From Bryobacterales bacterium (GTDB lineage: Bacteria > Acidobacteriota > Terriglobia > Bryobacterales > Bryobacteraceae), in the NCBI GenBank assembly GCA_003142185.1, contig PLOR01000009.1, positions 133,694 through 179,417 of the forward strand: 45,724 nt of DNA, given 5' to 3'. Of this stretch, positions 1 to 45,724 are shown piece after piece. The first letter of the stretch is position 1, and each line of letters starts with the position of its first letter. The position numbers and the translations under genes are program-made. The notes under the pieces were generated by a model, which did no database searches, was not told the origin of the DNA, and was given only the letters and a program-made list of their open reading frames with translations.

Positions 1-353
1 AAAGGCATGCGGGGTCCCCTACGGGCAGGACTCTCGACGGAAGACTTTGGATTCCGGAATCTATAACCGCCGGCGGAAAACGGATAGCTATCATTGCCGC
101 CCGCCGGATAACAGAGAGTAAGGAACGAATCGACATCGATATGCTCGCCATCAAAGCGGGCCAATACATCGAAGTTTCTACTCAATCCATCGGGTGGCCG
201 ATACGCACGGCGATAAGTCCGCGAAGCCCGGCCACCCGCAACGCAATCTTATCTTTTTCATCCGCCCCACTCGGCCGCAGTCTGCCCAAAAATCCCCACG
301 TTTCGGAACGGCCAGGCTCGCGCCCGGCGTTGGCCGGTCGGGGACCTGCCCCA
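1..353. other. Non-coding left edge, no supported gene
   Basis: I find no convincing gene here. Open frames on both strands lack family resemblance and look like shadows of the genes to the right. A GC-rich inverted repeat is visible, with CCGGCGG at 70-76 and CCGCCGG at 101-107, overlapping a 10-bp perfect palindrome at 67-76. It is not followed by a T tract, so it cannot be called a terminator. The stretch lies downstream of the DUF971 gene, which reads leftward and ends at 354. A gene truncated by the window edge cannot be excluded for the first ~100 bases. Confidence 0.5.
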
Positions 354-686
354 CTACGCCTGGCACTCCGCGCAGGGGCAGATGCGGCGGAAGTGATCCC
401 AGGAGTAAATGCCGGCTTTGTGGCCGTCGCTCCAATTGATGCGGATGGCGTAGTTGCCCACCTGTTCGGCGCCCAACATCTTCAATACCGGTTTGAACAT
501 CTGCAAGGGATTGGCGGCTTCGGCCTGGCGCGGCGGGGTGCCATGCGCGCCGGTGCAGCCGGCGCAGGGACACTTGTCGCGCAAGTAGACCAGCCCGTAT
601 TCGCTGTGATGGCCATCCTTCCAGTCGATCTTGATGCCGCCGGATTTGGAGATGGCGATGTGTTCTGGATCGTTGGAAGGGCTCAT
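354..686 (-). CDS. DUF971 (GBBH-like N-terminal) domain protein
   Basis: This 110-residue protein consists almost entirely of a DUF971 domain, the small domain also found at the N-terminus of gamma-butyrobetaine hydroxylase and next to or fused with Mrp/ApbC proteins. Visible hallmarks are the SGGIKIDWKDGHHSEY strand pattern, a CPCAGC cluster near residues 39-44, a second WSDGHKAGIYSWDHFRRIC segment, and a closing CPCAEC. The two CPCxxC clusters could bind metal; that is inference. Its ATG overlaps the rel stop codon in an ATGA arrangement, so it is probably translationally coupled to rel and shares its transcript. The true cellular role of stand-alone DUF971 proteins is not established. Confidence 0.85.
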   Translation of the reverse strand: MSPSNDPEHIAISKSGGIKIDWKDGHHSEYGLVYLRDKCPCAGCTGAHGTPPRQAEAANPLQMFKPVLKMLGAEQVGNYAIRINWSDGHKAGIYSWDHFRRICPCAECQA

Positions 687-2926
687 GTTTGATTGAAGAG
701 GCGCTCGACGTCGCGCACACCGGAGATGCGGCGCATGGCGGAGACCAGTTTCTCAAGTTGCTTCTTGTCGCGCACGTCCACCGTCATTTCCACCACGCCG
801 CCCACCTGGTCGGTGAGCGATCTGGCTTCCAGGCTGCGGATGTTGGTGCTCTCGTCGGAAAGCACGCCGGTCAACTGATTGAGCATGCCCGGGCGGTCGT
901 CGGTGTGGACCACGATGCGCACCGGGAACGCGTCGTCCACCGCGCGCACCCATTCGACCTCGATCTTGCGCTCGACGTCGTACATCAGGTTCTGCACGTT
1001 GGGGCAGGCGCGCGAATGCACGGCCACACCCTTGCCGCGGGTGACGTAGCCCACGATGGCCTCGCCGCGGATGGGGTTGCAGCACTTGGCGCGATAGACC
1101 AGCAGGTCGTCCATGCCACGGACCTTGATGACAGCGTCGTGATCCTGATGGCGGCCGGGACCGGCGGGCGCGCCGGCGGCAGCGGGCTCGACCTCGGGCG
1201 CGAGGGGTTCGGCCGGTTCTTCGTCCACCTTATCCGGGGCCACCTTGCTCAGCACCTGGCGCGCCGAAAAGCGCCCGTAGCCGAGCGCGGCGTAGAGGTC
1301 CTCGGTTTTCGAGTAGCCGTATCCGGCGGCTACCCGATCCAGATCGGCGCGCGCCACGCGGGACAATTGCACGCCCAGGCGGCGGGCTTCCTTTTCGAGG
1401 TACTTTTCGCCGATTTCGATCGCCTTCAAGCGCTCGCTGGCGTTGATCACGTGCTTGATCTTATTGCGCGCGCGTGAGGTGCGGACGAAGGCCAGCCAGT
1501 CCTTGCTCGGCTGGTGGCCGGGCTGGGTCATGATCTCGACGATGTCGCCGTTGCGCAATTGCGAGCGCAGCGGAACAATGCGGCCGTTGACCTTGGCGCC
1601 GACACAGGTATTGCCCACGTCGGAGTGGATGGCGTAGGCGAAATCGATGGGCGTGGCTTCGCGCGGCAGCACGATCACCTTGCCCTTGGGGGTGAACGTG
1701 TAAGCCTCTTCCGGGTAGAGGTCCACCTTGAGCGTGGACATAAACTCGCCGGGGTCCTGCATGTCGCGCTGCCATTCCACCAGGTGGCGCAGCCAGGCGA
1801 TGCGGTTGTCGTCGGCCGCCGGGCCTTTGCGGCCTTCCTTATATTTCCAGTGAGCGGCGATGCCTTCCTCGGCGATGCGGTGCATTTCCTCGGTGCGGAT
1901 CTGCACTTCGAAGGTTTGGCCCTGCGGCCCCACTACCGAAGTATGGAGCGACTGGTAGAGGTTGGGCCGCGGGATGGCGATGAAATCCTTAATGCGGCCC
2001 GGAATGGGGCGCCAGCGGTTGTGGATGACGCCGAGTGCGGCGTAGCAGTTCTTCACCGAGTCGGTGAGAATGCGCAGCGCCATCAAATCATAGACCTGAT
2101 CGACCGTAATTTTCTGCCGGCGCAGCTTCATGAAGACGGAGTAGGGACGCTTGACGCGGCCCTCGATGCGCGCCGGAATGCCTTCCCGCCGCAGCTCGGC
2201 CTCCACCGTGCGGAGGATTTCCTCGAGGAATTCCTCGTTGGAATGGCGGCGGCTCTCGATAGAGGCGATGATTTCTTTGTAGGCGTCGGGCTCGAGGTGC
2301 TGAAAGGCCAGGTCTTCGAGCTCGCCGCGCACTTTGCCCATTCCGAGGCGGTGGGCGATGGGCGCGTAGATTTCGATGGTCTCGCGCGCTATGCGCTGGC
2401 GCCGTTCGGGAGCCAGATAGCCGAGCGTGCGCATGTTGTGGATGCGGTCGGCCAGCTTGACCATGATGACGCGGATATCCTCCACCATGGCGAGCAGCAT
2501 CTTGCGGAAGCTTTCCGCCTGGCGGTCCTCGGCGGAAAAGAAATCGAGTTTGGAGAGCTTGGTGACGCCATCGACGCAGCGCGCCACTTCTTCGCCGAAC
2601 CGCTCGCGGACCTCGTCGACGGTGACGCTGGTATCTTCCACCACGTCATGCAGCAGGCCTGTTTCCATGCCGACCACGTCCAGGCGCATCTCGGCGAGGA
2701 TGCGGGCCACCATGATGGGGTGGACCATGTAAGGTTCGCCGGAATCCCGCATCTGGCCTTCGTGGCGCTCGCGGGCGAACTGATACGCGCGCTCGAGCGG
2801 CGCCAGGTCATCCTTGGGGCGGTACTCGCGGATCTTGGCCTCAAGCTCCCGGTACAACTGCCCCACCGGATCGGACGGGGGCGGCAGAGGCACGGATTCC
2901 GAAAGACTGGCAGGTTCGGATGCCAC
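683..2926 (-). CDS. rel: Bifunctional (p)ppGpp synthetase/hydrolase (Rel/SpoT)
   Basis: This is the stringent-response enzyme that makes and degrades (p)ppGpp. From the chosen start it has 747 residues, the usual long-RSH length. In order I see: the HD hydrolase domain with HDVVEDT (about residues 93-99); the synthetase domain with YDLMALRI, RPNLYQSLHTSV and EVQIRTEEMHRIAEEGIAAHWKYK; the TGS domain (TPKGKVIVLPREATPIDFAYAIHSDVG); a zinc-finger region (YRAKCCNPIRGEAIVGYVTRG); and a C-terminal ACT domain (PGMLNQLTGVLSDESTNI). The HD motif looks intact, so hydrolase activity is expected. The frame is open up to a GTG at 3022, but that adds an Arg-rich tail and overlaps the divergent glmU. The GTG at 2926 has a GAGG just upstream, so I prefer it. 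It is co-transcribed with DUF971. Confidence 0.93.
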   Translation of the reverse strand: MASEPASLSESVPLPPPSDPVGQLYRELEAKIREYRPKDDLAPLERAYQFARERHEGQMRDSGEPYMVHPIMVARILAEMRLDVVGMETGLLHDVVEDTSVTVDEVRERFGEEVARCVDGVTKLSKLDFFSAEDRQAESFRKMLLAMVEDIRVIMVKLADRIHNMRTLGYLAPERRQRIARETIEIYAPIAHRLGMGKVRGELEDLAFQHLEPDAYKEIIASIESRRHSNEEFLEEILRTVEAELRREGIPARIEGRVKRPYSVFMKLRRQKITVDQVYDLMALRILTDSVKNCYAALGVIHNRWRPIPGRIKDFIAIPRPNLYQSLHTSVVGPQGQTFEVQIRTEEMHRIAEEGIAAHWKYKEGRKGPAADDNRIAWLRHLVEWQRDMQDPGEFMSTLKVDLYPEEAYTFTPKGKVIVLPREATPIDFAYAIHSDVGNTCVGAKVNGRIVPLRSQLRNGDIVEIMTQPGHQPSKDWLAFVRTSRARNKIKHVINASERLKAIEIGEKYLEKEARRLGVQLSRVARADLDRVAAGYGYSKTEDLYAALGYGRFSARQVLSKVAPDKVDEEPAEPLAPEVEPAAAGAPAGPGRHQDHDAVIKVRGMDDLLVYRAKCCNPIRGEAIVGYVTRGKGVAVHSRACPNVQNLMYDVERKIEVEWVRAVDDAFPVRIVVHTDDRPGMLNQLTGVLSDESTNIRSLEARSLTDQVGGVVEMTVDVRDKKQLEKLVSAMRRISGVRDVERLFNQT

Positions 2927-3040
2927 TTTCCTCGATTGTAGCAGGGGCGGCTGCGGGCTCCGCTTCCGGGGCGCGCGGGCGCTTGTCCTAGAAGAGAACC
3001 GGCAAGCTAAAGCATGCCCCACCCAGCCATAATGGAGAGG

Positions 3041-4450
3041 ATGGAAACTCCAGTGACGGTTGTGATTCTGGCGGCGGGCTTAGGGACGCGCATGAAATCG
3101 CACAAGGCCAAAGTGCTGCACCGCGCCGGCGGCAAGACCCTGGTGGAGCACGCGGTGGATAGGGCGCTCGCGCTCACTTCGGCGGAGCGCGTTTTCGTGG
3201 TGGTGGGCCATCAGGCCGAGCGGGTTCGCGCCGCCGTCACCACGCCCGGCATCGGATTCATAGAGCAGACCGAACAGCTCGGCACAGGCCACGCGCTGCT
3301 GGTGGGGCGCGATGCGCTTTCGCATCTCGATGGCAACCTGGTGATCTTCTACGGCGATGGTCCGTTGCTGCGGGCAGCCACGGTGCGCCGTCTCATCGAA
3401 ACCGTGGATGCGAGCGATGCCGCGGGCGCGCTGCTTTCGGCCGACATGCCCGACCCCACCGGTTACGGGCGTGTGGTTCGCGGCACAAGCGACGAGGTGA
3501 CGACCATCGTGGAGCAGAACGCCGCCACTGCCGAGCAACTGGCAATTCACGAAGCCAACATGGGCATCTACTGCTATCGCGCGGAACTGTTCTGGCGGCA
3601 CGCCGTCGAAATGCGCCCCGATAATCCCGCGCACGAATATTACCTCACCGACATGGTGCAGATTCTCAACCGCGCGGGACACCACGTGAGGGCGATGAAG
3701 ATCGACGATCCGCGCGAATGCCTGGGGATCAACGACCGGGTCGAGCTGGCGGAGGCGGACCGCCTGCTGCGCGAGCGCAAGCTGCGCGAGCTGATGCTGG
3801 CAGGCGTGACCATAGAGAAGCCGGAGACGGTGACCATCGATGGCGGCGTCGAGATCGGCATCGATACCGTGGTCGAGCCGTTTGCGCGCATCCTGGGCAA
3901 CACGTCCATCGGCGAAAACTGCCGCATTGGGGCGTCGAGCATCATCGAGAATTCGATCCTCGCCGACGAAGTGGTGATCGGTCCACTGACGGTGGTGACG
4001 GCCTCGCGCCTGGAGCGTGGCGCGCAAGCCGGGCCTTTTTCCCGCCTGCGTCCGGGGAATTACGTCGCCGAAGGCGCGCACGTCGGCAATTTCGTGGAGT
4101 TGAAAAAGACGCGGCTGGGCCCGGGTGCGAAGGCCAATCACCTGGCCTACCTGGGCGATGCGGAGATTGGCGCCAAAGCCAACATCGGCGCCGGCACGAT
4201 CACTTGCAACTACGATGGCGTGCACAAGCACCCCACGCGGATCGGCGACGGGGCCTTCGTGGGAAGCAACTCGACTTTGGTGGCGCCGCTCGAAATCGGC
4301 GATGGCGCTTACCTGGCCGCAGGCTCCGTGATTACCGAGCAGGTTCCCGCCGATTCGCTGGCCGTGGGCCGTGCGCGGCAGGTGAATAAAGAGGGATGGG
4401 CCAAGAAGCGCCGCGCCCGATTGGCCGCCCCGCCCGCGGCCGGAAAGTAA
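3041..4450 (+). CDS. glmU: Bifunctional UDP-GlcNAc pyrophosphorylase / GlcN-1-P acetyltransferase
   Basis: GlmU acetylates glucosamine-1-phosphate and then couples it to UTP, giving UDP-GlcNAc for peptidoglycan, LPS and the polysaccharide locus next door. The 469-residue product begins with the nucleotidyltransferase signature VVILAAGLGTRMKSHKAK. It then has YGDGPLL, where most homologs have GDVPL, and the EQNAATAEQ segment. The C-terminal half is a left-handed beta-helix of hexapeptides with the acetyltransferase segment KANHLAYLGDAEIGAKANIG and the NYDG motif. Upstream ATGs at 3014 and 3032 are open, but only 3041 has a purine-rich GGAG close by and gives the family's normal N-terminus. It is divergent from rel. 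Confidence 0.94.
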   Translation: METPVTVVILAAGLGTRMKSHKAKVLHRAGGKTLVEHAVDRALALTSAERVFVVVGHQAERVRAAVTTPGIGFIEQTEQLGTGHALLVGRDALSHLDGNLVIFYGDGPLLRAATVRRLIETVDASDAAGALLSADMPDPTGYGRVVRGTSDEVTTIVEQNAATAEQLAIHEANMGIYCYRAELFWRHAVEMRPDNPAHEYYLTDMVQILNRAGHHVRAMKIDDPRECLGINDRVELAEADRLLRERKLRELMLAGVTIEKPETVTIDGGVEIGIDTVVEPFARILGNTSIGENCRIGASSIIENSILADEVVIGPLTVVTASRLERGAQAGPFSRLRPGNYVAEGAHVGNFVELKKTRLGPGAKANHLAYLGDAEIGAKANIGAGTITCNYDGVHKHPTRIGDGAFVGSNSTLVAPLEIGDGAYLAAGSVITEQVPADSLAVGRARQVNKEGWAKKRRARLAAPPAAGK

Positions 4451-4480
4451 CGCCGGACCACGCCATTGAAGGATCCGACG

Positions 4481-4503
4481 GCCGCTGCCAATGTGGCGGC
4501 GGC
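4481..4503 (+). terminator. GC-rich hairpin after glmU, possible terminator
   Basis: A 9-bp stem (GCCGCTGCC at 4481-4489 and GGCGGCGGC at 4495-4503, one T-G wobble) closes a 5-nt AATGT loop 30 nt after the glmU stop. There is no T tract behind it, so classic intrinsic termination is uncertain. It may be a Rho-assisted or 3'-end-protecting hairpin. Confidence 0.4.
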
Positions 4504-4710
4504 GACCTAGTACTCTCAGTCGATTCATCGGACCGGTTTGCGGTCGAAAACCTCGGTGAAATATGGGCATATCCGTGAAATTCCTCGCTGCAGTGCCCCA
4601 TATCGTCTCACTAATTTGGAGCAAGTCCGAATCGTCGGCATAGATCGCGCGGCCGCCATGGGAAGGCGAGCCGGCGGTCCGCTGCTAACTAACTGAAAAC
4701 AAATACAACA

Positions 4711-4772
4711 GGCCCTGGTTGGCAATGTGGCAACCGGAATGCCTTTGCCCTTTCGGGACATTGTGCAGGGCC
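4711..4772 (+). repeat. Nested inverted repeat in the leader RNA
   Basis: GGCCCTG at 4711-4717 is an exact inverted repeat of CAGGGCC at 4766-4772. Inside it, GGTTG (4717-4721) pairs with CAACC (4731-4735) around a 9-nt loop. The arrangement would fold the leader RNA about 50-110 nt upstream of the ops-like element. Function is unknown; a terminator or pause control is possible but unproven. Confidence 0.35.
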
Positions 4773-4823
4773 CAGCGCGGGGGATGGAGCAGAAATGCAG
4801 GTCACGCCGACTGGGACTCAAAG

Positions 4824-4835
4824 GGCGGTAGCTTG
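4824..4835 (+). promoter_or_regulatory. ops-like antitermination element
   Basis: The 12 bases GGCGGTAGCTTG differ at one position from the E. coli ops element GGCGGTAGCGTG. The 8-base core GCGGTAGC, which forms the small hairpin recognised by RfaH on the exposed non-template strand, is identical. The site lies 26 nt before the start of a NusG/RfaH-type gene, in the correct orientation. From known biology, ops pauses RNA polymerase and recruits RfaH. Whether this paralog reads it here is inference. Confidence 0.6.
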
Positions 4836-4861
4836 CGCCAAGACTGGTTTGAAAGGCATCC

Positions 4862-5446
4862 ATGAGCATCGAAAAACCTTTTGAGTCGATTGCGGAACAG
4901 TGGTTCGCTCTCCGGGTGAAATCGCGCTCCGAAAAGGTCGTTTCCACGATTGCGCGCAACAAGGGGTTCGAGGAGTTCTTGCCGGTTTACGAGTGCCGCC
5001 AGCGGTGGTCAGATCGCTTGAAGTCGGTTGAGTTTCCCCTTTTCCCAGGCTATGTGTTTTGCCGATTGGACCCGCGGCACCGGCTCCCGTTATTGACCAT
5101 TCCCGGCGTGCTCCAGTTTGTGGGCATCGGAAAAACTCCCGTCCCCATCGACGACGAGGAAATCATCGCGATTCAAAGCGCCGTAAAGTCCGGTCTGTCG
5201 TCTGAACCGTGGCCCTTTCTGGAGGCCGGGCAGCGCGTGCGGCTTGAGGATGGGCCGTTGGCCGGCCTGGAAGGCTTCCTGGTAGAGGTTCGCAAGCAAT
5301 ATCGCGTGGTTGTCTCTGTAACTCTTCTGAAACGGTCGGTAGCAGTAGAGATCGATCGTGAGTGGGTCGCGCCGCTCGACCCGAGCGGGCGCCCGATGGC
5401 GATCCAGACCAGACACTCGCTGGTCGCAAGTCCTCAGTCCATATAG
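4862..5446 (+). CDS. NusG-family specialised antiterminator (RfaH/UpxY-like)
   Basis: The 194-residue protein is a NusG paralog expected to bind elongating RNA polymerase and suppress early termination in this long operon. Residues about 13-110 form the NGN domain (EQWFALRVKSRSEKVV, then the hallmark FPLFPGYVF around 58-66, then IPGVLQFVGIG). Residues about 120-172 form the KOW domain (AGQRVRLEDGPLAGLEGFLVE). The context separates it from housekeeping nusG: it is the first gene of a polysaccharide cluster, whereas nusG normally sits with secE and rplK. The ATG has AAAGG a few bases upstream. Similar first-gene NusG paralogs control polysaccharide operons in Proteobacteria (RfaH), Bacteroides (UpxY) and Firmicutes (LoaP). 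The ops-like site lies directly upstream. Confidence 0.88.
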   Translation: MSIEKPFESIAEQWFALRVKSRSEKVVSTIARNKGFEEFLPVYECRQRWSDRLKSVEFPLFPGYVFCRLDPRHRLPLLTIPGVLQFVGIGKTPVPIDDEEIIAIQSAVKSGLSSEPWPFLEAGQRVRLEDGPLAGLEGFLVEVRKQYRVVVSVTLLKRSVAVEIDREWVAPLDPSGRPMAIQTRHSLVASPQSI

Positions 5447-5521
5447 ACCGGGCTTCGTGCGCAATATCAAAAGCTTCTCAGGCAATCCGGCTCTGTCAAT
5501 GCCGGCAGGGCAAGAAATCAC

Positions 5522-5527
5522 GGAGGA
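5522..5527 (+). promoter_or_regulatory. Ribosome binding site fixing the sugar transferase start
   Basis: GGAGGA lies 7 nt before a GTG at 5535. The reading frame is open much further upstream, to 5358 inside the preceding gene, but no upstream start has such a site. This selects 5535 as the initiation codon. Confidence 0.65.
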
Positions 5528-5534
5528 TGAACTT

Positions 5535-6698
5535 GTGTTGAATAACATGCCCCGTTTTAGAGCAAACTCCCCATTAGCACCGCAATCCGTCATTCCTGCC
5601 GATGAACCCCAAGACAATGGGATGCTCGCCGAGGAACTGTTTGTGCGCATGCTCCGGCTGGAACGTAAGAGAACCGAGCGTTCCCATCGGCGCTTTGTGC
5701 TGATGATTCTCGAATCCGGCGAGCTTATGAAAGCCGGGAACCGGAACGAAACGCTCGACAAGGTTCTGCGTGCGTTGTCGCAGGCGACGCGTGACACGGA
5801 TATAAAAGGGTGGTACAGGCGTGGCGACGCTATCGGGGTCATTTTCACCGAGATCGCAGCCGCCGAGGAAAAGTCGGTGGTGAGATTCCTGTCGACCAAA
5901 GTCACCGACGCGCTATATGACACGTTGAGCGTCGGGCAAATCAACCAGATCAGGCTGTCTTTCCACGTCTTCCCCGAAGATTGGGACAACGACGGTCCAG
6001 ATGGGCCGGCCAACTCGACCTTGCACCTGGATCTGGCGCGCGACGCGACGAAGAAACCGATCACTGCCGTGCTCAAGAGGCTGATGGACATTGCCGGCAG
6101 CCTGGCCGCCTTGGCGCTCTGTCTCCCAGTGCTGTTCGCCATTGCGATTGCGATCAAACTGACCTCGAAAGGCCCGATCCTCTTCCGTCAGGTCAGGCTA
6201 GGCCAGTACGGGAAAAAGTTCACGTTCCTGAAATTCAGATCCATGTATGTCGGGAACGACCACGCAATTCATGAACAGTACGTGACGCAATTCATCGCAG
6301 GCGCGCAAGGACTCGAGCAAAGTGGACCGGACCAGCGAAGACAATACAAATTAACCGCGGATCCGAGAATCACGCGAGTAGGGCGACTGCTGCGCAAGAC
6401 GAGCCTGGACGAATTGCCGCAATTACTCAACGTCCTGATCGGAGAAATGTCCCTGGTGGGCCCGCGGCCTCCGGTGATGTATGAATACAAGTGCTACGAC
6501 CTTTGGCACAAGGAGCGCCTCATTGCGGTGAAACCAGGGATCACGGGCCTGTGGCAAGTTGAAGGGCGAAGCAGGGTGAAGTTCGATGAAATGGTGCGGC
6601 TGGACATTCGCTACGCCAGGTCATGGTCGTTGTGGCTGGACATAAAGATCCTTCTTCAGACACCGCTAGCGGTTATCTCCGGAGCGGGCGCGTGTTGA
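5535..6698 (+). CDS. Undecaprenyl-phosphate sugar phosphotransferase with degenerate GGDEF-like N-terminus
   Basis: The C-terminal part (about residues 178-387) is a bacterial phosphoglycosyl transferase that puts the first sugar phosphate on undecaprenyl phosphate, starting each repeat unit. Signatures are KRLMDI followed by one hydrophobic re-entrant helix ([20 protein letters not shown]), [43 protein letters not shown] and PGITGLWQV. The usual four N-terminal membrane helices of WbaP-type enzymes are absent. Instead residues about 48-150 resemble a GGDEF fold: FVLMILESG in place of the metal-binding strand, and [20 protein letters not shown] where RyGGDEF would be. Active-site residues are missing, so it would be at most a sensor or partner domain. 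The fold assignment of this N-terminus is inference. Confidence 0.88.
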
Positions 6699-6711
6699 AG
6701 GTGGAGGGGTA

Positions 6712-7713
6712 ATGATTCGAGTCGGCATTATCGGTTACGGCTATTGGGGACCTCACATTGCGCGGAACTTTCACGCCGCGGACGATTGCGAAGTCTCTGT
6801 AATCTGCGACAAGAGTCCGGCCGCTCAAGGGCGGATTCAACGCGCCTATCCAGGTGTGCGCGCCACGTGCGACGTTTCGGAAGTGTTGTCTTCGCCGCAG
6901 ATTGACGCTGTCGCCGTGATCACGCCCGTTTGGACCCACTTCGAGTTGGCCAAGGCAGCCCTGGAGAACGGGAAACACGTTTTTGTCGAGAAACCATTTA
7001 CGTCGACTGTGGCGCAGGCCGAACAATTGATCGAACTGGCCGCGAAGAAGCACCTGACGATCATGGTCGATCACACCTTCCTGTTCACGGGCGCGGTCAA
7101 GAAAATCGAGCAACTGACCAAGGACGGCACGCTCGGCAAGCTTTACTACTACGATTCCACCAGGGTCAATCTCGGGTTGTTCCAGCACGACGTTAATGTC
7201 ATCTGGGACCTTGCACCGCACGACCTTTCGATCATGGACCACCTCGTGCATTCGAAACCGGAATATCTGGCTGCAACCGGGCAAAGCCATTTGAATGGCC
7301 ACCAGGATGTCGCTTACATCACCGTCTACCTCAGCGATAACGTGATCGCCCACTTCAATGTCAACTGGCTGTCGCCGGTCAAGGTGCGCACGACTCTTTT
7401 GGGAGGCGAGAAGAAGATGGTGGTGTGGAACGACCTGGACGCCGACGAAAAGATCAAGGTATACGACAAAGGTGTGGACATCAAGAGTCAGCAAGGCGTT
7501 TACGAGTTGCTGGTCAGTTATCGCACAGGCGACATGTGGGCACCCAAAGTCGAACAGACTGAAGCCCTGGCCGCGGAGATCGGCTACTTCATCGACTGCA
7601 TTACGCGCGACGAAGTACCGTTCAACGACGGTCTCGCCGGTTTGCGGGTAGTCAAGTTGCTCGAAGCGGCGGATCGGTCCCTGGCAGATATGGGCGCGGC
7701 GGTGCGCCTATGA
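6712..7713 (+). CDS. Gfo/Idh/MocA oxidoreductase (WlbA-like nucleotide-sugar dehydrogenase)
   Basis: The 333-residue protein is an NAD-dependent sugar dehydrogenase of the Gfo/Idh/MocA family. It starts with the Rossmann motif VGIIGYGYWGPHIARNF and carries the family hallmark EKPF (in HVFVEKPFTST), followed by the substrate-side segment NVIWDLAPHDLSIM. The next two genes are a hexapeptide acyltransferase and a DegT-type aminotransferase, so the best assignment is oxidation of UDP-GlcNAc uronate at C3, as in WlbA/WbpB. Together the trio would make a 2,3-diacetamido sugar. It starts 13 nt after the previous gene behind a GGAGGGG site, and its stop overlaps the next start in ATGA. Confidence 0.88.
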   Translation: MIRVGIIGYGYWGPHIARNFHAADDCEVSVICDKSPAAQGRIQRAYPGVRATCDVSEVLSSPQIDAVAVITPVWTHFELAKAALENGKHVFVEKPFTSTVAQAEQLIELAAKKHLTIMVDHTFLFTGAVKKIEQLTKDGTLGKLYYYDSTRVNLGLFQHDVNVIWDLAPHDLSIMDHLVHSKPEYLAATGQSHLNGHQDVAYITVYLSDNVIAHFNVNWLSPVKVRTTLLGGEKKMVVWNDLDADEKIKVYDKGVDIKSQQGVYELLVSYRTGDMWAPKVEQTEALAAEIGYFIDCITRDEVPFNDGLAGLRVVKLLEAADRSLADMGAAVRL

Positions 7714-8210
7714 ACGACTATCTGTGCATCTCGCCGGACGTAAAGCTTGGAACGAATGTGAAGTTCTCCAAGTTTATTAACCTCTACGGCTGTGAGATCG
7801 GCGACAACACGAAAATCGGGGCTTTCGTCGAGGTCCAAAAACACGCAAGGATCGGAAAGAACTGTAAGATATCGAGCCACACCTTTATCTGCGAAGGGGT
7901 CACGATTGAAGACGATGTGTTCATCGGACATGGGGTTACGTTCATCAACGATAGCTATCCCCGCGCCACCACCACCGAAGGCGGTTTGCAGACTGAAGCG
8001 GACTGGATGGTGGAAACTACCGTGATCAAGAAAGGCGCGTCACTTGGATCGGGAGTTACTATCCTCTCCAAGATAACGGTAGGTGAACGAGCCATCGTCG
8101 GCGCCGGCAGTGTCGTAACCAAGAGTGTTCCCGCCGATACGATTGTTGCGGGAAACCCGGCCCGTGTTTTGCGAGCCGTGACGTCGGAAGCATCCCGGAG
8201 GACGGAATGA
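7710..8210 (+). CDS. Left-handed beta-helix N-acetyltransferase (WlbB-like)
   Basis: The 166-residue protein is built of hexapeptide turns (GTNVKFSKFINLYGCEIGDNTKIG through IVGAGSVVTKSVPADTIVAGNPARVL). It matches acetyl-CoA-dependent acetyltransferases that act on amino nucleotide sugars. The loop FINDSYPRATTTEGG around residues 81-95 is typical of the WbpD/WlbB type. It overlaps its neighbours by ATGA junctions on both sides, which puts it functionally between the dehydrogenase and the aminotransferase: after the 3-keto sugar is aminated, this enzyme would acetylate the new 3-amino group. Substrate assignment is inferred from context. Confidence 0.88.
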   Translation: MNDYLCISPDVKLGTNVKFSKFINLYGCEIGDNTKIGAFVEVQKHARIGKNCKISSHTFICEGVTIEDDVFIGHGVTFINDSYPRATTTEGGLQTEADWMVETTVIKKGASLGSGVTILSKITVGERAIVGAGSVVTKSVPADTIVAGNPARVLRAVTSEASRRTE

Positions 8211-9442
8211 AAGAGAAGAATATACCGTTTTTGGATCTTGTCACTCCTCACAAGGAGTTACGGGAGGAACTGTGTGACGTGTTCGCGACTGCCTTAGGCA
8301 ACGCGGCCTTTATCGGCGGACCGATGGTGGAAGGCTTCGAGGGAGATTTCGCCAGGTTCTGCGACGCTCAGCACTGCATTGGAGTGGGAAGCGGTACCGA
8401 CGCGCTCAGATTTGCGCTCATCGCGTCGGGCGTCAAAGATGGCGACATAGTTATCACCGTTCCAAACACCTTTATCGCGACCACGGAGGCTATCTCACAG
8501 GCCGGCGGCCGGCCGGCATTCGTGGACGTCGACGAGCATACTCAGAACATGGATGCTCAGAAACTCCGGGAATACATTGAGGTTCACTGTTGCGTCGATG
8601 GCGAAAAGGGAGAGTTGGTGAATCGGAAGTCCCGCAGACGCGTCGCAGCGATCGTTCCGGTGCACCTTTACGGTCAGACCGCGGATATGGATCCCATCCT
8701 GGAGCTCGCAGGCCGGTATCATCTGACGGTTGTGGAGGACGCCTGTCAAGCTCATGGCGCTGAGTACTTTTCGAAAAGAGAAGGGCGCTGGAGGAAGGCT
8801 GGGACGATGGGGCGGGCGGCCGCATTCAGCTTCTATCCGGGCAAGAATCTCGGTGCGTGCGGCGAAGCTGGCGCGGTGACGACCAACGATGCGAAGCTCG
8901 CGAAGAAGATCCGCATGCTTCGCGATCACGGCCAGGCACAGAAGTACTATCACGACATCGAGGGATATAACGGCCGCCTGGATGGGATTCAAGCAGGCAT
9001 TTTGAAGGTCAAGCTGAGGCATTTGGCCAGTTGGAACGAGCAGCGCCGGGAAAGCGCGTCCCGATATCGCGAACGGACGGCCCCAATCGGCGAACGCATC
9101 CGGCTTCCCCATGAACCGCCGTGGTCCAAAGCGGTGTACCATCTGTTCGTCGTGCGCGTCGACAACCGCGAACAACTTCAGCGGCAATTGGCGGACGCAG
9201 ACATCGGCACCGGAATTCACTATCCGGTTCCGCTGCACCTACAAAAGGCCTACAGCCACCTCGGTTACCAGCACGGCGATTTCCCCGTGTCCGAGAAAGC
9301 AGCGGGTGAGATACTGTCGTTGCCCATGTACCCAGGGCTGAGGGACGACCAACAAGGCCGGATTGCCAGCGAGTTGGGCGTCTTCGCTGCCAACACTCGC
9401 GCCGCATCGCTGGCTCTCGCCGCGGGCGCTGGCAATTGGTAG
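8207..9442 (+). CDS. DegT/DnrJ/EryC1 PLP-dependent sugar aminotransferase (WlbC-like)
   Basis: The 411-residue protein is a PLP aminotransferase that would transfer an amino group to the keto sugar made by the dehydrogenase. Recognisable segments are NAAFIGGPMVEGFE and GVGSGTDALRFAL near the N-terminus, VPVHLYGQ, VVEDACQAHGA, and the PLP-lysine segment SFYPGKNLGACGEAGAV. These are followed by the substrate loop RLDGIQAGILKVKL and GIHYPVPLHLQKAY. The region around 'REYIEVHCCVDGEKGELVNRKSRRR' (quoted only to mark an unusual charged insert near residues 119-146) is longer than in most relatives. Its start overlaps the acetyltransferase stop. Confidence 0.9.
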   Translation: MKEKNIPFLDLVTPHKELREELCDVFATALGNAAFIGGPMVEGFEGDFARFCDAQHCIGVGSGTDALRFALIASGVKDGDIVITVPNTFIATTEAISQAGGRPAFVDVDEHTQNMDAQKLREYIEVHCCVDGEKGELVNRKSRRRVAAIVPVHLYGQTADMDPILELAGRYHLTVVEDACQAHGAEYFSKREGRWRKAGTMGRAAAFSFYPGKNLGACGEAGAVTTNDAKLAKKIRMLRDHGQAQKYYHDIEGYNGRLDGIQAGILKVKLRHLASWNEQRRESASRYRERTAPIGERIRLPHEPPWSKAVYHLFVVRVDNREQLQRQLADADIGTGIHYPVPLHLQKAYSHLGYQHGDFPVSEKAAGEILSLPMYPGLRDDQQGRIASELGVFAANTRAASLALAAGAGNW

Positions 9443-9492
9443 CGCGGCAGAAATCGGACTGATCGGGAACCATCCTTGGATTGGAGCTGACT

Positions 9493-10482
9493 GTGACATT
9501 GTCCATCGTTGTGTTGTGCTGGAATGACGTGAAGGTGATCGGCGATTGTCTCCGGTCGATCTATCAGGAGACGCAGGGCATCGACATCGAGGTCATCGTG
9601 TCCGACAACGGATCGACCGACGGCTCTGTCGAATTCATCCACCAATTCTACCCACGCGCCCGTGTATTGGAAAACGGAACGAACCTCGGATTCGCCAAGG
9701 GCAATAACGAAGGAATCGCCCGGAGCTCTGGGCGCTACGTCCTCATTCTGAATCCTGACACCATCATCCGGGATCGCGCTTTGGAGAAGTGGGTCGCCTT
9801 TGCGGACTGTCACCCCGAAGCCGGGGCGTTTGGTTGCCGGGTTCTCAACCCCGATGGTTCCTTTCAACATCCAGCGCGTCCTTTCCCGACAATTTGGCGA
9901 AGCTGGATTGCGGCCCTTTACCTGCGCGCATTGGCGTACGTTTCCGACCTGTTCATTTCCGACACCTACACTGGATGGAAAGGGATGACGCAGCGCCTTA
10001 TCGACTGGCAATCCGGGTGTTGCGCTATGTTCCGCGGCGAACTGCTGAAAGACCTCGGCGGCTTTGACGGGCAGTTCTTCTATCACTTCGAAGAAGTCGA
10101 CCTGTGCCGGCGAGTATGGGATGCGGGACATTCCATCATTTACACTCCCGATGCAGTGATTACACACCTGGGCGGGCAGTCCGTCAATCGGTTCCCCTTA
10201 CGATTCGAGCTGGAGAGATGGCGAAATCGCTACCGCTACTTTTACAAACACTTTGGCCCACAGGGCGCGCGCCGGTGCAGGCTTGCAGTTCTGGCATGGA
10301 TCAGCGTTCGGCAGCTTGGATGGGGCCTGTGCGGCCTGTTCTCAGCGTCCGAGGTGCTGAAAGCCAGGCTGGACATGTATCGCGTCACGAGGGACTGGAA
10401 CAAGAGGCTAGACCCGGTTCGATTTGTCGAAAGCGGCGACGAACCAGACATCCCGACGCCAATGGCGCTGCAGCAGTCCTAA
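9493..10482 (+). CDS. Glycosyltransferase family 2 (rhamnosyltransferase/WbbL-like)
   Basis: The 329-residue product is a GT-A fold glycosyltransferase that would extend the lipid-linked repeat unit on the cytoplasmic face. The N-terminus LSIVVLCWND is followed by VSDNGSTDGS, by NLGFAKGNNEGI (around 64-75) and by the metal-binding LILNPDT (around 84-90), the pattern of WbbL/rhamnosyl-type GT2 enzymes. FEEVDLCRR is the acceptor-side acidic motif. The GTG at 9493 has GGAG six bases upstream (9483-9486), which is better supported than the in-frame TTG at 9481. Donor and linkage cannot be read from the sequence. Confidence 0.87.
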   Translation: MTLSIVVLCWNDVKVIGDCLRSIYQETQGIDIEVIVSDNGSTDGSVEFIHQFYPRARVLENGTNLGFAKGNNEGIARSSGRYVLILNPDTIIRDRALEKWVAFADCHPEAGAFGCRVLNPDGSFQHPARPFPTIWRSWIAALYLRALAYVSDLFISDTYTGWKGMTQRLIDWQSGCCAMFRGELLKDLGGFDGQFFYHFEEVDLCRRVWDAGHSIIYTPDAVITHLGGQSVNRFPLRFELERWRNRYRYFYKHFGPQGARRCRLAVLAWISVRQLGWGLCGLFSASEVLKARLDMYRVTRDWNKRLDPVRFVESGDEPDIPTPMALQQS

Positions 10483-10536
10483 CGGCACGAATCCAGCGGT
10501 CAACTTCTCATTTAGCGCAGGAAAGGCGTTTTTTCG

Positions 10537-11547
10537 ATGTCCATCTCTTTAGTCACCGGCGGCGCCGGCTTTATGGGCTCTCACGTTGCTGAGCAGCTCC
10601 TCAACATAGGGCACGATGTGGTCGTGTTAGACGACCTGTCCGGCGGGTTTCTGGACAACGTCCCCGTGGCCGCGGAGTTTGTCCAAGGCTCGGTGGTCGA
10701 CCACGAGCTACTCACTCGACTCTTCGACAAGTACAGATTCGATTACGTGTACCACCTGGCGGCGTATGCGGCTGAAGGACTCAGTCATTTCATCAAGAGG
10801 TTCAATTATCAGAACAACTTGATCGCGTCGGTAAACCTGATTAACGAAGCGGTGAAACACGAGGTGAAGCGTTTTGTGTTTACCTCCTCCATCGCGGTAT
10901 ACGGTGCGGGCCAGACACCCTTGACCGAGGACATGATCCCAGTGCCGGAGGATTCGTATGGCATCGCCAAACTCGCCGTGGAGCAGGAACTCAGGGTAAG
11001 CCATGAAATGTTCGGCTTGGAATACGTGATCTTCCGCCCCCACAACGTCTATGGCGAGAGACAGAATATCGCCGACCGATACCGCAACGTCGTGGGGATC
11101 TTCATGAACCAAATCCTCAAAGGCGAGCCGGTGACGATCTTCGGCGATGGTACTCAACAACGCGCGTTCACCCACGTTAATGACATCGCCCCGATCATCG
11201 CGGGATCGGTGGATGTCGCTGGCGCTCGAAATCAGATTTTCAATGTTGGCGCGGATGTGCCCTATACCGTCAACGAGCTAGCGAAGTGTGTCAGCGACGC
11301 GATGGGAGAAGAGTGCCGGATCAGATACCTCGACCCGCGTAACGAGGTGAAGGTGGCTTTCTCCGACCACGGCAAAGCGCAGCGGGTATTCGGCACGGAC
11401 GTTAAGGTTTCGCTTGAAGCTGGAGTTCGCATGATGGCCGAATGGGTGAAGCAGCGTGGTGCGCGCGAAAGTACTGTGTTTGAGAACATTGAAGTGTTTA
11501 AAAATCTGCCGCGCAGTTGGGCTGCGGCGGCTAGAGTCAACGTTTAG
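10537..11547 (+). CDS. NAD-dependent nucleotide-sugar epimerase/dehydratase
   Basis: This 336-residue extended SDR begins with the NAD-binding motif VTGGAGFMGSHVAEQL. It has the catalytic SSIAVYG and Y-x-x-x-K (DSYGIAKLAVE), then RPHNVYGERQNI and VTIFGDGTQQRAFTHVNDI, typical of UDP-hexose 4-epimerases and related enzymes. It probably supplies a UDP-galactose-, UDP-GalNAc- or uronate-type precursor to the cluster. Exact substrate specificity cannot be decided by eye. It lies 54 nt after the GT2 gene with AGGAAAGG upstream, and the GT4 gene follows 26 nt later. Confidence 0.87.
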   Translation: MSISLVTGGAGFMGSHVAEQLLNIGHDVVVLDDLSGGFLDNVPVAAEFVQGSVVDHELLTRLFDKYRFDYVYHLAAYAAEGLSHFIKRFNYQNNLIASVNLINEAVKHEVKRFVFTSSIAVYGAGQTPLTEDMIPVPEDSYGIAKLAVEQELRVSHEMFGLEYVIFRPHNVYGERQNIADRYRNVVGIFMNQILKGEPVTIFGDGTQQRAFTHVNDIAPIIAGSVDVAGARNQIFNVGADVPYTVNELAKCVSDAMGEECRIRYLDPRNEVKVAFSDHGKAQRVFGTDVKVSLEAGVRMMAEWVKQRGARESTVFENIEVFKNLPRSWAAAARVNV

Positions 11548-11573
11548 GCGCTTAAGACTGCCGACACTCTCCC

Positions 11574-12848
11574 ATGAGTTCCCCAGTGCCGCAACAACAA
11601 CGCCTCAGAATCTGCATGCTGGCGTACGCCTTCTACGAGAGCGATACGCGCATACTGCAGTATGCGACGGCCCTTGCGAAGCGGGGAGATACGGTGGATG
11701 TCCTCGCATTACAGCGTGACGACAGCCACCCGGAGTCCGAGATTCTAGACGGTGTGAATGTCTATCGTATCCAGCCCAGAACAGTCAACGAGAGGGGGCT
11801 GTTCGCTTACGCGACCAGAATATTCCGGTTTCTGCTGCGGTCGACGCTGTTTCTGCGCCGCATGCACCGGGAACATCCCTACGATGTCGTCCATGTACAT
11901 AACGTTCCAGACTTCCTGGTATTCGCCACGCTGTACCCGAAGTGGAAGGGCGTGCCTATCATCCTAGACATTCACGATCTGCTGCCCGAGTTTTATGCCA
12001 GCAAGTTTGCCCTGAAGGATCGCTCGTGGATGTTCAACGTGTTAGTGTTTATCGAACGATGTTCGGTTAGGTTTGCGAACCACGTCATCATCGCCAATCA
12101 CCTTTGGCGGGACCGTCTCGTGGCGCGTTTGAAACGTCCGCAGAACTGTAGCGTGGTCCGCAATCTTCCCGATCTCGACATCTTTGTGGCGCAGCCGAAG
12201 GACAGGCAGGAAAAGAGAGACAGGCTCCTGATCTTATACCCGGGCTCGTTGAACTGGCACCAGGGCCTGGATGTGGCCATCCGAGCCTTTGCGCGGGTTG
12301 CCGGCGAGATGCCCCAAGCAGACTTTCACATTTACGGGGAGGGGCCGGCCAAGCCAGCGCTGATCGAGTTGGCGAATGAACTGTACATGCAGGGCCGCGT
12401 GATCTTCCATGACTTCCTGCCCAGCCGTGAGATCGCTCGGGTGATGGCTGAAGCCGACCTTGCCATCGAGCCGAAGCGCGCCACTTCGGCGTTCGGCAAC
12501 GAGGCGCTGAGCACCAAGATTCTCGAGTTCATGGCTTTGGGCGTCCCGGTGGTAGCGTCGAGGACCAGGACTCACATGCTTTACTATGACGATTCCATCG
12601 TCAAGTATTACGACAACGACGATGAAGCGGCGTTGGCGGACGCGGTGCGCTTGCTCGGGAACGATCCGCTGCTCCGAAGGGAGCAGGCAGCCCGCGCCTC
12701 TAAGTATGCGAGTGAAAACACCTGGCAGGCGCGGAAAGACGAGTATTTGAGATTAGTCGATGGATTGGTCAGCAACAACGGCAAGACTAAGGCATCCACA
12801 CAAACCGCCATAGGGGAACCCGACCAAGCCTCTTACAACAAGGCTTAA
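11574..12848 (+). CDS. Glycosyltransferase family 4
   Basis: The 424-residue protein has the GT-B layout. An N-terminal acceptor domain (RICMLAYAFYESDTRILQYATALAKRGD, DVVHVHNVPDFLVF, ILDIHDLLPEFYA) is followed by a C-terminal nucleotide-sugar domain with LLILYPGSLNWHQGLDVAIRAFA, FHIYGEGP, and the E-x7-E type region EPKRATSAFGNEALSTKILEFMALGVPVVAS. It would add one sugar to the repeat unit. The C-terminal ~25 residues are polar, low complexity and probably disordered. It lies between two epimerase genes; the specific donor is not predictable. Confidence 0.9.
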   Translation: MSSPVPQQQRLRICMLAYAFYESDTRILQYATALAKRGDTVDVLALQRDDSHPESEILDGVNVYRIQPRTVNERGLFAYATRIFRFLLRSTLFLRRMHREHPYDVVHVHNVPDFLVFATLYPKWKGVPIILDIHDLLPEFYASKFALKDRSWMFNVLVFIERCSVRFANHVIIANHLWRDRLVARLKRPQNCSVVRNLPDLDIFVAQPKDRQEKRDRLLILYPGSLNWHQGLDVAIRAFARVAGEMPQADFHIYGEGPAKPALIELANELYMQGRVIFHDFLPSREIARVMAEADLAIEPKRATSAFGNEALSTKILEFMALGVPVVASRTRTHMLYYDDSIVKYYDNDDEAALADAVRLLGNDPLLRREQAARASKYASENTWQARKDEYLRLVDGLVSNNGKTKASTQTAIGEPDQASYNKA

Positions 12849-12904
12849 CCGCCTCACAAGTGTACTTTGAACCATCCAAGTTTACCTACGAAAGGACCTA
12901 AGTT

Positions 12905-13903
12905 ATGGCTAAGCATCTAATCACTGGCGGCGCCGGATTCATCGGTTCCCATTTGGCAGATTTGCTAATCAACAACGGCGAATCCGTCACCATCATTGAC
13001 AACCTCTCCACGGGGCGGTTTACCAATGTAGCGCACCTTGAGCGGAACGAACGGTTCAAGTGCATCATTGACAACGTGTCCAACGAGCATCTGACCGAGG
13101 AGATGATCCGCGGGGCGGACTACGTTTATCATTTGGCGGCCAGTGTCGGGGTCCGGCTCGTCATTGAGCGACCGACCGAGGCCATTATCAATAACGTGAT
13201 GGGAACAGAAATTGTCCTGAGGAACGCTTGCCGCTACCGCAAACCTATTCTGATTATTTCGACCTCCGAGGTCTATGGCAAGAGTCGCGAGCGCGTCTTC
13301 AGCGAGGACGCCGACTGCGTGATGGGTCCGACCTCCCGGTCGCGATGGGGCTATGCCACGTCGAAGGCGATTGACGAATTCCTGGCACTAGCCTATTTTC
13401 AGGAGAAGCAGTTGCAGACGGTTGTGGTGCGCCTGTTCAATACGGTCGGGCCACGGCAGACCGGCCACTACGGCATGGTCATCCCTACGCTAGTCCGGCA
13501 GGCTCTTCTCAATCAGCCGCTGACCGTCTTCGGCGACGGTACGCAGAGCCGCTGCTTCGCGCACGTTTGGGATGTGGTGCCGATGCTGGTGGACCTGCTG
13601 GGCCGGCCCGACACCGCGGGACTGGTGTTTAACCTCGGAACTCAGGAGGAAGTGTCAATCAAGCGATTAGCCGAGCGCATTATCGAGCTGAGCGGGTCGA
13701 AGTCCACGATTACCTATGTGCCGTACAAGGAGGCATATCCTCCCGGCTTCGAAGACATGGAGCGCCGCGTGCCCGATCTTTCCCGGCTCAAGCGATTCAC
13801 GGGCTACGAACCAAAGCACCAACTCGATGACATTCTGCGCGACGTCATCCGCCATCTCCAGGAAAAGGTGCCTCAGCAGGACGCGGTTGCGATTGGCGCG
13901 TAA
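12905..13903 (+). CDS. NAD-dependent epimerase/dehydratase (GalE/UXS-like)
   Basis: A second extended SDR of 332 residues: ITGGAGFIGSHLADLLINNG (NAD site), IIDNLSTGRFTNV, the catalytic STSEVYGKS and Y-x-x-x-K (WGYATSKAIDE), then LFNTVGPRQTGHYGMVIP and FGDGTQSRCFAHVWD. The GPRQxxxYGMVIP segment is common in UDP-glucuronate decarboxylase and GalE-like enzymes of surface polysaccharide loci. A clear AAAGGA site precedes the ATG. It is only moderately similar to the SDR two genes upstream (10537), so the two probably act on different sugars. Confidence 0.87.
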   Translation: MAKHLITGGAGFIGSHLADLLINNGESVTIIDNLSTGRFTNVAHLERNERFKCIIDNVSNEHLTEEMIRGADYVYHLAASVGVRLVIERPTEAIINNVMGTEIVLRNACRYRKPILIISTSEVYGKSRERVFSEDADCVMGPTSRSRWGYATSKAIDEFLALAYFQEKQLQTVVVRLFNTVGPRQTGHYGMVIPTLVRQALLNQPLTVFGDGTQSRCFAHVWDVVPMLVDLLGRPDTAGLVFNLGTQEEVSIKRLAERIIELSGSKSTITYVPYKEAYPPGFEDMERRVPDLSRLKRFTGYEPKHQLDDILRDVIRHLQEKVPQQDAVAIGA

Positions 13904-13933
13904 TTCGACCAAAGACAGCAGGAGCCGTTTACA

Positions 13934-14917
13934 GTGGTTCAACCCAAAACAGCCGTAACTTCTATTCCCGAAGACGTCCTCGTCTCCGTGGTAGTTCTGA
14001 ACTACAACAACAAAGAGCTGCTGGCACAGAGTCTTGTCAGCGTTCTCGATCAGGACTGGCCAAAGCTGGAAGTGATTGTCGTAGACAACTGCTCCACGGA
14101 CGGCTCGCCGGAAATGGTGGCGAAGCAATTCGGCGAGAGGGTGCGGGTAATTCGCCGCACCGTTAATTCGCCGACGGCCGGGCGGAACCAGGGTTTCGAG
14201 GCGGCGACGGGCGCCTACATTCTTTCGATCGACAACGACATCACCCTTCCCGACCGGGGTGTCGTTAGGAAGGGAGTGGGACTGTTCCAGCAGTTTCCCA
14301 GGGTCGGTGTCCTCGCATTCAAAGTCGGAACATCCGAGAGCCCGAATGAGCCGCTTCCCGAACATTGGTGGTATTCCCGACCCCTGGACACCTGGAAGAA
14401 TCGGTTTTTTTACACCGACTTCTTCAGCGAGGGAGCAGTCCTGTTTCGCTCGAAGACACTTGTCACCAGCGGAGGGTATGACGACAAGTTATTTCAGTAT
14501 TTCGAAAGCGTCGATCTGTCTCTGCGGTTGATTCGCGACGGCTTCGAGATGCTGTACTGTCCGGTGCTGGCTTGTGTTGAGTTGCGCGTGCGCGGCCTTC
14601 TACCCAAGAAACGGACACGCATCAACTATCTATCCCTGCGCAATCGGCTGTGGATCGTCTGGAAACACTACCCATTTTGGCGTGGTCTCCGTTTCGCCGT
14701 GGGCAGAGTGGCAATCGCCTGCTTACGGTCGGTACGCTACGGATGGGTGGATTACTTCCTCCGCGGCGTCGTGGAAGGAATTGCCGCTCCGCGCGCCATC
14801 CGTGTGCAGCGTAGGCCCCTCAGCAAGGATATCTGGCACAAGATCCGGGATATCCGCAGCGGGCAAGGTCCCGAAGTCCCAGATGAAGTATTCCCGAAGA
14901 CACTCACAGAAGCGTAA
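13934..14917 (+). CDS. Glycosyltransferase family 2
   Basis: This 327-residue GT2 starts at a GTG with AGGAG nine bases upstream. Motifs are LVSVVVLNYNNKELLAQSL, VIVVDNCSTDGSPEMV, SPTAGRNQGFEAATGAYILSIDNDITLPD with an IDND metal site in place of NPD, and FQYFESVDLSLRLIRDG. The basic C-terminal region (WKHYPFWRGLRFAVGRVAIACLRSVRYGW) may sit against the membrane. It would add a sugar to the repeat unit, and the polymerase gene follows 27 nt later. Confidence 0.88.
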   Translation: MVQPKTAVTSIPEDVLVSVVVLNYNNKELLAQSLVSVLDQDWPKLEVIVVDNCSTDGSPEMVAKQFGERVRVIRRTVNSPTAGRNQGFEAATGAYILSIDNDITLPDRGVVRKGVGLFQQFPRVGVLAFKVGTSESPNEPLPEHWWYSRPLDTWKNRFFYTDFFSEGAVLFRSKTLVTSGGYDDKLFQYFESVDLSLRLIRDGFEMLYCPVLACVELRVRGLLPKKRTRINYLSLRNRLWIVWKHYPFWRGLRFAVGRVAIACLRSVRYGWVDYFLRGVVEGIAAPRAIRVQRRPLSKDIWHKIRDIRSGQGPEVPDEVFPKTLTEA

Positions 14918-14944
14918 CCCTCTGGACCTCGTCTCACTTCACAC

Positions 14945-16339
14945 ATGTGGTTGATCTGCGCAATCGACGTGCTGGTTGTGTTCACGCTGGTGAGGCTCGC
15001 TACGAAGCACGGCCTGGAACGCGCCCTGCCGGCCTTCGTGTTCTTTCTCACCCTAATTCCCGGCGAGTGCCGCATTGTCACGGGCGTATTCGACCTCTAC
15101 ACATCCAGGCTGGCCCTGATTGTTCTGGCCGCCTTGTTCTTCACGAAAAGAAAAAAGAGCGTTATCCAGACGTTTCCACTAAAGAACCTGCTCTTCGTTC
15201 ACGCGGGCTGGCTCTTGCTTTCCACGCTAGTTTCAATCGTAGTCCTGACAAGCGCAAAACAGTTCTTGGCCCAGGTACTCGAATACTACCTCATATATTA
15301 TATTATTCTGAAGACGGTCACGGACGTGCAGACGATTTCGAAACTCGCCTTCGCCATGGTGGCGGCGGTGGGAGTAGCGTGTTGTTTCGGCTTGCTGGAG
15401 ATTTATGCTGGGTGGAGCGTTCTGTCAATCTTCCCAGCAGAGCTGCAGCAAACGTTTGGCAGTGGGAACACACTTTACACAGAGCTGATGGACCGTGGAA
15501 TTCGGGCTCGCTCCACGTTTCCCCATCCAATCCTATTCGGTGCCGCAATCTCGATGGTCCTTCCGCTCGCGATGTATCTGTTGACGACAGTGTCAAGCCG
15601 CTTTCAGAAGGTGTTTCTGTATGTGTGTGTGGTGGTCATGTTTTGGAATCTTTACAAAACCAGCAGCCGGGGACCGTGGCTGGCTACGATCGCATCTTTG
15701 GCAGTGCTTCTCCTCGGTGCCAACCGCAAGGTGCGGAAGCAGCTTCTGGTGGTAGGCGTGCTCGCGTCGTTAGTGCTGTTGGTGCGGCCCGGCGTCACGG
15801 ACACGATTTGGAACACTTACTTGGCGACGCTGAACCCAAATACTGGAATGGGGATGTCGTTTGCATACCGGCCTGCTCTTTACCGTGCTGTCACAAAGGC
15901 ATTAGAAGATCCACTACGCGCCTTACTGGGATTCGGCCTTGGCGCATTCCGGGACGAGGGCCTAATCATAGTGCTGCCGAACATAGCGCCCCACCGATGG
16001 TTTACTTGTGACAGCGCATGGCTTCTGTTGACATACGAAACGGGCTATGTTGGCCTGTTGTTTATCGGAGCCTTGTTGATGAAGCCCGCCGTCATCGCTT
16101 TACGTGCTTATCGAACGCTACCAAAGCCGGAGCGCTACTTCTGTATCAACTGTGTTAGCTGTCTTGTATCGTTTTTTGTAGTCATGATATCCGTCGCCGC
16201 CTACGGCTGGGGTCAAAATGGCCAGATGTTGTGGGTGGTGATTGCGATGACGGTTTCGTACGTTGCTCTAAGCAAGCGAGGGAGGGAGCGCCAGGTCCCG
16301 GTTGCATTGCCAGCAATGGAGGAGATGGCAGCGTTTTAG
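14945..16339 (+). CDS. O-antigen ligase/polymerase family membrane protein (Wzy-like)
   Basis: The 464-residue protein has about ten to twelve hydrophobic segments along its length and a large periplasmic loop in the second half. It matches the Wzy_C/O-antigen ligase superfamily. Characteristic pieces are RARSTFPHPILFG, the SSRGPWLA segment carrying the conserved arginine, and GFGLGAFRDEG before the last helices. In a cluster with a Wzx-type flippase and a phosphoglycosyl transferase it is most likely the polymerase joining flipped repeat units at the outer face of the inner membrane. A ligase role cannot be excluded from sequence alone. Confidence 0.85.
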   Translation: MWLICAIDVLVVFTLVRLATKHGLERALPAFVFFLTLIPGECRIVTGVFDLYTSRLALIVLAALFFTKRKKSVIQTFPLKNLLFVHAGWLLLSTLVSIVVLTSAKQFLAQVLEYYLIYYIILKTVTDVQTISKLAFAMVAAVGVACCFGLLEIYAGWSVLSIFPAELQQTFGSGNTLYTELMDRGIRARSTFPHPILFGAAISMVLPLAMYLLTTVSSRFQKVFLYVCVVVMFWNLYKTSSRGPWLATIASLAVLLLGANRKVRKQLLVVGVLASLVLLVRPGVTDTIWNTYLATLNPNTGMGMSFAYRPALYRAVTKALEDPLRALLGFGLGAFRDEGLIIVLPNIAPHRWFTCDSAWLLLTYETGYVGLLFIGALLMKPAVIALRAYRTLPKPERYFCINCVSCLVSFFVVMISVAAYGWGQNGQMLWVVIAMTVSYVALSKRGRERQVPVALPAMEEMAAF

Positions 16340-16343
16340 CGTT

Positions 16344-17150
16344 ATGTTTACCAACTTCGACGTTACGTTCGTTGCCGCGGTGAATAGCAGAGAGGTGCTG
16401 GAACAGAACCTCTTGGCGTCGCCCTGCCTGCGGTCCACGAGCAGGCATGAGATCCTTATTCAGGAACACTACGCATCCGCCTCGGCAGCCTATAATGATG
16501 CACTCCGTAAGGCTGCCAACAATTTGATCGTCTTCGTCCACCAGGACGTGTTTCTGCCCGATGCCTGGTTGTCGCAACTCGGCGAGAATTTGCGCCGCTT
16601 GGAAGAGAAGGATCCCGATTGGGGCGTAGTGGGCTGTTGGGGCGCCCGGGCCGACGGCGAGCTGTGCGGACATATCTATTCGTCCGGCCTGGGTGTGTTG
16701 GGCCAAGAAGTCGAGCAGCCCGTGACCGTGCAGACGCTCGATGAGATCGTTTTGATCTTTAGGCGGGATTCCGGCCTCAGCTTTGACGAAACCTTGCCTC
16801 ACTTTCACTTTTACGGAACCGACATCTGCATGAGAGCCGCGGAGCAAGGTCGGCAGTCTTACGCCATCTCCGCATTCTGCGTCCACAATACGCGGCAACT
16901 GTTAACGCTTCCGGACGAGTTTTATGCGTGTTACTGGCACATAAAGCGATCATGGAGGAGGCGATTGCCGATTCAGACTAGCTGCATAAGGATCTCACGC
17001 TTCGATTCGGAAGTGTACGTGCGGAAGCTGGAAGAGGTTTACCGGAATAGGTTCCCCCGCGCCCGCAAGGCAGCGTCGCGGTGCACGGATCCCCAGCGGA
17101 TTTTGGAAGAGTTGGAAGCTCAGCAAAGGATCATGGTTCGATCACAGTGA
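16344..17150 (+). CDS. GT2-like glycosyltransferase (StrF-type N-terminal pattern)
   Basis: The 268-residue protein lacks the usual VSVVIPxYN start. It has DVTFVAAVNSREVLEQNLL, then SASAAYNDALRKAANNLIVFVHQDVFLPDAWL, where HQDV replaces the DxD strand, then GTDICMRAAEQG as the acceptor-side acidic motif. This is the pattern of a GT2 subgroup annotated as StrF-like or glycosyltransferase-family proteins in polysaccharide loci. Its ATG is four bases after the polymerase stop and its own stop overlaps the next start (GTGA), so it is tightly coupled to both. A glycosyltransferase role is likely but less certain than for the other GT2s. Confidence 0.72.
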   Translation: MFTNFDVTFVAAVNSREVLEQNLLASPCLRSTSRHEILIQEHYASASAAYNDALRKAANNLIVFVHQDVFLPDAWLSQLGENLRRLEEKDPDWGVVGCWGARADGELCGHIYSSGLGVLGQEVEQPVTVQTLDEIVLIFRRDSGLSFDETLPHFHFYGTDICMRAAEQGRQSYAISAFCVHNTRQLLTLPDEFYACYWHIKRSWRRRLPIQTSCIRISRFDSEVYVRKLEEVYRNRFPRARKAASRCTDPQRILEELEAQQRIMVRSQ

Positions 17151-18193
17151 ACGTATATAGGTTCAATCCGCTCCAAGACCCGCGGTGGACGGAGTTTCTC
17201 CTGCGGCATCCCAAGGCTTCCATATTTCACACCCCAGGTTGGCTGGGTGCTCTATGGCGCACCTACGGCTATGAACCGGTAGTTTTCACGACTTCGGCTC
17301 CAAACGCTCAATTGCAGAACGGTGTGCTGTTCTGTCACGTCAACAGTTGGCTGACCGGGCGGCGATTAGTGTCACTGCCGTTTTCCGATCATTGCCAACC
17401 CTTGCTGGACGGCGGCGGGGAACTTCAGACGGTCCTCGAGTACTTAGAACAGGAGGCGCGACGGGAACGCTGGAAGTATGTGGAGTTGCGGCCGCTCTCC
17501 GATACAGAGATCTGTGATGCTGGGTCTCGCTTCATAAAAGGCGCGAAGTACGGCTTTCACAGCATCGATCTCCGCCCAGCTCCAGAAGCGATCTACCGGG
17601 GTTTTCACGATAGCTGTGTAAGGCGCAAGATCCGAAAGGCAGAGCGGGAGCAACTCCTTTACGAAAAGGGCCATACCGATGAGCTGCTGAAGAAGTTCCA
17701 TTATCTATTGCTTCTGACGCGCCGTCGGCATCAGTTGCCCCCTCAGCCCATGGCGTGGTACCGGAACCTAATTGAATGCATGGGCGACGAACTGACGATT
17801 CATGTTGTTTCCAAGGATTCCGCTCCAGTTGCTAGCATCATCACCTTGGCCTACAAGAACTCGCTGGTCTACAAATATGGGTGCTCAGACTCCAGGTTTA
17901 ATAACTTAGGCGGTACACCCTTTCTGTTCTGGCAAGCGATCGGGGAAGCCAAGCGCGCGGGCATCGAAGAATTCGATCTAGGCCGCTCCGGTCTGGAAGA
18001 CCCGGGACTGGCGAGTTTCAAGGGCCATCTGGGAGGCGCTGAGTCAGAGCTGAATTACTATCGCTATTCTACGGCGTCGCCGAAAGATCCGTCCGCCCGA
18101 CGGGAGCGCTCCCGCCTCAGGCAGATCTTTGCCCGCATGCCGGACGCGATTTTCACGGGGGTCGGACGCCTGCTTTACAGGCACATGGGCTGA
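17147..18193 (+). CDS. FemAB-like GNAT-fold transferase
   Basis: The 348-residue product resembles FemAB-family proteins found in exosortase/PEP-CTERM-type exopolysaccharide loci. Landmarks are ASIFHTPGWLGALWRTYG near the start, VRRKIRKAEREQ, and the C-terminal acyl-binding half SLVYKYGCSDSRFNNLGGTPFLFWQAIGEAKRAGIEEFDLGRSG and GLASFKGHLGG. Classical Fem enzymes add amino acids from aminoacyl-tRNA; in polysaccharide loci the role is usually unknown but probably N-acylation of an amino sugar. The GTG at 17147 overlaps the preceding stop. A longer open frame upstream is only the tail of the previous gene read out of frame. Confidence 0.8.
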   Translation: MNVYRFNPLQDPRWTEFLLRHPKASIFHTPGWLGALWRTYGYEPVVFTTSAPNAQLQNGVLFCHVNSWLTGRRLVSLPFSDHCQPLLDGGGELQTVLEYLEQEARRERWKYVELRPLSDTEICDAGSRFIKGAKYGFHSIDLRPAPEAIYRGFHDSCVRRKIRKAEREQLLYEKGHTDELLKKFHYLLLLTRRRHQLPPQPMAWYRNLIECMGDELTIHVVSKDSAPVASIITLAYKNSLVYKYGCSDSRFNNLGGTPFLFWQAIGEAKRAGIEEFDLGRSGLEDPGLASFKGHLGGAESELNYYRYSTASPKDPSARRERSRLRQIFARMPDAIFTGVGRLLYRHMG

Positions 18194-18217
18194 GCGCCTC
18201 AACTCGTGTCTCCTCGT

Positions 18218-19555
18218 ATGAACAAGGTGTTTCTCGACTATTATCGTTGCCCTGAGCGGTATGCCGACCTCCAGTTGCTAAGTGGTGGTGCCGTCGGCCG
18301 GCATCCGGGCTACTTTCGGTTCGGTGGCCACCTGTGTTACGGAACGTCAACGGTTGCGGAAGGCGCGGTCAGCGCCAGTGATAGCCTGCCGGACGTTCTT
18401 TCCGGTGTCGAGATCGGGGGCTCGACGTGCCTTCTACCGTTCAATCTGAACGAGGTGATAACGAATCTTCGGCAGGAGAGGTATTTAACAGGAACCGCTC
18501 GGGCCTCGGCGTTTAAGAGATTGACCCGAAGTGCTTATTACCTGGCTCGGCCCTGGCTGACCGTTTCTGTGCGGCGGCACCTTCAGCGCCTTTGGCTGAA
18601 AGGCTGGGACAGCAAGCCGTTTCCACGCTGGCCGGTGGACCGAACGGTCGACCAGCTCTTTGAATTCGTGATGGCACTCTCTTTGAAGGCCAACAAGGCT
18701 CTCCGCATACCCTTCATCTGGTTCTGGCCGGAAGGCAAGAGAAGCTGCGCGATTGTCACCCATGATGTGGAAACCAAGGTGGGACTGGACTTCTGCAACA
18801 CCCTCATGGATATCGACGATTCCTTTGGTATCAAGTCCTCCTTTCAACTGATTCCCGGCGCAAGATATACCGTCTCGACCGACACCCTGGAATCCATTCG
18901 GGGCCGGGGCTTCGAGATCAACGTCCACGATTTCAAGCACGACGGCCGGCTTTTCGGAGACTGGAACCGATTTCAGGAACAAGCTCGGCAAATTAATGAA
19001 TACGCGAAGAAATTCGGCAGTAGCGGATTCCGTTCAGGCGGCCTATACCGAAATCTGGATTGGTATGGCGCGTTTCGTTTTTCATATGACATGTCTGTAC
19101 CGAACGTCGGACATCTGGATGCCCAGCTTGGCGGATGCTGCACGGTCATGCCATTTTACATCGGTGACATACTCGAACTTCCCTTGACCACCACACAGGA
19201 CTACTCACTGTTCAACATCCTCAACGTCTACTCAACCGCGCTATGGCAGCAGCAGATTGCCGCAATCAGGACGCAGCACGGCCTGATCAGCTTTAACGTG
19301 CACCCGGATTATCTTAACACTCCGCGCGCACGGAATACGTATGAGGCCTTGCTACAGAGTCTGGTGCCGCTTCGTTCCGAAGCGGATGTATGGATCCCTC
19401 TCCCCACAGAGGTCGATACGTGGTGGAGACAAAGAAGCCGAATGAGCATTGTGCCCGACGGAGGCGGCTGGCGCGTCGAAGGCGCCGGTGCCGAGCGCGC
19501 CACAGTCGCCTACGCCAGCATGGATGGGGATAGCATCGTCTATTCCATCGACTGA
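18218..19555 (+). CDS. Polysaccharide deacetylase-like protein (NodB-type), cytoplasmic form
   Basis: The protein (about 445 residues) shows the NodB-type sequence: CAIVTHDVETKVGLDFC (first metal aspartate), FEINVHDFKHDGRLF (histidine motif), SGFRSGGLYRNLDWYG (arginine motif) and LISFNVHPDYL near the C-terminus. About 170 residues before the domain are of unknown type. No signal peptide is evident, so the substrate may be lipid-linked or the protein may be exported otherwise. It follows the FemAB-like gene, a pairing also known from PEP-CTERM exopolysaccharide loci. The start is uncertain: a GTG at 18206 is also in frame and neither has a good ribosome site. Confidence 0.78.
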   Translation: MNKVFLDYYRCPERYADLQLLSGGAVGRHPGYFRFGGHLCYGTSTVAEGAVSASDSLPDVLSGVEIGGSTCLLPFNLNEVITNLRQERYLTGTARASAFKRLTRSAYYLARPWLTVSVRRHLQRLWLKGWDSKPFPRWPVDRTVDQLFEFVMALSLKANKALRIPFIWFWPEGKRSCAIVTHDVETKVGLDFCNTLMDIDDSFGIKSSFQLIPGARYTVSTDTLESIRGRGFEINVHDFKHDGRLFGDWNRFQEQARQINEYAKKFGSSGFRSGGLYRNLDWYGAFRFSYDMSVPNVGHLDAQLGGCCTVMPFYIGDILELPLTTTQDYSLFNILNVYSTALWQQQIAAIRTQHGLISFNVHPDYLNTPRARNTYEALLQSLVPLRSEADVWIPLPTEVDTWWRQRSRMSIVPDGGGWRVEGAGAERATVAYASMDGDSIVYSID

Positions 19556-19658
19556 CTCGATGAAGTCGATCCAAGATGGCGTGCCCTCGATCCGGCGTAT
19601 CCAATACAATCGTTCTGAATGACGACGCGTCTCGCAACCCCAAGACTTGACAAACCCC

Positions 19659-21665
19659 ATGCGACTTTGGTTGCTTCGAACGGCTAATGTAAAGCAGGCC
19701 CTAGCTTGGCTCCGCAAGTTCCTAGTGGCTTGCTGCGTAACCGCATGCTGCCAAGTTTGCTATTCGGCAGACGTTGTCCTTCTGGAGAAAGGAGACGGGC
19801 CGTCGCTTTCCAGTCAGCGCGCGGCCGTTGCCGCCGGCTTCTACGGGCTCAGAACAACAGTTTTTCACTTGAAAGACCGGTCGGACGACCTTCCTGCCAT
19901 CAAGGCCGCAGAACAGAACAGCACGGTGGCTGTCATCATTACCGCCGACGTTCTGCACGCAATCAATTCTGCGCACCTGCTGTCTGCGATCAGGCGGGAG
20001 AATGGGCACAGCATCCCGATCCTGATAGACGGAATCACAACGGAGACGGGAGCGGAAGATCTGCGCCAATGGTCGGGAGGGGCCGTCTCAGGCTGCCAGG
20101 GGCCCGTGAGCATCACTGAGCAGAGCGTCTACCGCATTTCGACAATCCAAGAGGTGACTCGGCAGCTTTCCGGCCAGAAGTTGAGCGCCAGGACCGGGCA
20201 GACATGTGCCCTGATCGTGGACGGATCGAGGGCTGAATCCGTCATCGACCTTTCATCCGTCACTGACGAAAAGCCGGTATTTGTCAAGGCGGACGTTGGG
20301 GCGGCAAGGGTGTTCTTAAGCTCTGACGTGGCCTTAGCCCACGTCGAGCCGCCGCCGAGTGCACTGGATGAATCGTTGTACGAATTCTCCGAGGTGGCGC
20401 CGGCGATGATGTTTCTCCGGTATGCGGCGGGGGACAGGGCGTGGCACGCAAACGGGCACTACGCGAATCTTACGGTTGACGATGCGTGGCTGAGGGAACC
20501 CTACGGATACCTTCAGTATAGCGATCTGTTGCAGGAGATGCGGCGGCATAATTTCCACACAACAATCGCCTTTATTCCGTGGAACTACGATCGCAGTGAA
20601 CCGGACGTGATATCGCTGTTTCGGGCAAACAGCGACCGGCTGTCGATCTGCATCCACGGCAACAACCATGACCACCAGGAATTTGGGCCGCTTGCCGGCC
20701 GACCACTGGATGCGCAGGTCAACAATATCAGACAGGCACTTGCTCGGATGGAGCAGTTCCGGAAGCTTACGGGGCTTCCGTACGACCGCGTCATGGTATT
20801 TCCCCATTCGATCGGTTCAGAAGCGGTCATCGGCGCGCTAAAGGGTTTCAATTTCCTTGCGACCGCAAATTCGCGCAACATTCCACTGGACTCCCATGTT
20901 GCACTCGATTCCCAGTTCGGACTCCGGTCCTGGACTCTGGCTTTCCGCAACTTCCTTAGTTTTCGGAGGTATTCCGCTGAAATACCAATCGCGATGTCCG
21001 AGGTCGCAGTCGACGTTTTTTTGGAGAACCCGCTGTTGTTCTATGTCCATCCCGCTTATTTCGCAGAGGGTATTGGTCGATTTGACACGATGGCAGACAC
21101 GGTCAACCAACTCCAACCCGGCACGCTGTGGCGCGGGATAGCCGATATCTCCGAGCATCTGTATCTTGAAAAGATGCGTGACGATGGCAACTTCGACATC
21201 CAGGCATTCAGCAGCAGTCTACGGATTAACAATGTCCATCGGAAGGACGCGCTTTTCTATGTCGAAAAAGACGAGGACTTCCACTTCCCTTTAGAACTGC
21301 TCGTCGATGGGCTGCCGTACAATTACACAAGAATCGGCGCCCGAATCGCCTTCACGTTGCCGGTTGGTGCGGGTATGTCGCGGCAGGTGACTTGTCGATA
21401 CCAGAACGGTCTGGATCTCAAGAGCGTCAACATTTCCAAGTCTTCATTGCGAGTTGCCGTATTGAGGCATCTGTCCGACTTTCGTGACGATGTGGTCAGC
21501 CGATCGCGCATTGGTCGAACATTCATCCGAGTCTATACAGACCATGAGGAGCAGGCAAATGTAGGAATTGCGACAGTTCTCATGGTCCTGTTCTTCACTT
21601 TGCTTGTAATTGGCTGGCGTACGTGGAGAACCCCCCACCCTAACCGGGAGCAGCGGCTGGAATAG
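19659..21665 (+). CDS. Secreted, membrane-anchored polysaccharide deacetylase-like protein
   Basis: The product is about 668 residues. It begins with a basic stretch and a hydrophobic cysteine-containing segment (FLVACCVTACCQVCYSA) that looks like a signal peptide, and ends with a transmembrane helix (VGIATVLMVLFFTLLVIG) plus a short basic tail. Between them lies an N-terminal Rossmann-like region of unknown function, then NodB-type motifs: ANLTVDDAWL, FHTTIAFIPWNY, ICIHGNNHDHQEF, VMVFPHSIG and LLFYVHPAYF. The layout suggests an inner-membrane-anchored periplasmic enzyme that trims acetyl groups or otherwise acts on nascent polysaccharide. A TTG twelve bases upstream is also in frame. It is the second deacetylase-like gene in a row. 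Confidence 0.78.
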   Translation: MRLWLLRTANVKQALAWLRKFLVACCVTACCQVCYSADVVLLEKGDGPSLSSQRAAVAAGFYGLRTTVFHLKDRSDDLPAIKAAEQNSTVAVIITADVLHAINSAHLLSAIRRENGHSIPILIDGITTETGAEDLRQWSGGAVSGCQGPVSITEQSVYRISTIQEVTRQLSGQKLSARTGQTCALIVDGSRAESVIDLSSVTDEKPVFVKADVGAARVFLSSDVALAHVEPPPSALDESLYEFSEVAPAMMFLRYAAGDRAWHANGHYANLTVDDAWLREPYGYLQYSDLLQEMRRHNFHTTIAFIPWNYDRSEPDVISLFRANSDRLSICIHGNNHDHQEFGPLAGRPLDAQVNNIRQALARMEQFRKLTGLPYDRVMVFPHSIGSEAVIGALKGFNFLATANSRNIPLDSHVALDSQFGLRSWTLAFRNFLSFRRYSAEIPIAMSEVAVDVFLENPLLFYVHPAYFAEGIGRFDTMADTVNQLQPGTLWRGIADISEHLYLEKMRDDGNFDIQAFSSSLRINNVHRKDALFYVEKDEDFHFPLELLVDGLPYNYTRIGARIAFTLPVGAGMSRQVTCRYQNGLDLKSVNISKSSLRVAVLRHLSDFRDDVVSRSRIGRTFIRVYTDHEEQANVGIATVLMVLFFTLLVIGWRTWRTPHPNREQRLE

Positions 21666-21986
21666 CTGGCGTGCCTGGCGCCGTCGTTTTCGCTCTGAGC
21701 GCTACTGGTCTGGCAAGAGTGCACTTTTGTCGCCAGCGTCGCTCCGCCTCCCCCGTTCCAAAACCCCTTACGAATGGCAGTCTTAGGATGTTAACCTACA
21801 GCATCTTGCCGAGGCGTCGTCCCGAAGGCTATAAACAGAGTAGTGGTGCTAGCCATGCCACGCGAGGAATGCCTATGCGCGGCCATGGTGGACCCACCGA
21901 TTTCGCGCCTGCCAGGCAACGGAATTCGCTGCAGTTGATGTTCTGCGGTTTCGATTGGAAGCAAGTGGAGTGGATGGGCCAATTCG
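21666..21986 (+). other. 321-nt intergenic gap before the beta-helix gene
   Basis: No gene of recognisable family lies here. A 110-codon open frame from 21671 runs into the next gene out of frame and has composition unlike a real protein, so I leave it out. The stretch contains a possible sigma-70 promoter (separate entry), small hairpins near 21787-21808 and a GCTAGC palindrome near 21848. It is the largest gap inside the polysaccharide cluster. Confidence 0.5.
21806..21835 (+). promoter_or_regulatory. Possible sigma-70 promoter for the beta-helix gene
   Basis: TTGCCG (21806-21811) is separated by 18 nt from TATAAA (21830-21835), matching the consensus at 4 of 6 and 5 of 6 positions. It would give a ~145-nt leader before the ATG at 21987. 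The match is moderate and could be chance, but it lies in the one large gap of the cluster. Confidence 0.35.
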
Positions 21987-23453
21987 ATGAAACCTTTGCT
22001 TAGTATTTTGCTTCGATGCTTTTCAGCTTGCATGGCGACCGTTGCGCTTTCGTGTCTGTTATCATCACCAATGACTGCTGCCTGTCATGTTGTCACCGCG
22101 GCTGGCGGTGGATCGAAGACTGGCGCCGATTGGAATAATGCTTACGCGGGGCTTCCCGCTACGCTGGTCCGTGGTGACACCTATTATCTGGCAGATGGCA
22201 GTTACGGAAGTTATAGCCTCAATACAGCGACTTCCGGCACTACTCAGATCACGATCAAAAAGGCCATTGCGTCTGACAACTGCACAAGTACCGGATGGAA
22301 TGTGGCGACGATGGGTTCTGCCCAGGCAACGTTCACGCAGATCGCTAATTCCGGCGGCGGCTATTACACGGTCAACGGCCAGGTGGGAACGTTCAACAAT
22401 AACGGCCTCCCGACCGAAGGCTCATTTGGAATTTACATCAATGGCACGAGTTGTCAATTGGGATCGATGAGCAGGTGCGTGGGGCTGGACATGCCCAGCG
22501 CCAGCGGCACTACGCTATCCTACATCGAAGTTCAAGGGACTGGGGCGACTTCAAGCGCCAACACTAACACGCCGGATGACCTGCTTTACTACGGGGGCTC
22601 GACGAACCTCACGATAGACCATGTGTTCATGCACGACAGCAGTTGTGACTTCACATTCGGCTACGGCAGCACAAACCTGCTGGTTCAGTACTCGTATTTT
22701 TACAAGAACTGGGGCGCCGGTTCCTGCCATGGTCAGGTGAGTTGGAACGGTAGCGCTCACACCGGAACAGTATGGCGCTATAACACCATGCGCACCATCG
22801 AGGGAAGTGCGATCTGGACGGCTGCAACGGCCGGCGGAGGTACGACCTACAACGGCGTAGAAATCTACGGCAACGTCATATACTGGGGTGGTACCGCGGA
22901 TAAGGCGGGTTACCAGTGTTTGGGCGACGGCGTATTCACCTGCCTGAACTCTGGCGTATCCTGCAATGGTTTGCAATTTTACAACAACACGATGGTCAAT
23001 CTGCAGGCTTCTGGAAGCGCCGGGAACAATTGTGGCGCTGGCTCTGCCGGCATCTACTATGACCCGGCATCAAGCGGAGGCACTGCCATAGCCACCAACA
23101 ATGTGTGGTACAGCAGTAGCACCAGTGCGGCGGGGCCCAGTTTCTCGGGTGGGACGATTACGCACACCTATAATTCCTCTCTGGGTACGACGGATGGAGG
23201 ATTAAGCGAAACGGGAGCTGTCAATGATACCGCGGCTGCTAATCCGTTTGTGAGCTGGAGCGGGTCCGGAAATCTCAATGCTCAGTTGGCGGTGAACAAT
23301 TCGGACGTGAATAATTGGTCACCTTTGTCGGCACCATTTGCCACCGATCCTAATGGCGTCGCCCGCACATCATCGCGGGGCGCCTATCAATTCGTTAGCG
23401 CGCAAATGCAGCCGGCGACGCCTCCGCCCAACGTGATTACGACAATTCACTAG
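21987..23453 (+). CDS. Secreted right-handed parallel beta-helix protein
   Basis: The 488-residue protein starts with a signal peptide (MKPLLSILLRCF, then a hydrophobic core ending near SSPMTAA). The mature part begins with GGGSKTGADWNNAYAGLPATLVRGDTYYLADGSY, a segment typical of secreted pectate-lyase-like beta-helix proteins. Many Gly/Ser/Asn/Thr-rich turns follow (LTIDHVFMHDSS, VEIYGNVIYWGG, LQFYNNTMVNL), each fitting one helical coil. It may bind or cleave the exported polysaccharide, or be a matrix protein; no catalytic residues can be assigned safely. At least eight cysteines suggest disulfides. It has its own upstream gap and possible promoter. Confidence 0.8.
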   Translation: MKPLLSILLRCFSACMATVALSCLLSSPMTAACHVVTAAGGGSKTGADWNNAYAGLPATLVRGDTYYLADGSYGSYSLNTATSGTTQITIKKAIASDNCTSTGWNVATMGSAQATFTQIANSGGGYYTVNGQVGTFNNNGLPTEGSFGIYINGTSCQLGSMSRCVGLDMPSASGTTLSYIEVQGTGATSSANTNTPDDLLYYGGSTNLTIDHVFMHDSSCDFTFGYGSTNLLVQYSYFYKNWGAGSCHGQVSWNGSAHTGTVWRYNTMRTIEGSAIWTAATAGGGTTYNGVEIYGNVIYWGGTADKAGYQCLGDGVFTCLNSGVSCNGLQFYNNTMVNLQASGSAGNNCGAGSAGIYYDPASSGGTAIATNNVWYSSSTSAAGPSFSGGTITHTYNSSLGTTDGGLSETGAVNDTAAANPFVSWSGSGNLNAQLAVNNSDVNNWSPLSAPFATDPNGVARTSSRGAYQFVSAQMQPATPPPNVITTIH

Positions 23454-23646
23454 GCGGGCTGCCTTCTCGTGTCGCTGCCGGCCTTTGCCGACTCGCAGCC
23501 GATCCGGTTACTGTGAAGCGGGCGAGAGTCGAGCCTTTCCACTCTTGCCATGAGCAGATCGACCCACATCGCGAAAGGGTGTGGGACACTTCGGCGCACC
23601 CACAAAGTGCACTTCCCCAGCTTAGACTGCCCTCTCCCCACTTGTC

Positions 23647-24675
23647 ATGCAACCGACCATCTCCGTCGTCATCCCTGTCTATAATCGCTTTGACTGTTTG
23701 AAACGCTCTGTCGAGAGTGTACTGTCCCAGACATTGCCTGTTTCCGAGGTCATCCTCGTGGATGACGGTTCAATCGACGGCACTTCTGAGTTGCTTCCAC
23801 GCTACATCGCCGAAAACCAGATGTGGCGCGACCGGGTTTCTTACGTCCAACAGGACAATCAGGGCCCAAACGTTGCCCGGAACACGGGTATTGCACACGC
23901 AAAGGGTGACTGGCTCGCTTTCAACGATAACGACGATCTCTGGCTTCCACAAAAGCTGGAATGGCAGTTTCAGGCGCTCGACCAGTTCAAGGACCAGTGT
24001 GGCGCTTGCATTACAGACGCCTGGTTCATGAATAACCCGCACATGAAGATGACGCTCTTTCAGCTTGCGGGCAAGGAGCATCGCGAGAGCATTGGTATGA
24101 TCCCAGATCCCCTCAGGTACATGCTTGGCACGAACTCGGTGGTAGGCGTGCATCCGATATGGCTCCAAAACCTGGTTGCTCGAACGGACCTGGTACGTCG
24201 CGTGGGCGGATTCGACCCGGCCTTCCGCTTTGGCGATGACGATGACTTTGCTTTCCGGTTGGCCTGCGAAACGAAGTTCTGCTTTGTCAACATGCCCATG
24301 GTCCTTATCGACCGCACCCTGCCGGCTGAGCGCCATGTCGGGGCAAGCAAGAACTGGGACGACGCGGATTTTCGTCTTCGCATGGCCCAAGCCCGCATGG
24401 AAAAGCGCCTTCGGATTAGCGACGGCTTGCCGCTTGAGGTTCGCACGATGATTCGACGCGATTTAGCCGCCATCCATAGCGGGTGGGCAAACTGGCTTCT
24501 CCAGAAGGGAGAATATGGAAAGGCAAAAACAGCCGTCAGGGAGGCTTTCCGGTATCACGGTACATTCAATATTGCACTCAAATCGGCGCTGATTCGATGC
24601 GCGCCAGGGCTGGCCAGAAAACTCGTCCACTCTCGGGAAGACAGTCGAACCCGCAGGACTTTCGGCATCGGGTAA
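23647..24675 (+). CDS. Glycosyltransferase family 2
   Basis: A 342-residue GT2 with a classic N-terminus: ISVVIPVYNRFDCLKRSVESVLSQT, VILVDDGSIDGTSELL, NVARNTGIAHAKGDWLAFNDNDDLWLP (NDNDD metal site) and RRVGGFDPAFRFGDDDDFAFRLACE. The C-terminal basic helical part probably meets the membrane. It would add a sugar to the repeat unit. A 193-nt gap after the beta-helix gene contains nothing I can name, and the next GT2 follows 59 nt later. Confidence 0.9.
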   Translation: MQPTISVVIPVYNRFDCLKRSVESVLSQTLPVSEVILVDDGSIDGTSELLPRYIAENQMWRDRVSYVQQDNQGPNVARNTGIAHAKGDWLAFNDNDDLWLPQKLEWQFQALDQFKDQCGACITDAWFMNNPHMKMTLFQLAGKEHRESIGMIPDPLRYMLGTNSVVGVHPIWLQNLVARTDLVRRVGGFDPAFRFGDDDDFAFRLACETKFCFVNMPMVLIDRTLPAERHVGASKNWDDADFRLRMAQARMEKRLRISDGLPLEVRTMIRRDLAAIHSGWANWLLQKGEYGKAKTAVREAFRYHGTFNIALKSALIRCAPGLARKLVHSREDSRTRRTFGIG

Positions 24676-24734
24676 GGGCCGCCACAAACTTCACTCTCGC
24701 GCCTCGACATTGATAACATAAAGAAGAACGCACA

Positions 24735-25793
24735 ATGAACTCCCAAGGGCAACCGCTCGTGAGCGTTGTCACGCCGATGTACAACGAGGCCGAGCATCTC
24801 GCTGAATGCATCGAAAGTGTTGTCGGCCAAACATATGAGAATTGGGAGTACATTATTGTCGACAACTGCAGCACGGATGGGTCTGTGGAAGTCGCCCGTC
24901 GCTATGCTGACAGAGACCGGCGGATCCGCATATCTCACAACACGCAGCTTTTGAAGGCACTTGTGAACCATAATGCCGCGTTACGCCAAATCTCTCTTGC
25001 CAGCAAGTACTGTAAGATGGTGTTCGCGGATGACTGGGTCTTTCCAGAGTGCCTGGAACAGATGGTCGCCGTGGCCGAGGCTCACCCCTCAGTTGGAGTG
25101 GTCGGCGCATACGGCCTCGAGGGCCCGCAAGTCGTTTGGACCGGGCTACCGTACCCCAGTACCGTGGTCTCAGGTCACGACATCTGCCGTCGCCTGTTCC
25201 TCGATGGCCTCTATGTTTTCGGAACGGCCACTTCCCTGCTCTACCGAGCGGATCTTGTTAGAAGTCACAAGTCCTTTTACAACGAAGCAAACATCCACGC
25301 AGACATGGAGACATGCATTGCGCTTCTTAACACTTGCGATTTCGGCTTTGTTCATCAGGTCCTCACCTTCACGAGAGTCCGCGAGCAGTCGCGGATTTCG
25401 ATGTCGAGGAACATGAATACTCTCGCAGCCAGTAACTTGCATCATCTGGCCGCTTACGCCCGGCTTTTCCTCAGCCAAGAAGAATTCGAAGAATGCCTGA
25501 GGCGGACACTGGCCGACTACTATCGGTATCTGGCGGCCTGTCTGCTGCGCGGCCGTACCAAGAGCTTCTGGGACTACCACCGTGGAGCGTTCCGGGACGC
25601 CGGCGTCGCCTTTAGCCGCGCACGCCTGGCTCGCGAGGTGCTGGCAGCGTTGTTCAACGCCGGCCTGAATCCCAAAGCCAGCATTCAGAGGCTTCTGAGG
25701 GTTACACCCGATCAGAGCGTGGCACTTCATACAGAAATGACGCCAGCACAACCGGTCTCGGCTCCCGAGTCCCGAGCAAAACAGCACCGATGA
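24735..25793 (+). CDS. Glycosyltransferase family 2
   Basis: A 352-residue GT2 related to, but not a recent copy of, its neighbour: LVSVVTPMYNEAEHLAECIESVVGQTYENWEYIIVDNCSTDGSVEVARRYAD, then CKMVFADDWVFPECLEQM with ADDW as the metal site. Residues about 180-260 contain a histidine- and arginine-rich acceptor region. The stop overlaps the start of the pyruvyl transferase gene in ATGA, so the two are translationally coupled and probably act in sequence, adding a sugar and then ketalating it. Confidence 0.9.
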   Translation: MNSQGQPLVSVVTPMYNEAEHLAECIESVVGQTYENWEYIIVDNCSTDGSVEVARRYADRDRRIRISHNTQLLKALVNHNAALRQISLASKYCKMVFADDWVFPECLEQMVAVAEAHPSVGVVGAYGLEGPQVVWTGLPYPSTVVSGHDICRRLFLDGLYVFGTATSLLYRADLVRSHKSFYNEANIHADMETCIALLNTCDFGFVHQVLTFTRVREQSRISMSRNMNTLAASNLHHLAAYARLFLSQEEFEECLRRTLADYYRYLAACLLRGRTKSFWDYHRGAFRDAGVAFSRARLAREVLAALFNAGLNPKASIQRLLRVTPDQSVALHTEMTPAQPVSAPESRAKQHR

Positions 25794-27067
25794 CCCAATC
25801 TTTGATGACGGAAGTCTCGGTCGGGTCGCCGAAAGAGTGCGTGCGGCACAGGATTGGACTGTTCGGGCATTTTGGAGACATTAACTTCGGGAACGAAAGC
25901 ACGCTTCAATCGCTCCTCTACCATCTTCGGCGCAACCTACCAAATAGCGAGATCACCTGCATCTGCACGAACCCTAGCGCCGCAGGACGCGCCTATGGCA
26001 TCGCCACTCTGCCAATGAATGGTCTAGTTCTGAAGCCGCTGTGGCTCCGGCGCAACTCCCTGGCGCGATTCGTCCGGAGGCTGGTGGTCGGTATCCCAAG
26101 CGAACCGTACAGGTGGCTCCAGGCCTTACGGGCACTTAAGCGAATGGACGTGCTGATCGTTGCTGGAACAGGCCTGCTAACGGATCTTAGCGGCCTTCTC
26201 AACTGGGGCCCCTATAGTGTGTTCAAGTGGTCGCTGATGGCCAGGGTGTGCCGGTGCAAACTGCTTTTTGTGAGCGTGGGCGCCGGTCCGGTATACGGCC
26301 CCGCCGGCAGGTTTCTGGTTAAAGCCGCCCTTCGCCTCGCGAACTTTCGCTCTTATCGAGACGCCGCCACAAAGCAGTTTCTGACCGATCTCGGCATCCA
26401 GACACGTGATGACAGGGTATACCCTGACCTCGCGTTCAGTTTACCTAAGAGCGCCCTACCGACTGATCCAGTTCGACGAGGGGCACGGCCCATTGTCGGC
26501 CTCGGTCTGATGTTGTACGCTGGACGGCAAAGCGTCGATAGGCCCAGTGAGGCGGTTTATGCGGACTACCTCGAAAGTCTTGTCGTTTTTGTCCGGTGGT
26601 TGTTGGCTCACGACTATGACGTCAGACTGCTAACCGGTGATATATGCGATCGGCCTGCTGTCGGACATTTTGTGGAACTACTGAAGGAACGGTCAGTCCT
26701 GTATGAGGAGGGTCGGATCATTGACGACCCAGTCCTATCTGTGGAACACCTCTTGTGGCAACTCTCGAATACGGATGTGGTAGTTGCAACTCGCTTTCAT
26801 AACGTTCTGCTGGCTCTACTCCTCAACAAGCCGGCGATTTCGATTTCGTTCCATCAGAAGTGCGATTCCCTGATGAGCGCCATGGGATTGTCGGAATACT
26901 GCCAGGATATAAAGCATCTAGGCTCCGAGAGGTTGATAGAGCAGTTTTGCGAGCTTCAGAAGAATGCGCCGTGGCTCAAAAGCTTGATTGAAGAGAAGAC
27001 GGAACAGTTCCGCAACGACTTGGACGACCAGTACAACGTGATCTTCAAGGAGATTCTGACTGGGTAG
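25790..27067 (+). CDS. Polysaccharide pyruvyl transferase family protein
   Basis: The 425-residue protein matches enzymes of the CsaB/PssM type that transfer pyruvate from phosphoenolpyruvate to a sugar as a ketal, giving the polysaccharide negative charge. Visible features are GLFGHFGDINFGNESTLQSLLYHLRRNLP at the start, the middle segment LLFVSVGAGPVYGP, FRSYRDAATKQFLTDLG, and the C-terminal nucleotide-like site VVVATRFHNVLLALLLNKPAISISFHQKCDSLMSAMGL. Overlap with the preceding GT2 suggests it modifies the sugar which that enzyme adds. Confidence 0.88.
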   Translation: MTQSLMTEVSVGSPKECVRHRIGLFGHFGDINFGNESTLQSLLYHLRRNLPNSEITCICTNPSAAGRAYGIATLPMNGLVLKPLWLRRNSLARFVRRLVVGIPSEPYRWLQALRALKRMDVLIVAGTGLLTDLSGLLNWGPYSVFKWSLMARVCRCKLLFVSVGAGPVYGPAGRFLVKAALRLANFRSYRDAATKQFLTDLGIQTRDDRVYPDLAFSLPKSALPTDPVRRGARPIVGLGLMLYAGRQSVDRPSEAVYADYLESLVVFVRWLLAHDYDVRLLTGDICDRPAVGHFVELLKERSVLYEEGRIIDDPVLSVEHLLWQLSNTDVVVATRFHNVLLALLLNKPAISISFHQKCDSLMSAMGLSEYCQDIKHLGSERLIEQFCELQKNAPWLKSLIEEKTEQFRNDLDDQYNVIFKEILTG

Positions 27068-27130
27068 GCGAGTCGACACCCTAAGGAGCGGAACGGTGAT
27101 CGGGTATTGTGTGAAAGGAACATTGCCTTA

Positions 27131-27823
27131 ATGGGACAGGTGAGCGAGACATATCATAAAAGAGACTTTTGGGCTAAGGAGAATCTTCAGTATACGGAGG
27201 CGCATTTCCGACTGGAAAAAGTTGCCGGACTTGTAAATGGAATTGCAGGCGACAGGCAGTGGGATCTTCTTGATGTTGGCTGCGGGCCCGCGACTCTGAG
27301 GCGAATGCTTCGAACAAACGTACAGTATCACGGGATTGACATAGCGATTCACACGCCGGCGCCGAATCTTGTGCAAGCGGATTTCGTGGAAGGGCCCGTC
27401 GCCTTCGGCGATAAGCAGTTTGACATAATTGTAGCGCAAGGTGTTTTTGAATATGTCGGCAAGGTGCAATCGCAGAAGTTTGCCGAAATACGATCCTTGT
27501 TGAAAAGCGGTGGCACATTCATTACATCGTACGTCAACTTCGATCATCGAGAGGCGAGTGTTTGGCCTGCGTATAATAATATGCAATCGTTCAACGAGTT
27601 TCGAGCGGGGCTGGCGTCTGTTTTCGATATAAACCGTTCTTTCCCTACCTCTCACAATTGGCATCATCATGAGCCACGGCGGCAATATATGAAGAGAATT
27701 CAGATGCATATGAACGTGACGATTCCCGTCATCAGTCGCCTGTTCGCGGTGGAATATTTGTTCATCTGTTCGTTGCCGCATTCAAGAAACGCAGTGAATG
27801 CCGCGTCAGCCGCTCGCGGCTGA
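27131..27823 (+). CDS. Class I SAM-dependent methyltransferase
   Basis: The 230-residue protein has the Rossmann SAM motif LLDVGCGPATLRRML, an acidic second strand (YHGIDIA), and FDIIVAQGVFEYV as motif IV. It probably methylates a sugar hydroxyl of the polysaccharide or its reducing-end cap; the target is not readable. The ATG at 27131 has AAAGGAA about ten bases upstream; an in-frame TTG at 27107 is less likely. The gene is clearly AT-richer than its surroundings: for example, the 60 bases 27421-27480 contain 25 G+C, against 41 in 28081-28140. This points to separate acquisition. Confidence 0.85.
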   Translation: MGQVSETYHKRDFWAKENLQYTEAHFRLEKVAGLVNGIAGDRQWDLLDVGCGPATLRRMLRTNVQYHGIDIAIHTPAPNLVQADFVEGPVAFGDKQFDIIVAQGVFEYVGKVQSQKFAEIRSLLKSGGTFITSYVNFDHREASVWPAYNNMQSFNEFRAGLASVFDINRSFPTSHNWHHHEPRRQYMKRIQMHMNVTIPVISRLFAVEYLFICSLPHSRNAVNAASAARG

Positions 27824-27871
27824 GTGGCTTGAAGGAAGCCCTCTGCATGTCGTTTCATCGAGTGACCGTTT

Positions 27872-28399
27872 ATGACGTTTGAGAAGACGAAGCTGCCAGG
27901 GGTGTTCGAGATTCGTATCGAGCCCCGACCGGACGAGAGGGGTTTTTTTGCGCGGTGCTGGTGTCAGCGGGAGTTTGAAGACAATGGCCTGAATGCGAAG
28001 CTGGCGCAATGCAGTGTTTCATTTAACGTCCGGAAGGGGACGCTGCGAGGCATGCATTATCAAGCCGCACCGAGTGAGGAGGCCAAAGTCGTTCGCTGCA
28101 CCAGGGGGGCGCTGTACGACGTGGTCGTCGATCTGCGCCGGAGCTCGCCAACATTCGGAGATTGGGTGGCGGTGGTTGTGACGGCTGCGAGCCGGAACAT
28201 GGTCTACGTGCCGGAGGGTTGCGCACACGGCTTTCTGACCCTGGAAGACGAGACCGAGGTTCTGTATCAGATTTCGGAGTTCTACAGTCCAGAGTCGGCC
28301 CGGGGGGTGCGCTGGGATGATCCGGCATTTCGAATCGTTTGGCCCGACGAGGTGAAGGTGATCTCCGAACGGGATCGGACGTACCCGGACTTCGAATAA
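27872..28399 (+). CDS. dTDP-4-dehydrorhamnose 3,5-epimerase family (RmlC/RfbC-like)
   Basis: The 175-residue cupin has the RmlC pattern: PDERGFFARCW, the catalytic histidine segment KGTLRGMHYQ, VVRCTRGALYDVVVDLRRSSPTFG, and YVPEGCAHGFLTLEDETEVLYQISEFYSPESARGVRWDDPAF. Full-length family members epimerise C3 and/or C5 of a 4-keto-6-deoxy nucleotide sugar. No rmlA/B/D set is near, and the following genes include a cytidylyltransferase-like enzyme and a C-methyltransferase, so the substrate may be a CDP- rather than dTDP-sugar. Five bases separate it from the next start. Confidence 0.88.
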   Translation: MTFEKTKLPGVFEIRIEPRPDERGFFARCWCQREFEDNGLNAKLAQCSVSFNVRKGTLRGMHYQAAPSEEAKVVRCTRGALYDVVVDLRRSSPTFGDWVAVVVTAASRNMVYVPEGCAHGFLTLEDETEVLYQISEFYSPESARGVRWDDPAFRIVWPDEVKVISERDRTYPDFE

Positions 28400-28404
28400 A
28401 CGCT

Positions 28405-29724
28405 ATGTGTTTCCTGAAGAGACTCGACGGGAGAACGGCGGCGGAAACCGGCCGGGACCTGCACCGTTTTGCAACGGAACTCTACCCCACGTGCCGAAGC
28501 ATCACCGGGGATGGCATCCGGCGGACCTTGGCCTCGATCGCAAACCGGATTCCGTTGCAAACCGTTGAGGTTCCCACGGGCACGCCGGTTCTCGACTGGA
28601 CCGTCCCTAGAGAGTGGAACATTCGAGATGCCTATATCAAGGCGCCGGACGGGAAGCGGGTTGTGGATTTCCAGCGTTCGAACCTGCACGTCGTGAATTA
28701 CAGTTCGCCGGTCCACGCGACCATGCCGCTGAGCGAACTCAAGCCGCACCTGTTCACGCTTCCGGAGAGTCCCGATTGGATCCCTTACCGAACTTCCTAC
28801 TATCAGGAAGACTGGGGATTCTGCCTGTCCCACAACCAGATGCTGGCGCTCGAAGATGGCGACTACGAGGTTTGCATCGACTCGACCTTGGAGGCCGGAC
28901 GCCTGACGTACGGCGAGTGTTATCTACCCGGGCGCTCGGCCGATGAGATTTTGATCTCAACTCATGCCTGCCATCCATCCCTGGCGAACGACAATCTCTC
29001 GGGGTTGACCGTGGCAACCTCTCTAGCCCAGTTGTTGTCCGAGCAGGGTCATCATTACTCGTATCGGTTCTTGTTTATTCCAGGAACGATCGGGGCCATC
29101 ACGTGGCTAGCGCGAAACCGCGAGAACGTTGGGCGCATCCGACATGGGCTGGTTCTGACGTGCATTGGGGACGCGGGCGGATTCCATTACAAGAAGAGCC
29201 GCCGCGGAAATGCCGAGATTGACCGGGCCGCAGCGCATGTTCTGCGCCATCAGAACGAACCATCGGAGGTTCTGGAATTCTCCCCGTATGGCTACGACGA
29301 ACGGCAGTACTGCTCTCCGGGTTTCAATCTCCCGGTAGGCTGCCTGATGCGGAGTGTTTGGGGAAGCTTTCCGGAGTATCACACCTCAGCCGACAACCTC
29401 GCATTTATTCAGCCACTGCAACTGGCTGGATCGCTCCGCGTGTGCGCCGCCATCTTGGATGTACTGGAAGGCAATCGACGATATCGCAACCAGAGCCCCT
29501 ATGGTGAACCGCAGCTAGGACGGCGAAACCTCTACCGATCGGGCGGCGGGACGCCTGGACTGGAGATATCGGCACGCCTCTGGGTTCTGAATCTCTCCGA
29601 TGGAGAGCACTCTCTGCTCGATATCGCGGAGCGATCCGGTATCCCGTTCCCGGCAATCAGCGATGCGGCGAGGTTGTTGTGCGAGGGTGGCCTGCTGGCT
29701 GTCGTTCCTGACGACGCTGGATGA
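28405..29724 (+). CDS. DUF4910/DUF2172 aminopeptidase-like protein
   Basis: The 439-residue protein belongs to the M28-like family annotated as DUF4910 (with DUF2172). Putative zinc-site segments are ISTHACHPSLANDNLSG, CIGDAGGF and FPEYHTSADN. A small C-terminal winged-helix-like segment (about residues 375-430: LSDGEHSLLDIAERSGIPFPAISDAARLL) is common in this family. Despite the peptidase fold, members recur in sugar-biosynthesis cassettes, where the real substrate is unknown; hydrolysis of an amide on a modified sugar is one possibility. The ATG at 28405 is chosen because the longer open frame overlaps the previous gene. Confidence 0.82.
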   Translation: MCFLKRLDGRTAAETGRDLHRFATELYPTCRSITGDGIRRTLASIANRIPLQTVEVPTGTPVLDWTVPREWNIRDAYIKAPDGKRVVDFQRSNLHVVNYSSPVHATMPLSELKPHLFTLPESPDWIPYRTSYYQEDWGFCLSHNQMLALEDGDYEVCIDSTLEAGRLTYGECYLPGRSADEILISTHACHPSLANDNLSGLTVATSLAQLLSEQGHHYSYRFLFIPGTIGAITWLARNRENVGRIRHGLVLTCIGDAGGFHYKKSRRGNAEIDRAAAHVLRHQNEPSEVLEFSPYGYDERQYCSPGFNLPVGCLMRSVWGSFPEYHTSADNLAFIQPLQLAGSLRVCAAILDVLEGNRRYRNQSPYGEPQLGRRNLYRSGGGTPGLEISARLWVLNLSDGEHSLLDIAERSGIPFPAISDAARLLCEGGLLAVVPDDAG

Positions 29725-29884
29725 ATGCCCACAGAATTTCCCTCGGGCATACTGGCACCAAGATCCCAAACTTTTGGATCTGCGATCTCCGCGAAACATC
29801 GTGGTTGGAGATAACTCCCTTATCGTCAATCTGTTGGCGCGTTGAAACGGATTGGACTTTGGCGTGCTTATCAGCGGGTGCGAC

Positions 29885-30937
29885 ATGAGAATACTATTGA
29901 CTGGGCACAGAGGCTATATCGGCGCAGTGGCGGGACCAATTTTGCGGTCCGCCGGCCACGAGGTTGTCGGCCTGGACACGGACTTATTTGCGGGTTGTGA
30001 GTTCGGGCAACCGGCCGAGGAAATACCAGAGGTCCACAAAGACATCCGCGATCTGACGAGAGCGGATCTCGAGGGCTTTGATGCGGTTGTGCATCTGGCT
30101 GCGTTGTCGAACGACCCGTTAGGCAACCTCGATGGCGACCTTACTTACGACATCAACCACAGGGCCTCAGTCCGGCTGGCCGTACTAGCCAAAGAGGCGG
30201 GCGCGCGGCGCTTCGTTTTCTCCTCGTCCTGCAGCACGTATGGCGCCGCGGGGGACGTGATCCACGACGAGAGTGGCGCGCTCAGTCCCGTGACAGCGTA
30301 TGCCGAATCCAAAGTCCTGGTGGAGCGTGACCTGGCACTGCTGGCGGATGAGCATTTTAGCCCAACTTACCTGAGAAATGCGACCGCTTACGGAGCATCT
30401 CCCAGTCTACGGCTGGACGTTGTCTTGAACGATCTGGTGGCCTGGGCGCATACGACTGGCAAGGTATATATCAAGAGCGACGGGACGCCATGGCGTCCCA
30501 TTGTGCATATTCGCGACATTACGGCGGCGATCCTGAGCGTGCTCGAAGCTCCGCAGGACGCCATTCACAACGAGACTTTCAATGTCGGGCGGACAGAGGA
30601 GAACTACCGCATCCGCGAGCTGGCTGCCATCGTTGCCGAAACCGTTCCGGGTTGCCATGTCGAGTACGCCGCCGACGGTGGACCCGACAAGCGCTGCTAC
30701 CGCATCAATTGTGACAAGATTCGGCGCGTTCTGCCGAGCTTCCGCCCAGAGTGGACAGCCCGCAAAGGAGCGCAGGAGCTATATGAGGCATACCAAACGG
30801 CCGGGTTGCGCTTTGCGGATCTTGAGTGCGGCCGGTACACCCGGATCAGCCACATACAGAAAATGATGAAGGCCGGGCGGTTGGACACGTCGCTGCGATG
30901 GATACCCCAGCCCGTCGCGGCAGCAGTGGGTGCCTGA
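29885..30937 (+). CDS. NAD(P)-dependent SDR epimerase/reductase
   Basis: The 350-residue extended SDR starts [13 protein letters not shown], a TGxxGxxG nucleotide-binding motif. It has [27 protein letters not shown] and the Y-x-x-x-K motif in [29 protein letters not shown] and [14 protein letters not shown] follow. Position between an RmlC-like epimerase and a C-methyltransferase suggests it dehydrates, epimerises or reduces a 4-keto-6-deoxy or C-methylated nucleotide sugar. A 160-nt gap separates it from the DUF4910 gene. The start at 29885 lacks a strong ribosome site. Confidence 0.87.
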
Positions 30938-30963
30938 TCCGCCGCGCCTTTCCAAGAGAGCAT

Positions 30964-32238
30964 ATGGCCACAATCACTCTTCCTACCAACACCCAGCAGC
31001 AAGGAGCCTCAACTAAGGTGTGCCGCTTCTGCGGCGCGGGCTTGCAGCGAACCTTTGTCGACTTAGGGATGTCCCCGCTTTGCGAGACCTACCCGTCACC
31101 CGCCGACCTCAACCGGGGCGAGGTCTACTATCCGCTCCACGTCTACGTCTGCGAGGAGTGCTTCCTGGTACAACTGGAGCAATACGAGAGCGCGGAGAAT
31201 ATCTTTAGCGACTACGCATATTTCTCCTCCTACTCCGATTCCTGGCTCAAACACGCTGATAATTACTGCAACAAGATGATGACACGAATCGGCCTAAACG
31301 GGCAGAGCTTCGTTGTCGAGGTGGCCAGTAACGACGGTTACCTGTTGCAGTATTTCGTCAAGCGCAACGTGCCGGTGTTAGGCATTGAGCCGGCGTCGAA
31401 TGTGGCCAAGGTGGCCGTCGAAAAGGGAGTACCGACGCTGGTCCGGTTCTTTGGCGCGCAACTGGCGGAAGAGTTAGCCGCGGAAGGCCGTTGCGCCGAC
31501 TTGGTTCTCGGCAACAATGTATTGGCGCAGGTCCCAGACCTGAACGATTTTGTGGAAGGGCTCAAGATCTTGCTGAAGCCCGATGGGGTCCTGACGCTGG
31601 AGTTCCCCCACCTGCTGCGGCTGATACAACGAAACGAATTTGACACGATTTACCACGAGCACTTCTCGTATTTTTCGATGATCTCCACCGTTCGCATCCT
31701 GGAGGCTCACGGGCTGAAGGTGTTCGACGTGGAAGAGTTGATGAGTCACGGAGGCTCACTGCGCGTCTACGCCTGCCGAGCGGAGAGCCAGACACACGAT
31801 ATTGAGCCTAAGGTTCGGGAACTGATCGCGGAGGAACAAAGGGCTGGGCTGGCTTCGGTGGAAGGTTACGACAGCTTCGCACGGCAAGTGAAACAGACCA
31901 AATTGGCCTTGGTGGATTTTCTGCTGACTGCCGCACAACAGGGCAAATCGGTTGCAGGTTACGGAGCGCCGGGCAAGAGCGCGACGCTACTGCATTACTG
32001 CGGCATCGGGAAAGATCTCATCGAGTATACGGTGGACCGAAGCCAGTACAAGCAGGGACGGTTCCTGCCGGGTACGCATATTCCGATTTACGATCCAAGC
32101 CGGATTCGCGAGACCAAGCCGGACTATGTCGTCATCCTGCCGTGGAACCTGAAGGACGAGATTATGGAACAACTTCAGTTCATCCGGGAGTGGGGTGGCC
32201 GGTTCGTAGTGCCGATTCCGAAAGTGGCCGTCTATTGA
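30964..32238 (+). CDS. Sugar C-methyltransferase (SAM-dependent, zinc-finger N-terminus)
   Basis: The 424-residue protein has the three-part architecture of TylCIII-type NDP-sugar C-methyltransferases. First is an N-terminal zinc-binding domain (CRFCGAGL then DLGMSPLCETY then YVCEECFLVQLEQ). Next is a central SAM domain with VVEVASNDGYLLQYF and GIEPASNVA, and the catalytic-loop region FEFPHLLRL/YHEHFSYFS, seen here as LEFPHLLRL and TIYHEHFSYFS. Last is a C-terminal domain with VAGYGAPGKSATLLHY and LPWNLKDEI. It would install a branching methyl group on a keto sugar. The ATG at 30964 follows AAGAGAG; longer upstream frames overlap the previous gene. Confidence 0.9.
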   Translation: MATITLPTNTQQQGASTKVCRFCGAGLQRTFVDLGMSPLCETYPSPADLNRGEVYYPLHVYVCEECFLVQLEQYESAENIFSDYAYFSSYSDSWLKHADNYCNKMMTRIGLNGQSFVVEVASNDGYLLQYFVKRNVPVLGIEPASNVAKVAVEKGVPTLVRFFGAQLAEELAAEGRCADLVLGNNVLAQVPDLNDFVEGLKILLKPDGVLTLEFPHLLRLIQRNEFDTIYHEHFSYFSMISTVRILEAHGLKVFDVEELMSHGGSLRVYACRAESQTHDIEPKVRELIAEEQRAGLASVEGYDSFARQVKQTKLALVDFLLTAAQQGKSVAGYGAPGKSATLLHYCGIGKDLIEYTVDRSQYKQGRFLPGTHIPIYDPSRIRETKPDYVVILPWNLKDEIMEQLQFIREWGGRFVVPIPKVAVY

Positions 32239-32263
32239 GGCGAAACAGGGTGGAGGTGAGTTT

Positions 32264-33085
32264 ATGAAAGTGGTTCTCTTCTGCGGAGGGGCCGGCATGC
32301 GGCTCAGGGGCTACGCCGATGACGTCCCCAAACCGATGGTGCAGGTCGGGACTCGACCACTTCTCTGGCACCTGATGAAATACTACTCGCACTTTGGGCA
32401 CACGGAGTTCGTCGTCTGCCTCGGTTACAAGGGTAACTCCATCAAGGATTACTTTCTGCACTACGATGAGTCCGTCTCCAACGATTTCGTCTGGTCGCAG
32501 GCCGGGAAGAAAATCCACTTTCTGAACCGCGATATCGACGACTGGACGATCACCTTCGTGGAGACCGGCGCCAATGCCACCATTGGTGAGCGGCTTAAAG
32601 CAGTGGAATCCCATCTGCAGGGCGAAGAGATGTTCCTAGCGAACTACGGCGACGGACTGAGCGACCTCCCGCTCCCCGATATGTTGGGGGCATTCCGCCA
32701 GAGCCAGGCTGTGGCTTCTCTACTCCTGGTGCAGCCTACGGCGAGTTTTGACATTGTCAACGCCGGGTCTGGGGGAATGGTCACCAACATTTCCGCGCTG
32801 AACCGCACCGACATTTGGATTAACGGCGGCTTCTTCGCGTTGCGCAACGAGATCTTCCGCTACATTCACCCGGGCGACGAACTGGTGCGGGAGCCATTTC
32901 AGCGGCTGATTGAGGAGCAGGCCTTGTTGGCGTACAAGTATACCGGCTTCTGGCAATGCATGGACACTTTTAAGGACAAACAGCGTCTCGAGGAACTGAA
33001 CCAGGGTTCGGCACCATGGAAAGTCTGGCATAAGGCATCGGGACCGGCCTCGACCGGCGCAATGGCGATGTCGGCTCGCGCATGA
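32264..33085 (+). CDS. Glucose-1-phosphate cytidylyltransferase-like nucleotidyltransferase
   Basis: The 273-residue protein activates a hexose-1-phosphate, most likely with CTP as in RfbF. It shows VVLFCGGAGMRLRGYADDVPKPMVQVGTRPLLWHLMKYYSHFG, VVCLGYKGNSIKDYF, ETGANATIGERLKAV, the metal site NYGDGLSDL, and WINGGFFALRNEIF. The segments WHLMKYYSHFG and CLGYKG are closer to RfbF than to RmlA. The signature loop is GGAGMRL rather than GLGTRL. Its stop overlaps the PIG-L gene start in ATGA. No CDP-glucose 4,6-dehydratase is recognised next to it. Confidence 0.85.
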   Translation: MKVVLFCGGAGMRLRGYADDVPKPMVQVGTRPLLWHLMKYYSHFGHTEFVVCLGYKGNSIKDYFLHYDESVSNDFVWSQAGKKIHFLNRDIDDWTITFVETGANATIGERLKAVESHLQGEEMFLANYGDGLSDLPLPDMLGAFRQSQAVASLLLVQPTASFDIVNAGSGGMVTNISALNRTDIWINGGFFALRNEIFRYIHPGDELVREPFQRLIEEQALLAYKYTGFWQCMDTFKDKQRLEELNQGSAPWKVWHKASGPASTGAMAMSARA

Positions 33086-33735
33086 TCCACCTGAACTTGG
33101 GCGGCGGTGCGGCTGAAGCGTTGCAGATACTCTGCTTGGGTGCCCATTCCGACGATATCGAAATTGGCTGCGGCGGCACCATTCTCCGCTTGGCCGAGGA
33201 GCACCCGGGGAGTGTATTTCACTGGGTAGTGTTCAGCGCAATTGGGGTTCGGGAGACCGAGGCGAAATGCGCAGCCGCCATGTTCGCCGGCCAAACTGGC
33301 CTGAGGGGACCGCTGCTGAAAACCTTCCGGGACGGATTTATGCCGTTTGTGGGCGCCGAGGTGAAGGACGTCTTCGAAGAGCTGAAGCAATCGGTCTCCC
33401 CGGATCTTGTCTTTACTCATAACCGCAAGGACGCCCACCAAGACCACCGCCTTTTAGCGGAGCTGACTTGGAACACGTTTCGCGATCATCTCATTCTGGA
33501 ATATGAAATCCCAAAGTACGATGGAGACCTCGGGCAGCCTGGCTTTTTTGTCCCACTCCAGGCCGACGTCTGTCAGAAGAAAACCCGATACATCATAGAC
33601 GCGTTCCAGTCCCAACACTCCAAACGCTGGTTTCGAGAGGACACGTTTCTCTCCCTCATGCGGCTGCGGGGGATGGAATGCAACGCCCCCAGCGGCTACG
33701 CGGAAGCTTTCTACTGCCGCAAGATGGCGCTCTGA
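33082..33735 (+). CDS. PIG-L/LmbE-family deacetylase
   Basis: The 217-residue protein carries the zinc-binding signature as LCLGAHSDDIEIGCGGT (usual form AHPDD) and the second site THNRKDAHQDHRLLAE with the paired histidines. PIG-L enzymes remove acetyl from N-acetyl-glucosamine-type substrates. Here it overlaps the nucleotidyltransferase and closes the branched-sugar cassette, so it probably deacetylates an intermediate of that sugar. Serine in place of proline in AHSDD is a mild deviation; the metal ligands remain. Confidence 0.88.
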   Translation: MIHLNLGGGAAEALQILCLGAHSDDIEIGCGGTILRLAEEHPGSVFHWVVFSAIGVRETEAKCAAAMFAGQTGLRGPLLKTFRDGFMPFVGAEVKDVFEELKQSVSPDLVFTHNRKDAHQDHRLLAELTWNTFRDHLILEYEIPKYDGDLGQPGFFVPLQADVCQKKTRYIIDAFQSQHSKRWFREDTFLSLMRLRGMECNAPSGYAEAFYCRKMAL

Positions 33736-33798
33736 ATTGAAGCACAACGCACCGAAGGCACTAAAGCAGGCTGAAACCTCCGGCATTCCGAGAACACG

Positions 33799-35277
33799 AT
33801 GCACGACTTGAAGGGGAAAACGATCCGTGGTGGTCTCGCAAGACTCTCCGCCCAAGGGGCGGGCTTTCTCCTGCGCGTGGGCTCTCTCATGGTATTGGCC
33901 CGGCTCCTCGAACCGAAAGACTTCGGATTAGTGGGTATGGTCACAGCGTTCACGGGAGTTTTGACGCTATTCCGGGATTTTGGGCTTTCGTCTGCCGCCG
34001 TTCAGCGTACCACCGTCACGGAAGAGCAGGTTTCAACACTGTTCTGGATCAATATGTTAGTTGGCGTACTGCTCGGTCTTCTTGCAGTAGCAATGGCACC
34101 GTTCATCGCGGCCTTTTACCACGAGCCCCGACTTTCTAAGGTGACACTTGTCTTGGCAGCCGGCTTCTTCTTCAACGCCGCAGGCGTGCAGCACTCAGCG
34201 CTTCTCCAACGCCAAATGCGTTTCACTGCCTTATCGGTTATCAACATTGTCAGTTTGATTGTGGGCACTGCTATTGCGATTGGGGGGGCTAAGGCGGGTT
34301 ACGGATATTGGTCTCTGGTGGCGATGACGGTCACGCTTCCGATCACCAGCACGATTGGTTTCTGGCTGACCGCCGCCTGGATTCCAGGGATGCCGCGCAA
34401 GCAGGCCGGGGTTCGTTCTATGATCCGTTTTGGCGGCACAGTTACGCTGAATGGTCTTGTCGTCTATGTGGCCAATAACTTCGAGAAGATCTTATTGGGA
34501 CGCTATTGGGGAGTCGACGCGCTCGGCCTCTATGGACGAGCATACCAGCTCGTCAACATTCCGACAGATAACATCAATTCCTCGGTCGGTGAGGTTGCGT
34601 TCTCGGCGCTTTCGCGACTTCAGGACGATCCCCCGCGACTAAAGAGCTACTTCCTGAAAGGGTACTCTCTGGTTCTGGCGCTAACCCTGCCGATTACAAC
34701 TGCCTGTGTGCTGTTTGCGGATGACATAGTTGTCGTTCTCCTGGGACCAAAGTGGAAAGATACTGCCGCGATCTTTCGCTTTTTGGGTCCGACGATCATG
34801 GTCTTCGCTATCGCTAATCCACTATCCTGGCTGCTCTCCTCGATCGGATGGGTCGGACGGAACCTGAAGATCGCTCTGGTTATCGCACCTACGATGATGG
34901 CGGGTTTTGTGATCGCGATGCCCTACGGGCCGCGAGGCGTTGCGTTTGCCTACTCGGCAGTGTTGAGTCTGTGGTTGCTTCCGCTCATCGCCTGGTGCGT
35001 ACGCGGTACGGTGGTATCCTTCTGGGATATTCTGCTGACGGTGAGCCGGCCGCTGGTTTCCAGTGTTGTGGCCGGAGCACTCGCTTTCGGGCTACGGTCG
35101 ATCTACGGTCCGGCGCTGTCTCCTTTTCCACGGCTGGCGATCGAGAGTACCGTGCTTCTCCTTACGTTCCTCGGAATACTCTTGTTTGTCACGGGACAAA
35201 AGGCATTCTATTTGAACCTCGTTCGGGGCTTGACCAAGCGTGAGGCGCCTGAAGAGAGCGCTTTGGTTTCGGTTTAG
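33799..35277 (+). CDS. Polysaccharide flippase of the MOP superfamily (Wzx/TuaB-like)
   Basis: The 492-residue integral membrane protein has about twelve to fourteen hydrophobic helices and the family start KTIRGGLARLSAQGAGFLLRVGSLMVLARLLEPKDFGLVGMV. FRDFGLSSAAVQ and the central FEKILLGRYWGVDALGLYGRAYQLVNIPTDNI are typical of Polysacc_synt_3/TuaB/WzxC flippases. It would move the lipid-linked repeat unit across the inner membrane to the polymerase. A 63-nt gap follows PIG-L, and the SDR gene starts 10 nt after its stop. Confidence 0.9.
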   Translation: MHDLKGKTIRGGLARLSAQGAGFLLRVGSLMVLARLLEPKDFGLVGMVTAFTGVLTLFRDFGLSSAAVQRTTVTEEQVSTLFWINMLVGVLLGLLAVAMAPFIAAFYHEPRLSKVTLVLAAGFFFNAAGVQHSALLQRQMRFTALSVINIVSLIVGTAIAIGGAKAGYGYWSLVAMTVTLPITSTIGFWLTAAWIPGMPRKQAGVRSMIRFGGTVTLNGLVVYVANNFEKILLGRYWGVDALGLYGRAYQLVNIPTDNINSSVGEVAFSALSRLQDDPPRLKSYFLKGYSLVLALTLPITTACVLFADDIVVVLLGPKWKDTAAIFRFLGPTIMVFAIANPLSWLLSSIGWVGRNLKIALVIAPTMMAGFVIAMPYGPRGVAFAYSAVLSLWLLPLIAWCVRGTVVSFWDILLTVSRPLVSSVVAGALAFGLRSIYGPALSPFPRLAIESTVLLLTFLGILLFVTGQKAFYLNLVRGLTKREAPEESALVSV

Positions 35278-35287
35278 CAGGCAACCA

Positions 35288-36124
35288 ATGTTGAAGGCAC
35301 CCCTCCAGAAACTCGGGACGGAACGGACGGACGAAGGTCTTTACGGTGACGGACGGGCTTGCGCCCAAGTGGACCGAACGCAGATCGATGGAGGCAGTGG
35401 CCCGGGCCGCGTGGCCGTAGTGACCGGGGCTGGCAGCGGAGTCGGGCGTGCCTTAGCGATCGCACTGGCGCGCGAAGGGGTGGCGGTATGTCTCGTCGGG
35501 AGAGATCCGATCAAGCTGGCAGCGACCGCAGCCGTCGCCCGGCCGTTCTCACCGGTGACCGAATTCCAAATCGATTTGACTGTTGAAGACGCTCTCCAGC
35601 CGCTCATGCAGCACCTGGAGAGAGGAGCTGGCAGACTGGATGTTCTGATTCACTGTGCCGGCGTGATTCAACAGGATCCGATGGAACGCGCCCGCCTTAC
35701 CGACTTCGACTTCCAATATGCCACCAACGTCCGCGCTCCATACGCGTTGACCCAGCGCCTGCTTCCTTCGTTGATGGCAGCCCGTGGGCAGATTGTGTTC
35801 ATCAACTCCAGCGTCGGGTTGACCGCCAAACGGCCGGACATAGGCCAATATGCCGCGACAAAACACGCTTTGAAAGCGATCGCGGACAGTTTGCGGGAAG
35901 AGGTTAATCCAAAAGGACTTCGTGTGCTTACGGTATATTTGGGCCGCACAGCCACGCCGATGCAAGAAACCATCAGCAGGCAAGAGGGACGCGCCTATCA
36001 CCCAGAAACCCTTCTGCAACCGGAGGACGTCGCTTCGGTGGTTCTTAATGCACTGATGCTTCCGCCGACGGCGGAGGTGACGGATATTTCCATTCGCCCC
36101 ATGGCGAGACCCAAGGGTAATTGA
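35288..36124 (+). CDS. Classical SDR oxidoreductase
   Basis: The protein (about 278 residues) has GRVAVVTGAGSGVGRALAIALAREG (TGxxxGxG cofactor site), LIHCAGVIQQDP, the catalytic serine in INSSVGL, and Y-x-x-x-K in QYAATKHALKA. It is therefore an intact NAD(P)-dependent reductase or dehydrogenase. About 40 polar residues precede the Rossmann domain, more than usual, and the exact start is uncertain. It is the last gene before the giant surface-protein gene and may reduce a keto sugar of the cluster or act on something unrelated; its substrate cannot be read. Confidence 0.85.
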   Translation: MLKAPLQKLGTERTDEGLYGDGRACAQVDRTQIDGGSGPGRVAVVTGAGSGVGRALAIALAREGVAVCLVGRDPIKLAATAAVARPFSPVTEFQIDLTVEDALQPLMQHLERGAGRLDVLIHCAGVIQQDPMERARLTDFDFQYATNVRAPYALTQRLLPSLMAARGQIVFINSSVGLTAKRPDIGQYAATKHALKAIADSLREEVNPKGLRVLTVYLGRTATPMQETISRQEGRAYHPETLLQPEDVASVVLNALMLPPTAEVTDISIRPMARPKGN

Positions 36125-36149
36125 ACTGTGAAACGGTGCAGAGTTTCGA

Positions 36150-36182
36150 GGCGGTGGCCGAGTTGGCTGCGACGCGACCGCC
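36150..36182 (+). other. Weak inverted repeat before the giant gene
   Basis: GGCGGT (36150-36155) and ACCGCC (36177-36182) could pair over a 21-nt loop in the 105-nt gap between the SDR and the giant gene. There is no T tract, and no promoter I can name in the gap. It may be a weak 3'-end hairpin of the polysaccharide transcript. Confidence 0.2.
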
Positions 36183-36217
36183 GTTGCCGCTGAATGATGC
36201 CGGAAGACGATCGGAGT

Positions 36218-36221
36218 GAGG
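36218..36221 (+). promoter_or_regulatory. Ribosome binding site of the giant gene
   Basis: GAGG lies 8 nt before the first of two consecutive ATG codons at 36230. It supports 36230 as the start and places a normal signal peptide at the N-terminus. Confidence 0.6.
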
Positions 36222-36229
36222 TAAGAGAG

Positions 36230-39200
36230 ATGATGAACAATTCGCTGGTCCGTGCGGGTCTCGCGCAGGGCAAGACCATCCGCCTTGCAGTGTGTGGCAT
36301 TGCGGTCCTTATGTGCTGGCTCAACCCGGCAACGTTGTCTGCCGCGTCTACCATCACCTACGTACAAGGCAATAACTCCGATCCGCAAGCGTCGAACACG
36401 TCGGTGAAGGTCACCTACACAGCCGCACAGGTCGCCGGCGACCTCAACGTCATCGCCGTGGGGTGGAATGACAGTACAGCCACGGTCAGCACCGTCACGG
36501 ATACGACCGGCAACGTATACACCCGAGCAGTCGGACCGACGGTTATCTCCGGTCTCGAGTCACAATCCATCTATTACGCAAAGAACATCGCCGCGGCGAC
36601 GGCGGGAGCGAACAGCGTCACGGTGACGTTCTCCGCTGCCGCAGCGTTTCCGGACATTCGGATCCTCGAGTATAGCGGTGCAGATCCAAATAACCCGGTG
36701 GATGTGACGGCAGCGGCTTCGGGCAACAGCGCTACCAGCAGCAGCGGCGCTGTAACGACGACCAACTCGACCGATCTGCTTTTTGGCGCCAACATGGTTC
36801 AAACCTCGACCACTGGTCCGGGCACCGGCTTCGCAAGCCGCATGCTGACGTCGCCTGACGGCGATATTGCCGAGGACGAGATGGTCACTGCCACGGGCAG
36901 CTATAGCGCCACCGCTCCGCTTACTTCCGGCCAGTGGATCATGCAGATGGTCGCTTTCCGCACGCCGGCGGGCGGCACAGGTGCGCCTACGGTGAGCAGT
37001 GTATCGCCGAATAGCGGGACGACCGCAGGCGGGACAGCAGTTACGATCACGGGGACGAACTTCGCCACGGGAGCCACGGTGACGTTTGGAACGGCGGCAG
37101 CGACCAACGTGGCTGTGGTCAACAGCACAACCGTTGCGGCCACAACTCCAGCGGGAAGCGCTGGCGCAGTGACGGTAACAGTCACGGTCAGCGGGCAGAG
37201 CGGGAGCTTGGCCAGTGGTTTTACCTACGCTCTTGCGCCGACGGTGACCAGCGTATCGCCGAACAGCGGGTCGACTTTGGGCGGGACAGCAGTCACAATC
37301 ACGGGGACTAACTTCGCCGCGGGAGCGACGGTAACGTTCGGCGCGACGGCGGCGACCAGCGTGGTGGTGGTCAGCAGCACCTCGATCACAACCACAACTC
37401 CGGCGGGAAGCGCCGGTGCAGTTACGGTGACGGTGACCGTTGGCGGCCAAAGCGGAAGTCTAACCAGCGGATTCACCTATGCAGTTTTCCCAACGGTGAG
37501 CAGTGTTTCGCCAATTGGCGGACCGACGGCGGGCGGAACAGCAGTCACGATCACGGGCACTAGCTTTGCCACGGGAGCAACAGTGACGTTCGGCGCGACG
37601 GCGGCGACCAACGTGGTGGTGGTCAGCAGCACCTCGATCACGGCTACCTCTCCGGCGGGCAGCCCGGGTGCGGTAACGGTGACAGTGACGGTCAGCGGGC
37701 ACAGCGGCAGCCTGGCTAATGGGTTCACCTATACCGTTGCGCCGACAGTGACCGCCGTTTCGCCGAACAGCGGGTCGACGGCGGGCGGAACAGCGGTCAC
37801 GATCACAGGAACAAACTTCGCCACGGGAGCTACCGTAACGGTTGGCGGAGCAGCGGCGACGAGCGTGGTGGTGGTGAGCGGAACCCAGATCACGGCGACG
37901 ACCCCGGCGGGCAGTGCGGGAGCAGTGACAGTTACAGTGACGAATCTGGGCGCACAGAGCGGGAGCCTAGCCAGCGCGTTCACCTATGTGACGTCGGGCA
38001 CTCCGAGCGCGCCTACCAACCTGACGGTTGCCGCAGGCGGCCCCGGGCCAACCTATGTTAGTGGCCAAGGGTATTACAATACGACATCTTTAACTACCCA
38101 CACCACTGCATCGTTTAATAGCACCGGCGGCGATCTGGTACTGCTGTTCGCTTCCTCTCATGCCGGCGTTGCGTTTACTCCGAGCGATAGCTTGGGCAAC
38201 ACTTGGATCCCGATAGCTGGGCCGACCAGCACGGTGTTGGGTTTCGATTTGCGTTCGCAGGTGTGGTATGCTCCGCATCCTACGGTTGGCGCCGCTCAGA
38301 CGGTTACCATGAACCTGTCAATAGCGCAGCCTCTGGTGATGTCGATTGTAGTTGTGAAAGGCTCGAACGGCTCTTCGCCGATTAACGCGATATCCCTCGT
38401 TGGCAGCGACAACGGAACCTCAAGCATCAACGTCATCAGTCCGAGCATAACCACCACGGGCACAAACGATCTGCTGGTTGGTTTTGTGAAGACCAATGGT
38501 ACAGAGACTTTCACCGCTGGGCCAGGGTTCACACTGCAAGCGGCGACAACCGTGTTAAACCTCACCGGCGAGACAGAACTAGAAGCGGCAGCGGGCACTT
38601 ATGACGCAACATTCACGCTCAGCACGGGCGTTACCTGGCAATCCGTGGTGGGAGCGGTAAACAACAATCCGAACCAGACGACGTTATCCTGGACGTCGTC
38701 CACCGAGGCCGGCGGCACCATCAGCCAGTATTTGGTGGAGCGCTGCCAGGGCGCCGGATGCACCAGCTTCGCGCAGATCGGAACGTCTACCACTACCACA
38801 TACAACGACACGGGACTGACGGCGTCCACCAGCTATAGCTATCGGGTGCGGGCCGAAGACACAGCCAGCAACCTGGGGCCATACTCAAGCGTGGTGACAG
38901 CCGCGACTGCGGCTCCGATTCCCTCGCTGCCGGGAAATCTGACCGCAACGGTAGCATCGGGCACTCAAGTCAATCTCGCGTGGGTTGCATCGTCGGAAAC
39001 GGGCGGGACGGTCAGCAGTTACCTGGTGCAACGCTGCCAGGGCGCGGGTTGCACCAACTTCGCGCAGGTTGGAACGTCCGCAACCAACACATACAACGAC
39101 ACAGGACTGGCAACCGGCAACAGCTACAGCTACCGGGTGCAGGCCAGCGACACGGCCGGGGGCCTGAGCCCATTCTCCAACGTGGTTAGCGCTACTCCGG

Positions 39201-42200
39201 GTCCGTCGACGGCACCCAGCGGTTTGACGGCGACGGCGGCCAGCATGGTTCAGATCAACCTGAGCTGGACAGCATCAACGAGCAGTGTCGGCCTGGCGAA
39301 TTATATTGTGCAACGATGCCAAGGGGCAGGCTGCACGAACTTCGCGCAGGTAGCGTCATTTGCGGCGACCACGACGACGTACAGCGACACGGGTCTGGCG
39401 GCCGGCACCAGCTATAGCTACCAGGTGCAGGCCAGCGACACGGCTGGGGGCCTGAGCCCATTCTCCAACGTAGCCACGGCGACCACGCTTTCGTCAGCCA
39501 CGGCGATTACCTACGTGCAGGGCGCCTACACCACACCACAATCGTCCGTGACGACCGCCAGTGTCGCATTCACGGCCGCGCAGGCCGCCGGGGATCTCAA
39601 CGTCGTGGTGGTGGGATGGAACAATAGCACGGCCACCGTCAGCTCGGTCACCGACACGAGCCACAACACCTACACTCTCGCTGTGGGCCCCACGATCCAG
39701 AGCGGAGTCGCGACGCAGTCGATTTACTTCGCCAAGAACATTGTGGCTGCCGGCGCCGGCGCAAACTCGGTCACCGTGACTTTTTCGGCTGCCGCGGCGG
39801 AGCCCGACATCCGCATTCTCGAATACACCGGAGCCGATCCCAACAACCCAGTGGACGTGACGGCTGCTAGCAGCGGCAGCAGCGCAACCAGCAGCAGCGG
39901 GTCCGCAACCACGACCAATGCGACGGATTTGATCTTCGGCGCCAACCTGGTTCAAACCACGACCACCGGTCCGGGCACTGGCTTCACCAGCCGCATGCTG
40001 ACGTCGCCCGACGGCGATATCGCCGAGGATGAGATGGTTACCGCCACGGGTAGCTATAGCGCCACCGCACCGCTTACTTCCGGACAGTGGATCACGCAGA
40101 TGGTTGCCTTCCGCACACCATCCGCAGGCTCAACTGCGCCAACAGTGAGTAGCGTGTCGCCGAACACAGGATCGACGGCCGGCGGGACCGCAGTTACCAT
40201 CACCGGAACAAACTTCGCCACGGGAGCGACGGTGACGTTTGGAACGGCAGCGGCGACCAATGTAGTGGTAGTGAGCGCCACCCAGATAACCGCGACAACT
40301 CCGGCAGGGGCCGCCGGTGCGGTGACGGTGACAGTGACCGTCAGCACGAAGAGCGGAAGCCTGACTAATGCGTTCACCTACGTTATTCCCCCAACGGTGA
40401 CCAGCGTATCGCCGAATACCGGGTCGACGGGAGGCGGAACAGCAGTTACCATCACCGGGACCAACTTTGCCACGGGAGCGACGGTGACATTCGGTACAGC
40501 AGCGGCGACCAACGTAGTGGCGGTGAGCAGCACCTCAATCACGGCTACGGCTCCGGCCGGAAGCGCCGGTGCGGTGACGGTGACAGTGACCGTCAGTGGG
40601 GTGAGCGGCAGCCTGGCCAGCGGGTTCACCTATGCAGTCATTCCGGCGGTAACCAGTGTCTCGCCGAATACCGGGTCGACGGCGGGCGGGACAGCAGTTA
40701 CCATCACGGGAACGAACTTCGCCACAGGCGCCACGGTGACGTTTGGCGCGGCTGCGGCGACCAATGTGGTGGTAGTGAGCGCGACCCAGATAACCGCCAC
40801 GACTCCGGCGGGAAGCGCCGGTGCGTTGACGGTCACGGTGACCGTCAACGGACAGAGCGGAAGCTTGGCCAGTGGGTTTACCTATGCACTTCCGCCGACG
40901 GTGACCAGTGTGTCGCCGAATACAGGGTCGACTTTGGGCGGGACAGCAGTCACCATCACGGGGGCGAACTTCGCCGCGGGAGCCACGGTGACGTTTGGAT
41001 CAACGGCAGCAACCAGCGTAGTGGTGGTGAGCAGTACCTCAATCACCGCTACAACTCCGGCCGGAAGCGCCGGTGCGGTGACAGTGACGGTGACCGTTGG
41101 CGGCCAAAGCGGAAGCCTGGCCACCGGGTTTACGTACGCGGCTTTTCCAACGGTGACCAGTGTATCGCCGAATAGCGGGCCGACGGCGGGCGGGACAGCA
41201 GTCACTATCACGGGGACGAACTTTGCCACGGGAGCGGCGGTGACGTTTGGAGCGACTGCTGCGACCAACGTTGTGGTAGTGAGCGCGACCCAGATCACTG
41301 CCACAACTCCAGCGGGAACCGCGGGAGCGGTAACGGTCACAGTAACAGTCAACGGGCACAGCGGAAGCTTGGCCAGTGGGTTCACCTATTCGGCTCCGCC
41401 GACAGTGACCGGTATATCGCCAAATAGCGGCTTGACGGCGGGCGGGACAGCAGTAACCATCACCGGGACGAGCTTCGCCACGGGAGCGACCGTGACGTTT
41501 GGGGCGACGGCGGCGACCAACGTAGTCATAGTGAGCGCGACTCAAATCACGGCAACAACTCCAGCGGGAAGCGCCGGTGCGGTCACGGTAACAGTAACGG
41601 TCGGCGGGCAAAGCGGAAGCTTGGCCGCTGGGTACACCTATGTACTCGCCACCATGATTAGCTTTGTGCAGGGCAACTCTGCCACTCCACAATCAAGCCA
41701 AACCAGTGTCCCAGTCACCTTCACCTCGGCACAGACCGCCGGCCACCTCAACGTGGTGGTAGTTGGTTGGAACGATAGCGCTGCGACAGTCACCTCGGTC
41801 ACCGACACGAGCCACAACACCTACACACTCGCGGTAGGTCCCACCATTCAAAGCGGAGTCGCCGCCCAGTCGATTTACTATGCAAAGAACATCCTGGGGG
41901 CAGCCGCTGGAGCGAATGTCGTCACCGTGACTTTCTCAGTCGCCGCGGGGTACCCCGACATCCGCGTCCTGGAGTACACAGGCGCGGATCCCAATGCTCC
42001 AGTAGACGTGACGGCCGCCAGCAGCGGCAGTAGCGCTACCAGCAGCAGCGGCGCGGTTACCACGACCAACGCGACCGATCTGCTTTTCGGCGCCAACCTG
42101 GTTCAAACCGCGACCACCGGTCCGGGAACTGGCTTCACCAGTCGCCTGCTGACCGTGCCGGATGCCGATATCGCCGAGGACGAGATGGTCACCGCCGTCG

Positions 42201-45200
42201 GCAGCTACAGCGCCACCGCACCGATCAATTCCGGGCAGTGGATCATGCAGATGGTGGCCTTCCGCACTCCCACGGTTCCGCCGACGGTGACCAGCGTGTC
42301 GCCGAACAGCGGTACGAATCTGGGCGGGACAGCAGTCACGATCACGGGGGCGAACTTCGCCGCCGGAGCGACGGTGACGGTTGGCGCGACGGCGGCAACC
42401 AACGTAGTGGTAGTGAGCGCCACGCAGATCACCGCCACAACTCCAGTGGGAATCGCGGGACCGGCAACCGTGACGGTGACGGTGAACCAGCAAAGCGGCA
42501 GCTTGGCCAGTGGGTTCACCTATGTACTTATCCCAACGGTAACCAGCGTTTTGCCGAATAGCGGCGCAACCGTGGGCGGGACGGCAGTCACGATTACAGG
42601 AACGAACTTCGCCTCGGGAGCGAGCGTGACGTTCGGCGGTACGGCGGCAACCAACGTGGCGGTGGCAAGCGCGACGCAACTCACGGCCACCGCTCCAGCA
42701 GGGACCGCCGGCGCCGTTACGGTGACCGTAACTGTCGCCGGCCAGAGCGGCAGCTTGGCCAGTGGGTTCACGTATCTCATTATCCCAACCGTAACCAGCG
42801 TTTCGCCGAGCGGCGGGCCGACAGCGGGCGGGACAGCGGTTACGATTACGGGGACGAACTACGCCGTGGGGGCGACCGTGACGTTTGGCGCGACGGCCGC
42901 GACCAACGTGGTGGTGGTAGGCGCCACCCAGATCACCGCGACAGCTCCAGTGGGAAGTGCGGGACCGGTGACGGTGACAGTAACGTCCGGCGGGCAAAGC
43001 GGCAGCTTGGCCAGTGGGTACATCTATACCCTTCCGCCGACAGTGACCGCTGTGTCGCCGAATAACGGGCCGACCGGCGGCGAGACACCGGTCACGATCA
43101 CGGGAACGAATTTTGCCACGGGAGCTACCGTGACGGTTGGCGGAACGGCGGCAACGAGTGTGGTGGTGGTAAGCGGAACCCAGATCACGGCGACAACCCC
43201 GGCGGGTAGCGCGGGAGCAGCGACGGTGACGGTGACGAATCTCGGAGTACCGAGCGGGAGCTTGGCGAGCGCGTTCACCTATGTGGTAACTCCGACCGCG
43301 CCTACCGGATTGACGGTTGCCGGAGGTGGCCCCGGCCCAACCTATGTTAGTGGCCAAGGTTACTACAGCGATCCCTTTTTGACCGCCCACACGACTGCCC
43401 CGTTCGACAGTACCGGTGGCGATCTGATACTGGTGTTCGCCTCCTGTCATAATGGTGTTACCTTTACCCCAAGCGATAGCTTTGGCAACACTTGGATCTC
43501 AATAGCTGGACCAACCAACACAGCGGTGGGTTCCGATTTACGTTCACAGGTGTGGTACGCGCCGCATCCGACTGTCGGCGCCGGTCAGACCGTTACCATG
43601 AGCGTTTCGATAGCGCAGCCCCTGGTGATGTCGGTCATTGTCGTGAAAGGCTCGAACACTTCTTCGCCAATTGACGCGATATCCCTCATTGGCGCCGACA
43701 ACGGAACCAATTCCGACAACATCGTCAGCCCGAGCTTAACCACGACCAGCGCAAACGATCTGCTGGTTGGTTTCGTAAAGACCTACGGTGTGGAGGATTT
43801 CACCGCCGGCTTAGGCTTCACGCTGCAGTCGGCGGCAACCGTGTTGAATCTTACTGCCGAGACCGGAGCCGCGGCAACGCCTGGCAGTTATGACGCGACC
43901 TTTACAACAAGCGTACATGGCAGTTGGCAATCCGTGATTGGAGCGGTAACCAACAATCCGAACCAGACGACGTTATCCTGGACCGCGTCCACGGAGACCG
44001 GCGGCGGAACCATTAGCCAATACCTGGTGGAGCGCTGCCAGGGCGCGGGATGCAGCAGCTTCGCGCAAATCGGAACGTCTACCACTACTACGTACAATGA
44101 CACCGGATTGACGGCATCCACCAGCTACAGCTATCGGGTCCGGGCCGAAGACACAGTCAGCGTGCTGGGCCCGTATTCCAGCGTTTTCACGCTCACAACA
44201 CCGGCTCAGATTCCCTCGCTGCCGGGAAATCTCACGGCAACGGCGGCATCCACCACGCAGATGAACCTCGCGTGGGTTCCATCGACGGAAACGGGCGGAA
44301 CGGTTGGCAGTTACCTGGTACAGCGCTGCCAGGGCGCGGGATGCACCAACTTTGCGCAGATCGGAACGTCCGCCACCGCCACGTACAGTGACACGAACCT
44401 TTCCGCTACCACCAGCTACAGGTACCGGGTGCAAGCGAGCGACACGGCAGCCAACCTGGGCCCATTTTCCAACCTTGCCACGACCACCACACTAGGTCCG
44501 CCGACCGCACCCGCGAATCTGACAGCGGCAGCGGCCAGCATGGTCCAGATCAGCCTGAACTGGACGGCATCCGCAACCGGTGTTGGCCTGGCAAACTATA
44601 TTGTGCAACGCTGCCAGGGGACTGGCTGCACGAACTTCGTGCAGGTGGCGTCATTCCCGGCGGCCACTAACGCCGTCCCGCCGATTCCAGTCACCACGTA
44701 CACCGACACGGGCCTGGCGGGCGGTACAACTTACAGCTACCAGATACAGTCCAGCGATACCAACGCAGCACTGAGCCCATTTTCCAACGGGGCTACCGCG
44801 ACCACGCTTTCGTCGGCCACAGCGATTAACTACGTGCAGGGCGCCTACTCCGTACCGCAATCACCCCAGACCATTGTCACTGTCGGATTCACGGCCGCAC
44901 AGGCCGCCGGGGATCTCAATGTGGTGGTGGTGGGATGGAGCGATAGCACGGCCACGGTCAGCTCGGTCACCGACAAGAGTGGCAATACTTACACGCTCGC
45001 GGTGGGCCCGACGATCCAGAGTGGAGTCGCGTCGCAGTCGATTTACTACGCCCAGAACATTGCGGCCGCCGCTGCCGGTGCAAATTCCGTCACGGTGACT
45101 TTCTCGGTTGCCGCGCTGTACCCCGACATCCGCATTCTGGAATACACCGGAGCCGATCCCAACAACCCAGTGGACGTGACGGCCGCCAGCAGCGGCAGCA

Positions 45201-45724
45201 GTGCGACCAGCAGCAGCACCGCGACTACCACCAGCGCGGCGGACCTCATCTTCGGCGCTAACCTTGTCCAGGGCGGCACCCTTAGTTCGGGCACCGGCTT
45301 CACCACCCGGCTGCTGACGGTGCCGGATGCCGATATCGCCGAGGACGAGATGGTCACCGCCGTCGGCAGCTACAGCGCCACCGCAAATCTCAATTCCGGG
45401 CAGTGGATCATGCAGATGGTCGCTTTCCGCCTCGTGACATGCTCCGGCGGGGCGCCATCGGCACCAACGAATCTCACGGCGACCGCCACAGGTGTCGGCC
45501 AGATCAACCTGAGCTGGAATCCGTCAATTAGCTGTCCTGGCATAGCGCACTACGTGGTGCAACGTTGCCAGGGGGCCAGTTGTACAAGCTTCGCACAGGT
45601 CGGGACGCCTGCGGGAACGACATTCAGTGACACTGGCCTCGCCAGCAACACCAGCTTCAGCTACCAGGTGCAGGCCGTAGACAACAATTCGAACTCGGGT
45701 CCTTTCTCAAGCGTGGCCAGTGCA
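36230..45724 (+). CDS. Giant secreted IPT/TIG and fibronectin-III repeat protein (3' end outside window)
   Basis: The frame is open for all 3,165 codons to the window edge, so the protein exceeds 3,165 residues. A signal peptide (NNSLVRAGLAQGKTIRL then AVCGIAVLMCWLNPATLSAA) starts it. Domain order by residue: A1 42-246; TIG1-4 253-587; FN3-1 split by B1 (about 595-895); FN3-2 and FN3-3 to about 1087; A2 1092-1297; TIG5-10 1304-1807; A3 1809-2014; TIG11-14 2018-2353; FN3-4 split by B2; FN3-5 and FN3-6 to about 2861; A4 2864-3069; FN3-7 from about 3075. It is probably a surface adhesin or matrix protein. No enzyme motif is visible. The anchor or secretion signal at the C-terminus is not in view. 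Confidence 0.88.
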   Translation, partial: MMNNSLVRAGLAQGKTIRLAVCGIAVLMCWLNPATLSAASTITYVQGNNSDPQASNTSVKVTYTAAQVAGDLNVIAVGWNDSTATVSTVTDTTGNVYTRAVGPTVISGLESQSIYYAKNIAAATAGANSVTVTFSAAAAFPDIRILEYSGADPNNPVDVTAAASGNSATSSSGAVTTTNSTDLLFGANMVQTSTTGPGTGFASRMLTSPDGDIAEDEMVTATGSYSATAPLTSGQWIMQMVAFRTPAGGTGAPTVSSVSPNSGTTAGGTAVTITGTNFATGATVTFGTAAATNVAVVNSTTVAATTPAGSAGAVTVTVTVSGQSGSLASGFTYALAPTVTSVSPNSGSTLGGTAVTITGTNFAAGATVTFGATAATSVVVVSSTSITTTTPAGSAGAVTVTVTVGGQSGSLTSGFTYAVFPTVSSVSPIGGPTAGGTAVTITGTSFATGATVTFGATAATNVVVVSSTSITATSPAGSPGAVTVTVTVSGHSGSLANGFTYTVAPTVTAVSPNSGSTAGGTAVTITGTNFATGATVTVGGAAATSVVVVSGTQITATTPAGSAGAVTVTVTNLGAQSGSLASAFTYVTSGTPSAPTNLTVAAGGPGPTYVSGQGYYNTTSLTTHTTASFNSTGGDLVLLFASSHAGVAFTPSDSLGNTWIPIAGPTSTVLGFDLRSQVWYAPHPTVGAAQTVTMNLSIAQPLVMSIVVVKGSNGSSPINAISLVGSDNGTSSINVISPSITTTGTNDLLVGFVKTNGTETFTAGPGFTLQAATTVLNLTGETELEAAAGTYDATFTLSTGVTWQSVVGAVNNNPNQTTLSWTSSTEAGGTISQYLVERCQGAGCTSFAQIGTSTTTTYNDTGLTASTSYSYRVRAEDTASNLGPYSSVVTAATAAPIPSLPGNLTATVASGTQVNLAWVASSETGGTVSSYLVQRCQGAGCTNFAQVGTSATNTYNDTGLATGNSYSYRVQASDTAGGLSPFSNVVSATPGPSTAPSGLTATAASMVQINLSWTASTSSVGLANYIVQRCQGAGCTNFAQVASFAATTTTYSDTGLAAGTSYSYQVQASDTAGGLSPFSNVATATTLSSATAITYVQGAYTTPQSSVTTASVAFTAAQAAGDLNVVVVGWNNSTATVSSVTDTSHNTYTLAVGPTIQSGVATQSIYFAKNIVAAGAGANSVTVTFSAAAAEPDIRILEYTGADPNNPVDVTAASSGSSATSSSGSATTTNATDLIFGANLVQTTTTGPGTGFTSRMLTSPDGDIAEDEMVTATGSYSATAPLTSGQWITQMVAFRTPSAGSTAPTVSSVSPNTGSTAGGTAVTITGTNFATGATVTFGTAAATNVVVVSATQITATTPAGAAGAVTVTVTVSTKSGSLTNAFTYVIPPTVTSVSPNTGSTGGGTAVTITGTNFATGATVTFGTAAATNVVAVSSTSITATAPAGSAGAVTVTVTVSGVSGSLASGFTYAVIPAVTSVSPNTGSTAGGTAVTITGTNFATGATVTFGAAAATNVVVVSATQITATTPAGSAGALTVTVTVNGQSGSLASGFTYALPPTVTSVSPNTGSTLGGTAVTITGANFAAGATVTFGSTAATSVVVVSSTSITATTPAGSAGAVTVTVTVGGQSGSLATGFTYAAFPTVTSVSPNSGPTAGGTAVTITGTNFATGAAVTFGATAATNVVVVSATQITATTPAGTAGAVTVTVTVNGHSGSLASGFTYSAPPTVTGISPNSGLTAGGTAVTITGTSFATGATVTFGATAATNVVIVSATQITATTPAGSAGAVTVTVTVGGQSGSLAAGYTYVLATMISFVQGNSATPQSSQTSVPVTFTSAQTAGHLNVVVVGWNDSAATVTSVTDTSHNTYTLAVGPTIQSGVAAQSIYYAKNILGAAAGANVVTVTFSVAAGYPDIRVLEYTGADPNAPVDVTAASSGSSATSSSGAVTTTNATDLLFGANLVQTATTGPGTGFTSRLLTVPDADIAEDEMVTAVGSYSATAPINSGQWIMQMVAFRTPTVPPTVTSVSPNSGTNLGGTAVTITGANFAAGATVTVGATAATNVVVVSATQITATTPVGIAGPATVTVTVNQQSGSLASGFTYVLIPTVTSVLPNSGATVGGTAVTITGTNFASGASVTFGGTAATNVAVASATQLTATAPAGTAGAVTVTVTVAGQSGSLASGFTYLIIPTVTSVSPSGGPTAGGTAVTITGTNYAVGATVTFGATAATNVVVVGATQITATAPVGSAGPVTVTVTSGGQSGSLASGYIYTLPPTVTAVSPNNGPTGGETPVTITGTNFATGATVTVGGTAATSVVVVSGTQITATTPAGSAGAATVTVTNLGVPSGSLASAFTYVVTPTAPTGLTVAGGGPGPTYVSGQGYYSDPFLTAHTTAPFDSTGGDLILVFASCHNGVTFTPSDSFGNTWISIAGPTNTAVGSDLRSQVWYAPHPTVGAGQTVTMSVSIAQPLVMSVIVVKGSNTSSPIDAISLIGADNGTNSDNIVSPSLTTTSANDLLVGFVKTYGVEDFTAGLGFTLQSAATVLNLTAETGAAATPGSYDATFTTSVHGSWQSVIGAVTNNPNQTTLSWTASTETGGGTISQYLVERCQGAGCSSFAQIGTSTTTTYNDTGLTASTSYSYRVRAEDTVSVLGPYSSVFTLTTPAQIPSLPGNLTATAASTTQMNLAWVPSTETGGTVGSYLVQRCQGAGCTNFAQIGTSATATYSDTNLSATTSYRYRVQASDTAANLGPFSNLATTTTLGPPTAPANLTAAAASMVQISLNWTASATGVGLANYIVQRCQGTGCTNFVQVASFPAATNAVPPIPVTTYTDTGLAGGTTYSYQIQSSDTNAALSPFSNGATATTLSSATAINYVQGAYSVPQSPQTIVTVGFTAAQAAGDLNVVVVGWSDSTATVSSVTDKSGNTYTLAVGPTIQSGVASQSIYYAQNIAAAAAGANSVTVTFSVAALYPDIRILEYTGADPNNPVDVTAASSGSSATSSSTATTTSAADLIFGANLVQGGTLSSGTGFTTRLLTVPDADIAEDEMVTAVGSYSATANLNSGQWIMQMVAFRLVTCSGGAPSAPTNLTATATGVGQINLSWNPSISCPGIAHYVVQRCQGASCTSFAQVGTPAGTTFSDTGLASNTSFSYQVQAVDNNSNSGPFSSVASA
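36353..36966 (+). repeat. Domain A1 (first copy of a ~200-residue beta-rich domain)
   Basis: This is the first of six related domains (A1, B1, A2, A3, B2, A4). The shared skeleton is ITYVQG, GDLNVIAVGWNDS, VTDTTGNVY, GPT, SIYYAKNI, GANSVTVTFS, ILEYSGADPNNPVDV, TDLLFGAN, GTGFASR, AEDEMVTATGSYSAT and GQWIMQMVAFR. It has the look of a jelly-roll lectin-like fold; I cannot name the family. Confidence 0.7.
36986..37990 (+). repeat. IPT/TIG array 1, four units of ~252 bp
   Basis: Units start at 36986, 37238, 37490 and 37742. The first three are exactly 252 bp (84 codons); the fourth is 249 bp to the linker. Each reads PTVxSVSPNSGxTxGGTAVTITGTNFA then GATVTFG, AATNVVVV, ITATTPAGSAGAVTVTVTV, SGSLASGFTY. 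The fourth unit is distinctive: TVTVGG and a TNLGAQSG insertion. Confidence 0.85.
38012..38911 (+). repeat. FN3-1 with nested domain B1
   Basis: The FN3 first strand PTNLTVAAGG (from 38012) is separated from the rest of the FN3 (TTLSWTSSTEAGG onward, from about 38675) by ~205 residues of domain B1. B1 has the same skeleton as domain A: GGDLVLLFASS, SDSLGNTW, AGPTST, QVWYAPHPTVGAAQTVTMNLS, NDLLVGFV, GPGFTLQ, GTYDATF. B is thus an insertion in an FN3 fold and a divergent relative of A. Confidence 0.65.
38912..39491 (+). repeat. FN3-2 and FN3-3
   Basis: Two FN3 domains (about 38912-39199 and 39200-39491) with the pattern LTATxAS, LSWTAS, YLVQRCQGAGCTNFAQVG, TYNDTGL and SYSYRVQASDTAGGLSPFSN. Each carries the CQGAGC cysteine pair. 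Confidence 0.85.
39503..40120 (+). repeat. Domain A2
   Basis: Second A-type copy. Its C-terminal part (TSPDGDIAEDEMVTATGSYSA, then LTSGQW) matches A1 rather than A3 or A4. Confidence 0.7.
40139..41650 (+). repeat. IPT/TIG array 2, six units of exactly 252 bp
   Basis: Units start at 40139, 40391, 40643, 40895, 41147 and 41399, each 252 bp. None has the distinctive TVTVGG/TNLG fourth-unit sequence of arrays 1 and 3, so this array expanded from internal-type units. Confidence 0.85.
41654..42273 (+). repeat. Domain A3
   Basis: Third A-type copy. It shares the variant TVPDADIAEDEMVTAVGSYSA with A4, and NSGQW in place of TSGQW. Confidence 0.7.
42281..43288 (+). repeat. IPT/TIG array 3, four units of ~252 bp
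   Basis: Units start at 42281, 42533, 42785 and 43037. The last one repeats the distinctive TVTVGG and TNLG features of the last unit in array 1, showing the whole array was copied as a block. Confidence 0.85.
43298..44205 (+). repeat. FN3-4 with nested domain B2
   Basis: Same nested arrangement as at 38012: PTGLTVAGGGPGPTYVSGQGYY opens B2, and the FN3 resumes at NNPNQTTLSWTASTETGG. The DNA of the two copies is nearly identical over long stretches, for example around 38040 and 43330. Confidence 0.65.
44206..44812 (+). repeat. FN3-5 and FN3-6
   Basis: Two FN3 domains matching FN3-2 and FN3-3 in order. FN3-6 has an extra loop (NAVPPIPV, near 44668-44691) absent from FN3-3. Confidence 0.8.
44819..45436 (+). 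repeat. Domain A4
   Basis: Fourth A-type copy, closest to A3 in its C-terminal part. It is followed by VTCSGG rather than by a TIG unit. Confidence 0.7.
45454..45724 (+). repeat. FN3-7, running to the window edge
   Basis: APTNLTATATG, QINLSWNPSISCPGIAHYVVQRCQGASC and SFSYQVQAVDNN mark a seventh FN3. It carries an additional cysteine (SISCPG), and another (VTCSGG) lies just before it; these are not seen in the other copies. Confidence 0.8.

Follow-up and report, generated by a model that had tools for sequence, protein, structure and literature searches.

Periscope proteins, which include SasG, Rib, Sgo_0707 and CdrA, carry long and highly identical repeats, as described in PMC8201768. Their stalk of similar folded domains in tandem on a surface protein and their recombining repeats resemble what we propose for a giant protein encoded at the end of a 45,724-nucleotide stretch of bacterial DNA (hereafter, the window). 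Unlike the periscope proteins portrayed there, the giant protein has TIG repeats of 77.6% DNA identity, and these are interrupted by FN3 blocks and by copies of an unnamed module that we call YVQG after its start, or of its diverged form, YVSG. The GH140 apiosidase-like enzymes (PF13204; PDB 8t9w, 3kzs/5msy) are another point of comparison. Their domain follows the same modules in a complete paralogue of the same genome (contig C82), but Pfam shows no PF13204 in the 3,177 residues that the window's gene encodes up to the edge. Regarding PEP-CTERM/exosortase surface proteins, four exosortases of the genome score above the cut-off, PEP-CTERM models match it 10 times, and a paralogue on contig C96 lies near an exosortase; unlike in those proteins, a PEP-CTERM-like tail is absent from 30 closed homologous C-termini, and the window gene's own end is missing. 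Phage tail-associated depolymerases come close in another way, as YVQG-bearing proteins of putative depolymerase activity occur near tail gene matches in a viral collection (see below). Unlike them, the window's gene is chromosomal, far larger, repeat-rich and placed within an EPS cluster. Compared with type I-secreted RTX adhesins and two-partner-secreted exoproteins, the giant protein starts with a Sec-like N-terminus, as judged by eye, and the Pfam matches of the part present include no RTX or TPS domain. The NCBIfam model NF058597 (choice-of-anchor Z repeating domain) matches 14 stretches of the protein, with 271.3 bits against a cut-off of 30 and the best match on a TIG repeat. It is a name at the level of the domain, comes with no visible anchor and says nothing about the YVQG modules. 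Giant repeat-rich exported proteins are already a known kind; what sets this one apart is a module without a name, together with its conserved neighbours. Our literature search returned nothing tied to this protein type or to the EPS cassette beside it, which is not proof of absence from print.

The frame of the giant gene runs on the plus strand from an ATG at 36230 to 45724, giving 3,165 codons with no stop up to the final base of the contig. The window comprises positions 133694-179417 of contig C28, which is 179,417 bases long; its right edge is the contig end, so it is the assembly that cuts the gene short, whatever window is chosen. Counted from the first in-frame ATG (36194), the frame has 3,177 codons with its 3′ edge open. 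We favour the start at 36230, because a possible ribosome-binding site read from the sequence, GAGG (36218-36221, plus strand), lies 8 nt 5′ of it and because a paralogue on contig C50 has a methionine in the corresponding position. Given the local base composition, chance would leave so long a frame without a stop with a log10 P of -40.6. Comparing C28 with the C50 paralogue over 1,804 aligned codons, we counted 136, 102 and 473 differences at codon positions 1, 2 and 3, respectively, and obtained a dN/dS of 0.15 (0.21 over the last 311 codons). This codon-position pattern and the low dN/dS show that the plus strand codes. The stretch 36230-45724 is a real gene, under purifying selection at the protein level. 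The original prediction had described a stop-free frame from this ATG to the last base, had called it the biggest feature of the window and had warned that simple ORF calls may report antisense fragments in its place. All of this was borne out: six antisense ORFs of at least 150 aa lie wholly within the gene, the largest of them (41936-43450) encoding 504 aa, and no closed plus-strand ORF of that size appears inside it in this ORF listing. The six antisense ORFs are by-products.

Combining Pfam with a genome search and local models, we assigned 14 TIG, seven FN3, four YVQG and two YVSG domains to the protein; Pfam alone gives 14 TIG and six FN3 stretches. All features are on the plus strand. 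The protein opens with a Sec-type signal-peptide-like N-terminus (36230-36343), in which a basic n-region, a hydrophobic core and LSA followed by AS were recognised by eye. Next come YVQG module 1 (36344-36961), TIG repeats 1-4 (36986-37987), YVSG module 1 (38084-38701; its model slightly overlaps the next FN3), FN3 domains 1-3 (38639-39478), YVQG module 2 (39497-40114), TIG repeats 5-10 (40139-41641), YVQG module 3 (41648-42265) and TIG repeats 11-14 (42281-43282). This third TIG block is followed by YVSG module 2 (43367-43990), FN3 domains 4-6 (43928-44797), YVQG module 4 (44816-45430) and a seventh FN3 (45461-45721), the final domain before the contig end. The TIG repeats, in blocks of four, six and four, have a period of 252 bp or 84 residues. 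Pfam lists four further families, three of which (Ig_Rha78A_N, RHD_dimer and fn3_4) pass their cut-offs as a whole; we set all four aside because no single stretch of any of them passes and their best stretches sit on TIG or FN3.

YVQG is an all-beta module of about 200 residues, and YVSG is homologous to it (hhalign probability 99.9, E 6.6e-32, 27% identity). Not one of 60 YVQG copies matched Pfam at E≤0.01, and one YVQG and one YVSG copy searched against NCBIfam gave no match over a cut-off; we disregarded an NCBIfam match to MAST_ArtA_sort, which at E 0.062 scored 13 bits where 150 are required. No described CBM or other domain model of Pfam or NCBIfam matched these copies at those thresholds, and a PDB sequence search gave YVQG no name. 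The AlphaFold model of YVQG module 4 (44822-45424) is all beta, with a mean pLDDT of 97.3 and a pTM of 0.93. Using this model, a Foldseek search of the PDB returned no match at E≤0.001. VIA-align reached a best Z of 7.2 over 109 residues, which is a generic jelly-roll likeness at the level of a common arrangement.

Scanning GTDB genomes, we found a YVQG relative encoded in 43 of 127 pattern stretches, which fall into 40 loci. By their titles, these loci belong to Acidobacteria (20; Terriglobia and others), Verrucomicrobiota (5), Proteobacteria (5), Nitrospira (4), Chloroflexi (3), Deltaproteobacteria (2) and a Myxococcaceae member (1). All but one are titled as MAGs, the exception being a Bradyrhizobium locus (L106). 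The best-matching named loci suggest that the window's host is probably a member of the Acidobacteriota. We also checked 61 genomes, made up of the window's own genome plus 60 relatives. A query of YVQG module 4 plus FN3 matched 29 of them, mostly over the FN3 part only. The match over the module itself was strong in the window's genome and in G031 (56% identity, E 9.7e-58), and it was weaker in G060 (8.6e-17) and G009 (1.7e-12). The sole genome of the same genus has no module, and its best match to the window's cytidylyltransferase is 37%. In G009, a distant relative (L170, C1:6137000-6144500) alternates TIG pairs with YVQG-like modules and has a different N-terminal region.

The giant gene stands at the end of an EPS gene cluster on the same strand. 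Immediately upstream of it is an SDR gene (35240-36124), preceded by a polysaccharide flippase of the Wzx/MOP type (33799-35277), a PIG-L family deacetylase (33082-33735) and a glucose-1-phosphate cytidylyltransferase-like gene (32264-33085; best NCBIfam model 217 bits, below the cut-off of 300). Further upstream (28339-32238) are the recurrent-cassette genes that encode the DUF4910 protein, the epimerase and the C-methyltransferase. Also part of the cluster is a 449-aa product (18206-19555) that neither Pfam nor NCBIfam matches; its close relatives lie directly 3′ of the YVQG genes in L085 (at 71 bp) and in L086 (at 470 bp). Two more EPS-cluster proteins with no Pfam or NCBIfam match (19647-21665 and 21987-23453) have hydrophobic stretches near the N-terminus.

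Comparing 25 EPS-cluster proteins of the window with the ORFs of the YVQG loci, and then ten EPS proteins picked after that first comparison at E<1e-40, we found at least one cassette gene in 13 of the 40 YVQG loci, at least two kinds in 10 and at least three in seven. The cassette-bearing loci are six from Acidobacteria (L079, L085, L086, L087, L115, L116), three from Nitrospira (L088, L091, L095), three from Proteobacteria (L092, L098, L117) and one Myxococcaceae MAG (L112). The kinds that recur include the PIG-L deacetylase, the glucose-1-phosphate cytidylyltransferase, the C-methyltransferase, DUF4910, the epimerase, the flippase and FemAB, with others. The PIG-L gene is the nearest cassette gene in eight of the 13 loci, and only 4, 31 and 57 bases separate it from the YVQG gene in L116, L087 and L085, respectively (between stop-to-stop frames). 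Two controls at E<1e-40, one of 410 kb of contig edges from the window's own genome and the other of 85 kb from the 27 loci of relatives found by the module plus FN3 search, gave no cassette match. In the remaining 27 of the 40 loci, nothing from the cassette matches at E<1e-40, and even at E<1e-12 there are 15 loci that lack any EPS gene of the window; many of these loci are cut by contig ends. Around the paralogues on C82 and C108, 20 kb and 16 kb hold no EPS gene of the window. In G031, the YVQG gene and a 75% cytidylyltransferase are on separate contigs.

We calculated a base rate for the cytidylyltransferase from 30 YVQG loci, spread over 27 genomes that together carry 26 copies of the gene (L106 left out; three loci assigned to their genomes by accession prefix). 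The gene lies inside the fetched YVQG locus in 10 of the 27 genomes, against an expectation of 0.095. Homologues sharing 50% identity or more occur in 20 of the 27 YVQG genomes versus 2 of 59 relatives with no strong YVQG match, a count that leaves out a half-length match at 50% in G059. Both comparisons overstate the statistical evidence, because related genomes are not independent and because a single class supplies all 59 comparison genomes, whereas several phyla are represented among the 27 with YVQG.

The module is also found fused to other domains. The complete paralogue on C82 reads YVQG ×2, TIG, YVQG, FN3 ×6, an apiosidase-like PF13204 domain (157.7 bits against a cut-off of 26.5) and PF12904. 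Its tail aligns with the solved apiosidase 8t9w over 423 residues (E 4.2e-21), and we regard its activity as putative. In other loci, YVQG is accompanied by galactose-oxidase-like Kelch domains and PF09118 (L088), by LamG (PF13385) and a region that looks propeller-like by eye (L085), or by a region that looks beta-helix-like by eye and has no Pfam match (L099). The proteins of L079 and L087 end in FN3 domains and in domains that are Ig-like by eye. On contig C96 of the window's genome (L012, C96:38001-58000), a further paralogue occupies two frames (9032-10387 and 10236-13292) with a TIG repeat split between them, which means either a frameshift or an error in the sequence. In its vicinity are an exosortase (C96:55911-56681), an apiosidase-like match (C96:51748-52326) and a gene related to the window's EPS glycosyltransferase.

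Seven loci of the IMG/VR collection encode YVQG, and four of them have it on a protein with an apiosidase (two), a GH5 or a GH26 domain. In L317, YVQG is joined to a cellulase-like GH5 domain; tail-fibre PHROGs are matched by the gene that follows, and a tail-spike PHROG is matched weakly (E 4.1e-6) by the gene two places ahead of the YVQG gene. In L316, a YVQG protein with no Pfam match is encoded shortly after a minor tail protein gene. YVQG is combined with GH26 in L319, with an apiosidase and PF12904 in L314 and L320, and with TIG in L318, and L315 is a fragment. For L314, L315, L318, L319 and L320, the viral nature is that given by the IMG/VR collection; four neighbouring proteins of L320 found no match in PHROG. 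YVQG module 4, used as a protein query, matched none of 50,697 named phage records and none of 72,556 plasmid records. The YVQG proteins of L314, L316, L317, L319 and L320 are possible depolymerases.

YVQG occurs near one type of EPS locus, on polysaccharide hydrolases and near phage tail genes, and this combination is best explained if it is a carbohydrate-binding module. It probably binds a bacterial polysaccharide. Our preferred reading, which we hold to have slightly better than even chances, is that the product is a giant multi-domain protein, exported and rod-like, that likely binds the EPS made beside it and serves as a cross-linker or scaffold of the matrix. The signal-like start would direct export. 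The 14 TIG and seven FN3 domains would form a long stalk, presumably a rod, and the six YVQG/YVSG modules that interrupt it would act as carbohydrate-binding modules for the cell's own EPS, made by the adjoining locus. Six such modules on one rod would make it a multivalent cross-linker, or a scaffold that organises the matrix. A broader proposal is tentative: YVQG may be an undescribed CBM family for a particular EPS, strung in several copies by hosts on giant matrix-organising rods that the cluster for this EPS encodes, and used also by phage tail-linked hydrolases that find and cut the same polymer.

The gene product had been called probably the polysaccharide's protein partner. This is partly supported, by the conserved EPS neighbourhood, with 13 of 40 loci against none in the 410-kb control; a physical partnership and surface display are putative. 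The C-terminal anchor that had been suggested as a check did not turn up. Looking for an anchor-like tail by hydropathy, a PEP-CTERM-like end and the LPXTG pattern, we found none in the 30 closed C-termini of relatives and paralogues (27 named loci, C82, C108 and the second C96 frame), the end of the window's gene itself being missing. The 10 genomic PEP-CTERM matches include none on C82, C96 or C108.

We examined how the end of the gene was lost. Contig C50 (18,416 bases; C50:1-18416, L010) carries a shorter second copy, with 2,356 codons from the last stop to the contig end, and it ends at the same homologous base as C28. The last 23 bases of the window (45702-45724) are identical to the last 23 of C50, which makes an assembly break at near-identical paralogue ends probable. 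Per 50-base block, C28 and C50 share 66-84% identity over 44815-45311 and 82-100% from 45312 on. Used as a pattern with up to two mismatches, the final 19 bases are present only at the ends of C28 and C50. The shared break base suggests that the assembler collapsed near-identical gene ends. The simplest reading would be that both ends were joined into a short piece that was then lost from the assembly; none of the 119 contigs is shorter than 2,510 bases, pointing to a cut-off of about 2.5 kb, under which a short shared tail would fall. Upstream of its copy, C50 has a diverged piece of the SDR gene (266 aligned bp, 83%), and it also matches the window's epimerase (E 2.1e-43). The giant gene was thus probably duplicated along with part of its upstream flank, and the C50 copy looks like a duplicate of the EPS locus end placed elsewhere. 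Gene callers and assemblers easily lose giant repeat proteins that lie at contig edges; here, two paralogues break at one base.

Reading 116 contig starts and 60 contig ends by eye (the longest frame per contig start, and also frames of at least 60 aa), we found no continuation of the gene. The same stretches, translated in six frames, gave no match at E<1e-3 to any of six local domain models or to any of 17 sequences taken from the tails or flanks of relatives and paralogues; the start of C102 is all N and not judgeable, and twelve other stretches hold some N. The propeller-like tail of L085 matches C78 and C108, neither of which continues the giant frame. Contig C86 (L205, C86:1-2500) begins within an open frame of 171 codons for a secreted-looking protein. 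A short translated stretch, ARLKPCPDT..., recurs at contig starts and ends of the genome (e.g. L135, L141, L179, L190, L262), suggesting an interspersed repeat that breaks the assembly. By analogy with the relatives, the missing C-terminus may be a short Ig/FN3 end or an effector, either LamG with a propeller-like region or an apiosidase-like hydrolase. We take a short Ig/FN3 end like those of L079 and L087, or else the LamG/propeller end known from L085, to be a little more likely than an apiosidase end of the C82 type, since these three loci share the same EPS cassette.

The apiosidase end is at the heart of the strongest alternative, according to which the protein is a secreted polysaccharide-degrading enzyme of the GH140 type, and the TIG, FN3 and YVQG domains only position it on a plant or bacterial polysaccharide. 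Such an enzyme is what C82 appears to be, with its FN3 ×6-PF13204-PF12904 end and its long alignment to 8t9w, and the pairing of YVQG with an apiosidase recurs in L314 and L320. We nevertheless consider this explanation unlikely for the window's gene. The relatives with the same cassette end otherwise; the three PF13204 matches of the genome (C82, C96 and C31) are not at a contig edge where they would continue the giant frame; and a C82-type tail is missing from the 116 contig starts and 60 contig ends.

Improbable, in our estimate, is that the protein is a periscope-type adhesin of variable length, in which stalk length matters and the YVQG modules, having no particular tie to the EPS, are spacers or attach to particles or other cells. 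The tandem TIGs with their 84-residue period fit such a protein, as does their number before the break, 14 in C28 and 12 in C50. When compared with C50, the first, third, fourth and fifth TIGs of C28 best match the copy at the same position while others best match copies elsewhere, and this displacement suggests recombination within the arrays. Against this, the TIGs of C28 average just 77.6% DNA identity (79.0% between neighbours), and the comparison is one between two paralogues of a single genome. A spacer role also leaves both the recurring EPS neighbourhood and the hydrolase fusions unexplained. Gene conversion was considered for YVSG module 1, which has 98% protein identity to C50, and was dropped, as its DNA has 87-99% identity per 100 bases compared with 84-95% in its surroundings. 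Finally, that the open frame is an artefact of GC-rich sequence facing a true antisense gene, as the six antisense ORFs inside it could be taken to mean, is practically untenable, and we rejected it in view of the plus-frame dN/dS and codon-position pattern against C50 and of the complete series of recognised domains, Pfam families included, on the plus frame.

We return to the preferred reading of a matrix cross-linker or scaffold. One unnamed module joins the EPS clusters of several phyla, giant exported proteins, glycoside hydrolases and putative phage proteins. If YVQG binds EPS, it would offer a handle on how the matrix is built in these probably soil-dwelling bacteria and on how phages recognise that matrix.
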